In this document: piece by piece, positions 1 to 45,075 of the stretch | Layout: every line of letters starts with the position of its first letter | Position numbering within the stretch: the first letter of the stretch is position 1 | Source: a virus | Direction: 5' to 3' (one strand) | Virus record (IMG/VR): IMGVR_UViG_3300030451_003000 | Location: 1-45,075 of that record | DNA: 45,075 nt | Position numbers and translations under genes: made by a program | Notes under the pieces: model-generated | What the model was told of the DNA's origin: nothing | Databases searched by the model: none | What the model saw: only the letters and a program-made list of their open reading frames with translations

Positions 1-12
1 TGTCTTTGCCAT
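1..12 (-). CDS. 5' end of a gene leaving the window
   Basis: Reading leftward, an AGGAGG ribosome site stands just before an ATG at 12-10, and the frame starts MAKT before the window ends. Only four codons are visible, so no function can be given. It shows that the leftward small-gene cluster continues beyond the window, probably toward packaging and capsid genes, which are missing here. Confidence 0.6.
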
Positions 13-20
13 ATGTCCTC

Positions 21-359
21 CTAGGCTTTACTGATTCTTCTGCCCATGCCAACTCTTTTCTTTTCAGCCTTTTTAGCCTTAAGTCTAGATGGTGACATTT
101 CTGATTTAGTTTTAGGAGTTTTAGATGATACACGCTTAGTAGGTCTGCAGTACTCATTCTTTTTACCTGCACCGCATGCTTTACCTGTACGAGTATCTAC
201 CCACTTTTCTTTTTCCCATCTTTTTAAGTCAGCACCTTTTGAACTTTTCTTTACATTGCCAGATTTTTTTCTACACTTAGCAATAGCTTGGCTAGCTCTA
301 GCTGATGGAAATACATCATATCGTGCTTTTACTTGATGGTAGCATTTATCTTTAGGCAT
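21..359 (-). CDS. Small Lys/Cys-rich phage protein, DUF5872-like
   Basis: A 112-aa, very basic protein. An N-terminal block (KCYHQVKARYDVFPSARASQ, followed by AIAKCRKK) is followed by a tryptophan/lysine segment and a cysteine pair in TGKACGAGKKNEYCRPT. This arrangement recalls the DUF5872 family found in marine phages and large algal viruses, whose function is unknown. The ATG overlaps the stop of the upstream reading frame (TAATG) and AAGGAGGG lies just before it, so the start is well supported. The basic tail from about residue 75 could bind nucleic acid, but that is inference. Family naming is from memory. Confidence 0.75.
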   Translation of the reverse strand: MPKDKCYHQVKARYDVFPSARASQAIAKCRKKSGNVKKSSKGADLKRWEKEKWVDTRTGKACGAGKKNEYCRPTKRVSSKTPKTKSEMSPSRLKAKKAEKKRVGMGRRISKA

Positions 360-559
360 TACTTACCCTCCTTATATTTATTTGGCTGGTAATGAAAGTC
401 TATGCTTCCTGTTTCTTCACCATGTATTTCAGTTCCAGAAGGTACTTGAAGATCTTTTGCTAGCTGACCTGTAATGCGATGTTTATCACCCGCCGGGTGT
501 ATATTGCCGCTATATGGTCAGACGTGATAACCTGGTGGAACTTTCTTCTTATGAGCCAT
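359..559 (-). pseudogene. Small gene interrupted by an in-frame TGA
   Basis: The ATG at 559 overlaps the stop of the upstream gene (TAATG). The frame reads MAHKKKVPPGYHV, then TGA at 520-518, then 52 further open codons (from PYSGNIHPAGDKHR to YKEGK) ending in a TAA that overlaps the next ATG (TAATG). There is no ATG, GTG or TTG after the TGA, so the second part has no start of its own. The exact coupling at both ends suggests one gene of about 66 codons. The TGA may be a nonsense mutation, a base error or a readthrough codon. Nearby genes stop at TGA, so a changed genetic code is unlikely. Confidence 0.5.
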
Positions 560-696
560 TAATAACCCATTTTACCTTTCATTCCGCCCATAGCTTTTTT
601 AGCAGGTTTCATTTTTGCATATTTACCTTTGTAATTCATGCAGTCTTGTCTTTCTTTTGCGTTTTTGATTTTGTTACATTTGCTTGGTCCTGGCAT
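559..696 (-). CDS. 45-aa basic small protein
   Basis: The frame begins MPGPSKCNKIKNAKERQD and ends in a Gly/Met/Lys-rich tail (AMGGMKGKMGY). AAGGAGTG lies 6 bases before the ATG. The stop overlaps the next start as TAATG, the coupling used throughout the leftward genes. It overlaps the upstream 65-aa gene by about 60 bases in another frame, which is longer than usual here. The function is unknown. Short basic proteins with Met/Gly/Lys tails are common beside phage structural genes. Confidence 0.6.
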   Translation of the reverse strand: MPGPSKCNKIKNAKERQDCMNYKGKYAKMKPAKKAMGGMKGKMGY

Positions 697-833
697 TTGC
701 ACTCCTTTTTCATTGTTTCTAACATGTTATACAGGTTGTGAAAATCTACCTGTAGTTGCTCTAAGTCCTGTCGCACTTCATCATGCAGCAAGTCAATTTT
801 TTGATTTAAACTATAACCGTCTAAACTAGCCAT
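636..833 (-). CDS. 65-aa coiled-coil-like small protein
   Basis: The protein begins MASLDGYSLNQKIDLLHDE and continues with heptad-like Leu/Val spacing to about residue 42, then a lysine-rich tail with CKCQ. GAGGAG lies 7-9 bases before the ATG. It probably forms a helical oligomer. No family is recognised. Its last 20 codons are shared with the start of the following gene in another frame. Confidence 0.55.
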   Translation of the reverse strand: MASLDGYSLNQKIDLLHDEVRQDLEQLQVDFHNLYNMLETMKKECKCQDQANVTKSKTQKKDKTA

Positions 834-834
834 A

Positions 835-978
835 CTATCTCTCCTCTTTTATTTCTTCAATAACAGCATTACAGTTAGCAATACTATCTTCTAGTGTATA
901 TAGACGATAAGTAAGATCTTCTACCTGAGCAGATAAGCTTCTTACTACATCTCCTATATATACATCATCTAATAACAT
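835..978 (-). CDS. 47-aa helical small protein
   Basis: The chosen start is the ATG at 978 (MLLDDVYIGDVVRSL), which has AAAGGAG five bases upstream. A longer reading from 1023 lacks a ribosome site and would run into the hairpin at 1010-1048. The sequence is a single amphipathic, probably coiled-coil helix with an acidic/basic end (EEIKEER). It ends two bases before the next start, so translation is probably coupled. The function is unknown. Confidence 0.55.
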   Translation of the reverse strand: MLLDDVYIGDVVRSLSAQVEDLTYRLYTLEDSIANCNAVIEEIKEER

Positions 979-1009
979 AATAACTCCTTTACTTAACCAT
1001 TCCTTTAGG

Positions 1010-1048
1010 AAGTCTTCAAGCAAACGCTTGTTTGCGTTAAGAAGACTT
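1010..1048 (-). terminator. Strong two-part hairpin after the 59-aa gene
   Basis: Positions 1010-1017 pair with 1041-1048 (8 bp) and 1020-1025 with 1030-1035 (6 bp), closing a 4-base loop. It begins at the stop codon of the leftward gene ending at 1047. There is no U-run on either strand, so it may be a processing or stability element instead of a true rho-independent terminator. Confidence 0.5.
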
Positions 1049-1226
1049 ATGATTCCCCTAAAATATATACATCCTTTAAGAGCTCTATAGTATCCTCATC
1101 CCAGTAATCACTTAAATCAATCTCTCCATAAAAGAAAGAGGGATCGCTAGTAATAATCTCTTCCTGCAAGTACTCTACTGTGTCATCATCTTCATCGTAC
1201 TTTATAGTTAAGATATATTTCTTCAC
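1047..1226 (-). CDS. 59-aa acidic small protein
   Basis: The start is taken as the GTG at 1226 because GAGGAGG lies five bases before it. An upstream GTG at 1247 would place that Shine-Dalgarno inside the gene. The product begins MKKYILTIKYDEDDDTVEYL and is strongly acidic, with an alternating beta-type N-terminus followed by a likely helix. The function is unknown. It is the farthest-upstream leftward gene but one. Confidence 0.6.
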   Translation of the reverse strand: MKKYILTIKYDEDDDTVEYLQEEIITSDPSFFYGEIDLSDYWDEDTIELLKDVYILGES

Positions 1227-1304
1227 TTTAACCTCCTCTTTTGACACACAAGTTTACTAGGTTTTTAATAAATATGCAATACTTTTTTAACCCTTGTAAG
1301 TGCC

Positions 1305-1487
1305 TTATTTTATTGACTTTTTGCATATACCGACTGATTGGTCGGAATCTCGATTGCTTATCCAAAAATGTTTGTGGTCTGTTGCGCAATATGGAGGGCA
1401 TGTATATCCAGGCATTGTATCTAAATATCTCAGGACCGTAATTAGACTTACAGCTGCTAAAATTATAATTAAATCCTCCCATGTCAT
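1305..1487 (-). CDS. 60-aa single-span membrane protein
   Basis: The ATG at 1487 is preceded by AAGGGGGCC. The product has one hydrophobic helix (about residues 5-17, LIIILAAVSLITV) and then a soluble tail with two cysteines (YTCPPYCATD) and a third near the end. It is probably an inner-membrane protein with a short periplasmic or cytoplasmic domain. No family is recognised. An overlapping frame (1228-1482) has no ribosome site and was not accepted. It is the first gene of the leftward small-gene unit. Confidence 0.5.
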   Translation of the reverse strand: MTWEDLIIILAAVSLITVLRYLDTMPGYTCPPYCATDHKHFWISNRDSDQSVGICKKSIK

Positions 1488-1703
1488 AAAGGCCCCCTTT
1501 TTATACAGAGAATCTAAACACTTTTCGTTAACTTTCAAAGAGGTTTCAAAAATTGTAGAATTTCTGCGTGTGGTGTTATATACAGATGGGTACCCCCTAT
1601 CGGAGGGTTTTCACTATCGTGATTACGTTATTTTTGATTTTAGATTAGATTTGATTTAGTTTTTTGAAGTTAGTTCTTGAAATATATAGCAAAGGAGAAG
1701 ACT
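1488..1703 (+). promoter_or_regulatory. Divergent control region, candidate sigma70-like promoter
   Basis: This gene-free stretch separates the leftward and rightward units. On the plus strand TTGTAG (1553-1558) and TATATA (1577-1582) are 18 bases apart, a plausible host sigma70-type promoter for the early genes. A small hairpin with CCCT/AGGG arms and a TTTT tail follows near 1595-1611 and could be an attenuator. In an AT-rich genome such matches arise by chance, so this is tentative. Confidence 0.3.
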
Positions 1704-1907
1704 ATGGATGATCAAGTCAAAGCAGCAATAGATAATGCTAATGCAGTTAGTCTTGAGGTAGAGTCTGAGGTATCTAATATCATTGAAGCAGCTAAGATTG
1801 CTTGTTATAAAGCTAAGTCTATTGGTGAGATGAGACGCATTAAAAGATTAGCTAATGAGAAGATACGATTTATTACTCAGATGTGCCGTAAAGAAGATTA
1901 CGCTTAA
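1704..1907 (+). CDS. 67-aa helical protein, first rightward gene
   Basis: The ATG at 1704 follows AAAGGAGAAGACT. A TTG at 1677 would extend it without a ribosome site. The product begins MDDQVKAAIDNANAVSLEVE and is almost wholly alpha-helical with a basic C-terminal third (MRRIKRLANEKIRFI). No family is recognised. As the first gene after the divergent region it is probably expressed early. A GC-rich hairpin follows it. Confidence 0.6.
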   Translation: MDDQVKAAIDNANAVSLEVESEVSNIIEAAKIACYKAKSIGEMRRIKRLANEKIRFITQMCRKEDYA

Positions 1908-1924
1908 CATTCTATATCACTTCG

Positions 1925-1951
1925 AGGGGAGCGAAGAGAAAAAACTCCCCT
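1925..1951 (+). terminator. Hairpin after the first early gene
   Basis: AGGGGAG (1925-1931) pairs with CTCCCCT (1945-1951), 7 bp with a 13-base A-rich loop, followed by only two T residues. It is a weak or partial terminator, or a transcript-stabilising hairpin. The rest of the gap to 2043 holds the palindrome CACATGTG near 1983 and no gene. Confidence 0.4.
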
Positions 1952-2043
1952 TTGAACCGGTTATATTCATTCAACACTGGTGCACATGTGTGTAGTTATA
2001 TAGATACACTTACATTAAACAACTATCATATAAAGGAATACTT

Positions 2044-2262
2044 ATGATAACAACTAAAGACGGTTCAGTAAAGATCTATAAGGTAGTAACTATAGATTCT
2101 ATTACTCATCGTATTGACAATCAAGCGTACTATTTTAGTAATGCAGTAGCAGAGCTTTATGCTAAAGAATTGCAAGAAAGAATAGACGAAACAGCAGCTG
2201 GTGGCGTAGTGACAGTTGAGATTCAAACTGACTATGTACACAATGAACCAATAACTTTATAA
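2044..2262 (+). CDS. 72-aa hypothetical protein
   Basis: AAAGGA lies 7 bases before the ATG. The pattern is two or three short beta strands (DGSVKIYKVVTIDS, QAYYF), one helix (AVAELYAKELQERIDE) and a final strand (GVVTVEIQTDYV). It could be a small alpha/beta phage protein. It is not recognised. Confidence 0.6.
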   Translation: MITTKDGSVKIYKVVTIDSITHRIDNQAYYFSNAVAELYAKELQERIDETAAGGVVTVEIQTDYVHNEPITL

Positions 2263-2280
2263 ATATAAGGAGAGACACTT

Positions 2281-2514
2281 ATGAAATGCAATAAAGGACA
2301 CAACCTACATTTATATTTAGGGCAGGACGGTCTGGTGGAAGATACCACCGACCATGTATCAATTAATAGAAAACTAGATCAAGAGTATGAGAGATCATTG
2401 TATCTTTCTATATTCAAGGACTCACCTGATGTTATATTAGCTTATAACTATGAAGTCCCAGACATGGCTCAATATTATCGTGATATTGTAGACGGGAAGG
2501 TGATTCATGATTAG
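2281..2514 (+). CDS. 77-aa hypothetical protein
   Basis: The ATG follows AAGGAGAGACACTT. The N-terminus, MKCNKGHNLHLYLGQDGL, contains a Cys/His cluster that might begin a metal site, but no second cysteine pair follows, so this is not a zinc finger. The middle is acidic and helical. The stop overlaps the start of the next gene. The function is unknown. Confidence 0.55.
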   Translation: MKCNKGHNLHLYLGQDGLVEDTTDHVSINRKLDQEYERSLYLSIFKDSPDVILAYNYEVPDMAQYYRDIVDGKVIHD

Positions 2515-2665
2515 AATATTTGCAACAGTATACATGATATGTATTACGTTTCAATGTTACATGCATACATTGATGACAGGTTACTATCCAACTACTGTAT
2601 TTTGGTGGCTATTAAACTTTGGTATATTTTGCCTAGCGTTTGATGGTTACAAGATTAAGAAATAA
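2507..2665 (+). CDS. 52-aa two-helix membrane protein
   Basis: This short gene starts inside the end of the previous one, with GGGAAGG before the ATG. The product has two hydrophobic segments (about residues 3-22 and 28-45) and ends with the lysines YKIKK, consistent with a hairpin inner-membrane protein with a cytoplasmic tail. Holin-like or membrane-modifying roles are possible, but nothing in the sequence is specific. Confidence 0.5.
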   Translation: MIRIFATVYMICITFQCYMHTLMTGYYPTTVFWWLLNFGIFCLAFDGYKIKK

Positions 2666-2669
2666 ACTT

Positions 2670-3340
2670 GGTTAGACTCCCACAACAATGTAATGATTGG
2701 CATAGTCGATATTTATGCTGTGATGTTCTAACCTGACTGATAGTTCCTGATACTTTAATCAGGCCGCATTGCGAGGTAGAACAGATGAAAGGGACGATCC
2801 TGAGTAGTCTGTTCGCAGTCATAAAGTATAGCGGGTACAAGCTTTGGTAGGCTAGACGGTTTCATAAGCCGTAGTATTGTGAGTTCGATTCTCACACCCG
2901 CAACAAACAAGATGGTCTTGGCTCATACCCTAGATAAAATGTACAAAAAGAAGTGTCAGACCTGGCTCATACCCAAAGTTGACATCGCCATCTACGTAAT
3001 TAAAAGTATAGCGTAGCAAAAGGTTACCTTTTATACCTGCGGTTGACGTTATCGTAGCACATTATACATTTGAACCAATAGCTTAGAGGTGAAAGATGTG
3101 ATGTGCTTATTATTATTCCCAGTGGAGTTCAACATAAGATAAAGAGAACCTGATAGATGCGCTCACAAAATGCCTTGCGATCACATTGTAGCGTTAGTGA
3201 TGGGGCTTGTGCTATGCAGGCAGTTGCACACTGGGATACTATTAAAGGGGATATTGACAGGCGAGTACTAGCATTTAAGGATTTTGTGATTAATCGGTTC
3301 GAATCCGTGCATGGGTCAAAGGCCTTGGGCAAAAAACACA
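2670..3340 (+). ncRNA. Large structured RNA with embedded tRNA-like element
   Basis: More than 650 bases hold no credible gene but many complementary arms. Pairs are 2670-2676/2727-2733 (7 bp), 2746-2751/2758-2763 (6 bp hairpin), 2779-2785/2808-2814 (7 bp), 2911-2915/2988-2992 and 3018-3023/3027-3032. A pseudoknot-type pair is formed by 3057-3062/3101-3106 crossing 3070-3075/3127-3132. A long-range helix pairs 3163-3176 with 3277-3289 (13 bp, bulged G3172). A 12-base sequence is repeated at 2919 and 2963. A tRNA-like element sits at 2830-2903. Size, tRNA association and phage context resemble the GOLLD and ROOL classes of ornate phage RNAs, but membership was not tested. Ends are approximate. 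Confidence 0.6.
2830..2903 (+). tRNA. tRNA-like element with CAU anticodon (Met/fMet or Ile2)
   Basis: The acceptor has six pairs (2831-2836 with 2896-2901) and an unpaired A1/A72. The D-arm is 2840-2842 with 2851-2853. The anticodon stem is 2856-2860/2868-2872 with loop TTCATAA, and the T-arm is GTGAG-TTCGATT-CTCAC. The mismatched first pair recalls initiator tRNA, but position 8 is A instead of T and the three stacked G-C pairs of initiator anticodon stems are incomplete. CCA is not encoded (ACA follows). It could be a functional phage tRNA or a tRNA mimic inside the surrounding structured RNA. Confidence 0.65.
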
Positions 3341-3394
3341 AACAACTTAAATACTAACGAGGGTCAAGCCCCTTTTAAATTTATAAGGAGATAT

Positions 3395-4270
3395 ATGAAA
3401 TACGTAAAACGTAAAGCTATGACAATACGAGAGTCAGGCCGTAGTAGTGACTATATTAGTCCATCTTTTGGCTTTGGCTGTATGTATAAATGTAATTATT
3501 GCTATATGCGTAGACATGTACCTAATGGTCTAACCGTAGCAAATAATCCTGGCAATATACTAGATGCAATTTATGATCATGCATTTATGTTGGGACCTAA
3601 AGAGCCTAACCAGACACATAATAAGTTCTGGACGTACGATATTAGCTGTAACGAGGACTTTGTACTACATGCTAAATATCACAACTGGAAGTTAATATTT
3701 GACTTCTTTAAAATGTGTGGATTACCTGTATTTGCTACTATGGCAACTAAATATGTAAATGCTAGTTTACTAGACTATAATCCTATAGACGACGAAGGCA
3801 ACAAGCGTATACGTATTAGATTCAGTATTATGCCACAACATTTATCTGATCAGTTAGAGCCCAATACATCACTTATAGAAGATAGAATTAATGCTGTTAA
3901 TGCATTTTATGAGGCAGGTTATGATGTACATATTAATTATAGCCCTATTATACACTATGAGGGATGGCTTGATGACTATAAAGATTTATTTAATATGGTT
4001 AATGATACTATTGATGATAATATAAAGCATACTGTACTAGCTGAGTGTATATTTCTGACTCACAATCATAAGATGCATCGGTATAATGTAGAAAATAATA
4101 CTAAAGGCGAAGAGTACTTATGGCAACCAGGCAAACAAGAGACTAAAATGTCACAATATGGTAATGAAAACATCAGATATAATAGATTTTATAAGAATAA
4201 ATACATTAATCAATTTAAAGAATTACATAACAGTGTAATACCTTGGAACAAAATAAGATATATATTCTAG
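3395..4270 (+). CDS. Radical SAM protein, spore photoproduct lyase-like
   Basis: A 291-aa protein. Cys29, Cys33 and Cys36 form the CxxxCxxC motif (GCMYKCNYCYMRRH) that holds the 4Fe-4S cluster used to cleave S-adenosylmethionine. A TIM-barrel-like body follows, with a conserved-looking C-terminus (KMSQYGNENIRYNRFYKN, then IPWNKIRYIF). The layout resembles the spore photoproduct lyase branch of radical SAM enzymes, which repair thymine dimers, but the substrate cannot be told by eye; RNA or nucleotide modification is also possible. AAGGAGATAT precedes the ATG at 3395. An earlier ATG at 3311 lies in the structured RNA and was not used. Confidence 0.8.
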   Translation: MKYVKRKAMTIRESGRSSDYISPSFGFGCMYKCNYCYMRRHVPNGLTVANNPGNILDAIYDHAFMLGPKEPNQTHNKFWTYDISCNEDFVLHAKYHNWKLIFDFFKMCGLPVFATMATKYVNASLLDYNPIDDEGNKRIRIRFSIMPQHLSDQLEPNTSLIEDRINAVNAFYEAGYDVHINYSPIIHYEGWLDDYKDLFNMVNDTIDDNIKHTVLAECIFLTHNHKMHRYNVENNTKGEEYLWQPGKQETKMSQYGNENIRYNRFYKNKYINQFKELHNSVIPWNKIRYIF

Positions 4271-4343
4271 CTGCCTTATGAGTCTCACGTCAGTATGAAA
4301 TAGAACTACCGAGCTTAGGTAGCTAAAATATAGAAGGGATAAT

Positions 4344-4457
4344 ATGTTTAAACCATTAAAAGACTATATAGAAATGGCATTACTAATAGTATTTGCTATA
4401 TTTGTATGGTATGGAATCATATATTTATTATTTAAACTAATATCAACAGGAACATAA
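4344..4457 (+). CDS. 37-aa single-span membrane peptide
   Basis: The ATG follows AGAAGGGATA. The product has a short amphipathic start (MFKPLKDYIE), then one long hydrophobic helix (residues 11-31), then KLISTGT. Single-span phage peptides of this size often act at the inner membrane, for example as superinfection or lysis modulators, but no specific role is supported. A small hairpin with CTACC (4306-4310) and GGTAG (4318-4322) arms lies in the preceding gap. Confidence 0.5.
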   Translation: MFKPLKDYIEMALLIVFAIFVWYGIIYLLFKLISTGT

Positions 4458-4469
4458 AAAGGAGGCATT

Positions 4470-4742
4470 ATGCCAAAAGGAAAACCAGTAACTAAAAGAA
4501 CCAGCAAAACAGTAACTAAAACAAGAGTTAATAGTGGTGACTTTAAAGATATAGCAGAAATGAGTACAGGTATACGTACAGTGCTAAAATCTATGATTAG
4601 TCAAGATGGCCGTTATTCAACTCGTGAAGGTGGAACTATTGCTGCTTTATACGGACAAGAATTAAAACGTATGAAGTTACAGCTAGATGTACATAAAGCT
4701 GGATCAACAAGCACTATTGACAACGTATTGCGTTTAAAATAG
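4470..4742 (+). CDS. 90-aa basic hypothetical protein
   Basis: AAAAGGAGG lies just before the ATG. The N-terminal 20 residues are Lys/Thr/Arg-rich and probably disordered (MPKGKPVTKRTSKTVTKTRV). Residues 25-75 form helices (FKDIAEMSTGIRTVLKSMIS, then IAALYGQELKRMKLQL). A basic tail plus helical core suggests nucleic-acid binding, but no family is recognised. It is followed by a strong hairpin. Confidence 0.6.
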   Translation: MPKGKPVTKRTSKTVTKTRVNSGDFKDIAEMSTGIRTVLKSMISQDGRYSTREGGTIAALYGQELKRMKLQLDVHKAGSTSTIDNVLRLK

Positions 4743-4753
4743 TAAGTTACAAA

Positions 4754-4781
4754 TTAAAGGGGTAGGAAACTGCCCCTTTAA
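4754..4781 (+). terminator. 12-bp hairpin capped by a GAAA tetraloop
   Basis: Positions 4754-4765 pair with 4770-4781 around a GAAA loop (one G-U pair). The 3' arm ends CCCCTTTAAAT, so the U-tract is short. It lies between the 90-aa gene and the zinc-binding protein gene and may partially terminate transcripts or protect the 3' end of the upstream message. Confidence 0.6.
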
Positions 4782-4794
4782 ATAAGGAGACACC

Positions 4795-5202
4795 ATGAAA
4801 GATTGTAGTATGTGTGGTAACTATTTACCATTTACAGATTTTTATGTAAAGAAAGACTCTAGAACAGGATATCAATCATCTTGTAAAGAGTGTCATAAAG
4901 AGGGAAAAAGAGTTTGGAGAGCTAATAATCGTAAAAAATGCAGAGATTATGACAGAAAGAGAAAATATAGCCCTGAAGCCAGAGCTCACCGCTTAAAGAT
5001 TGGAAGAGAAAGAAATAAATTCTATAGGGATAATTTATCAGATTGCTATGTGGCTAATTTAATTGCAATGGGTAGTGACTTAAAAGCATCTGAAATACCA
5101 AAAGAATTAATAGAATTAACAAGGTTAAATTTACAACTTAAACGACAGCTAGGCTTGACTAGCGGGTCATACAAAAGGAGAAAAGATGAGTGTAAGGACT
5201 AA
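4795..5202 (+). CDS. Zinc-binding HNH-like phage protein
   Basis: A 135-aa protein. CSMCGNYLPFTDFYVKK followed by CKECHKEG gives two CxxC pairs (C4/C7 and C31/C34), a zinc-ribbon layout often seen at the N-terminus of phage HNH-type proteins. The middle is very basic. The C-terminus (CYVANLIAMGSDLKASEIP followed by KELIELTRLNLQLKRQL) is a segment I recognise from many phage proteins of this type. I do not see a clear HNH catalytic His-Asn-His set, so nuclease activity is uncertain; a DNA-binding role is as likely. AAGGAGACACC precedes the ATG. Confidence 0.6.
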   Translation: MKDCSMCGNYLPFTDFYVKKDSRTGYQSSCKECHKEGKRVWRANNRKKCRDYDRKRKYSPEARAHRLKIGRERNKFYRDNLSDCYVANLIAMGSDLKASEIPKELIELTRLNLQLKRQLGLTSGSYKRRKDECKD

Positions 5203-5386
5203 TTTAAGTGATATGATTGCTTTTTATAAAATGCAAATACAGAAGTTTAATAAGATAGGGATAGGTAACAAAACTGAATGGAATACTGTTGTAACTGATA
5301 ATCTAATAAATATAACAAAAAAGCGTTTAATGGAGTTGCAATCCAGATCATGGAACTTAAAAGGGAGGAACAATGGAGTTATCTGA
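5186..5386 (+). CDS. 66-aa hypothetical protein
   Basis: AAAAGGAGAAAAG precedes the ATG, which lies inside the end of the previous gene. It is predominantly helical (SDMIAFYKMQIQKFNKIG) with a basic middle and C-terminus. It overlaps the next gene at its end. The function is unknown. It is translationally linked in a run of four overlapping genes that ends with the ubiquitin-like protein. Confidence 0.55.
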   Translation: MSVRTNLSDMIAFYKMQIQKFNKIGIGNKTEWNTVVTDNLINITKKRLMELQSRSWNLKGRNNGVI

Positions 5387-5633
5387 TTTTCATTATGTAG
5401 TGTTTATGTCGGTTAAAGATAAGGACGGCAAGGTAAATGATGTACCTTTATATCCATGTCTTTATGAGAATGACGCACAAAACTATATCACTGGATACGT
5501 ACATGCAATAATAAATCATACCGGTGAAGCCGATGAGGCAGAAGTAAGAGGTCAGTTTTCAATTCGAGATGTAGCTGGTCTAGATATTAACAAAAAAGAT
5601 AAAACAAATAAGGAGACTAAAGATGTCAACTAA
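5373..5633 (+). CDS. 86-aa hypothetical protein
   Basis: AAAGGGAGG precedes the ATG inside the previous gene. The N-terminal half looks like beta strands (FHYVVFMSVKDKDGK), the middle is helical (DAQNYITGYVHAIINH), and the C-terminus is a charged tail containing the ribosome site of the next gene. No family is recognised. It sits immediately upstream of, and overlaps, the ubiquitin-like gene. Confidence 0.55.
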   Translation: MELSDFHYVVFMSVKDKDGKVNDVPLYPCLYENDAQNYITGYVHAIINHTGEADEAEVRGQFSIRDVAGLDINKKDKTNKETKDVN

Positions 5634-5838
5634 AACAATCAAAGTACTATCAGGTGGTGGTTTCGTAACACAAGAAACTAGATCTGAAACAATGTGTGAG
5701 TTACGTGAGGAGATGGGTATATCAGCAAATGCATCAGCTGCAGTTGGTGGTACTAATGTAAGTAACTCATATCAGCTCCAAGAAGGTGATATCGTTGCCT
5801 TTGTAAATAACGATAAAACTGGTGGCGCACAAATTTAG
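5623..5838 (+). CDS. Ubiquitin-like beta-grasp (ThiS/MoaD-type) modifier
   Basis: A 71-aa protein that fits the beta-grasp pattern: strand TIKVLSGGG, strand FVTQETR, helix ETMCELREEMGI, strands ASAAVGG and TNVSNSY, then ELQ-type turn QLQEGDIVAFVNNDKTGG. Gly67-Gly68 are followed by only three residues (AQI), so trimming would expose a C-terminal Gly-Gly as in MoaD, ThiS and ubiquitin. The operon downstream supplies a JAMM peptidase (8674-9609) that could do the trimming and an E1-like enzyme (9609-10268) that could activate it. Its role could be protein conjugation or sulfur transfer. AAGGAGACTAAAG precedes the ATG. Confidence 0.65.
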   Translation: MSTKTIKVLSGGGFVTQETRSETMCELREEMGISANASAAVGGTNVSNSYQLQEGDIVAFVNNDKTGGAQI

Positions 5839-5852
5839 GTGTCTCCAAGATC

Positions 5853-6253
5853 TTTGGGTAGGAGATATAAAATAAGCTACCCAAAAATTAACCATAGTTT
5901 CTAAGATTTAGTCAAGCCATTTAGTGGCATTGTAGCCTGGTCTTAGACTTGAACATAACAGGTGAGATGTGTACCGCATGCGATGCTACGAGACATACTG
6001 TATAATTTGTTACTATGGTAAACTTACCGCACTCTGGCATAAAACTGAGATACCAATCTTAAGTAACCCTTCTTAAGCTCGGTTCCAGGGTGCGATCCTA
6101 TTATCCACAAGAGAGCCATAGGCACCCAGTACAAAATCAAGTGTAAGAGTTTGCGTACTGACCACGTCAATTATTACAAGGCTACAAGTTGCTTGTGTCT
6201 GGCATCGACCCCCAGGCTGGTTAAAAACTGTAAAGTCCTATGGCTAGTGGATA
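5853..6253 (+). ncRNA. Large structured RNA, unidentified class
   Basis: About 400 bases with no gene and dense pairing. Arms are 5853-5861/5877-5885 (9 bp), 5900-5906/5941-5947 (7 bp) enclosing the hairpin 5916-5919/5925-5928, and 5932-5936/5985-5989. A three-part arm is 6028-6037/6085-6094 (10 bp), 6043-6049/6078-6084 (7 bp) and 6058-6063/6072-6077 (6 bp). A closed 3' domain is 6102-6108/6247-6253 (7 bp) plus 6115-6122/6237-6244 (8 bp), with 6127-6132/6155-6160, 6185-6188/6192-6195 and 6199-6202/6212-6215 inside it. The run of consistent helices, several with G-U pairs, argues for a real RNA. I do not recognise RNase P, tmRNA or group I intron cores. It lies between the ubiquitin-like gene and its presumed partner genes. 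Confidence 0.6.
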
Positions 6254-6279
6254 TATTAACAAAAAATAAAGGAGATACA

Positions 6280-6648
6280 ATGGGTTTTGATGTAATAGGA
6301 AGAAAAGCAAAATCAGAAAAAGGTAAGTATTTTAGAAACAATGTATGGTATTGGCGACCATTATGGACATATGTATGCAGTGAATGCGATGATATACTTA
6401 CAATAAAAGAAGCTGAAGGCGGTACTTATAATGATGGTATAAAAATAAGTAAAACAAAAGCTGAGAAAATAGCTAAAAGACTTAAGAAAAGAATAGAAGA
6501 TGGCTCTGTAGATCTTCACAAAGCAGGATATGATGGAACTGTAGAGCAAATTGAAGACAAATGGGCTGGTAAATACCCTTTTGTAACACAAAACGTAATT
6601 GAATTTGCTGAGTTCTGTGAAGATTCTGGCGGATTTGAAATCTGGTAA
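6280..6648 (+). CDS. 122-aa conserved-type hypothetical protein
   Basis: The ATG at 6280 follows AAGGAGATACA; an upstream ATG at 6151 lies in structured RNA. The product begins MGFDVIGRKAKSEKGKYFRN and continues with a Trp-rich segment (NVWYWRPLWTYV). This opening is one I have seen on widespread phage and bacterial hypothetical proteins. A lone CSEC pair (residues 33-36) might bind metal with other ligands. The helical, lysine-rich middle is followed by a C-terminal part with FCEDSGGFEIW. No function is known to me. Confidence 0.6.
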   Translation: MGFDVIGRKAKSEKGKYFRNNVWYWRPLWTYVCSECDDILTIKEAEGGTYNDGIKISKTKAEKIAKRLKKRIEDGSVDLHKAGYDGTVEQIEDKWAGKYPFVTQNVIEFAEFCEDSGGFEIW

Positions 6649-6657
6649 AGGAGATAT

Positions 6658-7008
6658 ATGTATTACAATACAAATAATGAAACAGGCAATGAGTTAAAGA
6701 AATCTAAAAAGAAAACAATAAATCAAGATCAATTTATATTAGGAATATTTAATACCTGGAGAATAAATGATGGTATAACTCCTTCAGAAATAGAACATAT
6801 ATTAGTTGATGGTTACGATATAAATTGGCCACTTACAAGCATAAGAAGATCTATATCTACTTTAACTGATGCTGGTAAGTTAACTAAAACCAATAAGTTA
6901 CGGAAAGGTAAATATGGAAAGAATGAGCACGTCTGGAAGTTTAAATCACAAACACGTCAAGATATTAATGACACACATACTCCTGAAGAAAGGGATAACA
7001 GATTTTAA
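6658..7008 (+). CDS. Winged-helix-like DNA-binding protein
   Basis: A 116-aa protein. Residues 22-95 read as a winged helix: helix DQFILGIFNTWR, turn NDGITPSEIEHIL, recognition-type helix WPLTSIRRSISTLTDAGKLT, and a basic wing (KLRKGKYGKNEHVWKF). The layout resembles small phage regulators or replication-initiation modulators. Its position early in the unit that includes the E2/JAB/E1 genes would suit a local regulator. AAGGAGATAT precedes the ATG. The target is unknown. Confidence 0.55.
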   Translation: MYYNTNNETGNELKKSKKKTINQDQFILGIFNTWRINDGITPSEIEHILVDGYDINWPLTSIRRSISTLTDAGKLTKTNKLRKGKYGKNEHVWKFKSQTRQDINDTHTPEERDNRF

Positions 7009-7021
7009 ATGGGGTATTTGT

Positions 7022-7165
7022 ATGGGCTCTGAAGAATTATACTTTAGAGTAGGCTATTATGATAAATTCTTTTTAGAAGATGGATTAGAAAATGTATTTA
7101 CAGAACATGAATTAGAAGATAGTTGTTGCGGTAAGCTATATTCATATTATCTAAAGGGGGAATAA
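7022..7165 (+). CDS. 47-aa acidic hypothetical protein
   Basis: The chosen start is the ATG at 7022 (MGSEELYFRVGYYDKFFLED), just after the stop of the winged-helix gene; a longer frame from 6914 would overlap that gene throughout and has no better ribosome site. A GGGG run lies about 8 bases upstream. It contains a vicinal Cys-Cys (DSCCGK). The function is unknown. Confidence 0.45.
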   Translation: MGSEELYFRVGYYDKFFLEDGLENVFTEHELEDSCCGKLYSYYLKGE

Positions 7166-7365
7166 TGGCTAAAAGAGGAACGTTTGATGACTCACTAAAG
7201 AGTTGTCAAAAATGCCGTATCGTATGGCAAATTAAAGGCGCAATGCAAAAGTCTTATTATAATGATGGACATGATTATTATAAAGATTTCCCGCATTACG
7301 GACTAGAAAAAGCTACTTGCCCTAGATGCAAGAGAGAGGAGATACAAGATGGCGTCAACACTTGA
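7165..7365 (+). CDS. 66-aa zinc-ribbon protein
   Basis: CQKCRIVW at residues 14-21 and CPRCKREE at 52-59 make a four-cysteine zinc ribbon. AAAGGGGG precedes the ATG, which shares bases with the previous stop. It overlaps the E2-like candidate downstream. Zinc-ribbon and treble-clef proteins sit beside prokaryotic ubiquitin-like systems in some genomes, so a role as an adaptor is possible, but a plain nucleic-acid-binding role is equally possible. Confidence 0.6.
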   Translation: MAKRGTFDDSLKSCQKCRIVWQIKGAMQKSYYNDGHDYYKDFPHYGLEKATCPRCKREEIQDGVNT

Positions 7366-8671
7366 TGCAAGAAGAAGGTTTATAGATCAAATGAGCGATA
7401 TGAGCGATATCATAGAGCGTGTTGCTTTAGGACCACAAGAGGATGTTCTAGCTAAATTTGATGACTTAAACAATAGGTTTGGAACTGACTTTAGATGCAC
7501 ACCAACATTTAGATGGCAGCCTGGATTTTATAAGAAACTAAAAGAAGTATCTGGTAGATTGTCTAATATTACTGTTCAAAAGAATAAAGTTTCTACTTAT
7601 GCTAATAAAATACAACAAGGCAGATGGTATCTAGATACATTCTTAAGTAAAATACAAGAACTAGACAATAAACTATATTATCTAAGAAATAGTGGTATTT
7701 GCTTTCAGGATAATACTGAAGACGTTAATAGAGTTCTTGCAGAATATAAGAATACTATATCTAGCACTATGGATTCTGCTATGGAAATGTATCCACATAT
7801 AAATGTTTCTGTATATCATGGCTTACACTCTAATCAGTATGGCAATAGACAGAATAGAGATAAGCATGCTGTAATATTTCATATTTATATGGAAGGTATT
7901 AGCACTAATATTAATGTAGGTAGTGAATCTGTTGAAGTACCTATGGGTAATATAGATCTTATTATATCTGTTGATTTAGTTAAAGCTATAATGAATAGAA
8001 TAAAAAATACTAGGATATATTCTAGTGGTGCAGATCAGAATGGCCATAGTAGTCCATGGAATGGTGCTATATTTGAACCTAATGAAAGACATATATTGTT
8101 TCCATATATATCTAGCCATAGAATGAGATGGAATCAGCACTTGAATGTTGAATTTCAATCAGGTCAAAATACTAGCTCTAACTTTTACAATGTTTGTTTT
8201 GGTGATCACAACAGAGACATTATAGAATCAGCTTGGTCTGGTGATATGTTAGCATTATTTACATATCTTAATGCATGGACTAAGAACTTTAATGTAGGTC
8301 GTACTGGACCACTAAATGCATTTACAAAGATGTTTCATGGTATATGGCCTGAAATGGATAATTCAGAGGCATGGCATGCTACAGGTTCTTTGGAGCCAGG
8401 TAGAAGACTTGAGAACTGTGAATATGTACAAATAGTAGATAGTGAACAACCAGAGAATCCATATTGTGATAGATACCAATGTACACTTAGAAGTCAATGT
8501 GTAGTATATCAAGCAGCATACAATGAACAAGAGGAACCTAATGATAATGCTGATATGGAACAAGCGTTAAGAATAAATGAAGAGGGTGAGGTTGTAAACC
8601 AAACTCAATTAACAGAAGCCCAGTTACTAGAAATGTATCGTGGGATTAATACAGTAGACATAAGGAGATAA
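7349..8671 (+). CDS. E2-like candidate in the ubiquitin-like operon
   Basis: A 440-aa protein. The N-terminal ~140 residues are helical. From about 150 to 330 the pattern resembles prokaryotic E2/RWD-type folds: strands (HINVSVYHG, HAVIFHIYMEG), then FEPNERHILFPYISSHRMRW, then NVCFGDHNRDI with Cys283 where E2 enzymes carry the catalytic cysteine after an HP-type motif, then helices ending NAWTKNFNV. A cysteine cluster (C357, C373, C378, C384) may bind zinc. It is followed within 3 bases by the JAMM peptidase and then E1. The E2 call rests on context and loose pattern; no alignment was done. GAGGAGATACAAG precedes the ATG. Confidence 0.5.
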   Translation: MASTLDARRRFIDQMSDMSDIIERVALGPQEDVLAKFDDLNNRFGTDFRCTPTFRWQPGFYKKLKEVSGRLSNITVQKNKVSTYANKIQQGRWYLDTFLSKIQELDNKLYYLRNSGICFQDNTEDVNRVLAEYKNTISSTMDSAMEMYPHINVSVYHGLHSNQYGNRQNRDKHAVIFHIYMEGISTNINVGSESVEVPMGNIDLIISVDLVKAIMNRIKNTRIYSSGADQNGHSSPWNGAIFEPNERHILFPYISSHRMRWNQHLNVEFQSGQNTSSNFYNVCFGDHNRDIIESAWSGDMLALFTYLNAWTKNFNVGRTGPLNAFTKMFHGIWPEMDNSEAWHATGSLEPGRRLENCEYVQIVDSEQPENPYCDRYQCTLRSQCVVYQAAYNEQEEPNDNADMEQALRINEEGEVVNQTQLTEAQLLEMYRGINTVDIRR

Positions 8672-8673
8672 GA

Positions 8674-9609
8674 ATGAATCAAGAGTTTTATATAAGTCAA
8701 AGAGACTGGGATAAAATACAACAGTATTCACAGCAAGCTTATAATAGTCATAAAGCAGAAATAGGCGGTATGCTAGTAGCTATAGAAGATAAGGATGGTG
8801 ACTGGCAACTAAAAGATCCAGTGATACTTAAGCAAGAAATTAGTGCTAGTAATTGTGTATTAGATAAAGACGATTTAGCACTATATTATACAAAAGTGGG
8901 AACTAAACTCAAGAAAAAGAACTTTCGCTTTGTATGGTGGCATAGTCATCATAATATGGATGCTTTCTGGTCAGGCACAGACCTAACTGCTATTAAAGAG
9001 TATTCTGATGGTGATTTTAGCTTTGCATTAGTGGTAAATCTAAAAGAAGAATACAAGCTTAGAGTATCTGTCTGGAAACCTATAGAAGTACATGAAGATG
9101 TAGAACTTACTATTATAGGTACAGACAAGAAAATACCACAAAAGATACAAAACGAAGTTGAAGAAAAATGTAGTACTATAACATATGCTACTCCATGGAA
9201 AGGTAAGGGCGATTATACTGTGGGAAAGTCAAATCAGATGACTCTAGTGGATATGGATACTACCAGAGTTGGTGGTCAAAAGTTTAACCCTGAGTTATCT
9301 GGTGATTCAAAGGACTATGTATATGCATATAATATGGTAGATGAGATGAATAAAAGATACTGTGATGGTAGGTTAACATATGGAGGCTGGATTATCATGG
9401 CTAAGGATGTTAACAAACTTCTTAAAGATACATATGAAAGCATATATAGAGTAGAGTTAGTAACAGAAAAAGTGTTAGATGATCAAGTAATGCTATCAAC
9501 CCCTCATGAATACATAAGTGCTGACCCAACGTTAGATCCTGTATTTGAAAAAGAGTATGAGGATTGGCTAGATTATAAATCATATAACAAATCATATGGA
9601 GTAGACTAA
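8674..9609 (+). CDS. JAMM/JAB-family metallopeptidase (deubiquitinase-like)
   Basis: A 311-aa protein. Glu29 (AEIGGML) and the zinc motif HSHHNMDAFWSGTD give E...HxHx7SxxD with His90, His92, Ser100 and Asp103, the full JAMM active site. Such enzymes cleave after Gly-Gly of ubiquitin-like proteins, either to mature them or to remove them. The C-terminal ~190 residues are extra and probably bind a substrate or partner. The stop overlaps the E1 start (TAATG). With a Gly-Gly modifier encoded at 5623-5838, this is its likely processing or deconjugating enzyme. Phage tail JAB proteins exist, but this gene is in the early region. Confidence 0.85.
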   Translation: MNQEFYISQRDWDKIQQYSQQAYNSHKAEIGGMLVAIEDKDGDWQLKDPVILKQEISASNCVLDKDDLALYYTKVGTKLKKKNFRFVWWHSHHNMDAFWSGTDLTAIKEYSDGDFSFALVVNLKEEYKLRVSVWKPIEVHEDVELTIIGTDKKIPQKIQNEVEEKCSTITYATPWKGKGDYTVGKSNQMTLVDMDTTRVGGQKFNPELSGDSKDYVYAYNMVDEMNKRYCDGRLTYGGWIIMAKDVNKLLKDTYESIYRVELVTEKVLDDQVMLSTPHEYISADPTLDPVFEKEYEDWLDYKSYNKSYGVD

Positions 9610-10268
9610 TGATAAACACAAGATCATCAGAGTTAGTAAACAACTTAGAAGATTTTACTTTTCATATCTTGGGCTGTGGGGCTATTGGTAGTTCCGCAGC
9701 TCTACAAATAGCACGTATGGGTGCAGATAAGTTTTGTTTGTACGATATGGATAAAGTAGAAGAAGTAAATATAGGTGTATCACAATATACCTATGACGAT
9801 ATAGATAAGCCTAAAGTAACTGCACTAGCAAATCATTTAAGGGCTCTTGGAGTATTTACTATTAACGAAGTTAATGGTAGGTTTTCAGAGTTTAAGCCTG
9901 AGGGGAGTAATGATATTGCTATACTTGGCTTTGACTCTATGTCGTCAAGACTAGAAGCAGTAGAAGCATTGTTTAGCATACCAGGAGTAAAACCACTATA
10001 CATTATAGATGGTCGTATGGGTGCAGAACATTATCAGCAATATGTCTTTGATAAGCCTACTGTTAAGAAGTACAAAAACACATGGTATTCAGATGAATCA
10101 GGTAGCCCAGAGCCATGCAATGCAAAGGCAACTAGCTACTGTTCTAATTTATCAGGTAGCATGATAGCAAACACTGTTAGAAAGCTTGTTATGAAACAGC
10201 CATTCAATAGGTCATTTTCATTCAATTTTCCAACAATGTTATTGGATAAGTCGAGCATGGTGTCGTAA
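9609..10268 (+). CDS. E1/ThiF-like adenylyltransferase
   Basis: A 219-aa protein. A Rossmann nucleotide site, FHILGCGAIGSSAALQIARMG, begins at about residue 18 (GCGAIGS at 22-28). YDMDKVEEVNIGVSQ (Asp46/Asp48) and KPKV follow as in ThiF/MoeB/E1 enzymes, then GFDSMSSR (Asp109, Arg114). Cys170 or Cys178 (PCNAKATSYC) may form the thioester. It would adenylate the C-terminal Gly of the ubiquitin-like protein. It is shorter than eukaryotic E1s, lacks a ubiquitin-fold domain, and lacks the usual Arg after VEEVN. It is coupled to the JAMM gene and followed by a terminator, so it closes the operon. Confidence 0.85.
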   Translation: MINTRSSELVNNLEDFTFHILGCGAIGSSAALQIARMGADKFCLYDMDKVEEVNIGVSQYTYDDIDKPKVTALANHLRALGVFTINEVNGRFSEFKPEGSNDIAILGFDSMSSRLEAVEALFSIPGVKPLYIIDGRMGAEHYQQYVFDKPTVKKYKNTWYSDESGSPEPCNAKATSYCSNLSGSMIANTVRKLVMKQPFNRSFSFNFPTMLLDKSSMVS

Positions 10269-10306
10269 ATTACACCTTATCTCGAAAGCAAATCCTTGTT
10301 TGTAAG

Positions 10307-10334
10307 AAGGGCTGGTTAATTCTGGCCCTTTTTT
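10307..10334 (+). terminator. Rho-independent terminator after the E1 gene
   Basis: Positions 10307-10315 pair with 10322-10330 (9 bp including two G-U pairs, 6-base loop), followed by a T-run to 10334. It separates the ubiquitin-like operon from the recombination/replication genes. Confidence 0.75.
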
Positions 10335-10356
10335 AACCTCATAAATAGGAGACTAA

Positions 10357-10839
10357 ATGTCTGAAAATGAAAAAGGAACCACTACAGTGGAAGATTACAT
10401 AACACCAGATAGCCTAGAGTTTGATTACATTGAAGATACAATGTCAGAAACTGTAGGTAAGATAGCAGGTGCTTTAGCTAAGGCTCAATCTCAAATGGTT
10501 ATGGTTGAAGCTAAAAGTACAAATCCATTCTTTAATAGTAAGTATGCATCATTAGCTTCTGTGCTAGAAACTGCATTACCTGCATTAAACAAGAATGAGA
10601 TTGCATTAGTACAAGGTAATGAATGGGATTCATCTGATAATGGATTCTATATTACAAGCATGTTAATTCATTCATCAGGTGAGTGGATTAAGAGTAAAAT
10701 AAGAATGCCAATAAGCAAAAAAGATGCTCATGGCGTTGGTGCTGCTACTACATATGGCCGTAGATACTTACTGTCATCTATGGTAGGTGTAGCACAAGCA
10801 GACGATGATGGTAACGGTGCAATAGGCACACAAAGATAA
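10357..10839 (+). CDS. ERF-family single-strand annealing protein
   Basis: A 160-aa protein. KAQSQM...NPFFNSKYASLASVLE, LPALNKNEIALVQG, HSSGEWIKSKIRMPISK and GAATTYGRRYLLSSMVGVAQ, followed by ADDDGN, are the successive signature blocks of the ERF superfamily, which anneals complementary single strands in phage recombination. The length is near the family core, and the usual long C-terminal tail is absent. It is followed 11 bases later by an SSB-like gene, a common pairing. AATAGGAGACTAA precedes the ATG. Confidence 0.9.
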   Translation: MSENEKGTTTVEDYITPDSLEFDYIEDTMSETVGKIAGALAKAQSQMVMVEAKSTNPFFNSKYASLASVLETALPALNKNEIALVQGNEWDSSDNGFYITSMLIHSSGEWIKSKIRMPISKKDAHGVGAATTYGRRYLLSSMVGVAQADDDGNGAIGTQR

Positions 10840-10850
10840 AGGAGAGAATA

Positions 10851-11393
10851 ATGGCTAGAACATTTACACTACCTAAGAAAGGTACTGGACAATGGAATGA
10901 AGGATGGCATACTGTATCTATTAGTAAAGCAGAGTATGGTGAGTTAGACAATGGATCTAAGTACATAGATGTATGGTTTAATAACTATCCTGACAACTTT
11001 AATATGCGAATTTATGCTAAGCAAGGTAAAGATGGAGAAGAGTTTGCAATTGCTAACTTATTTAGATTTGCTAATGCTGGTATTACAGATGCATTACAAA
11101 GTGCTACTGGTGAGACTGTAGTTAAGTTAAATGATGATGCTGCTGAGTTAACAGGTAAAACGATAAATGTTTACTTTTATAAGAATGGTAAATATACTAG
11201 AATATTACCTCAAATAGCTCCAGTTGAGTTTAAGAATATAGTAGACGAGTTTCACGGTAAAGATGTAGATTATTATAAGTCTAAAGCAGAATCATTCTTT
11301 AGCAAATGGGTAGAACCAAAGCTTAAAGATGAGCCTTATGAAGAAAACACTGTAGGTGTTACTTCTGATGTGACAAGTGATATTCCACTGTAG
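10851..11393 (+). CDS. SSB-like / DUF669-type ssDNA-binding protein
   Basis: A 180-aa protein. The N-terminal ~130 residues are beta-rich (WHTVSISKAEYGELDNGSKY, IDVWFNN, TINVYFYKNG), as in OB-fold phage proteins of the DUF669 group. The C-terminus ends EENTVGVTSDVTSDIPL. The last residues DIPL mimic the DIPF tip by which bacterial SSB docks partner proteins. The position between ERF and primase-helicase supports a single-strand-binding job in replication and recombination. AAGGAGAGAATA precedes the ATG. Confidence 0.7.
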   Translation: MARTFTLPKKGTGQWNEGWHTVSISKAEYGELDNGSKYIDVWFNNYPDNFNMRIYAKQGKDGEEFAIANLFRFANAGITDALQSATGETVVKLNDDAAELTGKTINVYFYKNGKYTRILPQIAPVEFKNIVDEFHGKDVDYYKSKAESFFSKWVEPKLKDEPYEENTVGVTSDVTSDIPL

Positions 11394-11406
11394 TTTAAAA
11401 TAAATG

Positions 11407-11440
11407 ATATAATAGCCTGCTTAATTGTGGGCTATTATAT
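11407..11440 (+). terminator. 11-bp hairpin between SSB-like and primase genes
   Basis: Positions 11407-11417 pair perfectly with 11430-11440 around a 12-base loop, followed by TTTAAT. It is a moderate rho-independent terminator or an attenuator upstream of the primase-helicase ribosome site at about 11449. Confidence 0.6.
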
Positions 11441-11457
11441 TTAATACGGGAGATATA

Positions 11458-13233
11458 ATGATTAAAGAATTTGCATTCGGATTATCACAAAGGCATTACT
11501 TTCAAGATGCAGGTAATGTATGTGATTGGATGAATATTGATAAAGATACTTATATGTCTTTATATGATTTTGACGACTCTATTACTGAATATTTTGGTAA
11601 AAACAATAGTCTATCAGGATTTGATGGATTGGTCTATATACCTGATGAGTTCATACTAGATGTTGATGGTAAAGAAAATGATAACTTAAAAGAAGCAAGT
11701 CAAAAAGCTATTGGATTAACAATATTGCTAGAAGATTTAGGTATACCTTTTAGAATTTACTTTAGTGGCAATAAAGGATTTCATTTTGGTATACCAGGTA
11801 CATCATTTAGATGGAAACCTGACAAAAATTTACACCTAAAAGTAAAAGATGCACTAACAAATGCAGGTATATTTGACTATGCAGATCCTTCTGTTACAGA
11901 TAAAACTAGATTAATAAGAGTAAATAATACAAAGAATCTTAAACAAGGATTATGGAAATGTGTAATACCTAATAGTATATTGCATGAAGAAAATGTACTA
12001 GAAGCAATACAAAAAATAGCATTTAAGCCAGGAGATGTTTCAGATTTTGACTTAGAATGTGATCCAGTATTTGATGTACTAGAAAGGAATAATAATGAAG
12101 AAGAAGCTAAACCTCCACAATTTATCAGTCAAGGGAGGAATCCTGATCCAGTTAATTACCCTTGCATATCTAGTATGCTTAGTAGCCACGCAGTGGGTGA
12201 ACGTCACGCAACTGCTTTACGTCTCTCTGCTTGGTTTCGCTGGCTCTACCCTGAGTCAGTTGTACGTACTATCATGGAGCAATGGAGACAACAAGTAGAT
12301 AATCCATCTAGTCCTTTCGAAGCAAAAGAAATGGAAAGCATTATAAAAAGTGCTTATGAATCACATGGTGGACAAGGTAATAGATATGGTTGTAATGATA
12401 GCATAATGGATAAACATTGCTCTCAAACATGTAAACTGTATAAATCAAAGAAAAGTCAATCAGTTATGGATGCGCAAACTATGGAGCAAGACTTGATAAA
12501 CTTTTTGCGTAGTGATGTTAACCCTATAAACTTAGGAGATATATATCAAGGAGAAGACTTTCCTATATATCCAGGTGAGGTTGTTGTGATACAAGCACCA
12601 CCTAAATCTATGAAGACTATGTTCTTGCAGAATGTTATGAACGGACTTAAAAGACCGACATACTTTATAGAGATGGAAATGTCACCAAGGCAAATATGGT
12701 CTAGATTTGTACAGATAGAAATGGGGTGGTCAGAAGAAGAATTACGTACACATTATCAACAAATGCAAAATGGTATGGATAAACGATTTAAATGGTTAAC
12801 TGTTGACTATTCATGTCCGTATGCTAATGAACTAGAAAAACGTATATCTATGCTACCTGTTAAGCCAGAAATAGTTGTTGTCGATCATATGGGCTTGTTT
12901 AAATCTAAGCAAAGAGACCCTAATATGAAGACAGAAGAAGCATCACAGGCAATGATGGAATTGGCCGTTAGGCACAATGTAATTGTCTTTGCTGTTAGTG
13001 AGATAACTAAGTCTGCATTTCATGAAGGCAGTATGAATATAGCATCAGCTAAAGGTTCATTTAGAACTGCATACAATACTAATAAATTGCTATCTGTAAT
13101 ACCTTCTAAGAGTCTTAAGACCGGTCTTATAGAACAGCTAAGAGTTAGATGTGAAGCCAATCGTGAACGTGAGCATTTAGATGTTACGTTAAAGGTAAAC
13201 AATAGTAGTATAGTTAAGGAGAGATATTCGTGA
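11458..13233 (+). CDS. AEP-type primase fused to RecA-fold helicase
   Basis: A 591-aa protein. Residues 60-170 carry archaeo-eukaryotic primase signatures: FILDVDGKEND (Asp68, Asp70), FSGNKGFHFGIPG (His109) and RLIRVNNTKN. Residues 235-330 form a helical domain ending in a likely zinc site (C312, H320, C321, C325). Residues 375-590 are a RecA/DnaB-like ATPase with Walker A APPKSMKT (Lys386, Thr387) and Walker B IVVVDHMG (Asp476). The Walker A lacks its usual glycines. It probably primes and unwinds the phage replication fork. Residues 213-280 are encoded by DNA that also carries a second ORF. GGGAGATATA precedes the ATG at 11458. The stop TGA overlaps the next GTG. Confidence 0.85.
   Translation: MIKEFAFGLSQRHYFQDAGNVCDWMNIDKDTYMSLYDFDDSITEYFGKNNSLSGFDGLVYIPDEFILDVDGKENDNLKEASQKAIGLTILLEDLGIPFRIYFSGNKGFHFGIPGTSFRWKPDKNLHLKVKDALTNAGIFDYADPSVTDKTRLIRVNNTKNLKQGLWKCVIPNSILHEENVLEAIQKIAFKPGDVSDFDLECDPVFDVLERNNNEEEAKPPQFISQGRNPDPVNYPCISSMLSSHAVGERHATALRLSAWFRWLYPESVVRTIMEQWRQQVDNPSSPFEAKEMESIIKSAYESHGGQGNRYGCNDSIMDKHCSQTCKLYKSKKSQSVMDAQTMEQDLINFLRSDVNPINLGDIYQGEDFPIYPGEVVVIQAPPKSMKTMFLQNVMNGLKRPTYFIEMEMSPRQIWSRFVQIEMGWSEEELRTHYQQMQNGMDKRFKWLTVDYSCPYANELEKRISMLPVKPEIVVVDHMGLFKSKQRDPNMKTEEASQAMMELAVRHNVIVFAVSEITKSAFHEGSMNIASAKGSFRTAYNTNKLLSVIPSKSLKTGLIEQLRVRCEANREREHLDVTLKVNNSSIVKERYS
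12095..12298 (+). CDS. Nested out-of-frame two-helix membrane ORF
   Basis: A 67-aa ORF in the +1 frame inside the primase-helicase gene. AAAGGA lies 7 bases before its ATG. The product has a basic start (MKKKLNLHNLSVKGG) and two hydrophobic segments (about residues 16-34 and 40-58) with a polar end, a holin-like shape. Across this stretch the primase frame switches from its usual AGA arginine codons to CGT/CGC, as expected if both frames are constrained. It may still be a chance ORF. Confidence 0.35.
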   Translation: MKKKLNLHNLSVKGGILIQLITLAYLVCLVATQWVNVTQLLYVSLLGFAGSTLSQLYVLSWSNGDNK

Positions 13234-13616
13234 AAAAGAAAAAGTTTGACGAGCTTTTTAAAGATATAATAGAAGAAGTCAAGTCTACTCGTGACGATGG
13301 TCAAAAAGAATATGCACATACAGAAGATGATGTATTTGCTAACTTTGAAAGAGTAGCTTCAAGCTTAGATATATCTAAAGAAAAAGCTTTAATGGTGTAT
13401 TTAATGAAACATATAGATGGCATTAATGCATATATAAAAGGTCATAAATCACAAAGAGAAGATGTTACAGGGAGGATAAAAGATGCAATTGTGTATCTTT
13501 GTCTTCTCTGGGGAATGGTTGATGACGATAAAGTGCAGCCTCATATGACTTCATTTAATCCTAAAACAGGTGAAGTTAAATATGTTGAACAATCTACGGG
13601 GGATGAAGTAGTATGA
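13230..13616 (+). CDS. All-alpha protein, possible MazG/DUF6378-like NTP pyrophosphohydrolase
   Basis: A 128-aa helical protein. TRDDGQKEYAHTEDDVFANF, LMVYLMKHIDGINAYIKG, QREDVTGRIKDAIVYLCLLW gives the Glu/Asp-rich helices and late E...D pattern of small all-alpha nucleotide pyrophosphohydrolases in phages. These trim dNTP pools. The exact metal-binding set (ExxE...ExxD) is not clearly complete, so the call is tentative. It starts with GTG overlapping the primase stop (GTGA) and ends with an ATGA overlap to the next gene, so translation is coupled. Confidence 0.45.
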   Translation: MKKKKFDELFKDIIEEVKSTRDDGQKEYAHTEDDVFANFERVASSLDISKEKALMVYLMKHIDGINAYIKGHKSQREDVTGRIKDAIVYLCLLWGMVDDDKVQPHMTSFNPKTGEVKYVEQSTGDEVV

Positions 13617-13846
13617 GTATAAACGAAAGAATAACACAGCATAGAGATGCTATGGATAGTATCTTTGAAAGATTAAGACTGCTTGAAGAAAAATCCCATC
13701 CTCCAGTTGATTGGGAAGAACAAATAAACGATTTTAAAGATGAAGTTCAAAAACGTATACTTGACTTTGACTTTAGATTAAATGAATTGGAGTTGCAACT
13801 TGAAGAGATCCAACAGCGTAAGAAACCCAGAAAGAAAAAGAGTTAA
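13613..13846 (+). CDS. 77-aa coiled-coil protein
   Basis: The protein is nearly all helix with heptad repeats (MDSIFERLRLLEEKSH, EVQKRILDFDFRLNELELQL) and a basic end (RKKPRKKKS). ATG and the previous TGA overlap (ATGA). It probably self-associates. No family is recognised. Its end overlaps the following zinc-finger frame. Confidence 0.55.
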   Translation: MSINERITQHRDAMDSIFERLRLLEEKSHPPVDWEEQINDFKDEVQKRILDFDFRLNELELQLEEIQQRKKPRKKKS

Positions 13847-14027
13847 CTTTACGTGCGATGATTGTGGTGGTGTATGGAAAAAGCCTGTGCCTTATTTTAT
13901 ACGCCATCATAATTTAGCAATAGAGGCTATAGTAGAGCCATACGAGTACGAAATATGTAAGAAGTGTGCAGTAAGAGAGTTTGGTTCTAAAAATAAAAAG
14001 AGAAAGGAGTTTTTTAATGAAGTCTAG
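13782..14027 (+). CDS. Zinc-finger protein, start uncertain
   Basis: The frame contains CDDCGGVW and CKKCAVREF, two CxxC pairs about 36 residues apart, with HH between them (IRHHNLAIEAI). This is a four-cysteine zinc-binding unit. The ATG at 13782 lies within the coiled-coil gene and lacks a good ribosome site. A TTG at 13800 with GGAG six bases upstream is an alternative. The C-terminus is basic and overlaps the next gene's ribosome site. It may bind nucleic acid. Confidence 0.5.
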   Translation: MNWSCNLKRSNSVRNPERKRVNFTCDDCGGVWKKPVPYFIRHHNLAIEAIVEPYEYEICKKCAVREFGSKNKKRKEFFNEV

Positions 14028-14337
14028 AGAAGAAATAATAAGCACATTAGAATCAGAGGTTGCAATATGTAATGATAAAAGTTATCCTATGGATGAAATG
14101 CAATGGGCAAATAATCAAGGATGGATAGAAGCATTAGAATATGTATTGGATGAAGAAAAAAAAGAGCCTAAAGATATAACAAGGATATTAGAAGGAGCAA
14201 ACAATGACACAATTACAAGGGCGATTAAAAGGCTTTCCGAAGAATGTGGTTTTGGACGAAAAGACCATGCTTTCGATCGCGAGGATGATAGCATATGTGA
14301 CGGCCTTCTCTACGGGCCAAACGAATGTACCACCTGA
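14017..14337 (+). CDS. Hypothetical protein with dual-coded C-terminus
   Basis: AGAAAGGAG precedes the ATG at 14017. Residues 1-47 (MKSREEIISTLESEVAICND, then MQWANNQGWIEALEYVLDEE) form a compact helical unit seen in short phage proteins. The remaining 59 residues, through 14337, overlap the next gene in another frame. That overlap is visibly more GC-rich than its surroundings. The C-terminal part may be real dual coding or the result of a lost stop. Confidence 0.5.
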   Translation: MKSREEIISTLESEVAICNDKSYPMDEMQWANNQGWIEALEYVLDEEKKEPKDITRILEGANNDTITRAIKRLSEECGFGRKDHAFDREDDSICDGLLYGPNECTT

Positions 14338-14437
14338 GATGAGTAAACAAGCCATAGAATTAGATGCCAGGTTGGTAGATGAATGGTTAATAAAGGGAGA
14401 AAATTATGTCTGCAAAAAGTGCGAAAGCAAAAGGTAG
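14204..14437 (+). CDS. 77-aa hypothetical protein
   Basis: GAAGGAGCAAACA precedes the ATG. The product begins MTQLQGRLKGFPKNVVLDEK, has a hydrophobic helix (MLSIARMIAYVTAF), and ends with a single CKKC pair. Its first 134 bases are shared with the end of the previous gene, and its last 32 with the start of the nuclease gene. The function is unknown. Confidence 0.55.
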   Translation: MTQLQGRLKGFPKNVVLDEKTMLSIARMIAYVTAFSTGQTNVPPEMSKQAIELDARLVDEWLIKGENYVCKKCESKR

Positions 14438-14741
14438 AAGACTTCAAAACTTAACAAGAGATAAATTAAGAGAAGCGTTTCCTTCACTAGAAGAAGACGA
14501 TATTAAATCACAAACTATGGGCATGCCTGGGGAAGATATAGTTCTATCTCCAGCTGCTCGTAAGTCAATAGAATACAGCTTTGAATGCAAGAATAAAGAG
14601 AGATTAGACCTGTGGAAATCTTTAGAACAAGCCGAAGAAAATAGTGCCGATAGAGAGCCTGTTTTGGTAATAAAACGTAATCGCAGTAAGGTCTATGCTG
14701 TAATTGAATTTGATAAATTTATTGATTTAATAAAGGAATAA
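14406..14741 (+). CDS. PD-(D/E)xK nuclease, resolvase-like
   Basis: A 111-aa protein. GEDIVLSPAARKSIEYSFEC followed by KNK gives Asp44, Glu60 and Lys62, the D...ExK core of restriction-like nucleases; RLDLWKSLEQAEENS and VLVIKRNRSKVYAVI complete the small fold. Such proteins in phages are often annotated as Holliday junction or VRR-type nucleases and fit beside ERF and primase-helicase genes. The exact branch cannot be told. AAAGGGAGAAAATT precedes the ATG. Confidence 0.7.
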   Translation: MSAKSAKAKGRRLQNLTRDKLREAFPSLEEDDIKSQTMGMPGEDIVLSPAARKSIEYSFECKNKERLDLWKSLEQAEENSADREPVLVIKRNRSKVYAVIEFDKFIDLIKE

Positions 14742-14742
14742 A

Positions 14743-14940
14743 ATGGAAGTTAATTATATTCTAGGGAATGACTTCGTAGGAATCAGATCTGTTAAAAGTG
14801 AAGAGTCAGATACTATTACTTACAGCATAACATTGTTAATACTAAGGCTAGAAATATCTTCAGGCCTTTCTCGTTTCTATAATGAGCTAACTTTTTCAGT
14901 ATTACCTATGTTTAGCGTAAGTATTACCCTCCCCGGATAG
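14743..14940 (+). CDS. Last rightward ORF, doubtful
   Basis: AAAGGAATAAA lies before the ATG, one base after the nuclease stop. The 65-aa product (MEVNYILGNDFVGIRSVKSE, then Ser/Leu-rich) resembles no family, and its end runs into the 3' end of the convergent virion gene. An imperfect hairpin (AAGGC near 14843, GCCTT near 14865) and two copies of AGTATTACC (14898 and 14918) suggest that this is a transcription-end zone for converging units. Only the N-terminal part may be real. Confidence 0.35.
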   Translation: MEVNYILGNDFVGIRSVKSEESDTITYSITLLILRLEISSGLSRFYNELTFSVLPMFSVSITLPG

Positions 14941-17650
14941 AACGAAGATCACGGGCAAGTTTAAGTAAGTCCTCATTCTTGCCCTTTTTCTTTCTTTTCT
15001 TTCTTTTTAGGCCTATTTTTTCTCGTTGCTTTTTAGTCCAAGACCTAGGATACACACCAAATTCATGCATTAACAATGTAGATACACCTCCTCCATTTAC
15101 TACTACATCTGGTATTATTCTATGTGTCCATTTAAAAAGCTCTGTAGGCATTAGTCTTTTCATAACAGCTTCCATTTTATCATCACCTTTTAATTTATAG
15201 TAGTCTTGATAACCTAATATCATTTTAGCCCACTCTTCATCTGGAAGACTATATATGCCACTTACATTTGCAGCAAACATAATGTCTTGAACAAAAGGAC
15301 CAGTTATTTCTTGTATAAGACCTCTATTAAATTCTTTTTGCTTTTTGTCTAAGTCTTCATCAAAGTATTCTGATAATGCTACAACTCTATTTAAAGTATC
15401 GTTTTCTAATAAAAACTTTAAGTCACTGTTAAAAGCTAATGATAAAGCATGAACCAAAGTACTTACGCCTGCAAATGCTAAAACATTTTTAGAGTCTTGA
15501 TTGTAAAGTTTTTCTATCATTGTATCGCCAGCAGCCATCATTTGTTTTGACCGCTTTAATGCTCTAAATTGTGATGTAGCAAACTCCATAGGGTAATGTA
15601 AAAACTGTCCAAATACAGATCCTAATGATGTTGTTGCTCCTAACGCTTTACCTTCACTTCCATCTTTATCAAAAGCTGTACCTTTTCCTGTAGCTATACC
15701 ACTTATAATAGGAGCTTTATGATGTATTGAATATTCAAATGCCCAGTTTTCTATCATCTTTAGACCAGCCATAGTAGCCATTTTTCTAGCTTTTTGTTCT
15801 TGTTTAGCCATAGTCTTATCATTAATAATACCATCAGCATTTGGTCTTCTCATAAAGTTTTGATTGCTAATCATGCTATCATATGTTAATGCAAATGCAT
15901 GTGTAAACATATGTTTTCTTAATGCATTCTCACCCCATCTATGGAATGTCAATACTTTATTAAGGCTGGCTTGCATTGCTTTATCCATTACTGTCCAATA
16001 ACCAGGTTCTTTTTGAACCTCAACAACAGTAGATCCATCCTCTAATACTTTTAACCTTAGGTCGCTAGTTCTTACTCCTCCTGTAGGCAATAACCCCTCA
16101 CCAATTGCCGCTCCACCCTCTTCTTTAAACTCAAATCCTTGCTCTTGTATAACTTCATTAATTACATCTTTTAAGTTTGTACTATCTAACAATCTTTTAG
16201 CTTTAGCTCTACCATTTTGAACTAAACTAGCGTAATAATATCCACCACCTAAAAAGTTTCTTGTTGCTCCAGCTATACCAAATGCCATAGACTTAAATGT
16301 TTCTATGCCTGTTATCATTCTTGTAAACTTATTGATCTGTGCGTCAGATTGATTTGCACCCATAGTAGTTCTTTCATACTGCATTTGCAAGTATTTACGC
16401 ATCTGCCTTATAAACTGTGTATTATTTTCTTTACCTAAGTTTTTTAGTGCATTCATATAGTCTACTTTAACTTTTGCATCTCTGTTAAATACAACTACAT
16501 CATTAGCATATTGCTCTAATACATATATAGGGTCTCTAGAAAAAAATCTTTTTATAGTTTCTACTCTAGACCTAGCTTCTCTAGGTAAAGATAAATCTAT
16601 ATTTAACGCTCCATCTGGTCCACCAATTTGCTCTAATGCTTGATAGGCTGTTTCATCTACTGAGTTACTTAATTTGCCCATTTGATTTTTAATTCTTACA
16701 ACCTGATCTAATCCTATATGAGGCATATAGCCGCCTTGTTCTATACCTTCTATAATCCTTGCTTTTGCAGCATCAACTTCTTTTAAAAAATTATATAATC
16801 TTGGGTTTTGACTTCTTGATGCGGATATATGTGATTCAGAATCCTGATTAGTAAATCTAAGTAATGCTGCTCTTTTTACACTATCTAAGCCATCTGTTAA
16901 TACTTTACCTAATCCTGTAATTTTGCCGTTTCTATCTACTCTACCTAAAAGCTCTCTAGTATTTCTTACTGCATTTAAAATATGTCCTGAATACTTTTTT
17001 AATGTTTCTGGTTTATTTAGCTCTGAGTATGGCAGTTCTAATGCTTCTGTATAATCCTTTATAACCTTACCATCATTAGAGTTAATGAGTTCTTCTATTT
17101 GCTTGTAATAATCATTTTTAATCTGCTGATCAGTAGTTTCTGCATACTTTGCTTCTAAGTCTCTTAGGCTTTTAATAACAGGATTTGTTAGCATACCTAC
17201 ATTTACGCCTGATGCTATAAATGCATGCTTTAATTCTTCAGATACTAATTTTTTTTGTTTTGCAAAAAACTCTCTAGACGTTCTTTCATAGTTCATAGCA
17301 GAGTTTAATTGATCTAAAAACTTTCTTGACGATGGTAGTCTATTATGTATAGCATCTGGAACAAGTGTTATCATTTCAACATCTGATATAGTACCAGATT
17401 TAATTCTACTGCTTAAATCTTTTAGCTCACGAACAATTACTTTAGTTTCTTGCTTAGTTAAGTGTATGTCTTCATCATAAAGTTTTCCAAATCTTTCAAA
17501 TACTAAAGCTTCCATTTGTACTTTAGCAATTTGATTGCCTTCAACAAACTTTCCAAACTGATCTGTTAGTATCTTATTTGTATTCCAAGAATCTTCAATC
17601 GTTTTTTGATTGTCTAGATGTTCACTTTTAGAAACTGCACAATTAGTCAT
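14924..17650 (-). CDS. Large internal virion (ejection-type) protein, 908 aa
   Basis: The protein is mostly helical. Hydrophobic stretches lie at about residues 460-480 (FKSMAFGIAGATRNFLGGGY) and 745-765 (VLAFAGVSTLVHALSLAF), separated by long amphipathic regions, and the tail is very basic (GLKRKKRKKKGKNED). The conserved-looking central part (YMPHIG..., YANDVVVFNRDAKV) resembles sections of large polyvalent phage proteins carried in the capsid and delivered with DNA. It is the last gene of the leftward virion operon and starts 9 bases after the 2988-aa gene, with TAAGGAGAG before its ATG. Confidence 0.65.
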   Translation of the reverse strand: MTNCAVSKSEHLDNQKTIEDSWNTNKILTDQFGKFVEGNQIAKVQMEALVFERFGKLYDEDIHLTKQETKVIVRELKDLSSRIKSGTISDVEMITLVPDAIHNRLPSSRKFLDQLNSAMNYERTSREFFAKQKKLVSEELKHAFIASGVNVGMLTNPVIKSLRDLEAKYAETTDQQIKNDYYKQIEELINSNDGKVIKDYTEALELPYSELNKPETLKKYSGHILNAVRNTRELLGRVDRNGKITGLGKVLTDGLDSVKRAALLRFTNQDSESHISASRSQNPRLYNFLKEVDAAKARIIEGIEQGGYMPHIGLDQVVRIKNQMGKLSNSVDETAYQALEQIGGPDGALNIDLSLPREARSRVETIKRFFSRDPIYVLEQYANDVVVFNRDAKVKVDYMNALKNLGKENNTQFIRQMRKYLQMQYERTTMGANQSDAQINKFTRMITGIETFKSMAFGIAGATRNFLGGGYYYASLVQNGRAKAKRLLDSTNLKDVINEVIQEQGFEFKEEGGAAIGEGLLPTGGVRTSDLRLKVLEDGSTVVEVQKEPGYWTVMDKAMQASLNKVLTFHRWGENALRKHMFTHAFALTYDSMISNQNFMRRPNADGIINDKTMAKQEQKARKMATMAGLKMIENWAFEYSIHHKAPIISGIATGKGTAFDKDGSEGKALGATTSLGSVFGQFLHYPMEFATSQFRALKRSKQMMAAGDTMIEKLYNQDSKNVLAFAGVSTLVHALSLAFNSDLKFLLENDTLNRVVALSEYFDEDLDKKQKEFNRGLIQEITGPFVQDIMFAANVSGIYSLPDEEWAKMILGYQDYYKLKGDDKMEAVMKRLMPTELFKWTHRIIPDVVVNGGGVSTLLMHEFGVYPRSWTKKQREKIGLKRKKRKKKGKNEDLLKLARDLRSIRGG

Positions 17651-17659
17651 TAACTCTCC

Positions 17660-20600
17660 TTATGGACACCAATAAACTTCTTTGTTTTTATTAGCGGTAC
17701 TTGTTATTGGTTCGTATTTCTGCATTTTAGAAGACATATTCATACCTTCGCCACTATATAAATTTACATAAGAACCTCTTCTAGTCCTAACTATACCTTG
17801 TGATCTGATTAGATCGGCTATAGGACCACGAACAAGGTTAAATTTATCAGATAAAAGATTACTTACAAAGCTAGATCTTTCACCATATTTATAAAATTGA
17901 TTATCCCAATCATTACTATGAAGCATGTCAGCTCTGTTTAGTAAGTCAGCATCTTTAGGACTAACACCTTCATGCAAACTAGCATAATAATCAGAATGCA
18001 TTTGTATTCTATCTGCAAGTAAATCTACAAACCCATTGTCTGTAACCCATTTTAATACTGCTTTTTGTAGTCTTTTGTTTACTTTAAATGCTGGTAACAA
18101 GCTAGCACCTTCTCCTTTAACTACACTTCTTGGTATACCTTCTGGAGCTAATAATTGCAATGCTATATTTGTTACCATTTTTTCATCAAAAGATTTTGTG
18201 TCTTTGTCTTGTCCCCACTTTCTAAACACTTCACTTAAAAGGTTTTGCTCTTCTAATCCAGCTTCCATCCATATTTCTTTAGCAAAAACAGCAGAGTCTT
18301 TAGCTTGGTCTCTTCTCATTCTAAAGCTATAATCTATTTTTTCCATTACAGTTTTTATATCTTCAACAAACTGAGGATGATTTTCTGGAGCCATATAGTT
18401 ATCCCAGTGTATATCTCTAGTAGTTAAATGCCAAGCATAAGCATTCTTTACATCTTTTGCTTCCATATTCTTAGCAAATAAAGGGTTTTCTAATATAATG
18501 TATGTATGACCACCTTCTAGATTTTGAGAGGCATTAGCGTTAACATTAGCATAAAATTGTAAACCGCCAGGTTTACCATACTCTAAGCTCTTAATAAAAC
18601 TTTCATCTATCTTGTCTGCAAACTTATTAACTCGATATATAACAACATCTCTTTTGCTTCTGTTTTTATAGAACCGATTTCTTCTAGCTTTAATTGGAGC
18701 ATTTCTTTGGCCAATTTCTTCTATTTTTTGACCTAGCTGATTCATTGATGCTTTTTGTATTGCATTCATGGCTATAACAACACTAGCTAATTCATTCTGC
18801 AAAGACTCTATTTTTGTATTGCTTTTGTTTCTATTCATGCTCTTATTATACTCAAGGTTTTGCACTACTTCTCTATGTCTGTTGTTTAAATAAGTATAAG
18901 CTACACCTCTATTCTCATGAGCTCTTATGTCTTTACCTAATATATTTTTTAATCCGTACTCAACTTTTCCTTCTTCTATAGATCTATATAAGCTTTCTTC
19001 GCCTTCACCTAAAAATCTAAGCATTGTTATGCTATCAATTAAATTCCTTGTATCACCTACTATATCAGATTTTAATCCAGAGCTAGATATATTTTTTTCA
19101 GCAAATGTTTGCTTAGAGTTAAATGAGTCAAGTATTTTACCTGAAGCAAATTTATTCATTAGCTCACTTGTTGTTCCTTTATCAAATTCAAAAACTTTGT
19201 CAATCACATTTTCTTTTGACCAAAATTTTCCTGCTCTAATATCATTAATTATCTTTTCAACTATGCCTTTTGCATGTAAACCATATCTAGTATCTTTTTT
19301 GTCAGCCCCTCCAAAGAATAATTTTGTCAGTGACTCTATTTCACTGGTCATTCCTCTTCTTTGGTATTGCTTAAATAAAGACATAAAGATATGTTTATTA
19401 CCATTAGATCCTAGTAAGTTGCTCATGTCTCTATAGTGTCTGTTTATATCCCATGGAGTTAGTGATCTTTGTACTCCATTTTCATATATATCGTTAAATA
19501 AACTTTGAGCTCTTCGCATTTTAGTAATAACTGCTGTAATAACATCTTGCTGAACAGATCTATCTAATGTTGTTTTTGCATCTATCGTAAATACAGGCTT
19601 ATAAGGTTTCTTAGTATCGCTAGTATAATGCTCTGGAATTTGATTTTCTTTTGCTAAATCATTTACTTCACCAAACAATACAAACTTTTCTACGCTATTT
19701 AAGTCATCAAAAAGCTTTGCAGTACCACCAAAAGGATCTACATTTGTTTGTACAACATTACCATTTCTTTCTATAAACTGAGCTACATTGTTTATATTTT
19801 CTCTGCTAGGAACATAATTCATTTTTTCAGATCCCAATGCAGTAAATTTAAAACCTATATTTGATAAAGAAGTTAAAGGTTGGCTAATACCTACAAAGGT
19901 ACCTATTGCCATTTTTTGACTCTGTCTTCTTGCTACATACTCACTTAATCCGTCTCCAGTAGAGCTACCAAAATCTGATGCACTAGTTGTATTGCCTTGC
20001 AAAAATGGATCTACAGGCACAGGATTTCTATCGTACTTTTTATAATCTATTACTATACCACCCATTTCATATGCTTGTCTTGTGTATGACATAGGCAAAT
20101 TGCTATAAGTATATATATGGTCCATATCAAAATCTCTTTGATGTGTAACAGCAACTTCGTAGTCATTAGTAACAACATGGTTACTGTAATCTGGGTTTAA
20201 TATATGCTCAACTCTATTTGCAGCAACATCTAAAGACTTTCTAGGTATAGCAACAGTATTAACCATTTGCCCTAAATTTAACTTCTTAACAGCCTTCATT
20301 ATTCTATCGCTAAATATTCTTTCACCATTAATAAATCCTTCTTGGAGCAGATTAAAGACATCATTATTTGTAGATATCTTACCATTCTCAATTAAGGTTT
20401 TAATTTCTTTATATATAAAGTCAAGCTCTTTTGGTTTATTAAATGTTCTAGTTTTAGTTTCACCTTTTAGTCTTGGGTTTTTTACATTGTTTTGACTAGT
20501 AATAACATCATATGGATTTATAATATCTGGTCGACCTTTTTCATCAAACCCTATAATATGATCTATACCAGAAATTTTTGCTACTAATCTAACATTTTTA

Positions 20601-23600
20601 ATGTTATTAACTTCCTTTAGACCCCAGTCATAACTTTGAGCTATTCCACCTAATTGAGTTTGTATTCTTATATTATTAATCCTAGTATCAATACCATCAA
20701 TTTCAGGTAATTCAGATTCCATTCTTCTAAATATAGGCCCAGATAAAGCATCTTTGTTTTCTCCATGCCATATAAAATTAAGGTCTTCAGCTATTAAATA
20801 AGAAGAGGTTCCACCATTTTTGTCTTGTGGCCTTCTAATCATATTCATTGCTTGAGTCATAAAGGCTCTATTTATAACATCTTTTATTATAGGATTATCA
20901 GTACGCATACCTACGTTTAATAACCCTTCTGCCATACTTTGAGTTTCCGACAATATGCTAACACCTTCTGTAGTGTTTTTATATTCACTTAATCCTCTTG
21001 CAATTTCAATCTTTGCATTATCTAACTGCTGCTTAGAGTAGTAAGAAATTTCACCTAGTATATAATCTAGCTGCTGATATTCCATTAAATCTAATGCTGC
21101 TCTTGGGTTAGCAAAATTATTTAAAGAATGCATTACACTTACGCCTCTATCTGGATGATTATTTGAACCAATAGATAAAGCATTAATAGGCAGGCTAATA
21201 ACATTTTTACCACTAGACATATCTAGGGATCTTAATTCACCTTCCCAGTTAGACTTGTCTTTAAATTTTAAAAAGTCAAGTTTATTACCTGCATTATCAA
21301 CACCCATAAACATTTTAGCAGCACTCTGAGTAGTTAATATATTTAATCCTTTTGATTTAAGAAGTTCAGCCTTTCTTGGACTATACACTAACCATGTCTT
21401 CATAGCCACTAGATTGCCTGTTCCTGGATCTTTATAGTATCCAATAGGTTTCCATCCATTAATCTTAGAAGGATCAAATTCTTGCCCAATTCTTGCAGAT
21501 AAAACCATTGCTAAATCTTCATCTATAAATGTTGCAGCATTAAATGTAGATGCATCTAAACTTTGCATATAGTTTTCATCGCCATCTCTTAGTTCTTGCA
21601 ACTCTTTTAATTGCTCTTCTAAGTCTTGCTTAGCTAATGGGTCAGTTTCTGCTTTAATTCTATCTTGTAGCTCTTTATCCCTTGCTGTAGAAACAGTCCA
21701 TGTTGGATCGTTATCAATTTCATCTCCAATTGCAGCAGTCTTTAATCCATTGTCTAGTATGTTTTTACTTGCTGCATATAATCTAGCATTATAGTCTGCA
21801 TCTCCAGGTCCATTATTGTTATCTGCTTGTCTAGATATATAATCTAATACATTCTCGGAAAATGGATGCATGTTACCACCTTCATACAGCTTAAGTCTCT
21901 TATAAAACTTGTCATCAAAAGCTTCTCTTGCTGTTCTATTTGTCATTAAGTCGTTTGTAAATCTATTTTCATAAACATTAGGCAATGCAGTATCCCAATA
22001 TAAACTTCTAAGCTTTAATACTACACTTTTAGAACTTGTCCCTTCAGAGTTTGCTAATGTTTCCATAGAGTCTCGCCAGTTATTTAGCTTAATTTGCTCT
22101 AACCTAACATCTTTTTCACTCATTTTATTTATTTTTTCTTGCCAAACTTGCTCTTTACCAGCTCTCCATGTATTAAACCAATCATTAAGTTTTTGAATGT
22201 TATGTGGAGTTTTTTCAAATAAGAATGAATTACCTTCTGAAACCATAATGCTAACTGAATTAGAAGGATTTGGAACGTCTGTAAAATCAACAATAAAATC
22301 TGAAGCATCAATTTTATCACCACTAGCAACATCTTTTTGCATATCTTTAGTTGCAGATACCCTTGCTAGCAATGGACGATCAGAAGCTAGTCTTTCATTT
22401 AATTCGATTTGTGCTATATGTTTAGACTGTCCATTATCAACAGCAGTTGTTTCTAGTTCAAACAGTTTTAAGATACCAAACGATGCAGCTTCTCTTCTAA
22501 AGTCTGATCTTGGACCCCTAATAGTAGGACGAGCAAGATCGTATTCTATCATTCCTTCTGATACTTTACCTACAGGGACTAACTCTGTACCACTTAAATG
22601 ATCTACAATTAAAATCCAATCCTTTTGAAATGATGATGTAAGCTCTTGAAGTTTAGCCATGTTTTCTTTGTCAGCTAAAGAACCTACAGACTGGGTAATG
22701 TTTTCATCTATAATTTTATCTTTTAATGCATCTAATCTAGCTGTATCATTAGAGTCAAGAGCTAAGTTAACTTCATTTAAAATATATTGATCAATAGGCT
22801 CACCCATTTTACCAAGCATATTATACTTTTCAATATATGCACCCATCTGTCTTGTTGGAGATGTATAGCTATATCTTTCTATAAATTTAGAAAAGTTACT
22901 ATGCAAGTCATTATCAAATTCTACTTCTTTATTTAAAAGTTGTGTTTGAGATAATGATTTTTGAAATGATCTTATTACCATCTTAAAATCTTTAAAGCTT
23001 CTTGTTGTATTGTATTTATCAACAAGCTCTTCAAGACTTGTCTCGCTAGTTAATTCTATATCTAATTTCTTTGCTAGTTCTTTTCTTAAGCCTTGAAAGG
23101 TTTCGTAAGCTTGGACGCTACCTTTACCTTTGCTTTGATATATCATTTGAGTTATAAGGCCATTTAATTCATTGGCAGCATAGCTATCATTAGCCATTAA
23201 ATATCTAAATGCTTGACCGGGATCATACTGCCTTCCATCTGGGCCTTCAATAAACTCTTGAGAAAGTTGTTCAAAAGTTATCTGACCATCAACAATTTTC
23301 TGTATAGATTTTGTTAAGCCATTAAATATTCTCATGTCATTAGACTCAGTAGATACTTTATTTTTTAATGCTTGTAATGCAACTTCAATAGACTCAACCC
23401 CTGATGCACCATCTGTATCTGAAAAGTTTTTTAAAGATGTATTTAAATCTTCTACTAAACTGTTTACTATACTCCTGCTAAAATCCATTCTTCCATTTTC
23501 ATCTACTAGATTTAGTTTTTCTTTAACATTAGCCAATGGTCCATCTATTAGTTTTGCCATTTGCTTTGGTAAAGAGTTCCATATAATGTCAATAGACTGA

Positions 23601-26600
23601 GGGCTATCTATTCTTCCAACATCTTCTCTAGGAAATGTAATTTCTTCAACATATTTAATTTTACCGTTTCCAGTTCCTATTAAATCAATAATTTGTTGCC
23701 ATCTTTCTGCTGCTTTAGATGCAACTGTAGGGTCAAATCCACCTTCGTTAATAAGCTGAAGGCGTTTACCTTCTGCGCTCATTATTTGTATTTCTTTAGT
23801 GTCTCTATTTATAGCCCACTCATGATCTTCCATTAGCTTTGATATAATGCCAAATTTAGCAGGACTTACTACTTGATTAGACAGCCTTCTTATTTTATAG
23901 TCATTAAATCTATCATTAAAACCTGGGTCTAAAATGCTTTCGTTAATTAAACCAGACCTTTCAATTAGGTCTACTGCTCTTGTTATATCTACTAAATCAA
24001 CACTTTTAACTGCATCACCTTCTTTATCACTTCTACCATCTAAAAATAAATCAGTTAGTATTTCAAATTTAGCAATTGCATCTTGCTGCTTAGTATCAAG
24101 AGCATTAACATTAACGTCTTCATCACCTCTTTTAATTCTTATTTGGAGAGATGGATTAGATATTAACCCTCCTTCTACCTTTAGTATATTTTTTAAAGTC
24201 TCTACTATTGTTATCTGGTCATTGCTTAATTGATCTATATTGCTCATATTAATATCAAACAAAGCCATAAGATTTTTTCTTGATGAGCCTTCTTCAATAT
24301 CACCTAATATATGATTATTAAATGGATCAAAGTCAGGTATATCTTCAACGCCTTTACCGTATGCACCTTCTTTTAGCTGCTGTGTAAACTCTTGAACCCT
24401 TGCATCTAATCTTGCTCTATTTTCTGCTCCAGAAACACCTTCAAATATAGTTGGATCAAAAGCCTTACTAGCACTTCTTTCAAGCATTCCTAATCTTTCA
24501 AACCTGTTTAATACAGCATCTAACCCAGTTAAAAGTATGTTAGGGTCTTTCATCTGATCGAAATTTAAACTAGGTGCAGTTATTTTACCTGATACCTCAT
24601 CTACATCTATATCTATTAAACCATCTTCTTTTAACTTCTTAAAGAATAATTTATAATTATAAGCACCACCTTCTCCTAATTGTATTGCTATAAAATCTTC
24701 TACTTGTGTAGCAGAAAAATCACCAAGATACTTAGGTTTACCTTCTATAGTATCTGTAATTTTAATTTCTTTTAAGTCTGCAAGGAGCTCAACTCTTTGC
24801 TCTTTTGTTAAATATCTTAACTCTAACGGATCATAATCGTATGGATTATTTTGTCTAGCTAAATCCATAGTATAGTGTATTTGACGAGCTAACTCTAAGT
24901 CACCTTCTGTAAATGGGTTTATTTCAGTTAGTGGCTCACCATTTCTTTTGTTTTCTTCTACTGCTGCTCTTGTGTTTTCTATGATATTATACATTTTACT
25001 AGTAGCTGGATTTCTATGTAAACCTCCACCAACCTGTGCATGAAAATCTCCTGCATTTATTTGTGCAACCCTACCTGCTAATGCATCAGTATTTAATCCC
25101 ATTGCATTAGAAACAGCATACCAGTCTTTTAATGCTGGTGTAGGTTCAGATCCATGATTCCACTGTCCTCTTGTTCTTGTAAAAAATGCTCCCATTGCAC
25201 TATGATATGCTATTTCTGCATAACTTAAATCGTCAAAGAATTGATCTTTACTTTTCCACCTGTTAGTTCTTGGGTCTCTCATAAACTCTAAGTTATTAAC
25301 AAATGCACCAAGAGTCATTGCTGGTAAAGCACCTGCAAAATCTTTAGCCCATTCTTTACCGTACTTGGCTATACCTTCACGGCCAGTTACAAACTTTCTC
25401 ATGTTTTCTAATAACTCAGCAGATTCTTTAGCAGTTAGTTTATCTATTTCAAAGTCATCGTATACATTAATAGACTTTTCTCCAACCTTCCATTTCTTAC
25501 CAGCCATAAGATTTTTTGTTGTACCGCCACGTAAAGACTTAATAAATGTATGAAGTGTTTGTTTCCCATTTTTGCCTGCAGCTATTTTTGCATAATTAGC
25601 ACCTCTATATGCATTAATAATACCACTAAGACCTTGCCTAATTGTTAGTTTACCACCAAAGTTAGCAGCTCCTTGTATAGCAGTATCAGCTCCACTAAAG
25701 AAAGCTGCGTGTGCCCATGCATTGTATAACTCACTTGGACCAAAGTTTTCTCCTAAAGTAAGTTCACGAGCTTGACCTGCAAGAGTGCTATATAGCCCAA
25801 ATTGGACAGTTTCTGCTCCAGCCATACCTAACCACTTAACAAAGTTTTTCTTCATCCCTAATGGCATTTTATCAACTCCTAAGAGATTTGACATCCACTT
25901 ATCTGCATTATTTATATGCTTACCTTCTCTTATACCTTGTTTAAATGTATTTACTATATTGTCTAAATATTTTGCAGACATAGATATATTATTGTCTGAA
26001 GCTATTTTAGCTAATCTAGCTCTAGCATTTTGACCTACTGTTTCAATTATTGTTTCAGCAGCTTCACCACCCAAAGATAATTGATTAATTCCAGGCTTTG
26101 ACACATCGTCATATACAGATTTATTAAGAGCAGTGGTAATGTCATCTACACCTTTTTTAGATAAGCCTTTTTTTAGCTTGGTAGCAGCAGCTTTTTTAGC
26201 AGAATCTTGAACAATTTGTTTAGTGCCTTGCCTAGTTGCAAAACCTATTCCTTTGCCTAATGCTGAACCTACAAGCCTAACACCAGTAAAAGGGTTCATC
26301 ATTCCTGCAAACTCACCAAGACCTGCAGCTACTTTTTCTGTGTTACTTTTTTCTTCCCATGGTTCTGTTTCTGTAAGTCCAGCAACACGACTTAATCCAA
26401 AAGTTCCAGACTCAACTGCATGTTGTGTAAATGTAGATACAAAGTCGCCAAGATCAAATCCCTCATCCATTGCATCCATTAAATTTGTTTCTTGATATTC
26501 TTGAAGTATTGGATTTATATTAGATATAGGAGCAGGAGAGTGAGAGCTTTGTAGATTACCTAATGATGTATTTCTTTTCTCTCTTTCTTCTCTTTGCTTT

Positions 26601-26626
26601 TTCAGTATTTCTTCTAAACGACTCAT
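17660..26626 (-). CDS. Giant virion protein, 2988 aa, with RNA-polymerase-like DFDMD motif
   Basis: One uninterrupted frame of 8967 bases, about a fifth of the window. The N-terminus is charged. A glycine-rich hydrophobic patch follows (about residues 104-125, GLGEFAGMMNPFTGVRLVG), of a kind that could enter a membrane. The body is helical and acidic. At residues 2165-2169, in THQRDFDMDHIYTYSN, three aspartates form DxDxD as in the catalytic loop of beta-prime-type double-psi-barrel RNA polymerases (usually DFDGD). AIPRKSLD and a strand-rich segment precede it. This size and place match capsid-internal, injected proteins; N4 and crAss-like phages carry RNA polymerases this way. The polymerase idea is inference from a motif. 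Confidence 0.6.
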   Translation of the reverse strand: MSRLEEILKKQREEREKRNTSLGNLQSSHSPAPISNINPILQEYQETNLMDAMDEGFDLGDFVSTFTQHAVESGTFGLSRVAGLTETEPWEEKSNTEKVAAGLGEFAGMMNPFTGVRLVGSALGKGIGFATRQGTKQIVQDSAKKAAATKLKKGLSKKGVDDITTALNKSVYDDVSKPGINQLSLGGEAAETIIETVGQNARARLAKIASDNNISMSAKYLDNIVNTFKQGIREGKHINNADKWMSNLLGVDKMPLGMKKNFVKWLGMAGAETVQFGLYSTLAGQARELTLGENFGPSELYNAWAHAAFFSGADTAIQGAANFGGKLTIRQGLSGIINAYRGANYAKIAAGKNGKQTLHTFIKSLRGGTTKNLMAGKKWKVGEKSINVYDDFEIDKLTAKESAELLENMRKFVTGREGIAKYGKEWAKDFAGALPAMTLGAFVNNLEFMRDPRTNRWKSKDQFFDDLSYAEIAYHSAMGAFFTRTRGQWNHGSEPTPALKDWYAVSNAMGLNTDALAGRVAQINAGDFHAQVGGGLHRNPATSKMYNIIENTRAAVEENKRNGEPLTEINPFTEGDLELARQIHYTMDLARQNNPYDYDPLELRYLTKEQRVELLADLKEIKITDTIEGKPKYLGDFSATQVEDFIAIQLGEGGAYNYKLFFKKLKEDGLIDIDVDEVSGKITAPSLNFDQMKDPNILLTGLDAVLNRFERLGMLERSASKAFDPTIFEGVSGAENRARLDARVQEFTQQLKEGAYGKGVEDIPDFDPFNNHILGDIEEGSSRKNLMALFDINMSNIDQLSNDQITIVETLKNILKVEGGLISNPSLQIRIKRGDEDVNVNALDTKQQDAIAKFEILTDLFLDGRSDKEGDAVKSVDLVDITRAVDLIERSGLINESILDPGFNDRFNDYKIRRLSNQVVSPAKFGIISKLMEDHEWAINRDTKEIQIMSAEGKRLQLINEGGFDPTVASKAAERWQQIIDLIGTGNGKIKYVEEITFPREDVGRIDSPQSIDIIWNSLPKQMAKLIDGPLANVKEKLNLVDENGRMDFSRSIVNSLVEDLNTSLKNFSDTDGASGVESIEVALQALKNKVSTESNDMRIFNGLTKSIQKIVDGQITFEQLSQEFIEGPDGRQYDPGQAFRYLMANDSYAANELNGLITQMIYQSKGKGSVQAYETFQGLRKELAKKLDIELTSETSLEELVDKYNTTRSFKDFKMVIRSFQKSLSQTQLLNKEVEFDNDLHSNFSKFIERYSYTSPTRQMGAYIEKYNMLGKMGEPIDQYILNEVNLALDSNDTARLDALKDKIIDENITQSVGSLADKENMAKLQELTSSFQKDWILIVDHLSGTELVPVGKVSEGMIEYDLARPTIRGPRSDFRREAASFGILKLFELETTAVDNGQSKHIAQIELNERLASDRPLLARVSATKDMQKDVASGDKIDASDFIVDFTDVPNPSNSVSIMVSEGNSFLFEKTPHNIQKLNDWFNTWRAGKEQVWQEKINKMSEKDVRLEQIKLNNWRDSMETLANSEGTSSKSVVLKLRSLYWDTALPNVYENRFTNDLMTNRTAREAFDDKFYKRLKLYEGGNMHPFSENVLDYISRQADNNNGPGDADYNARLYAASKNILDNGLKTAAIGDEIDNDPTWTVSTARDKELQDRIKAETDPLAKQDLEEQLKELQELRDGDENYMQSLDASTFNAATFIDEDLAMVLSARIGQEFDPSKINGWKPIGYYKDPGTGNLVAMKTWLVYSPRKAELLKSKGLNILTTQSAAKMFMGVDNAGNKLDFLKFKDKSNWEGELRSLDMSSGKNVISLPINALSIGSNNHPDRGVSVMHSLNNFANPRAALDLMEYQQLDYILGEISYYSKQQLDNAKIEIARGLSEYKNTTEGVSILSETQSMAEGLLNVGMRTDNPIIKDVINRAFMTQAMNMIRRPQDKNGGTSSYLIAEDLNFIWHGENKDALSGPIFRRMESELPEIDGIDTRINNIRIQTQLGGIAQSYDWGLKEVNNIKNVRLVAKISGIDHIIGFDEKGRPDIINPYDVITSQNNVKNPRLKGETKTRTFNKPKELDFIYKEIKTLIENGKISTNNDVFNLLQEGFINGERIFSDRIMKAVKKLNLGQMVNTVAIPRKSLDVAANRVEHILNPDYSNHVVTNDYEVAVTHQRDFDMDHIYTYSNLPMSYTRQAYEMGGIVIDYKKYDRNPVPVDPFLQGNTTSASDFGSSTGDGLSEYVARRQSQKMAIGTFVGISQPLTSLSNIGFKFTALGSEKMNYVPSRENINNVAQFIERNGNVVQTNVDPFGGTAKLFDDLNSVEKFVLFGEVNDLAKENQIPEHYTSDTKKPYKPVFTIDAKTTLDRSVQQDVITAVITKMRRAQSLFNDIYENGVQRSLTPWDINRHYRDMSNLLGSNGNKHIFMSLFKQYQRRGMTSEIESLTKLFFGGADKKDTRYGLHAKGIVEKIINDIRAGKFWSKENVIDKVFEFDKGTTSELMNKFASGKILDSFNSKQTFAEKNISSSGLKSDIVGDTRNLIDSITMLRFLGEGEESLYRSIEEGKVEYGLKNILGKDIRAHENRGVAYTYLNNRHREVVQNLEYNKSMNRNKSNTKIESLQNELASVVIAMNAIQKASMNQLGQKIEEIGQRNAPIKARRNRFYKNRSKRDVVIYRVNKFADKIDESFIKSLEYGKPGGLQFYANVNANASQNLEGGHTYIILENPLFAKNMEAKDVKNAYAWHLTTRDIHWDNYMAPENHPQFVEDIKTVMEKIDYSFRMRRDQAKDSAVFAKEIWMEAGLEEQNLLSEVFRKWGQDKDTKSFDEKMVTNIALQLLAPEGIPRSVVKGEGASLLPAFKVNKRLQKAVLKWVTDNGFVDLLADRIQMHSDYYASLHEGVSPKDADLLNRADMLHSNDWDNQFYKYGERSSFVSNLLSDKFNLVRGPIADLIRSQGIVRTRRGSYVNLYSGEGMNMSSKMQKYEPITSTANKNKEVYWCP

Positions 26627-26635
26627 TCTCTATCC

Positions 26636-27025
26636 TTAATTCTTTAAGTATTGACTTATAGTTTGCACATATCCAGCTATTTCTTGAGGATTATTATTTC
26701 TTGTGTATGCCTTTACAAATTTTACTATATCCCCACCTACATTGTCCCATTGTCTTTTAGCTACAAATCTAGAAGCTTTATCCCCTGTTTCTACATCGGG
26801 ATACATAGCTGTAAAATAAACTTTTTGTACTCCATTTTCAATAACGCTAAACGGCCTACCTTTTGTAGCCCCAAATTTTTCCTTTAATTCAGGAATCCAT
26901 ATATGAGCACCAGGATTATTCATATCTTTAGCCCTTGTTCCACCTGCACTTTCCTGATATTTAACTGCCTCATATACTTTATCAAACTTAGTATTGCCTA
27001 TTATTGGAGTTTTTTTTTGGAAGTA
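26636..27025 (-). CDS. Lysozyme/transglycosylase-like domain reached by frameshift
   Basis: This frame is open from 27025 to 26636 but has no start codon until the ATG at 26923. Before that ATG it reads TPIIGNTKFDKVYEAVKYQE and SAGGTRAKD, then MNNPGAHIWIPELKEKFGAT. QESAGG followed by NNPG is the arrangement of phage lysozyme/lytic transglycosylase domains, with the Glu as likely catalytic acid. The domain therefore straddles the only ATG. Joining it to the upstream 245-aa frame by a -1 shift at the A9 run (27018-27010) would give a 367-aa protein with the enzyme at its C-terminus. Initiation at 26923 would lose the catalytic Glu. It probably digests peptidoglycan during DNA entry. Confidence 0.6.
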   Translation of the reverse strand, partial: YFQKKTPIIGNTKFDKVYEAVKYQESAGGTRAKDMNNPGAHIWIPELKEKFGATKGRPFSVIENGVQKVYFTAMYPDVETGDKASRFVAKRQWDNVGGDIVKFVKAYTRNNNPQEIAGYVQTISQYLKN

Positions 27026-27738
27026 TCAGATACTAAAGGTTGTGATGCTATTTGACTTAATTCATATAAGCCTTTAGCTATTTCACTTGGCATATTAGTT
27101 TGAGGATTTACAAATTGTTTGTCGTAATATGACTCTGTTGCTTCAAGGTCTTTACTTATTTCAAACAAAGCTTGTAGCTCTGGATCAATATTAGACTTAG
27201 TTCTTTGCATTATTTGCGTTTGACGGCTTTGGATTGCCTTTTTAGGCCATAATTTATTATATATAGTATTAAATTTTTGTTTTTCACGAGCTAAGTATTT
27301 AGGGTTTACGCCTTGTTTTTTTATGTTCTTTAACTTTTTTTCATGTTCTTTTTTAGCATCCTTTAAAAAATCAAATACACTCTCATAGTTTTTTGATGGA
27401 TCCATAAGCTCTACATTACTTAGCTCTTCAATAGTGGCCAGATCTTCGTCAACGGTGCCTTTTTCTATATCTTGTATAGCTTTAAGCTTATCTTTAATGT
27501 CAAACTCTAATTCAACTAAATTATCTTTACTAAAATCCGGAGAGTAGTTTTTAATAATAGATTCTATTCCAAGATTTTCAACAGATGTTTTTATGTTGTA
27601 CTCTTCTGTAATGCCAGGCTTTGATTTTTCTGCATTATTAAGAAATGCAGTTCTTTCTTCTTCAGACATTGAAGGCAATAAGTTAAATAGCTTTTTACCT
27701 TTTTCAGTACCACCAAAGTAATTTGAAAATGCACTCAT
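27001..27738 (-). CDS. 245-aa helical virion protein, 5' part of a frameshift fusion
   Basis: A charged, helical protein (KDNLVELEFDIKDKLKAIQD, AKKEHEKKLKNIKKQG) ending VSDTSKKKLQ. The last lysines are the slippery run that leads into the lysozyme-like frame. Its position between a coiled-coil virion protein (404 aa) and the giant protein, leftward with the rest, points to an internal or ejection protein. GAAGGTATATAAT lies before the ATG, overlapping the previous stop region. Confidence 0.6.
   Translation of the reverse strand: MSAFSNYFGGTEKGKKLFNLLPSMSEEERTAFLNNAEKSKPGITEEYNIKTSVENLGIESIIKNYSPDFSKDNLVELEFDIKDKLKAIQDIEKGTVDEDLATIEELSNVELMDPSKNYESVFDFLKDAKKEHEKKLKNIKKQGVNPKYLAREKQKFNTIYNKLWPKKAIQSRQTQIMQRTKSNIDPELQALFEISKDLEATESYYDKQFVNPQTNMPSEIAKGLYELSQIASQPLVSDTSKKKLQ
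27010..27018 (-). other. A9 slippery run, candidate -1 frameshift site
   Basis: In the upstream frame the bases read TCC AAA AAA AAA CTC CAA TAA. They contain the A AAA AAA heptamer in the correct phase for -1 slippage, two codons before the stop. Transcriptional slippage on A9 would have a similar effect. A homopolymer length error in the assembly is the main alternative. No strong downstream stimulatory stem is evident. Confidence 0.5.
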
Positions 27739-27739
27739 A

Positions 27740-28954
27740 TTATATACCTTCTAATAAATTTTCAGCTTCAATCATTGTAGAGCTCTTTGGAATATTTGAA
27801 TTTAGTTCACCACTACTACTTGGATTTTGAACAGGAACACTATCCATGGTTGGAGACTGCAATGTTTCTAATCTTCCATATGCGTCAATTGCTTCTTGAT
27901 TAAAAATACTAAAAGCTCTAGGAGCTAAAGCAGTTAATATTCTCATTTTGTCAAAATCTTCTCCACTCATTCCTCCAAATTGAATCATTCCACCTTCTTT
28001 TAATGGAGATGTTTTTAAAACAATTCTAGCATCAGATAGTTCTCTAGCTATAAATTGTTCAGCTTGATCTTGACTTAATGTAATTCCAGCAGAATTATTA
28101 CCTTGCATAAAATCTTTTACTAATGATTTATATGCTGTTGTTTCTTTTGTAGCGTCACTTATACCTGTTATAGTTTCGCTGTCTTCATCAACATCGTAAA
28201 GTGCATCAATTCCTAATGCAACAAAATTTAAAGCAGTTTCTTTAAAGTTCTCTTGTACCTCATCTCTTTGGCCTGCAATTCGCTCTTGAAATACTACTTG
28301 ACTTTGAAGTTGAGAAAGTTCTTCAGCAGGACTAGGGCCTAATCCAATAAACGATTGTCTGTATTCATTATAATCAGGATCATTAACATCAATTATTTTG
28401 CCTGATATATTTTTATCAAAGTAGTCAATATAATCTAATGAGCTTAGTATTTCTGATCCACCAGCAAGATTAGAGGTAACCAAGTCTTTTTTAGACTTCA
28501 TTAAATTATATTTTCTTTGCTTTTCTTTTACTTGATTTAATTGGTCTGCTACTATACCTTTTCTTAATTTAAGATCATTAAGGTTTTCTTCTGATTGTTT
28601 TATTACATCTTGATAAGGGCCTGCAAACTGACTTGCTAATGTTTTTCCAACTGCAGCACCTTCATTAGTTATATTTTCTTCTGAGATATAAGGGCTTATT
28701 CCACCTTCAGACAAACTATCTAGTATACTATTCATTCGCTCTTTATCTTTAGCAATCTTTAATTCTAGTCTTTCTTCTTGTTTAGATATATTATTAAGTG
28801 CAGCTTCAAATATTTCACTGTTTTCTCGAATTTTAAGCTGTTTTTCTGCAAACTCTCTGTCACCTTGACGTTCTAAAGCTTGAGATAAATACCCTGGAAG
28901 ACTATCTAAAATTCTATTTATTGATTCTGCTGCTATTGATGTGCTTCTTGCCAT
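27740..28954 (-). CDS. 404-aa coiled-coil virion protein
   Basis: Residues 20-170 are long coiled coil (ALERQGDREFAEKQLKIREN, ISKQEERLELKIAKDKERMN). The remainder is mixed helix with glycine-containing turns (GGMIQFGGMSGEDFDKM). The position and helix content suggest an internal core or ejection protein, comparable in role to T7 gp15-type proteins, but no homology is claimed. ATAAGG precedes the ATG. Confidence 0.55.
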   Translation of the reverse strand: MARSTSIAAESINRILDSLPGYLSQALERQGDREFAEKQLKIRENSEIFEAALNNISKQEERLELKIAKDKERMNSILDSLSEGGISPYISEENITNEGAAVGKTLASQFAGPYQDVIKQSEENLNDLKLRKGIVADQLNQVKEKQRKYNLMKSKKDLVTSNLAGGSEILSSLDYIDYFDKNISGKIIDVNDPDYNEYRQSFIGLGPSPAEELSQLQSQVVFQERIAGQRDEVQENFKETALNFVALGIDALYDVDEDSETITGISDATKETTAYKSLVKDFMQGNNSAGITLSQDQAEQFIARELSDARIVLKTSPLKEGGMIQFGGMSGEDFDKMRILTALAPRAFSIFNQEAIDAYGRLETLQSPTMDSVPVQNPSSSGELNSNIPKSSTMIEAENLLEGI

Positions 28955-28976
28955 ATTAATTTACCTTATATTATTA

Positions 28977-29756
28977 TTAACAGCCCCATCCAGGTCCATA
29001 TTCGCACCAGTAGTATTCTAATCCAGTAGCAACATCCGCTTGATTGTCTGGATTTGACACTGGAGGAAGAGGCGATGGATCAGCTTCTATATCTGGGATT
29101 GTAGCACCTGCACCACCTTGAGTATCTTCTCCTTCTACGCCCATACCGTCAAAGATTATTTCTCCTAAAGCTTCTTCTGCAGCACTAGTACCACCTCCTT
29201 CGTAAAGTCTCTTAGTAGGATTAGTTCTTAAGAAGTCTGAATATGCATCCCATAACTCATCTATGTATGCTTTACGTCTATCTCTAATATCTTTCATGTG
29301 ACTTAAAGCAGCAACATTCATTCCTGCCCTTATTCCAGTTAATTTGTCTGCAGTAGCTTCTTCAATATATTCCTGTCCTTGCTGTGACATTCCTGTACTA
29401 GCAAAACCAGTTTTTCCTATAAGTTTATCTGTTGATCTTTTCATTGAAAAAGCTTGTGAGCTTATGCTTTCAATTTGCGATAATGACTTATCTAATTTAG
29501 CTTGAAGTTGTTTTTTTAAGCTATCTTCAGTAAATAGATCATAATCCTGCAAAGCAAGGGCAGCTGCTTCTCCACCTTCATATTCGCTTAACAACCCTCT
29601 AATATTTGGAGTACCTTCATACAAAGTGCTTCTTGGAGCTGTCCCTCCTCCAGCATACTGAAATGAACCTGATTGAGGATTAAAATAAATATCAGGTTGA
29701 TCTTCTATTGATGGAATATCCATTCCATAATCTATATTAAAAGGATCTATTGCCAT
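28977..29756 (-). CDS. Virion protein of the DAYS-motif group (259 aa)
   Basis: The ATG at 29756 overlaps the previous stop (TAATG); an upstream ATG at 29771 lacks this and a ribosome site. The N-terminus is Asp/Pro/Gly-rich, the centre helical. GKTGFASTG and IDELWDAYSDFLRTNP match the neighbouring 198-aa protein (GKAGFAGSG, QEEIWDAYSTWLSTSP), so these are tandem paralogues. The C-terminal 50 residues are acidic and Pro/Gly-rich and end in WCEYGPGWGC. It is probably an internal or tail-associated virion protein. Confidence 0.6.
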   Translation of the reverse strand: MAIDPFNIDYGMDIPSIEDQPDIYFNPQSGSFQYAGGGTAPRSTLYEGTPNIRGLLSEYEGGEAAALALQDYDLFTEDSLKKQLQAKLDKSLSQIESISSQAFSMKRSTDKLIGKTGFASTGMSQQGQEYIEEATADKLTGIRAGMNVAALSHMKDIRDRRKAYIDELWDAYSDFLRTNPTKRLYEGGGTSAAEEALGEIIFDGMGVEGEDTQGGAGATIPDIEADPSPLPPVSNPDNQADVATGLEYYWCEYGPGWGC

Positions 29757-30352
29757 TAAGTATCCATCCAATTTTCGACACTACTATTAAAATCTTGAGG
29801 AAGTACACATTCATCTGTAGATGCATCATAATAACCGCCTTGCTCATAGCAGTTTTTACTTTTCTCAGAAACATCTTCTGTTGGCATCATATCTTCTGAT
29901 GGGCTTGTAGATAGCCATGTACTATAAGCATCCCAAATTTCTTCTTGATAACCTTTTCTTTCTGCCTGTATATCTGTAGACAGCCTTTCTCTTCTTAGCT
30001 GCATATCTCCATAAATATCTTTTCTTTTAGATGCTGTTTGTCTTTCCAAGTCACTCATTGCAAAGTTAGCTCCACCACTACCAGCAAATCCAGCTTTCCC
30101 ATAAGAAGACCTAACCTTAATGCCTTCACCTATTTGGTCTCTTTGTAAATTTTTTAATCCACTAACCATGCTCCTAAAGTCTTCTCTATATCCAGACCTT
30201 AATAATTCTTCGTTATATGGATCATATGCATCAGGTCTTATGGTCGAAGAGCCCATTAAATTACCAATATGCATATATTGAGTGTATAAATCATCATACG
30301 TTATTGAATTATCATTAAAAGAATCAAAGTTTGGAGCATTATAACTTGCCAT
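29756..30352 (-). CDS. Virion protein of the DAYS-motif group (198 aa)
   Basis: It shares GKAGFAGSGGANFAMSDLER, arginine-rich helices and EEIWDAYSTWLSTSP with the next gene downstream. Between them is a helix (RRERLSTDIQAERKGYQEEI). The C-terminal part has a Cys pair (KNCYEQGGYYDASTDECVLP) that may form a disulfide or small fold. Its arrangement with the flanking genes looks like duplication and divergence of one virion gene. The function is unknown. Confidence 0.6.
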   Translation of the reverse strand: MASYNAPNFDSFNDNSITYDDLYTQYMHIGNLMGSSTIRPDAYDPYNEELLRSGYREDFRSMVSGLKNLQRDQIGEGIKVRSSYGKAGFAGSGGANFAMSDLERQTASKRKDIYGDMQLRRERLSTDIQAERKGYQEEIWDAYSTWLSTSPSEDMMPTEDVSEKSKNCYEQGGYYDASTDECVLPQDFNSSVENWMDT

Positions 30353-30353
30353 A

Positions 30354-30884
30354 TTACTTCCTTAAGATTGAATATAGTGATTTATTGTTTTCTGGACCAA
30401 AACCAAACAACTGCTGATAAATACTATTATCACCCTTTGGCATTTTTAAACCAGAAAATAAAAATGAACTATAAGCATCTGAGCCTGACTGTAAATATTG
30501 TGACATATCAAATCCTTCACCTTCAGCTTTAAGAGTATCAGATACCTCTAGTCTGTCTGCAGCTCTATATTTATAATCTGAAGGATCTAATGAAGCGGAT
30601 AAACTTTCCATGCTTTCCCTTTGTCCTAAAGCTCCTCTTTCTCCAACTTCACTTCCAATTCTACTTCCTATTCCTGATAATGCAGCAAGGGTTAATGGGG
30701 CCATTGGACCTGTAAAAACACTAATAAGAGCAGGAAGACCTATAGCTCCTATTAACCTCCCTACAGCTGCATCTTGACTCTTTTGTCTCATTTGAGAACG
30801 AATACTATTTGCATCCCTTCCAAACCTAAGATCTTCACCATATAAATCTTGTTGTAGTTCAGCTTTAAATTGTGCTTGACTCAT
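30354..30884 (-). CDS. 176-aa virion protein, membrane-active middle
   Basis: The middle is a Gly/Ala/Leu-rich segment (VGRLIGAIGLPALISVFTGP, then MAPLTLAALSGIGSRIGSEVG) that could insert in a membrane, as in T7 gp14-type ejection proteins. SGSDAYSSFLFSG near the end echoes the DAYS motif of the two following genes. CTAAGGAGAAAAACT precedes the ATG. It may help form the DNA-delivery channel; that role is inferred from composition and position. Confidence 0.55.
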   Translation of the reverse strand: MSQAQFKAELQQDLYGEDLRFGRDANSIRSQMRQKSQDAAVGRLIGAIGLPALISVFTGPMAPLTLAALSGIGSRIGSEVGERGALGQRESMESLSASLDPSDYKYRAADRLEVSDTLKAEGEGFDMSQYLQSGSDAYSSFLFSGLKMPKGDNSIYQQLFGFGPENNKSLYSILRK

Positions 30885-30895
30885 AGTTTTTCTCC

Positions 30896-30961
30896 TTAGA
30901 AATCCTTGTAATATAATTCTTCTTTATTAAACTTTCCAACATTTAACTTGTTACATCCCAT
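30896..30961 (-). CDS. Possible 21-aa micro-ORF
   Basis: The frame reads MGCNKLNVGKFNKEELYYKD F and ends at the ribosome site of the next gene, filling an otherwise empty gap. The sequence looks protein-like, but the ATG has no clear Shine-Dalgarno and overlaps the fibre gene's end. It could also be a relic of a longer frame. Confidence 0.25.
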   Translation of the reverse strand: MGCNKLNVGKFNKEELYYKDF

Positions 30962-32574
30962 TTAAAAACTAATGTAGTGTTTGTGTCATAGGGTATATTA
31001 GCAGGTGTCCAAAGAAATGAATAAATTCTTCCTTTAGTAATTGGTATTGGGAAAAACCCTAGGCCTGGTGATGTTAAATCATATTCTGTATATGTATCAT
31101 CAGGTATAGATAGGCTCGATAAATCTTTTCTATAAATCTGTGTACCAGGGATCTCTACGCCATCTGAAGACTCCATTACCCTAAAGGTCATTGTTCCAGA
31201 GCCAGTTCCTTGTCCTGCTTCACTTCTAAAAGCAAATTTTTCTAATGTACCATTAAAAGGTGCTATCATAGCAATATATTCATTTTGACTAGTAGCAGAT
31301 GTTCTTTCAATAATGTAGCCTGCAATAGGTAAATACACCATACTAGTTACACTTGAATAAAAATTGCAAATTTTAGTTTCATAATGATACTTACCAATTC
31401 CAACTATATCTGTACCTGCATCATCTGTAAATGCTAGAAGATTAGGACTAGAATTTTGGACCCATAGTTGACCAATCGAAGCAACATCTGCATCAGCTGA
31501 AGCTGTTTCTTTAAATTTAATTTGACCACTATTAACTTGTATCTCTCCAGAAATATTAGTAACTGATGAAAATCCTTTACCTATAGTAACATCTACTTCT
31601 CCTGTTGTAGATCCACCAGTCAATATAATGCCATCGTTTAAACTACCATTATGAGTTGCTACCTGTATAGCAATTTGTCCAGATTCTTGGCCATCAGTTG
31701 CTTCAGCTATACGGCCTTTTATTAATCCGTATTGTTGAGCATTACCGCCATCGTCTTCTCCATCAAATGATATATTCCCTAAAACATCATAATCAGCCCC
31801 TACATTGCCTCCTCCGGCCTTTTCATTGCTTAGCTTAATGGTAGGTCCAGTTGCATCATTTGTTGTGTTTTTAAGGTGCAATACAGGATCCTCAGTAGTA
31901 CCACTTCTTATAAGATATTCTGCTATTTCTTGAGACTCCATTGTATTAGTAGTAGATTCTACAAAATGCAACATAGATTGATTGCCAACGGTAATTGTTA
32001 GTTCATCGTCTCCATTAGATGAGATATGTGTATCTCCAGCCGTTGATCCATATGCGTTTGATAAAACAAATTTATAACCTTCTATAATAGACTTGTAGCT
32101 ATCAGTACCAGCAATTATTCTAGAGCTACTTCCATTGTAATCAAGAACAAGTATAGGTCTATTCCCTGCAGTAAAATTAATAAAGTCTCTATTAAAATTA
32201 TTTCCTAATGAAGATGATGTATTTACATTTCCAGACTGAATATAGTTTTCTCCAGTAATTCCATTCTTACTGTTTATGCCATCAAGAAATATTTTTGACC
32301 CTGCTCTTGCTCCTATTGTATTTTGAGAGTTACCTTCGACCGTACCTGGTAAAGTTCCAATAGGTTTAAATTTACCACCTTTATTTGAAGGATTAAAAGA
32401 TTCTAATTGAGATATTTGATACCAAAAGTTTCCATACTTAACAAATAAAAACAACCCAGTACCTATAGCTCTTATAGTCATATCACCATCTGAGCCTTCA
32501 TTATTTTTTGGCAACCCTACACCGGTAGTAGTCTTAAAAGCTTTTGTTCTATGTAGATGATCGTATTTTGGCAT
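30943..32574 (-). CDS. Tail fibre or spike protein (543 aa)
   Basis: The N-terminal ~60 residues (MPKYDHLHRTKAFKTTTGVG, GLFLFVKYGNFWYQIS) look like a virion-attachment head. The middle is low-complexity beta with Gly/Ser/Asn/Thr (LHLKNTTNDATGPTIKLSNE, GNISFDGEDDGGNAQQYG), typical of trimeric phage fibres. The last ~160 residues form a beta domain (GYIIERTSATSQNEYIAMIA...) likely to contact the host. The ATG overlaps the stop of the nozzle-like gene (TAATG). Confidence 0.65.
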   Translation of the reverse strand: MPKYDHLHRTKAFKTTTGVGLPKNNEGSDGDMTIRAIGTGLFLFVKYGNFWYQISQLESFNPSNKGGKFKPIGTLPGTVEGNSQNTIGARAGSKIFLDGINSKNGITGENYIQSGNVNTSSSLGNNFNRDFINFTAGNRPILVLDYNGSSSRIIAGTDSYKSIIEGYKFVLSNAYGSTAGDTHISSNGDDELTITVGNQSMLHFVESTTNTMESQEIAEYLIRSGTTEDPVLHLKNTTNDATGPTIKLSNEKAGGGNVGADYDVLGNISFDGEDDGGNAQQYGLIKGRIAEATDGQESGQIAIQVATHNGSLNDGIILTGGSTTGEVDVTIGKGFSSVTNISGEIQVNSGQIKFKETASADADVASIGQLWVQNSSPNLLAFTDDAGTDIVGIGKYHYETKICNFYSSVTSMVYLPIAGYIIERTSATSQNEYIAMIAPFNGTLEKFAFRSEAGQGTGSGTMTFRVMESSDGVEIPGTQIYRKDLSSLSIPDDTYTEYDLTSPGLGFFPIPITKGRIYSFLWTPANIPYDTNTTLVFKWDVTS

Positions 32575-35500
32575 TATCTATTTAAATCCCTAATACATAT
32601 GTTTATGTCATTAACTACAAAGCTGCTTATAGCATAGTCCCCAAAATTTTCTGAAAGAGGATTAATATGCAACGCTAATGTTTTAGCTTTTTTTGTAGAC
32701 TTATTTTGAGAGAAGTAATATCTTCTTGTTACAAATATATTGTTAGTATTATGCAAACCTGTAAAATTAGGATTATTGTTTAAGTCTTCTTTGCTTGTAT
32801 AAAGAGACATTAAATTATTAGTATTTCCGTTTAATGATGCTTGAAATTGCAATACCATAGGATCGTCAGCAATCTCATCAAAATCTCTTAATTGGCATTT
32901 ATAACTAATATCTACATAATATAAAACTTTAGTTGTTCCTGGGCTACCAAAATCAAATTCTTTTGTTTCTAAAGATATTTCATGACTACTTACATCTAAT
33001 AAATTTTGATACCCAGGGTCATTTACAAACTCATTAACATTTACTGATTGAGTTAATTCTATATTTCCATCTATAGCATTTGGGTTATTTATTTCATTCC
33101 TAAGCCCTGTTATTACAATATTTGAAAATTTAGCTGTAGGGTATGCACTGCTGTTAATTAAATGATCATTAGAGTCTGTAGGAGTAGTGTCGTTATATGT
33201 ATTATCTCCAGTTATTAATGTTCCGCTTGAAAGATTTCCGTCTGTTCCACCACCTTTAATCATAGTTTTTGTTTTATCTATTTCAAACCATGTATATCCA
33301 ACATCAGAACCTCCAGATTTATCTTTATTAAAATCATATATAGTCTTAATAAAGAAGGCAAAATCTAAAGTGCTCCACTCTATATAGTCACCTACACTAA
33401 TTCCTTCTGATGCTAAATCTAATGCTACTCTAACTAATGCTCCATTGTCAGTTCCATCATTACCTATAAACCATCTAATAGTATTGTCATATGAAGGCTG
33501 TGCTATTGTGCTCCATGAAACTCCATCTTGAAAACTTGTATTGTTATTAAATGCAGTTAATGCTCCTGCTGTAGCATCCATTATATAATCATTTGCAGTA
33601 ACAGTATAAGAAACAGTATCAGTTGTTCCTCCATGATCTGTTGCAGTAATAGATATAATGCTTGAAGGTAGTACAGTTCCTCCCCATCTTGGGTTTAATG
33701 ATACTTTTTTAGCAACATTAGCTAGTCCTGTTTTTTCAGAGTTATCTATAGCCCCTAAAGAACCTCCACCTTCAAATGACTCTCTTGTAAAAGTAACGTC
33801 ACTTTGAGAACCGTAAGTTTTAACATTGTCCCATCTGTTAATAATATTATCAGAAAGACTGCCAGTATCAAGTTGATCTGATCTTTTAAATTTAATAATA
33901 GTTACATGAGAACCAGGGACATTAATATTCATTCCTGAATGCCCTCCAAACCCGTCAGTCCTAGAAATAATATCTACATTGCTTACAGTACAGTTTCTTA
34001 ATACATTTCCAGATGTTCCATGAATTGTATTAAAATTATTGTTTTCCATTTTATAACTATCACCTTCTGCAAAATAGTCAGTATAATCACCAATCATTGT
34101 TATAACTATTAAGTCACTGTCTGTATCACTATTATTACTTTGTAAATTCCTAAATACTACAGAGGGAGCAAAAGCTTCATTTTTATCAGGTCCACTGTTT
34201 CCAAGAGCAGAATTATCAGAACCTACAGGACCAGAAGGAGATATTAATGAGCCGCTAGTTAAAGGCGATCCATCACTATAAAGAGGATTTTCACTAACAT
34301 ACTCTATTAAAAAGCGACCGTCAAGTTTTACTCCATATAAATACCCATAAGGACTAGTTTCACTGCCACCAAAAACGCCACTATTTCCTATTGTAATAGC
34401 ACCTCCAGTAAAACTTCCAAGATTTATATTTTCAGTACTGCTTGAAAACTTCCAAGATGCATAGCTTTCTCTTATGCTATTATCACCTGTTGTAGAGCCA
34501 TTAGTATAAACAGAGTTAGTTCTAATACTATATGGCATATTAAAAGGGTTGCCTTGTTCATAAAAATTTTCACCTTCAAAAGTTAGAATATTATCTACAT
34601 TATATCCAGGATCTGCTGGAAAACTATCAAGAATAACAGGCTTAAGACTTGTGTGCAATGCAACTAAAGATAAGTCTAAAATATTTTCTGTTCTAGGTCC
34701 CTGGTTCCAAGGCAAATCGTCAGCCCCAGTATTATATCGTAGTGCAGTAGCGTCTATTTTAAGCCTATAAATAGTGTTATCAACAAGAAAAGTTTGTGCT
34801 TGAAAATGCACTTCATAGTTTGGTAAAGTAGTACTTCCTTCCCCTGTTGATTTTTGACTTATAGTTATAGTATTGTCATCTGTAATAGTTCCTGTTTGAG
34901 TAAGATCTTGACCGCTATAGTTCATTACTGTTGAAGGATCAGCATTAGTATGATCTGTAGATATTAAATGAGCTGGCCTTGTAATAATTATATTCCCAGA
35001 AGAATCTTCTTGTACAATAAACGATTTTCTATTGTTCTGATAATAATCATATACATTATTAATTTTATGTATAATTCTTTGTTTTAACGTTGCTGCATTT
35101 TCATCATTAATTGTATCATTTGTAAAGTCTGCTAAAACTTGAGTAGTAGAGCCATTTGTCCCTAAGGTATATTTTAAATTTGTAGTAGTTAAATTATCTC
35201 CCGATAAATTAGTAATTTTCCATCTTGCATCTATTCCAGGAATAGACTCTCTTGAGGTTCTCCTAGAGAAAAAACTTTCTAAAACACTTTGGCTAATATA
35301 TAAGCATGAATTATCATAATTAGATATTACATTCGACTTAGGCTTTCCAGTAACTTTATTTTTTCCATAGGTCCATGACTTAGTTTTTAAGTCAAATATC
35401 AAAATATGACCTAAGTCTTGAGATGTTGTAGGGTCTTGGAATACAACTAACTGCTTTAAGAGTGGAATATATCCAATCATTCCAGAAGTTCCTATAAACT

Positions 35501-37271
35501 CACTCCAGCTTGAAAATATGCCAAATTGAGTTTCGTCTGCTGCAGCTCCAAATAATATATTTTCAGAGATAGTAGATATACCATTTTCACTATATATATA
35601 ACATCCACTAGGATTAACCCATGCAATTCCAATATCAGTCTCAACAACTTGATAACCTGAATTTACACCTAAGTATTTATATTGATTTTCTAAATATTCA
35701 ATATCTTCTGAAATATTAATAATATATAAATTGCCTTCTTTAAACTGAAGCAGTCTACCATTATATGCTGCTAAATGAGTTATTGACTCACCATCATTAA
35801 CTGCAACGTCTATAAAATTTTCTTCTGGGAATACATCAAATTGATTTACAGGGCTTTTAATCATTCTATCTAGTTTAGCTGCTGTAGACACTATTGAGGT
35901 TTCTTTTGCACAATTCCCATCTGCATTTATTGTACCTGTACCAAATTCATATTGTTTAACGCCACCTATATAAGCTCTTCTATTTGCAACAACTATTGAT
36001 TTATATTTTGCAGCTATAGATTTAGATTCATTACTGTATCCGTTTCTAATTTCAAATGTGATTGCAGGAAGAGTACTAATTATTAATCCTGCATTAGATT
36101 GGCCGTCAAGAGTAGAAGAAGTCCCTCCTGCAACATAAACATCATTTGAATGAGTTATACCACTAGATTCAATTCTATCTCCAGCATGAGATTCAAAGTA
36201 AGATAAATCTTCACTGCTAGATCCCCAATGCCAATATGCTAAAAATAAAGGATCATCAAACTTTCCATCGTCATCACCAGTCCAGTATAAATTAATACCA
36301 GCTAATCTTCTATCAAATCCTGCAGTATCACTATCTATTGATGCAAATAATTTAAATGCCATTGGTGTGTTGTCATTCATATTACTGGTAGTAAAATCAT
36401 GAGCAAAACTTGTTACTTGAGATTCTTGATTGTTATCATATTGAAATGAAATTCCAAAACTATATGTTCCTGTAGTCCATTCACCTGTATCTTCATCATT
36501 AGCATTATCTGTACAAGCTACGGTAAGGCTAATACTTCCTGCAGCTCCTGACTCTAAAGCACTTTGAGGAGAAGTTCCATACTCTAAGCTATTGCTGCTA
36601 CTAGAATATAACTGATGGCTAATTAAGCCACTGCTATGAACACTTGGTGGAAATATATATGATCGAGATGCTATCCAGTCTCCTTGGCCATTAGTAGCAG
36701 TATGTGAGCTTACTGTATCATCATATGAATCAGGAATCTGTATTCTGTCACTTGCAGATGCTAAATGTTGAAACCAACATTTCCGTATATATGAATATGA
36801 TTTTGTGTAGTCAAATACCGTTTGGTCAAAGTTAATATTAGAAACTTTTAACTGCCCATCAATAAAAATAAAAATAGGACTAGGATTTTGTGTAGTTGAA
36901 GCACTAGTGTTCTTTAAGTCAATTTCATTTGAAACTGTTGCATATGTACCTGTACTTGTTTGATTGATTATGCCAATTTTAGTATCTTGTTGTACTGCAA
37001 GCATTTTTGATGGTATATCAAAATTATCAGAAACATTAAAGTCAGAATTAAAGGCAAACAATCCATAACCTGGAGTTATAGATCCACTTATATCATCAAC
37101 GCTATCTAAGGTTCTATGGATTGATTCAGCTCCCATTTGTCTTATTTGACCAGGAACATCAAACATTAACCCAGTTGCATTAGATACTCCTCCTTCAGGA
37201 ATATCTTTTTTGTCTACTGAGTTAATTATACCTTTTTCAAACTTACCTACTTGTAGTGTCTTTTTTGGCAC
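32574..37271 (-). CDS. Nozzle-like large tail protein (1565 aa)
   Basis: The N-terminus GKFEKGIINSVDKKDIPEGG then SNATGLMFDVPGQIRQMG is the recurrent opening of podovirus nozzle (tail tubular B/stabilisation) proteins. The next ~600 residues match a propeller-type layout (repeated FIDGQLKVSN, VVANRRAYIGGVKQY, HLAAYNGRLLQFKEGNLYII). The long C-terminal half is Gly/Ser/Asn-rich beta structure, much larger than in T7 (about 790 aa), suggesting added adhesin or spike modules. The start is GTG at 37271 with AAAGGAAAG about 9 bases upstream, inside a small overlapping gene. This is the main clue to short-tailed morphology. Confidence 0.65.
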   Translation of the reverse strand: MPKKTLQVGKFEKGIINSVDKKDIPEGGVSNATGLMFDVPGQIRQMGAESIHRTLDSVDDISGSITPGYGLFAFNSDFNVSDNFDIPSKMLAVQQDTKIGIINQTSTGTYATVSNEIDLKNTSASTTQNPSPIFIFIDGQLKVSNINFDQTVFDYTKSYSYIRKCWFQHLASASDRIQIPDSYDDTVSSHTATNGQGDWIASRSYIFPPSVHSSGLISHQLYSSSSNSLEYGTSPQSALESGAAGSISLTVACTDNANDEDTGEWTTGTYSFGISFQYDNNQESQVTSFAHDFTTSNMNDNTPMAFKLFASIDSDTAGFDRRLAGINLYWTGDDDGKFDDPLFLAYWHWGSSSEDLSYFESHAGDRIESSGITHSNDVYVAGGTSSTLDGQSNAGLIISTLPAITFEIRNGYSNESKSIAAKYKSIVVANRRAYIGGVKQYEFGTGTINADGNCAKETSIVSTAAKLDRMIKSPVNQFDVFPEENFIDVAVNDGESITHLAAYNGRLLQFKEGNLYIINISEDIEYLENQYKYLGVNSGYQVVETDIGIAWVNPSGCYIYSENGISTISENILFGAAADETQFGIFSSWSEFIGTSGMIGYIPLLKQLVVFQDPTTSQDLGHILIFDLKTKSWTYGKNKVTGKPKSNVISNYDNSCLYISQSVLESFFSRRTSRESIPGIDARWKITNLSGDNLTTTNLKYTLGTNGSTTQVLADFTNDTINDENAATLKQRIIHKINNVYDYYQNNRKSFIVQEDSSGNIIITRPAHLISTDHTNADPSTVMNYSGQDLTQTGTITDDNTITISQKSTGEGSTTLPNYEVHFQAQTFLVDNTIYRLKIDATALRYNTGADDLPWNQGPRTENILDLSLVALHTSLKPVILDSFPADPGYNVDNILTFEGENFYEQGNPFNMPYSIRTNSVYTNGSTTGDNSIRESYASWKFSSSTENINLGSFTGGAITIGNSGVFGGSETSPYGYLYGVKLDGRFLIEYVSENPLYSDGSPLTSGSLISPSGPVGSDNSALGNSGPDKNEAFAPSVVFRNLQSNNSDTDSDLIVITMIGDYTDYFAEGDSYKMENNNFNTIHGTSGNVLRNCTVSNVDIISRTDGFGGHSGMNINVPGSHVTIIKFKRSDQLDTGSLSDNIINRWDNVKTYGSQSDVTFTRESFEGGGSLGAIDNSEKTGLANVAKKVSLNPRWGGTVLPSSIISITATDHGGTTDTVSYTVTANDYIMDATAGALTAFNNNTSFQDGVSWSTIAQPSYDNTIRWFIGNDGTDNGALVRVALDLASEGISVGDYIEWSTLDFAFFIKTIYDFNKDKSGGSDVGYTWFEIDKTKTMIKGGGTDGNLSSGTLITGDNTYNDTTPTDSNDHLINSSAYPTAKFSNIVITGLRNEINNPNAIDGNIELTQSVNVNEFVNDPGYQNLLDVSSHEISLETKEFDFGSPGTTKVLYYVDISYKCQLRDFDEIADDPMVLQFQASLNGNTNNLMSLYTSKEDLNNNPNFTGLHNTNNIFVTRRYYFSQNKSTKKAKTLALHINPLSENFGDYAISSFVVNDINICIRDLNR

Positions 37272-37365
37272 GTTTATGCTTTCCTTTTTTCTTTACATAT
37301 GAATACTTTAAATCATTGTATGTTTCATCTTTATTCTTTTCCCAGTTACGAACACTTATCTTCAT
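37243..37365 (-). CDS. 40-aa basic small protein
   Basis: The ATG overlaps the previous stop (TAATG). The frame begins MKISVRNWEKNKDETYNDLK and ends in a Lys/Arg-rich tail (KKKGKHKRAKKDTTSR). It overlaps the start of the nozzle-like gene by 29 bases. The function is unknown. It may serve mainly to couple translation into the long tail gene. Confidence 0.45.
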   Translation of the reverse strand: MKISVRNWEKNKDETYNDLKYSYVKKKGKHKRAKKDTTSR

Positions 37366-37562
37366 TATAAAGCTTTTTTAATTGCAGCTTTAATTACACC
37401 TTCTACTGTATCATATAAAGCATTCATCATTTTTTCTTCAGTTTCTTCTGATATAAAAGGTATGTCTACATTTTTATTTAATGCGTCAACTACTTCTTTT
37501 TGTAGTTCATCACCAAATACTTCATCTATAACTTGATCACCTAAGTTTCCAAAGATTCCCAT
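37365..37562 (-). CDS. 65-aa hypothetical protein
   Basis: The protein begins MGIFGNLGDQVIDEVFGDEL and consists of amphipathic helices ending EGVIKAAIKKAL. AGTAAGGAGTAGTA precedes the ATG. It lies after the holin-like gene. Amphipathic helices of this kind occur in membrane-active phage peptides, but no family is recognised. Confidence 0.5.
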   Translation of the reverse strand: MGIFGNLGDQVIDEVFGDELQKEVVDALNKNVDIPFISEETEEKMMNALYDTVEGVIKAAIKKAL

Positions 37563-37564
37563 TA

Positions 37565-37870
37565 CTACTCCTTACTTTTATTTGTTTTGTTTTTTAGGCC
37601 ATTACCAGATAATGCCTGTACTATTTCTACTAAAGACTCATAAGAAGATCTCATATCTGCAAGACTTTCTTTTATGTCTATTTGTAATTCTTTTTGTTGG
37701 GATATTAATGTTACTATAATAGCTTCTAGTCTATTTTGAGATTCTTGCAAATCATCCATAAAAAACTTTTGTATGAATTGTGTTTGCTTCCATATAAACC
37801 ACATAGATGCACCAGCAACAGATACTGGTACTCCTAGCTTTTCTATTATATCAATAAATCCCATTTCCAT
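37565..37870 (-). CDS. Holin-like (BhlA/UviB-type) membrane protein
   Basis: A 101-aa protein. MEMGFIDIIEKLGVPVSVAG then ASMWFIWKQ is a single N-terminal membrane helix, followed by a long coiled coil (DDLQESQNRLEAIIVTLISQ...). This layout matches BhlA/UviB-type holin-like proteins. The ATG overlaps the phosphoesterase stop (TAATG). A role in lysis or in anchoring to the membrane fits, but virion-associated uses are possible since the gene sits among structural genes. Confidence 0.5.
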   Translation of the reverse strand: MEMGFIDIIEKLGVPVSVAGASMWFIWKQTQFIQKFFMDDLQESQNRLEAIIVTLISQQKELQIDIKESLADMRSSYESLVEIVQALSGNGLKNKTNKSKE

Positions 37871-38652
37871 TAGTTACCATCCAATACTTCTCCCCATAAA
37901 GAGGTCTTTCCGTTAATAATCTCTACTATTTCTACCTTATAGTCTCCGTCACTATAAAAGTCTATAATAGCAAATGCATGATTCCAATTAGTAAGCCTTC
38001 CGCTTAACCAATCTTCATCTTCTTCTATATCTTTTAAACAACCTAAACTCCATGCATTTATTGTACCACTAGCATGTGTTTTAGTATGTCTTTGCAAATC
38101 ATGTGTATGTCCATACATTATGCTTTCACCATACACATCTAAATGTTTATAAGAATGATACTTAGATGTAAACTTACCATGTGTAAAGTTAAGTCCATTA
38201 ATTTTTAAAGTTCTTTTTCTGTTATATGGATGAAATTCATATCCACGTTCTTCTAAAAACAATGCATTTTCAGTTAGATAATGCTCAAGATAAGGATATC
38301 TAGTTACAAATTTATCTAACCATACTTCATGATTTCCTTGAACAAAATGTCTTTCTTTGCAACCCGCTTTATCTAAAGACCTATCTATTTGGTCCATACC
38401 TTTATTTACATCTTCTATATCTTGATCTAATAAAGGTATTAAATCTTCCATTGGCTTAGCATTTCTACCTTTCCAGTAATGAGTGCTAAAATGTTGCCAT
38501 TCTCCAGTATCACCTAAATCAATATATATATCAGGTTTTACTATTTCTATTGCTTTGCATACTACTTTTATAGCTGCTTTATCCTCTAAAGGAAAATGCT
38601 TATCTGGCGTTACAATTGCCCTTTTAACAGCACTTTTTTTCTTTCTAGGCAT
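37870..38652 (-). CDS. Calcineurin-like metallophosphoesterase
   Basis: A 260-aa protein. TPDKHFP (Asp17, His19), DLGDTGEW (Asp48), QGNHEVW (Asn107, His108), FTHGK (His158) and MYGHTHDL (His182, His184) are the five metal-binding blocks of the metallophosphoesterase fold. It should hydrolyse a phosphomonoester or diester; a nucleotide or DNA end is possible. The basic N-terminus (MPRKKKSAVKRA) may aid nucleic-acid binding. It is unusual among virion genes. AGGAGAGAAT precedes the ATG. Confidence 0.85.
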   Translation of the reverse strand: MPRKKKSAVKRAIVTPDKHFPLEDKAAIKVVCKAIEIVKPDIYIDLGDTGEWQHFSTHYWKGRNAKPMEDLIPLLDQDIEDVNKGMDQIDRSLDKAGCKERHFVQGNHEVWLDKFVTRYPYLEHYLTENALFLEERGYEFHPYNRKRTLKINGLNFTHGKFTSKYHSYKHLDVYGESIMYGHTHDLQRHTKTHASGTINAWSLGCLKDIEEDEDWLSGRLTNWNHAFAIIDFYSDGDYKVEIVEIINGKTSLWGEVLDGN

Positions 38653-38660
38653 ATTCTCTC

Positions 38661-38807
38661 CTATTTAGATAATTTCTTGATTTTGAGCCATATATAGATT
38701 ATATTCATTATAATCAGCACAACTCCTAATGCTTCAGGTACTAGCTCCCATATATTTACTAGTATAGTTCCTGTACTACTACCTATTGCTTTTAATGAAT
38801 CATTCAC
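38661..38807 (-). CDS. 48-aa single-span membrane protein, GTG start
   Basis: The GTG at 38807 overlaps the previous gene's end (GGTGAATGA). The frame reads VNDSLKAIGSSTGTILVNIW, then a hydrophobic helix through VVLIIMNIIYIWL and a basic end KIKKLSK. With the holin-like gene nearby it may belong to a lysis group. No strong Shine-Dalgarno is seen, so coupling to the upstream gene is assumed. Confidence 0.45.
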   Translation of the reverse strand: MNDSLKAIGSSTGTILVNIWELVPEALGVVLIIMNIIYIWLKIKKLSK

Positions 38808-39159
38808 CTTTAAATGTTCCACTTGCTACTAATGTCTGAGCTTCAGCCTTTGTAAGTACACTATTATTAGGATATGCCAGTGAGGCTCCTAAAGCTATGA
38901 TAGCGGACATTTCTCCTGTGAGCATAGAGAATGCTCCTTTTACAATAATATAAGCTCCATCATGCGATTCTACTGGTATTCCTAATTTTCCAGCAAATGC
39001 ACACTCTTTCCATGTTGGAGTTGTATTTACTGATGATCCAGTAACTTCACCATTATCATCATAAGTATATGTAGTAATTTTTAGCTGATCACTAAGAGCA
39101 CTTGGTATTGCACTTTCATATGTTGCTTTGTTTAAGCATATATACATTTCATAAGCCAT
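38800..39159 (-). CDS. 119-aa hypothetical protein of the virion cassette
   Basis: The protein begins MAYEMYICLNKATYESAIPS and has a central beta-rich part (AYIIVKGAFSMLTGE) and an Ala/Ser-rich C-terminus. The ATG overlaps the adhesin stop (TAATG). No membrane helix or motif stands out except one hydrophobic stretch (SAIIALGASLAY). It might be a small accessory or chaperone for the adjacent adhesin, judged only by coupling. Confidence 0.5.
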   Translation of the reverse strand: MAYEMYICLNKATYESAIPSALSDQLKITTYTYDDNGEVTGSSVNTTPTWKECAFAGKLGIPVESHDGAYIIVKGAFSMLTGEMSAIIALGASLAYPNNSVLTKAEAQTLVASGTFKGE

Positions 39160-42100
39160 TAGTTTGTATGTCTCCTTTTGCCTGCTTGATAATTTCTTTT
39201 TACTTGAGATTGAGATAATTCAGTTCCATTATATATTGAAAGATCATCTATAGTTCCTCTAAATGAATAAACAGTATCTCTATTACCTAAATAACGATAT
39301 GAAAAATTTTGAGAAACTGTTTCTGTATCTTCTGCTGCTCCTCCGTTTAATACCCCATCAATATAGCATTTAGTGACATTGCTTGAATTTCTAACTAATG
39401 CAATATGAAACCATCGATCAACAGATAATGTGCCAATATTAAAGCTGTGTTCTACGCTCTGAGCAGCTAATTTAATTACTCCACTAGAAAGAATAGATAT
39501 GTAATTATTAGAAGCACTGCCCATAAAATAATTTAGAGATAAATCAGAAGGCTTTAACCAACCAGTTACACTAAATGCAGTGCCAGCATTAATTGTTGTA
39601 GTAGAACCTAAATCTATAAAACTTTGATAGCTTGTATCAGCAGGAGCAGATAATCCATTAGATCTAATTTTATTCATATCAAAACCATGAATATCTTTTC
39701 GCCCAGTATGTTCAGGCAATACTAAATATTCAGATGCACTTGAAGGAGTCCCGTGATTATTTTCTCCTGATAGATCAGTCCAAACTGCTTTATTATTGTT
39801 TCTCCAATATCCTTTTAAATTTGAGCTAAGAGTATGATCTTTTGCATACAAAGCTTCTCCATTGTTATATAATTCTTGTACATATTTTTCTGACATAGCA
39901 GTATCCCAGTAAGATACTTCAGTAATAACTCCATTAAAATAATCTGAACCATGTCTGCCAATATATGAAGTTACACTATCAGCACTTGTATTGCCTCCTC
40001 CAGTTCCAGAATCAACTAATACGCCATCTAAATATAAACTATTTGTATTATTTGGACTGCCGTTAGCTGATGTAAACACAACATGATGCCATTTGCCAAA
40101 TAGGCTAGGAACTGTTACAGTAGTAGATCCAACTCCTTGATCTGGATACATTTTAATACTTGTATCACTTTGAGCCCTAAGATGTAAATCTCCAAATAAT
40201 ATAATAGGACTAACTGCCGTTGAGCTTCCATCTACTAAATAAATCCACGCTGATAAAGTAGTACTTTCATTAGCTCCTACTGATTGGCTGCCTAAACTAA
40301 CATGATCAGCATGACCATCCATCCATAGCAATTCATTAAACGATTGAAAACCTAGTTGAGGTATAACAGGCTGCGAATCTGCATCTGACCATCCTGTAGC
40401 AAATCCTACTTTTTTAACAGTTATATTTTTTATTTCTCCTGAAAAAGAATCTACTCCATCAAAGTATATATAAGATCCTGCCATACCAGAAACAGTAACC
40501 GCTTCTGTATATGTTCCATCTGCATCTCTTGTAATTCCATTATTAGAACCACCTACAATCATTCTAACGCTCCCACCAGAACGATTAGCAACAGTAAATG
40601 TTACACTAATTTGGTCTCCATTAACAAATGAAGTTGTAGTAGTAGCTCTAATATTATCTGTTGCATTAGAAGCTAATAGTCTTTCATTTGCTGAATCCGC
40701 TATCCATCCTGTTCCTGCTGTCCAATCACTATTGTCATCTACAGGATTACCTTTTAATAAAAGATCATCTCCAAAAAATGAAGAAACTCCATGATTTTTA
40801 AGATTAATAGCCTTAAGGGATATATTAGATATAGTTCCTACAAATCCATTTTCATTAATTTGTAAATTAGTTGCACCGCTATTTTTGCCTGAACCTAAAT
40901 ATACTGTATGATCTCCATCTGTAGATGGGAGACTTACTGTTCCAAAAGCAGAATTTCCACCTGATACTCTTAAGTTTGCACCTCCACTAACTGTTGCATT
41001 ACTAATTGTATATGTTAATGCGTAAGTATAAGATGAAGATGATGTTATAGCAGTTTGAACAATCCAACTACTATCTGCACTAGGACTTGTAACAGAAAAA
41101 GAACCATTTCCGTTTGCAACCCAGTCTATTGTTCCAGAGCCAGAAAAAGTCCAGGCATTATTGTCAATTAGCTCAGGACCCAACCCAGTATTAGACCCAT
41201 CAAATACGTAAGATTGCTCTCCTTTATGGCCACCTTGCATAGGATACCATAGCTTTAAATTTTCATAAGGTAAATTAACTAAAGTTTCTCGATTCGCATA
41301 AGCATAAGCAACATCATCTGCAGACCATTCTTTATTCCATACTTGGAAGTTGCACATTTGACCAGAAAATAAATTTGCGCCTACTGCACCATAATTTCCT
41401 ACTCTTGCAAGTCTACCAGTACTAGCATTTATTGCTCCTCTGTATGCACTAGATGATGACCCAGCTAATACTCCATCTATATAAATGTTAGACAAAGTAT
41501 TTTGCTCATAAGTAACAACAACATAATGCCAATCCCCATCATCTGACCATGTAACATTATAACTAATATCGTTTTGAGCTGTATCAAGATAAAAATGTAA
41601 AGTTGTATCATCAGTAAATCTTAAATAAGTGCCACCACTATTATATCCTGTAATTGCACCATCTGTACTAGCATGTGCTCCTACATCTTTTTTAATCCAA
41701 GCAGATATAGTTAATTCTGTTTCTCCACCCATAATTGGATCAAAAGATATTTCGTCACTTACTCCATCAAACTCTAATGCTTGACCTGTATAAGATTTTA
41801 CATGATGAACAGATATATTAGATATAGTTCCTGTAAAATCACTTGCATATAAATAAGAAGCAGCTGCTCCTGCAGTGTATTTAATATAATATCTATAAGT
41901 ACCATTTCCTCTAGCCTTAAGTCCTTCAGGAGCTTGTGTATTCCCTATACTAATATTAAATTTGTCATTTATTCCATCTCCATTATAATCACTTACAGTA
42001 AATTCAACTCGATAAATTTGATCTGCAATGTAGCCTCTACTTGTATATGCAGTTTGAAGCCCAGAGGATCCACAAGATTCAAAAACAATAGTATCTCCTA

Positions 42101-42290
42101 CCAAATTTCTTGTTCCTGTCATACCAGCATCGTTTTCTGTAAGATCAGTCATATCAGGTACTAAATTTGGAGAAAGCAATATGTCATCAGGCGTACTAAA
42201 AGAAGCATTAACAGTTCTGCCAGTAGATATAACTCCTGGTAAAGATATAGCTTTTTTGCTAACAGTAGTTCCTAATCCTAATTTAGGCAT
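39159..42290 (-). CDS. LamG-domain adhesin/virion surface protein (1043 aa)
   Basis: Three concanavalin-like LamG domains are visible, at about residues 170-335 (ELTISAWIKK... WHYVVVTYEQ... IYIDGVLAGS), 650-800 (TTLSAWIYLV... WHHVVFTSAN... LYLDGVLVDS) and 880-1035 (FSVTGWLKPS... WFHIALVRNS... CYIDGVLNGG). Between and before them are repeated beta modules ending FTGTISNIS, FVGTISNIS and FSGEIKNIT, a jelly-roll-like carbohydrate-binding pattern. It is probably a surface glycan-binding protein on the head or tail. It sits between connector genes and the phosphoesterase, closer to the capsid genes than to the fibre. No signal peptide is seen. Confidence 0.75.
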   Translation of the reverse strand: MPKLGLGTTVSKKAISLPGVISTGRTVNASFSTPDDILLSPNLVPDMTDLTENDAGMTGTRNLVGDTIVFESCGSSGLQTAYTSRGYIADQIYRVEFTVSDYNGDGINDKFNISIGNTQAPEGLKARGNGTYRYYIKYTAGAAASYLYASDFTGTISNISVHHVKSYTGQALEFDGVSDEISFDPIMGGETELTISAWIKKDVGAHASTDGAITGYNSGGTYLRFTDDTTLHFYLDTAQNDISYNVTWSDDGDWHYVVVTYEQNTLSNIYIDGVLAGSSSSAYRGAINASTGRLARVGNYGAVGANLFSGQMCNFQVWNKEWSADDVAYAYANRETLVNLPYENLKLWYPMQGGHKGEQSYVFDGSNTGLGPELIDNNAWTFSGSGTIDWVANGNGSFSVTSPSADSSWIVQTAITSSSSYTYALTYTISNATVSGGANLRVSGGNSAFGTVSLPSTDGDHTVYLGSGKNSGATNLQINENGFVGTISNISLKAINLKNHGVSSFFGDDLLLKGNPVDDNSDWTAGTGWIADSANERLLASNATDNIRATTTTSFVNGDQISVTFTVANRSGGSVRMIVGGSNNGITRDADGTYTEAVTVSGMAGSYIYFDGVDSFSGEIKNITVKKVGFATGWSDADSQPVIPQLGFQSFNELLWMDGHADHVSLGSQSVGANESTTLSAWIYLVDGSSTAVSPIILFGDLHLRAQSDTSIKMYPDQGVGSTTVTVPSLFGKWHHVVFTSANGSPNNTNSLYLDGVLVDSGTGGGNTSADSVTSYIGRHGSDYFNGVITEVSYWDTAMSEKYVQELYNNGEALYAKDHTLSSNLKGYWRNNNKAVWTDLSGENNHGTPSSASEYLVLPEHTGRKDIHGFDMNKIRSNGLSAPADTSYQSFIDLGSTTTINAGTAFSVTGWLKPSDLSLNYFMGSASNNYISILSSGVIKLAAQSVEHSFNIGTLSVDRWFHIALVRNSSNVTKCYIDGVLNGGAAEDTETVSQNFSYRYLGNRDTVYSFRGTIDDLSIYNGTELSQSQVKRNYQAGKRRHTN

Positions 42291-42293
42291 AGC

Positions 42294-42626
42294 TTAACCT
42301 AAATATAAAAGTGCAGTGCCAGATGATAAATCTACTGCTGTAAATCTACCATATATAGTACTGCCAGCAGGAATAGTAAGAGTGCTTAATGCGTTACCAT
42401 TAGTTCCAGGTCCTGCAGCACTAGGACTTACATATTGACCGCTTTCTGTAGTAGTATCTGTAGTCAAAACAGCATCATCACCTAATGTTTGTATAGCTAC
42501 TACAACTGAACCTGTAGGGGGAGTATAAGTGTTTGTATCACTTATATATGCTGTTCCTGCTTGACCCATACTAACATTCTGGGCCTCTTGTACTGTATAT
42601 CCTTGTATTCCACCTTTTTTTGCCAT
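42294..42626 (-). CDS. 110-aa virion beta protein
   Basis: It begins MAKKGGIQGYTVQEAQNVSM and then is all beta and Gly/Thr/Ser-rich (SVVVAIQTLGDDAVLTTDTT, LTIPAGSTIYGRFTAVDLSS). This resembles small decoration or fibre-base proteins in marine phages. CAGGAGGTTAAC precedes the ATG. The gap upstream (42627-42677) holds only a small GCAC/GTGC hairpin. Confidence 0.55.
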   Translation of the reverse strand: MAKKGGIQGYTVQEAQNVSMGQAGTAYISDTNTYTPPTGSVVVAIQTLGDDAVLTTDTTTESGQYVSPSAAGPGTNGNALSTLTIPAGSTIYGRFTAVDLSSGTALLYLG

Positions 42627-42677
42627 GTTAACCTCCTGCCCTAAGCACTGGCTGTGCGTGAATGGGCTTGTTTATTA

Positions 42678-43355
42678 TTATCTTATTGCGTGGTTACCAG
42701 TCATCATAACTCTTGGTCCTGGTACCTTACTATTTTCATGCTTTTCTACCATTTTTCTAAATTGATTCATAAAATATTCTTTTGCATCAATTTCCATTTG
42801 ATCTTCTGCTACCTTAGCTTTTACATAATATACTAATGCTTTAGATAGGTAGGGCGGCACATCTATTTCAGATGACTCGTCTGTTAATACTGAAACATCG
42901 TGATATATAGTTCCAGTTAAACCAGTAACTGTACTGCCATTGTATCTTGTTTTTGTAAGAATAGTATCTGTTGTAGAAGTTTCATTAACTTGGTGCAATC
43001 CATCAATTTTATTAGAGCCTTTAATTAATATCCATTCATCTTGAGCTACTGAAGTAACTGCATTAGTAAGATGTAAAAATCCTCCAAGCTCTTCGTACCC
43101 AGTTAAACTAGCTGTGTCGCTTGCATCATTAATTATATAATTAGGACTATATGCATATTCTATTTCTATGCCATCTGTTACCGAACTTAAAGGAGATTTT
43201 ACAACTGTAGTCCCTGAAGGAATATCATCTGTTATTCCGTCTCCAGCAGTTCCAGAAAAAGTATAATTTAATCCATCAGTAGTACTAAAATCTTTTTCAA
43301 GTAGTGAAAGTTTATTGCCTTTAATTTGATAAGTATATTCTTTTCTAGATGCCAT
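42678..43355 (-). CDS. 225-aa virion structural protein
   Basis: Residues 1-165 are beta-rich (TYQIKGNKLSLLEKDF, WILIKGSNKIDGLHQVNE, GLTGTIYHDVSVLTDES). The last 60 form a helical tail (ALVYYVKAKVAEDQMEIDAK) ending VMMTGNHAIR. The layout resembles neck or head-tail joining proteins in short-tailed marine phages. It overlaps the 93-aa gene by 11 bases. Confidence 0.55.
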   Translation of the reverse strand: MASRKEYTYQIKGNKLSLLEKDFSTTDGLNYTFSGTAGDGITDDIPSGTTVVKSPLSSVTDGIEIEYAYSPNYIINDASDTASLTGYEELGGFLHLTNAVTSVAQDEWILIKGSNKIDGLHQVNETSTTDTILTKTRYNGSTVTGLTGTIYHDVSVLTDESSEIDVPPYLSKALVYYVKAKVAEDQMEIDAKEYFMNQFRKMVEKHENSKVPGPRVMMTGNHAIR

Positions 43356-43626
43356 CTGCGTCCTTATTATTTGGGTTACCTATAGCTCTTGGTATAGATC
43401 TATATTCATCTTTTGAATTTAAATGGTTTTTACATCTAACATCTAATAACTTTACCATATCATTAGGCAACTCATAAAATCTTTTATCTTTTTCTATATC
43501 AATTCTTGCTGTTGTAATATGCGTTTCTGCTAATATATTGATTTCTTCTAAACCATCTTTAATGTATGCAATAGCGCGACCTGTTTGCAGCATACCAACT
43601 CTTTCCATTAATTCTTGAACTGTCAT
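43345..43626 (-). CDS. 93-aa head-tail connector-like protein
   Basis: The protein begins MTVQELMERVGMLQTGRAIA and continues YIKDGLEEINILAE (helix), a strand pair (ARIDIEKDKRFYELPNDMVK), then LLDVRCKNHLN. This helix-then-strand shape is common in phage connector and completion proteins. The ATG overlaps the preceding stop (TAATG). Confidence 0.5.
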   Translation of the reverse strand: MTVQELMERVGMLQTGRAIAYIKDGLEEINILAETHITTARIDIEKDKRFYELPNDMVKLLDVRCKNHLNSKDEYRSIPRAIGNPNNKDADGI

Positions 43627-44459
43627 TATCTCCTTCTTTCTGTTTGAGGTTCGGGAGTATTAATATTAAAAGCCATCATGTATTCTTGCTTTAATGATTG
43701 AGCTCTTCCTTGATACCATTGGTATTCTGCTAAAAATTGTTGCATTTCTCCACTTAGTGTTTGAGCTCTAGTTGCAGCTAGCTCTAAATCTTCTTCTGTT
43801 TCAATTGCAGTTTTTATAAACTTCCAATCATCACTATCTGTACTACTGCTATAAGATGGTATACTATCATGCATATCTGCCATTTTTACTTCTATACATT
43901 TTATAGCTGCATATATAACTACTAAATAAACTTTATTATCATCAAAATATCCTATATCACTATGTGAGTGTACTAAATCTGCACCTGATTTATTTACAGG
44001 AATATTATTAACATAGTAGACTTTAAATCCATCATCACTACCATCTGGTACAGGATAAACATTTACAGCATTATTATCTCCAATTATATATACTGGATTA
44101 AATTTAGAGGCAAACTCTAAACTAGTGCTATCTACCACTCTAGACTCTAATGCCACAGGGACCTGCCTACAAGGCCTCCAAGCTGTACTGCCATCAGAAG
44201 ATCCATCTGCATTAGCTTCTCTCAATACACTTAAAATCTTTGCTCCATTTACAAAAAATGAATTATTTGAACTTTGAGTAGAAGAAACTCTTTGAAATGA
44301 TTGTATCTCTCCAGGCATAGCAGCAATACATTTTTCAGTTACATCAATAACACCATCTTTTAAAAATTGATCTAATTCAGAATCTGTAGGAGTTGTACTT
44401 CCACTTAAAGTAGCCCCTATATTTGTTAATGCGTGTACCTGTGCTTCAAATGTTGCCAT
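43626..44459 (-). CDS. 277-aa head-tail adaptor / tail-tube-A-like virion protein
   Basis: The N-terminal helices (MATFEAQVHALTNIGATLSG, DSELDQFLKDGVIDVTEKCI) are followed by a beta domain (NSFFVNGAKILSVLREANAD, FKVYYVNNIPVNKSG) and long C-terminal helices (KVYLVVIYAAIKCIEVKMAD, ELAATRAQTLSGEMQQFLAEYQ cut short). This three-part layout is typical of adaptor proteins between portal and nozzle. AAAAGGATTAT precedes the ATG. Confidence 0.55.
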   Translation of the reverse strand: MATFEAQVHALTNIGATLSGSTTPTDSELDQFLKDGVIDVTEKCIAAMPGEIQSFQRVSSTQSSNNSFFVNGAKILSVLREANADGSSDGSTAWRPCRQVPVALESRVVDSTSLEFASKFNPVYIIGDNNAVNVYPVPDGSDDGFKVYYVNNIPVNKSGADLVHSHSDIGYFDDNKVYLVVIYAAIKCIEVKMADMHDSIPSYSSSTDSDDWKFIKTAIETEEDLELAATRAQTLSGEMQQFLAEYQWYQGRAQSLKQEYMMAFNINTPEPQTERRR

Positions 44460-44474
44460 ATAATCCTTTTAATA

Positions 44475-44529
44475 AAACCCGCCCCCTCTCCTGGGGAGAG
44501 AATATCCACAGGTGAGAGGGAACAGGTTT
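44475..44529 (-). terminator. Leftward terminator after the 149-aa virion gene
   Basis: On the minus-strand transcript 44523-44529 pairs with 44475-44481 (7 bp, one G-U) and 44514-44520 with 44484-44490 (7 bp, CCCTCTC/GAGAGGG), ending in GGGTTTTATT. The G-U pair would be a C-A mismatch on the plus strand, so the element is oriented leftward. It probably reduces readthrough from the highly expressed capsid-proximal genes. Confidence 0.65.
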
Positions 44530-44552
44530 AGTTTACTTGCTATATTAGATCT

Positions 44553-45002
44553 CTAGCTAGCAGGGGTTACGTATTCATAACCACTATGACTAGATGGAGC
44601 TTCTATATACCAAACAGTTACATCAACTTTACCAGCTGTTGCAGTTGCAGTACCAACAATACTATCAAAAGTATCATTAGCAGTTAGCAATAGCGGAGCT
44701 GCATCAGCAGCATTTGCTGGGCCTATTGGATAGTCAACTACTGCAGTTGCTTTAGCTACCTGTGCACTCAACATAGTTGTGCCTGAAAAGCCTAACTGTA
44801 TTGTTGCTGAGCCACCTGAAGTCATTGCTTCAGTTACTACTGCAGAAAAGCCGAGGATCATATCACCTTTATTAAACGATTCTGTAGTAGCTGTATTAGC
44901 CTCTTGTATACCAAAGTCAATTGAGAACTGTTTCATTTTAAGTTGAGATGCATCATTAGTAGCAGCATCAAACTTATTTTGTCCGTACATTGGATTTGCC
45001 AT
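44553..45002 (-). CDS. 149-aa capsid decoration-like protein
   Basis: The protein begins MANPMYGQNKFDAATNDASQ and is beta-rich with Ala/Thr/Gly (SATIQLGFSGTTMLSAQVAK, DSIVGTATATAGKVDVTVWY) and ends YEYVTPAS. Its size, its position at the capsid-proximal end of the cassette, a perfect AAGGAGG ribosome site and the terminator behind it suggest an abundant head protein such as a decoration protein. It is too short to be a typical major capsid protein. Confidence 0.55.
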   Translation of the reverse strand: MANPMYGQNKFDAATNDASQLKMKQFSIDFGIQEANTATTESFNKGDMILGFSAVVTEAMTSGGSATIQLGFSGTTMLSAQVAKATAVVDYPIGPANAADAAPLLLTANDTFDSIVGTATATAGKVDVTVWYIEAPSSHSGYEYVTPAS

Positions 45003-45013
45003 ATTAAGCCTCC

Positions 45014-45075
45014 TTATACCCAGATAGCATGTGACTCAGGCATTGATAGCTCAAGTCCAGCTTCTGTTAAGATTA
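45014..45075 (-). CDS. 3' end of an upstream virion gene
   Basis: The minus strand is open from the window edge and reads ILTEAGLELSMPESHAIWV before TAA at 45016-45014, 12 bases before the next ATG. It is the C-terminus of the preceding leftward gene, perhaps a capsid protein, but too little is visible to say. Confidence 0.5.
   Translation of the reverse strand, partial: ILTEAGLELSMPESHAIWV

Follow-up and report, generated by a model that had tools for sequence, protein, structure and literature searches.

The window analysed here, the whole 45,075 nt stretch of the virus record IMGVR_UViG_3300030451_003000 (IMG/VR), raises the question whether a phage can own a complete pathway for attaching a ubiquitin-like protein (Ubl) to other proteins. 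The Ubl/E1/E2/JAB systems described in the literature we examined are bacterial, and several of them defend against phages. A preliminary description had read a complete Ubl-conjugation set in the window. Its parts were found as claimed, and so was their grouping, which recurs in each of the 50 loci with adequate flank in related phages; the joint function, covalent conjugation, is what we infer from them.

The four-gene set and its conservation

All four ORFs named in the preliminary description were found on the plus strand of the window. The gene of the Ubl modifier (5623–5838) encodes a beta-grasp protein of 71 aa with the residues K-T-G-G-A-Q-I at its end and is followed by the genes of an E2-like protein of 440 aa (7349–8671), a JAMM/JAB metallopeptidase of 311 aa (8674–9609; PF14464, N11/Rpn11-like) and an E1/ThiF-like adenylating enzyme of 219 aa (9609–10268; PF00899, UBA5/MccB/ThiF). 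The last three had been described as one coupled unit closed by a terminator. The coupling is plain: only 2 bases separate the JAMM gene from the stop codon of the E2-like gene, and the JAMM gene overlaps that of the E1 by 1 base. As to the terminator, a terminator-like hairpin can be read from the sequence at 10307–10334 (plus strand; AAGGGCTGG TTAATT CTGGCCCTT TTTT), with just four T after the stem, and it is not among the terminators listed by a consensus scan. The set is encoded on the other strand from that of the head and packaging genes; its neighbours are Erf and a primase-helicase gene (11425–13233, plus strand) that stands outside the pathway itself.

Profile scans of viral contigs yielded 320 E1 and 220 JAMM relatives; the locus count covers 50 phage loci that are non-redundant and have sufficient flanking sequence. 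Ubl, E2-like, JAMM and E1 genes are all present in every one of them, so the set is kept beyond chance and the four genes belong together; an E1/JAMM pair lacking a Ubl gene, which the preliminary description had held to be at odds with its reading, occurs in none. In 35 of the 50 loci the Ubl gene precedes the E2-like gene by at most 500 nt, the E2-like and JAMM genes are spaced within 60 nt in 40, and JAMM and E1 within 120 nt in 49. The primase-helicase is a constant neighbour, located downstream of the set in 49/50 loci. The near-universal presence of the four-gene set in the phage family suggests a core function, and its occurrence as a whole in all 50 loci suggests that bacterial viruses use protein tagging to their own ends. 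In the open-access literature, to which our search was confined, we found no description of a phage-borne Ubl/E2/JAMM/E1 set that is complete. To the preliminary description the analysis adds the constant primase-helicase neighbour, the precursor tails of the modifier, and the counterparts in bacteria and, probably, in crAss-like phages.

The modifier, the JAMM peptidase and the E1 enzyme

The supposed beta-grasp fold of the 71-aa protein is borne out by prediction: its AF2 model is a beta-grasp (pLDDT 83), for which Foldseek against the PDB gave MTH1743 as the best match (E=5.8e-4), followed by TINCR, SUMO, ubiquitin, MoaD and TtuB. The Pfam ThiS match is weak (E=0.02, below the cut-off). The protein ends in ...DKTGGAQI and combines a beta-grasp fold with a C-terminal glycine, as the modifiers of prokaryotic Ubl-conjugation operons do. 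Gly67-Gly68 (5821–5826, plus strand) is followed by a tail of 3 residues which is predicted to be removed. A Lys-x-Gly-Gly motif is kept in 72/72 homologues; 17 of these end directly after it, and the others carry tails of up to ~60 unrelated, unconserved residues. Because the tails after the conserved Gly-Gly vary to this extent, the Ubl appears to be a cleaved precursor.

The peptidase matched N11/Rpn11-like profiles (E=5e-6). Against Prok-JAB PF14464 it scored 24.9 bits in a protein search (cut-off 25), whereas a genome search gave 26.9 bits and so exceeded the cut-off. Its metal and catalytic motif H90-S-H92-x7-S100-x2-D103 (8941–8982, plus strand) is, together with Glu29 (8758–8760), invariant in 111/111 homologues, so that the full JAMM active site read earlier is present and the metal site is intact, as in the JAB/JAMM peptidases of Ubl-conjugation operons. 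Equally clear is the E1/ThiF identity of the fourth protein, an adenylating enzyme of the type found in such operons, with a match to PF00899 (E=6.8e-15) and profile matches to UBA5, MccB and ThiF, and weaker ones to Cap2 and BubCD. Lys69 and Asp109 are present in 100% of its homologues. Among 109 homologues Cys178 is conserved in 98% and Cys170 (10116–10118, plus strand) in 100%, crAss-like E1 proteins included, which makes Cys170 the candidate thioester cysteine.

We consider it likely that the phage encodes its own self-contained and reversible Ubl protein-tagging pathway. The beta-grasp Ubl would be made as a precursor, some relatives already ending at Gly-Gly, and its tail would be trimmed after Gly68 by the JAMM peptidase. 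The exposed Gly-Gly would then be adenylated by the E1, which would probably hold the Ubl on Cys170, and the tag would be handed to Cys283 of the E2-like protein and attached to lysines of target proteins, from which the JAMM enzyme could remove it again.

The same parts could alternatively serve as a sulfur-carrier system, as in ThiS/ThiF, MoaD/MoeB or the pairing of CysO with a JAMM peptidase. In that case the E1 would make a C-terminal thiocarboxylate, the JAMM enzyme would release the product, and the cysteine-rich 440-aa protein would be a sulfur acceptor or scaffold instead of an E2. The Ubl is nearest to ThiS/MoaD in its sequence profile and to MTH1743 in its structure, the E1 is of ThiF/MoeB-like size without an extra domain, and JAB peptidases adjoin sulfur-metabolism Ubls elsewhere (PMC1779556). 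Nevertheless we regard a sulfur carrier as unlikely, since a protein with an HP...Cys signature accompanies the other three genes in 50/50 loci and the long disposable tails after Gly-Gly fit a cleaved precursor. Moreover, rhodanese and PLP-dependent cysteine-synthase families were not found in 14 phage records (possibly incomplete; positive controls included), although host enzymes could serve in their place.

The E2-like protein and its bacterial relatives

For the 440-aa protein an E2-like layout with a candidate catalytic Cys283 had been proposed. Cys283 (8195–8197, plus strand; within VCFGD) is found in 100% of 83 homologues, as are Pro252 and Pro321, and the family shares the active-site signature (H/F/Y)P(Y/F)I…VCxGD, which places the invariant cysteine in the HP-like...Cys context of an E2-type active site. 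The counterpart of the E2 HPN motif is FPYI at residues 251–254 (8099–8110, plus strand); its first position is His in 44, Phe in 30 and Tyr in 8 of the 83 homologues, the protein of the window having Phe instead of His. The stretch from this motif to the cysteine is highly variable in length across the family. Four further cysteines (C357, C373, C378 and C384; 8417–8500, plus strand) are 93–99% conserved and form a possibly metal-binding cluster.

A four-gene operon of the same kind was found in MAGs of Myxococcales, Planctomycetes, Methylomirabilota and Omnitrophica (loci L196–L215). Like the phage set it places a Ubl ending in GG, an E2-like protein with HPH(V/I)...C, a JAMM peptidase and an E1 side by side, all four genes being shown in some, not every, locus; unlike in the phage set, the E2-like active site is near the classical spacing. 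In hhalign comparisons the bacterial and phage Ubls matched with E of about 1e-8. The two E2-like cores matched with E=3.8e-6 (prob 87) in an alignment that spans the HP...Cys stretch, against a background of E≥0.12 for unrelated pairs. The bacterial E2-like proteins have a tight HPHVxxDGxxC signature, which is also present in Prok-E2_B proteins. With seven Prok-E2_B proteins drawn from two phyla the bacterial core gave a weak hhalign match (E=0.007) and the phage core, compared directly, none (E=0.32). Prok-E2_B and Prok-E2_D searches in one further phylum were without match and, as the controls were likewise blank, uninformative.

Scans of the 440-aa protein with Pfam, PHROGs and NCBIfam gave no meaningful family match, and Pfam E2 families matched neither the phage nor the bacterial E2-like protein. 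PDB profile searches with both alignments returned coiled-coil noise or nothing. The topology of the model is compatible with a UBC/RWD fold. Foldseek found six homologues among viral models (E below 1e-17) and nothing significant in the PDB, with no E2 among the matches listed. The invariant Cys283, the HP-like/Cys signature and the profile match to bacterial E2-like proteins support the earlier proposal, while the PDB comparison did not recognise an E2 fold. From the motif and its conservation we infer that the protein probably acts as an E2.

It could instead be a dedicated target of the Ubl, or Cys283 the end acceptor, with the JAMM enzyme reversing the bond. The protein is large and divergent, carries the additional conserved four-cysteine cluster and has no recognised E2 fold, all of which would suit a target; but an HP-like motif precedes the invariant cysteine and the profile match is to bacterial proteins bearing HPHVxxDGxxC, common to Prok-E2_B proteins, which makes this reading quite unlikely.

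Known systems, probable crAss-like counterparts and possible targets

Bacterial operons with Ubl, E1, E2 and JAB genes were predicted by Iyer, Burroughs and Aravind in 2006 (types 6a–6e; PMC1779556). These types, especially 6d, resemble the phage set in the clustering of Ubl, E1-like, E2-like and JAB genes and in an E2-like protein with a conserved cysteine, many members being without the classical E2 histidine. Type 6d differs in being bacterial and in an extra alpha-helical protein, and the operons differ in that no Pfam Prok-E2 model matches the phage protein. In the available portion of that source, phages are represented by a Ubl + JAB pair in a tail cluster only.

Type II CBASS (Cap2/Cap3) shares E1, E2 and JAB activities and distant E1 and JAB similarity with the phage set, the match of the phage E1 to CBASS E1-E2 models covering part of the model only. 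However, in Cap2 an E2 and an E1 are fused, and it works together with a CD-NTase in a system that lacks a Ubl, whereas the phage has separate E1 and E2-like proteins and a Ubl; with no fused Cap2 and no SMODS nucleotidyltransferase found in the phage record, we rejected an assignment to CBASS type II. PRTRC, Bil and Bub also combine Ubl, E1, E2 and JAB parts, and the phage E1 is weakly similar to PRTRC_ThiF and BubCD (E=6e-4 for the latter). PRTRC was rejected in the absence of an equivalog over its cut-off (PRTRC_A 13.7 bits, cut-off 101.8; PRTRC_ThiF 22.7 bits, cut-off 144.75). NCBIfam and PADLOC, which may lack such models, gave no Bil- or Bub-named match.

Since host systems of this kind target phages (PMC10449767; Bil as cited in PMC13373217) and the phage E1 is distantly similar to CBASS E1-E2 proteins, the set might block or reverse host Ubl defence tagging by Bil or CBASS Cap2/Cap3, its Ubl serving as a decoy while its JAMM enzyme takes the host tags off. 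We find this very unlikely: a full, active-looking enzyme set with its own E2-like protein exceeds the needs of a decoy, and both the near-universal presence in the family and the constant replication-gene neighbour stand against it. A part in virion maturation, in which Ubl and JAMM would process a structural protein in the way suggested for I and K of the lambda tail, has in its favour that phage Ubl-JAB pairs are known from tail clusters (PMC1779556). It is highly improbable, because the set lies beside Erf and primase-helicase, opposite in strand to the head and packaging genes and outside any tail assembly cluster, and also holds E1 and E2-like genes.

The tagging pathway that we favour seems to have counterparts in crAss-like human-gut phages. 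In tblastn searches of named phages the E2-like and JAMM proteins gave no match, and the E1 alone led to crAss-like and Flavobacterium phages. crAss001 (gp79–gp76) and Flavobacterium phage FpV4 (gp53–gp50) encode, in the same order, a Ubl-like protein with a long tail, a protein of ~420–444 aa with an invariant cysteine, a JAMM peptidase and an E1, and both sets adjoin a primase. In contrast to the G-G of the phage family, the crAss Ubl mostly has S-G, while FpV4 keeps SGG. The similarity of the crAss 444-aa family to the phage and bacterial E2-like families is not significant, and E2 homology is not claimed for it. As crAss001 and FpV4 are cultured, these probable counterparts open the pathway to bench testing, and the bacterial ones bear on the origin of ubiquitin-like conjugation.

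A primase or primase-helicase adjoins the set in the phage family, in the crAss-like versions and in the one copy of the bacterial element that was examined. Our guess on this ground, which may well fail, is that proteins of replication and recombination, of phage or host, are the targets; yet the link to the primase may come from a stable order of phage genes and not from function. More tentatively still, tailed phages including crAss-like phages of the human gut may carry complete reversible Ubl-conjugation pathways tied to their replication modules, and mobile elements of bacteria that are related may have the same pathway, as a counterpart of the SUMO/ubiquitin control of the replication fork. 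The adjoining replication genes offer a first place to seek targets; in the annotated bacterial copy a coupling-protein gene lies upstream of the operon and a primase gene downstream.

Locus layout and conservation of the four genes

The genes for the ubiquitin-like (Ubl) modifier (5623-5838), the E2-like protein (7349-8671), the JAMM peptidase (8674-9609) and the E1/ThiF enzyme (9609-10268) all lie on the plus strand, and the ORF positions bear out the coordinates of the preliminary description. Its coupled unit closed by a terminator held as regards coupling, with two bases separating the E2-like stop codon from the JAMM start codon and a one-base overlap of JAMM and E1; a terminator-like hairpin can be read from the sequence after E1 (10307-10334), which a consensus terminator scan did not list. 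A gap of 1.5 kb, occupied by small ORFs and a structured non-coding stretch, separates the Ubl gene from this unit downstream of it. The viral record comprises 53,013 bases in total, of which the window covers 1-45075. On its minus strand are genes for a P22-type portal, terminase subunits and, by a weak match, a major head protein; the plus strand adjoining the Ubl set encodes an Erf-like protein and a primase-helicase. The source virus belongs to the tailed phages, and its portal is P22-like.

A first single-protein scan returned three contigs: two carry all four genes, and the third is truncated at the E2-like gene. Profile scans of viral contigs gave 320 E1 and 220 JAMM relatives, of which the best 80 each were kept; requiring flanks of at least 5 kb on the upstream side and 3 kb on the downstream side left 53 non-redundant E1 loci. 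The genes stay together in relatives: all four were present in 50 of the 53 loci (non-redundant meaning different in the last 200 E1 residues, so that close relatives remain among the 50), the other three being the crAss-like records examined. In 35 of the 50 loci no more than 500 nt separate the Ubl gene from the E2-like gene that follows it; other loci, among them those of the window's group, have it at a greater distance upstream. In the related phage loci L018 and L019 it lies downstream of E1, and in L076 between E2-like and JAMM. This rearrangement of order without gene loss argues that the four genes work together.

Features of the four proteins

The 71-aa protein is predicted to be a beta-grasp modifier with Gly-Gly, as proposed: the AF2 model (pLDDT 83, 12 sequences) has the order strand-strand-helix-strand-strand-strand with a flexible GG end, its Foldseek neighbours in the PDB are MTH1743 (E=5.8e-4), then TINCR, SUMO, ubiquitin, MoaD and TtuB, and Lys65, Gly67 and Gly68 are 100% conserved in 72 homologues. 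Of these, 17 end directly at GG; the others carry mostly unrelated tails of one to about 35 residues, and two related tails extend about 60 residues. Because GG is constant and the sequence beyond it disposable, the protein looks like a ubiquitin-like precursor.

The identities assigned to the peptidase and E1 were likewise confirmed. JAMM matched N11/Rpn11-like peptidases in profile searches, and its full active site (E29, H90, S91, H92, S100, D103) is invariant in 111 sequences. E1 matched UBA5, MccB and ThiF, with weaker matches to Cap2 and BubCD; all 109 sequences share Cys170, Lys69 and Asp109, and 98% of them share Cys178. We infer the assignment of the thioester-bearing cysteine.

Judged from its sequence, the 440-aa protein is likely an E2. 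It gave no meaningful family-model match; Cys283, Pro252 and Pro321 are invariant in 83 homologues. E2 enzymes bear an HPN...ICLD signature, which the family pattern (H/F/Y)P(Y/F)I, variable-length loop, VCxGD resembles. In the AF2 model (pLDDT 81.6, 77 sequences) a helix, a three-strand meander, a helix and a strand precede the Cys and two helices follow; Foldseek gave no significant matches in the PDB, and no E2 among the matches listed. Between the candidate active site and the C-terminus lies a strongly conserved four-cysteine cluster (C357, C373, C378, C384; 8417-8500), which might hold zinc or an iron-sulfur cluster and help to recognise targets; the planctomycete counterpart in bacterial locus L201 is likewise cysteine-rich at its C-terminus.

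Counterparts in bacteria and probable counterparts in cultured phages

Scanning bacterial genomes with the E1 profile revealed Ubl/E2-like/JAMM/E1 operons in Myxococcales and other MAGs. Their E2-like protein often contains HPHV-x2-DG-x2-C, and some proteins of the known E2 family Prok-E2_B contain PHV-x2-DG-x2-C or a near variant. Phage and bacterial E2-like cores aligned over HP...Cys in a profile comparison (E=3.8e-6; unrelated pairs E>=0.12). Seven Prok-E2_B sequences matched the bacterial core weakly on the same motif (E=0.007) and the phage core not at all. In the annotated Myxococcales copy, a DnaG-type primase directly follows E1, and a conjugative coupling protein is encoded upstream. 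In several genomes among the bacterial loci L201-L215 the bacterial E2-like gene was matched two to six times, and the copies inspected adjoin coupling-protein and primase genes, which suggests a mobile element family carrying its own Ubl system.

The gene runs gp79-gp76 of crAss001 and gp53-gp50 of Flavobacterium phage FpV4 have the same order as the set and are probable counterparts. The first protein is Ubl-like at its N-terminus and ends in a long tail (KSGG, then about 200 residues in FpV4), the second has 420-444 aa with one Cys invariant within the crAss-like set, and the third and fourth are JAMM and E1. The crAss and window E1 share about 30% identity, and hhalign related the crAss to the phage Ubl at E=2e-4 or 1.5e-3, depending on the setting; the crAss 444-aa family showed no significant similarity to the E2-like family. 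GenBank names gp76 ThiF and gp77 metalloprotease, each singly. A primase gene precedes gp79 in crAss001.

Proposed mechanism and neighbouring features

Most likely, JAMM would trim the Ubl precursor and E1 activate it, after which Ubl would pass via Cys283 of the E2-like protein and tag proteins reversibly. A sulfur-carrier reading of the set is weakened, since a search of 14 phage records yielded neither rhodanese nor PLP-dependent cysteine-synthase families. PRTRC identity was ruled out, no NCBIfam PRTRC model reaching its cut-off, as was CBASS, SMODS not being found in the record and E1-E2 models matching only in part. That the reversible tagging pathway acts on replication-associated targets is a guess; in 49 of the 50 phage loci a primase-helicase follows E1 at a distance of about 2 kb. 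The set is of the same kind as the Ubl/E1/E2/JAB operons predicted for bacteria in 2006, in a paper whose available text credits phages with a Ubl-JAB pair only (PMC1779556). No published description of a complete phage set was found in the open-access literature searched.

Downstream of the Ubl gene, before the next ORF begins, lies a structured non-coding RNA (5838-6275, core 5883-6106, plus strand; fold z-score -3.3), possibly a new phage RNA. It is present in five relatives from the window's group, and 15 of 54 consensus pairs have both bases changed in one or more of the six sequences; it had no Rfam match at the gathering threshold, and a search of more divergent loci did not recover it there. 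On the minus strand, with the head and packaging genes, a 2988-aa protein (17660-26626) had no Pfam match. The rightward region also encodes a spore photoproduct lyase-like radical SAM protein (3311-4270, plus strand; Pfam SPL, E=1e-25), for which repair of UV-damaged DNA is our guess, and a tRNA-Met gene with anticodon CAT is found at 2830-2904 on the plus strand.
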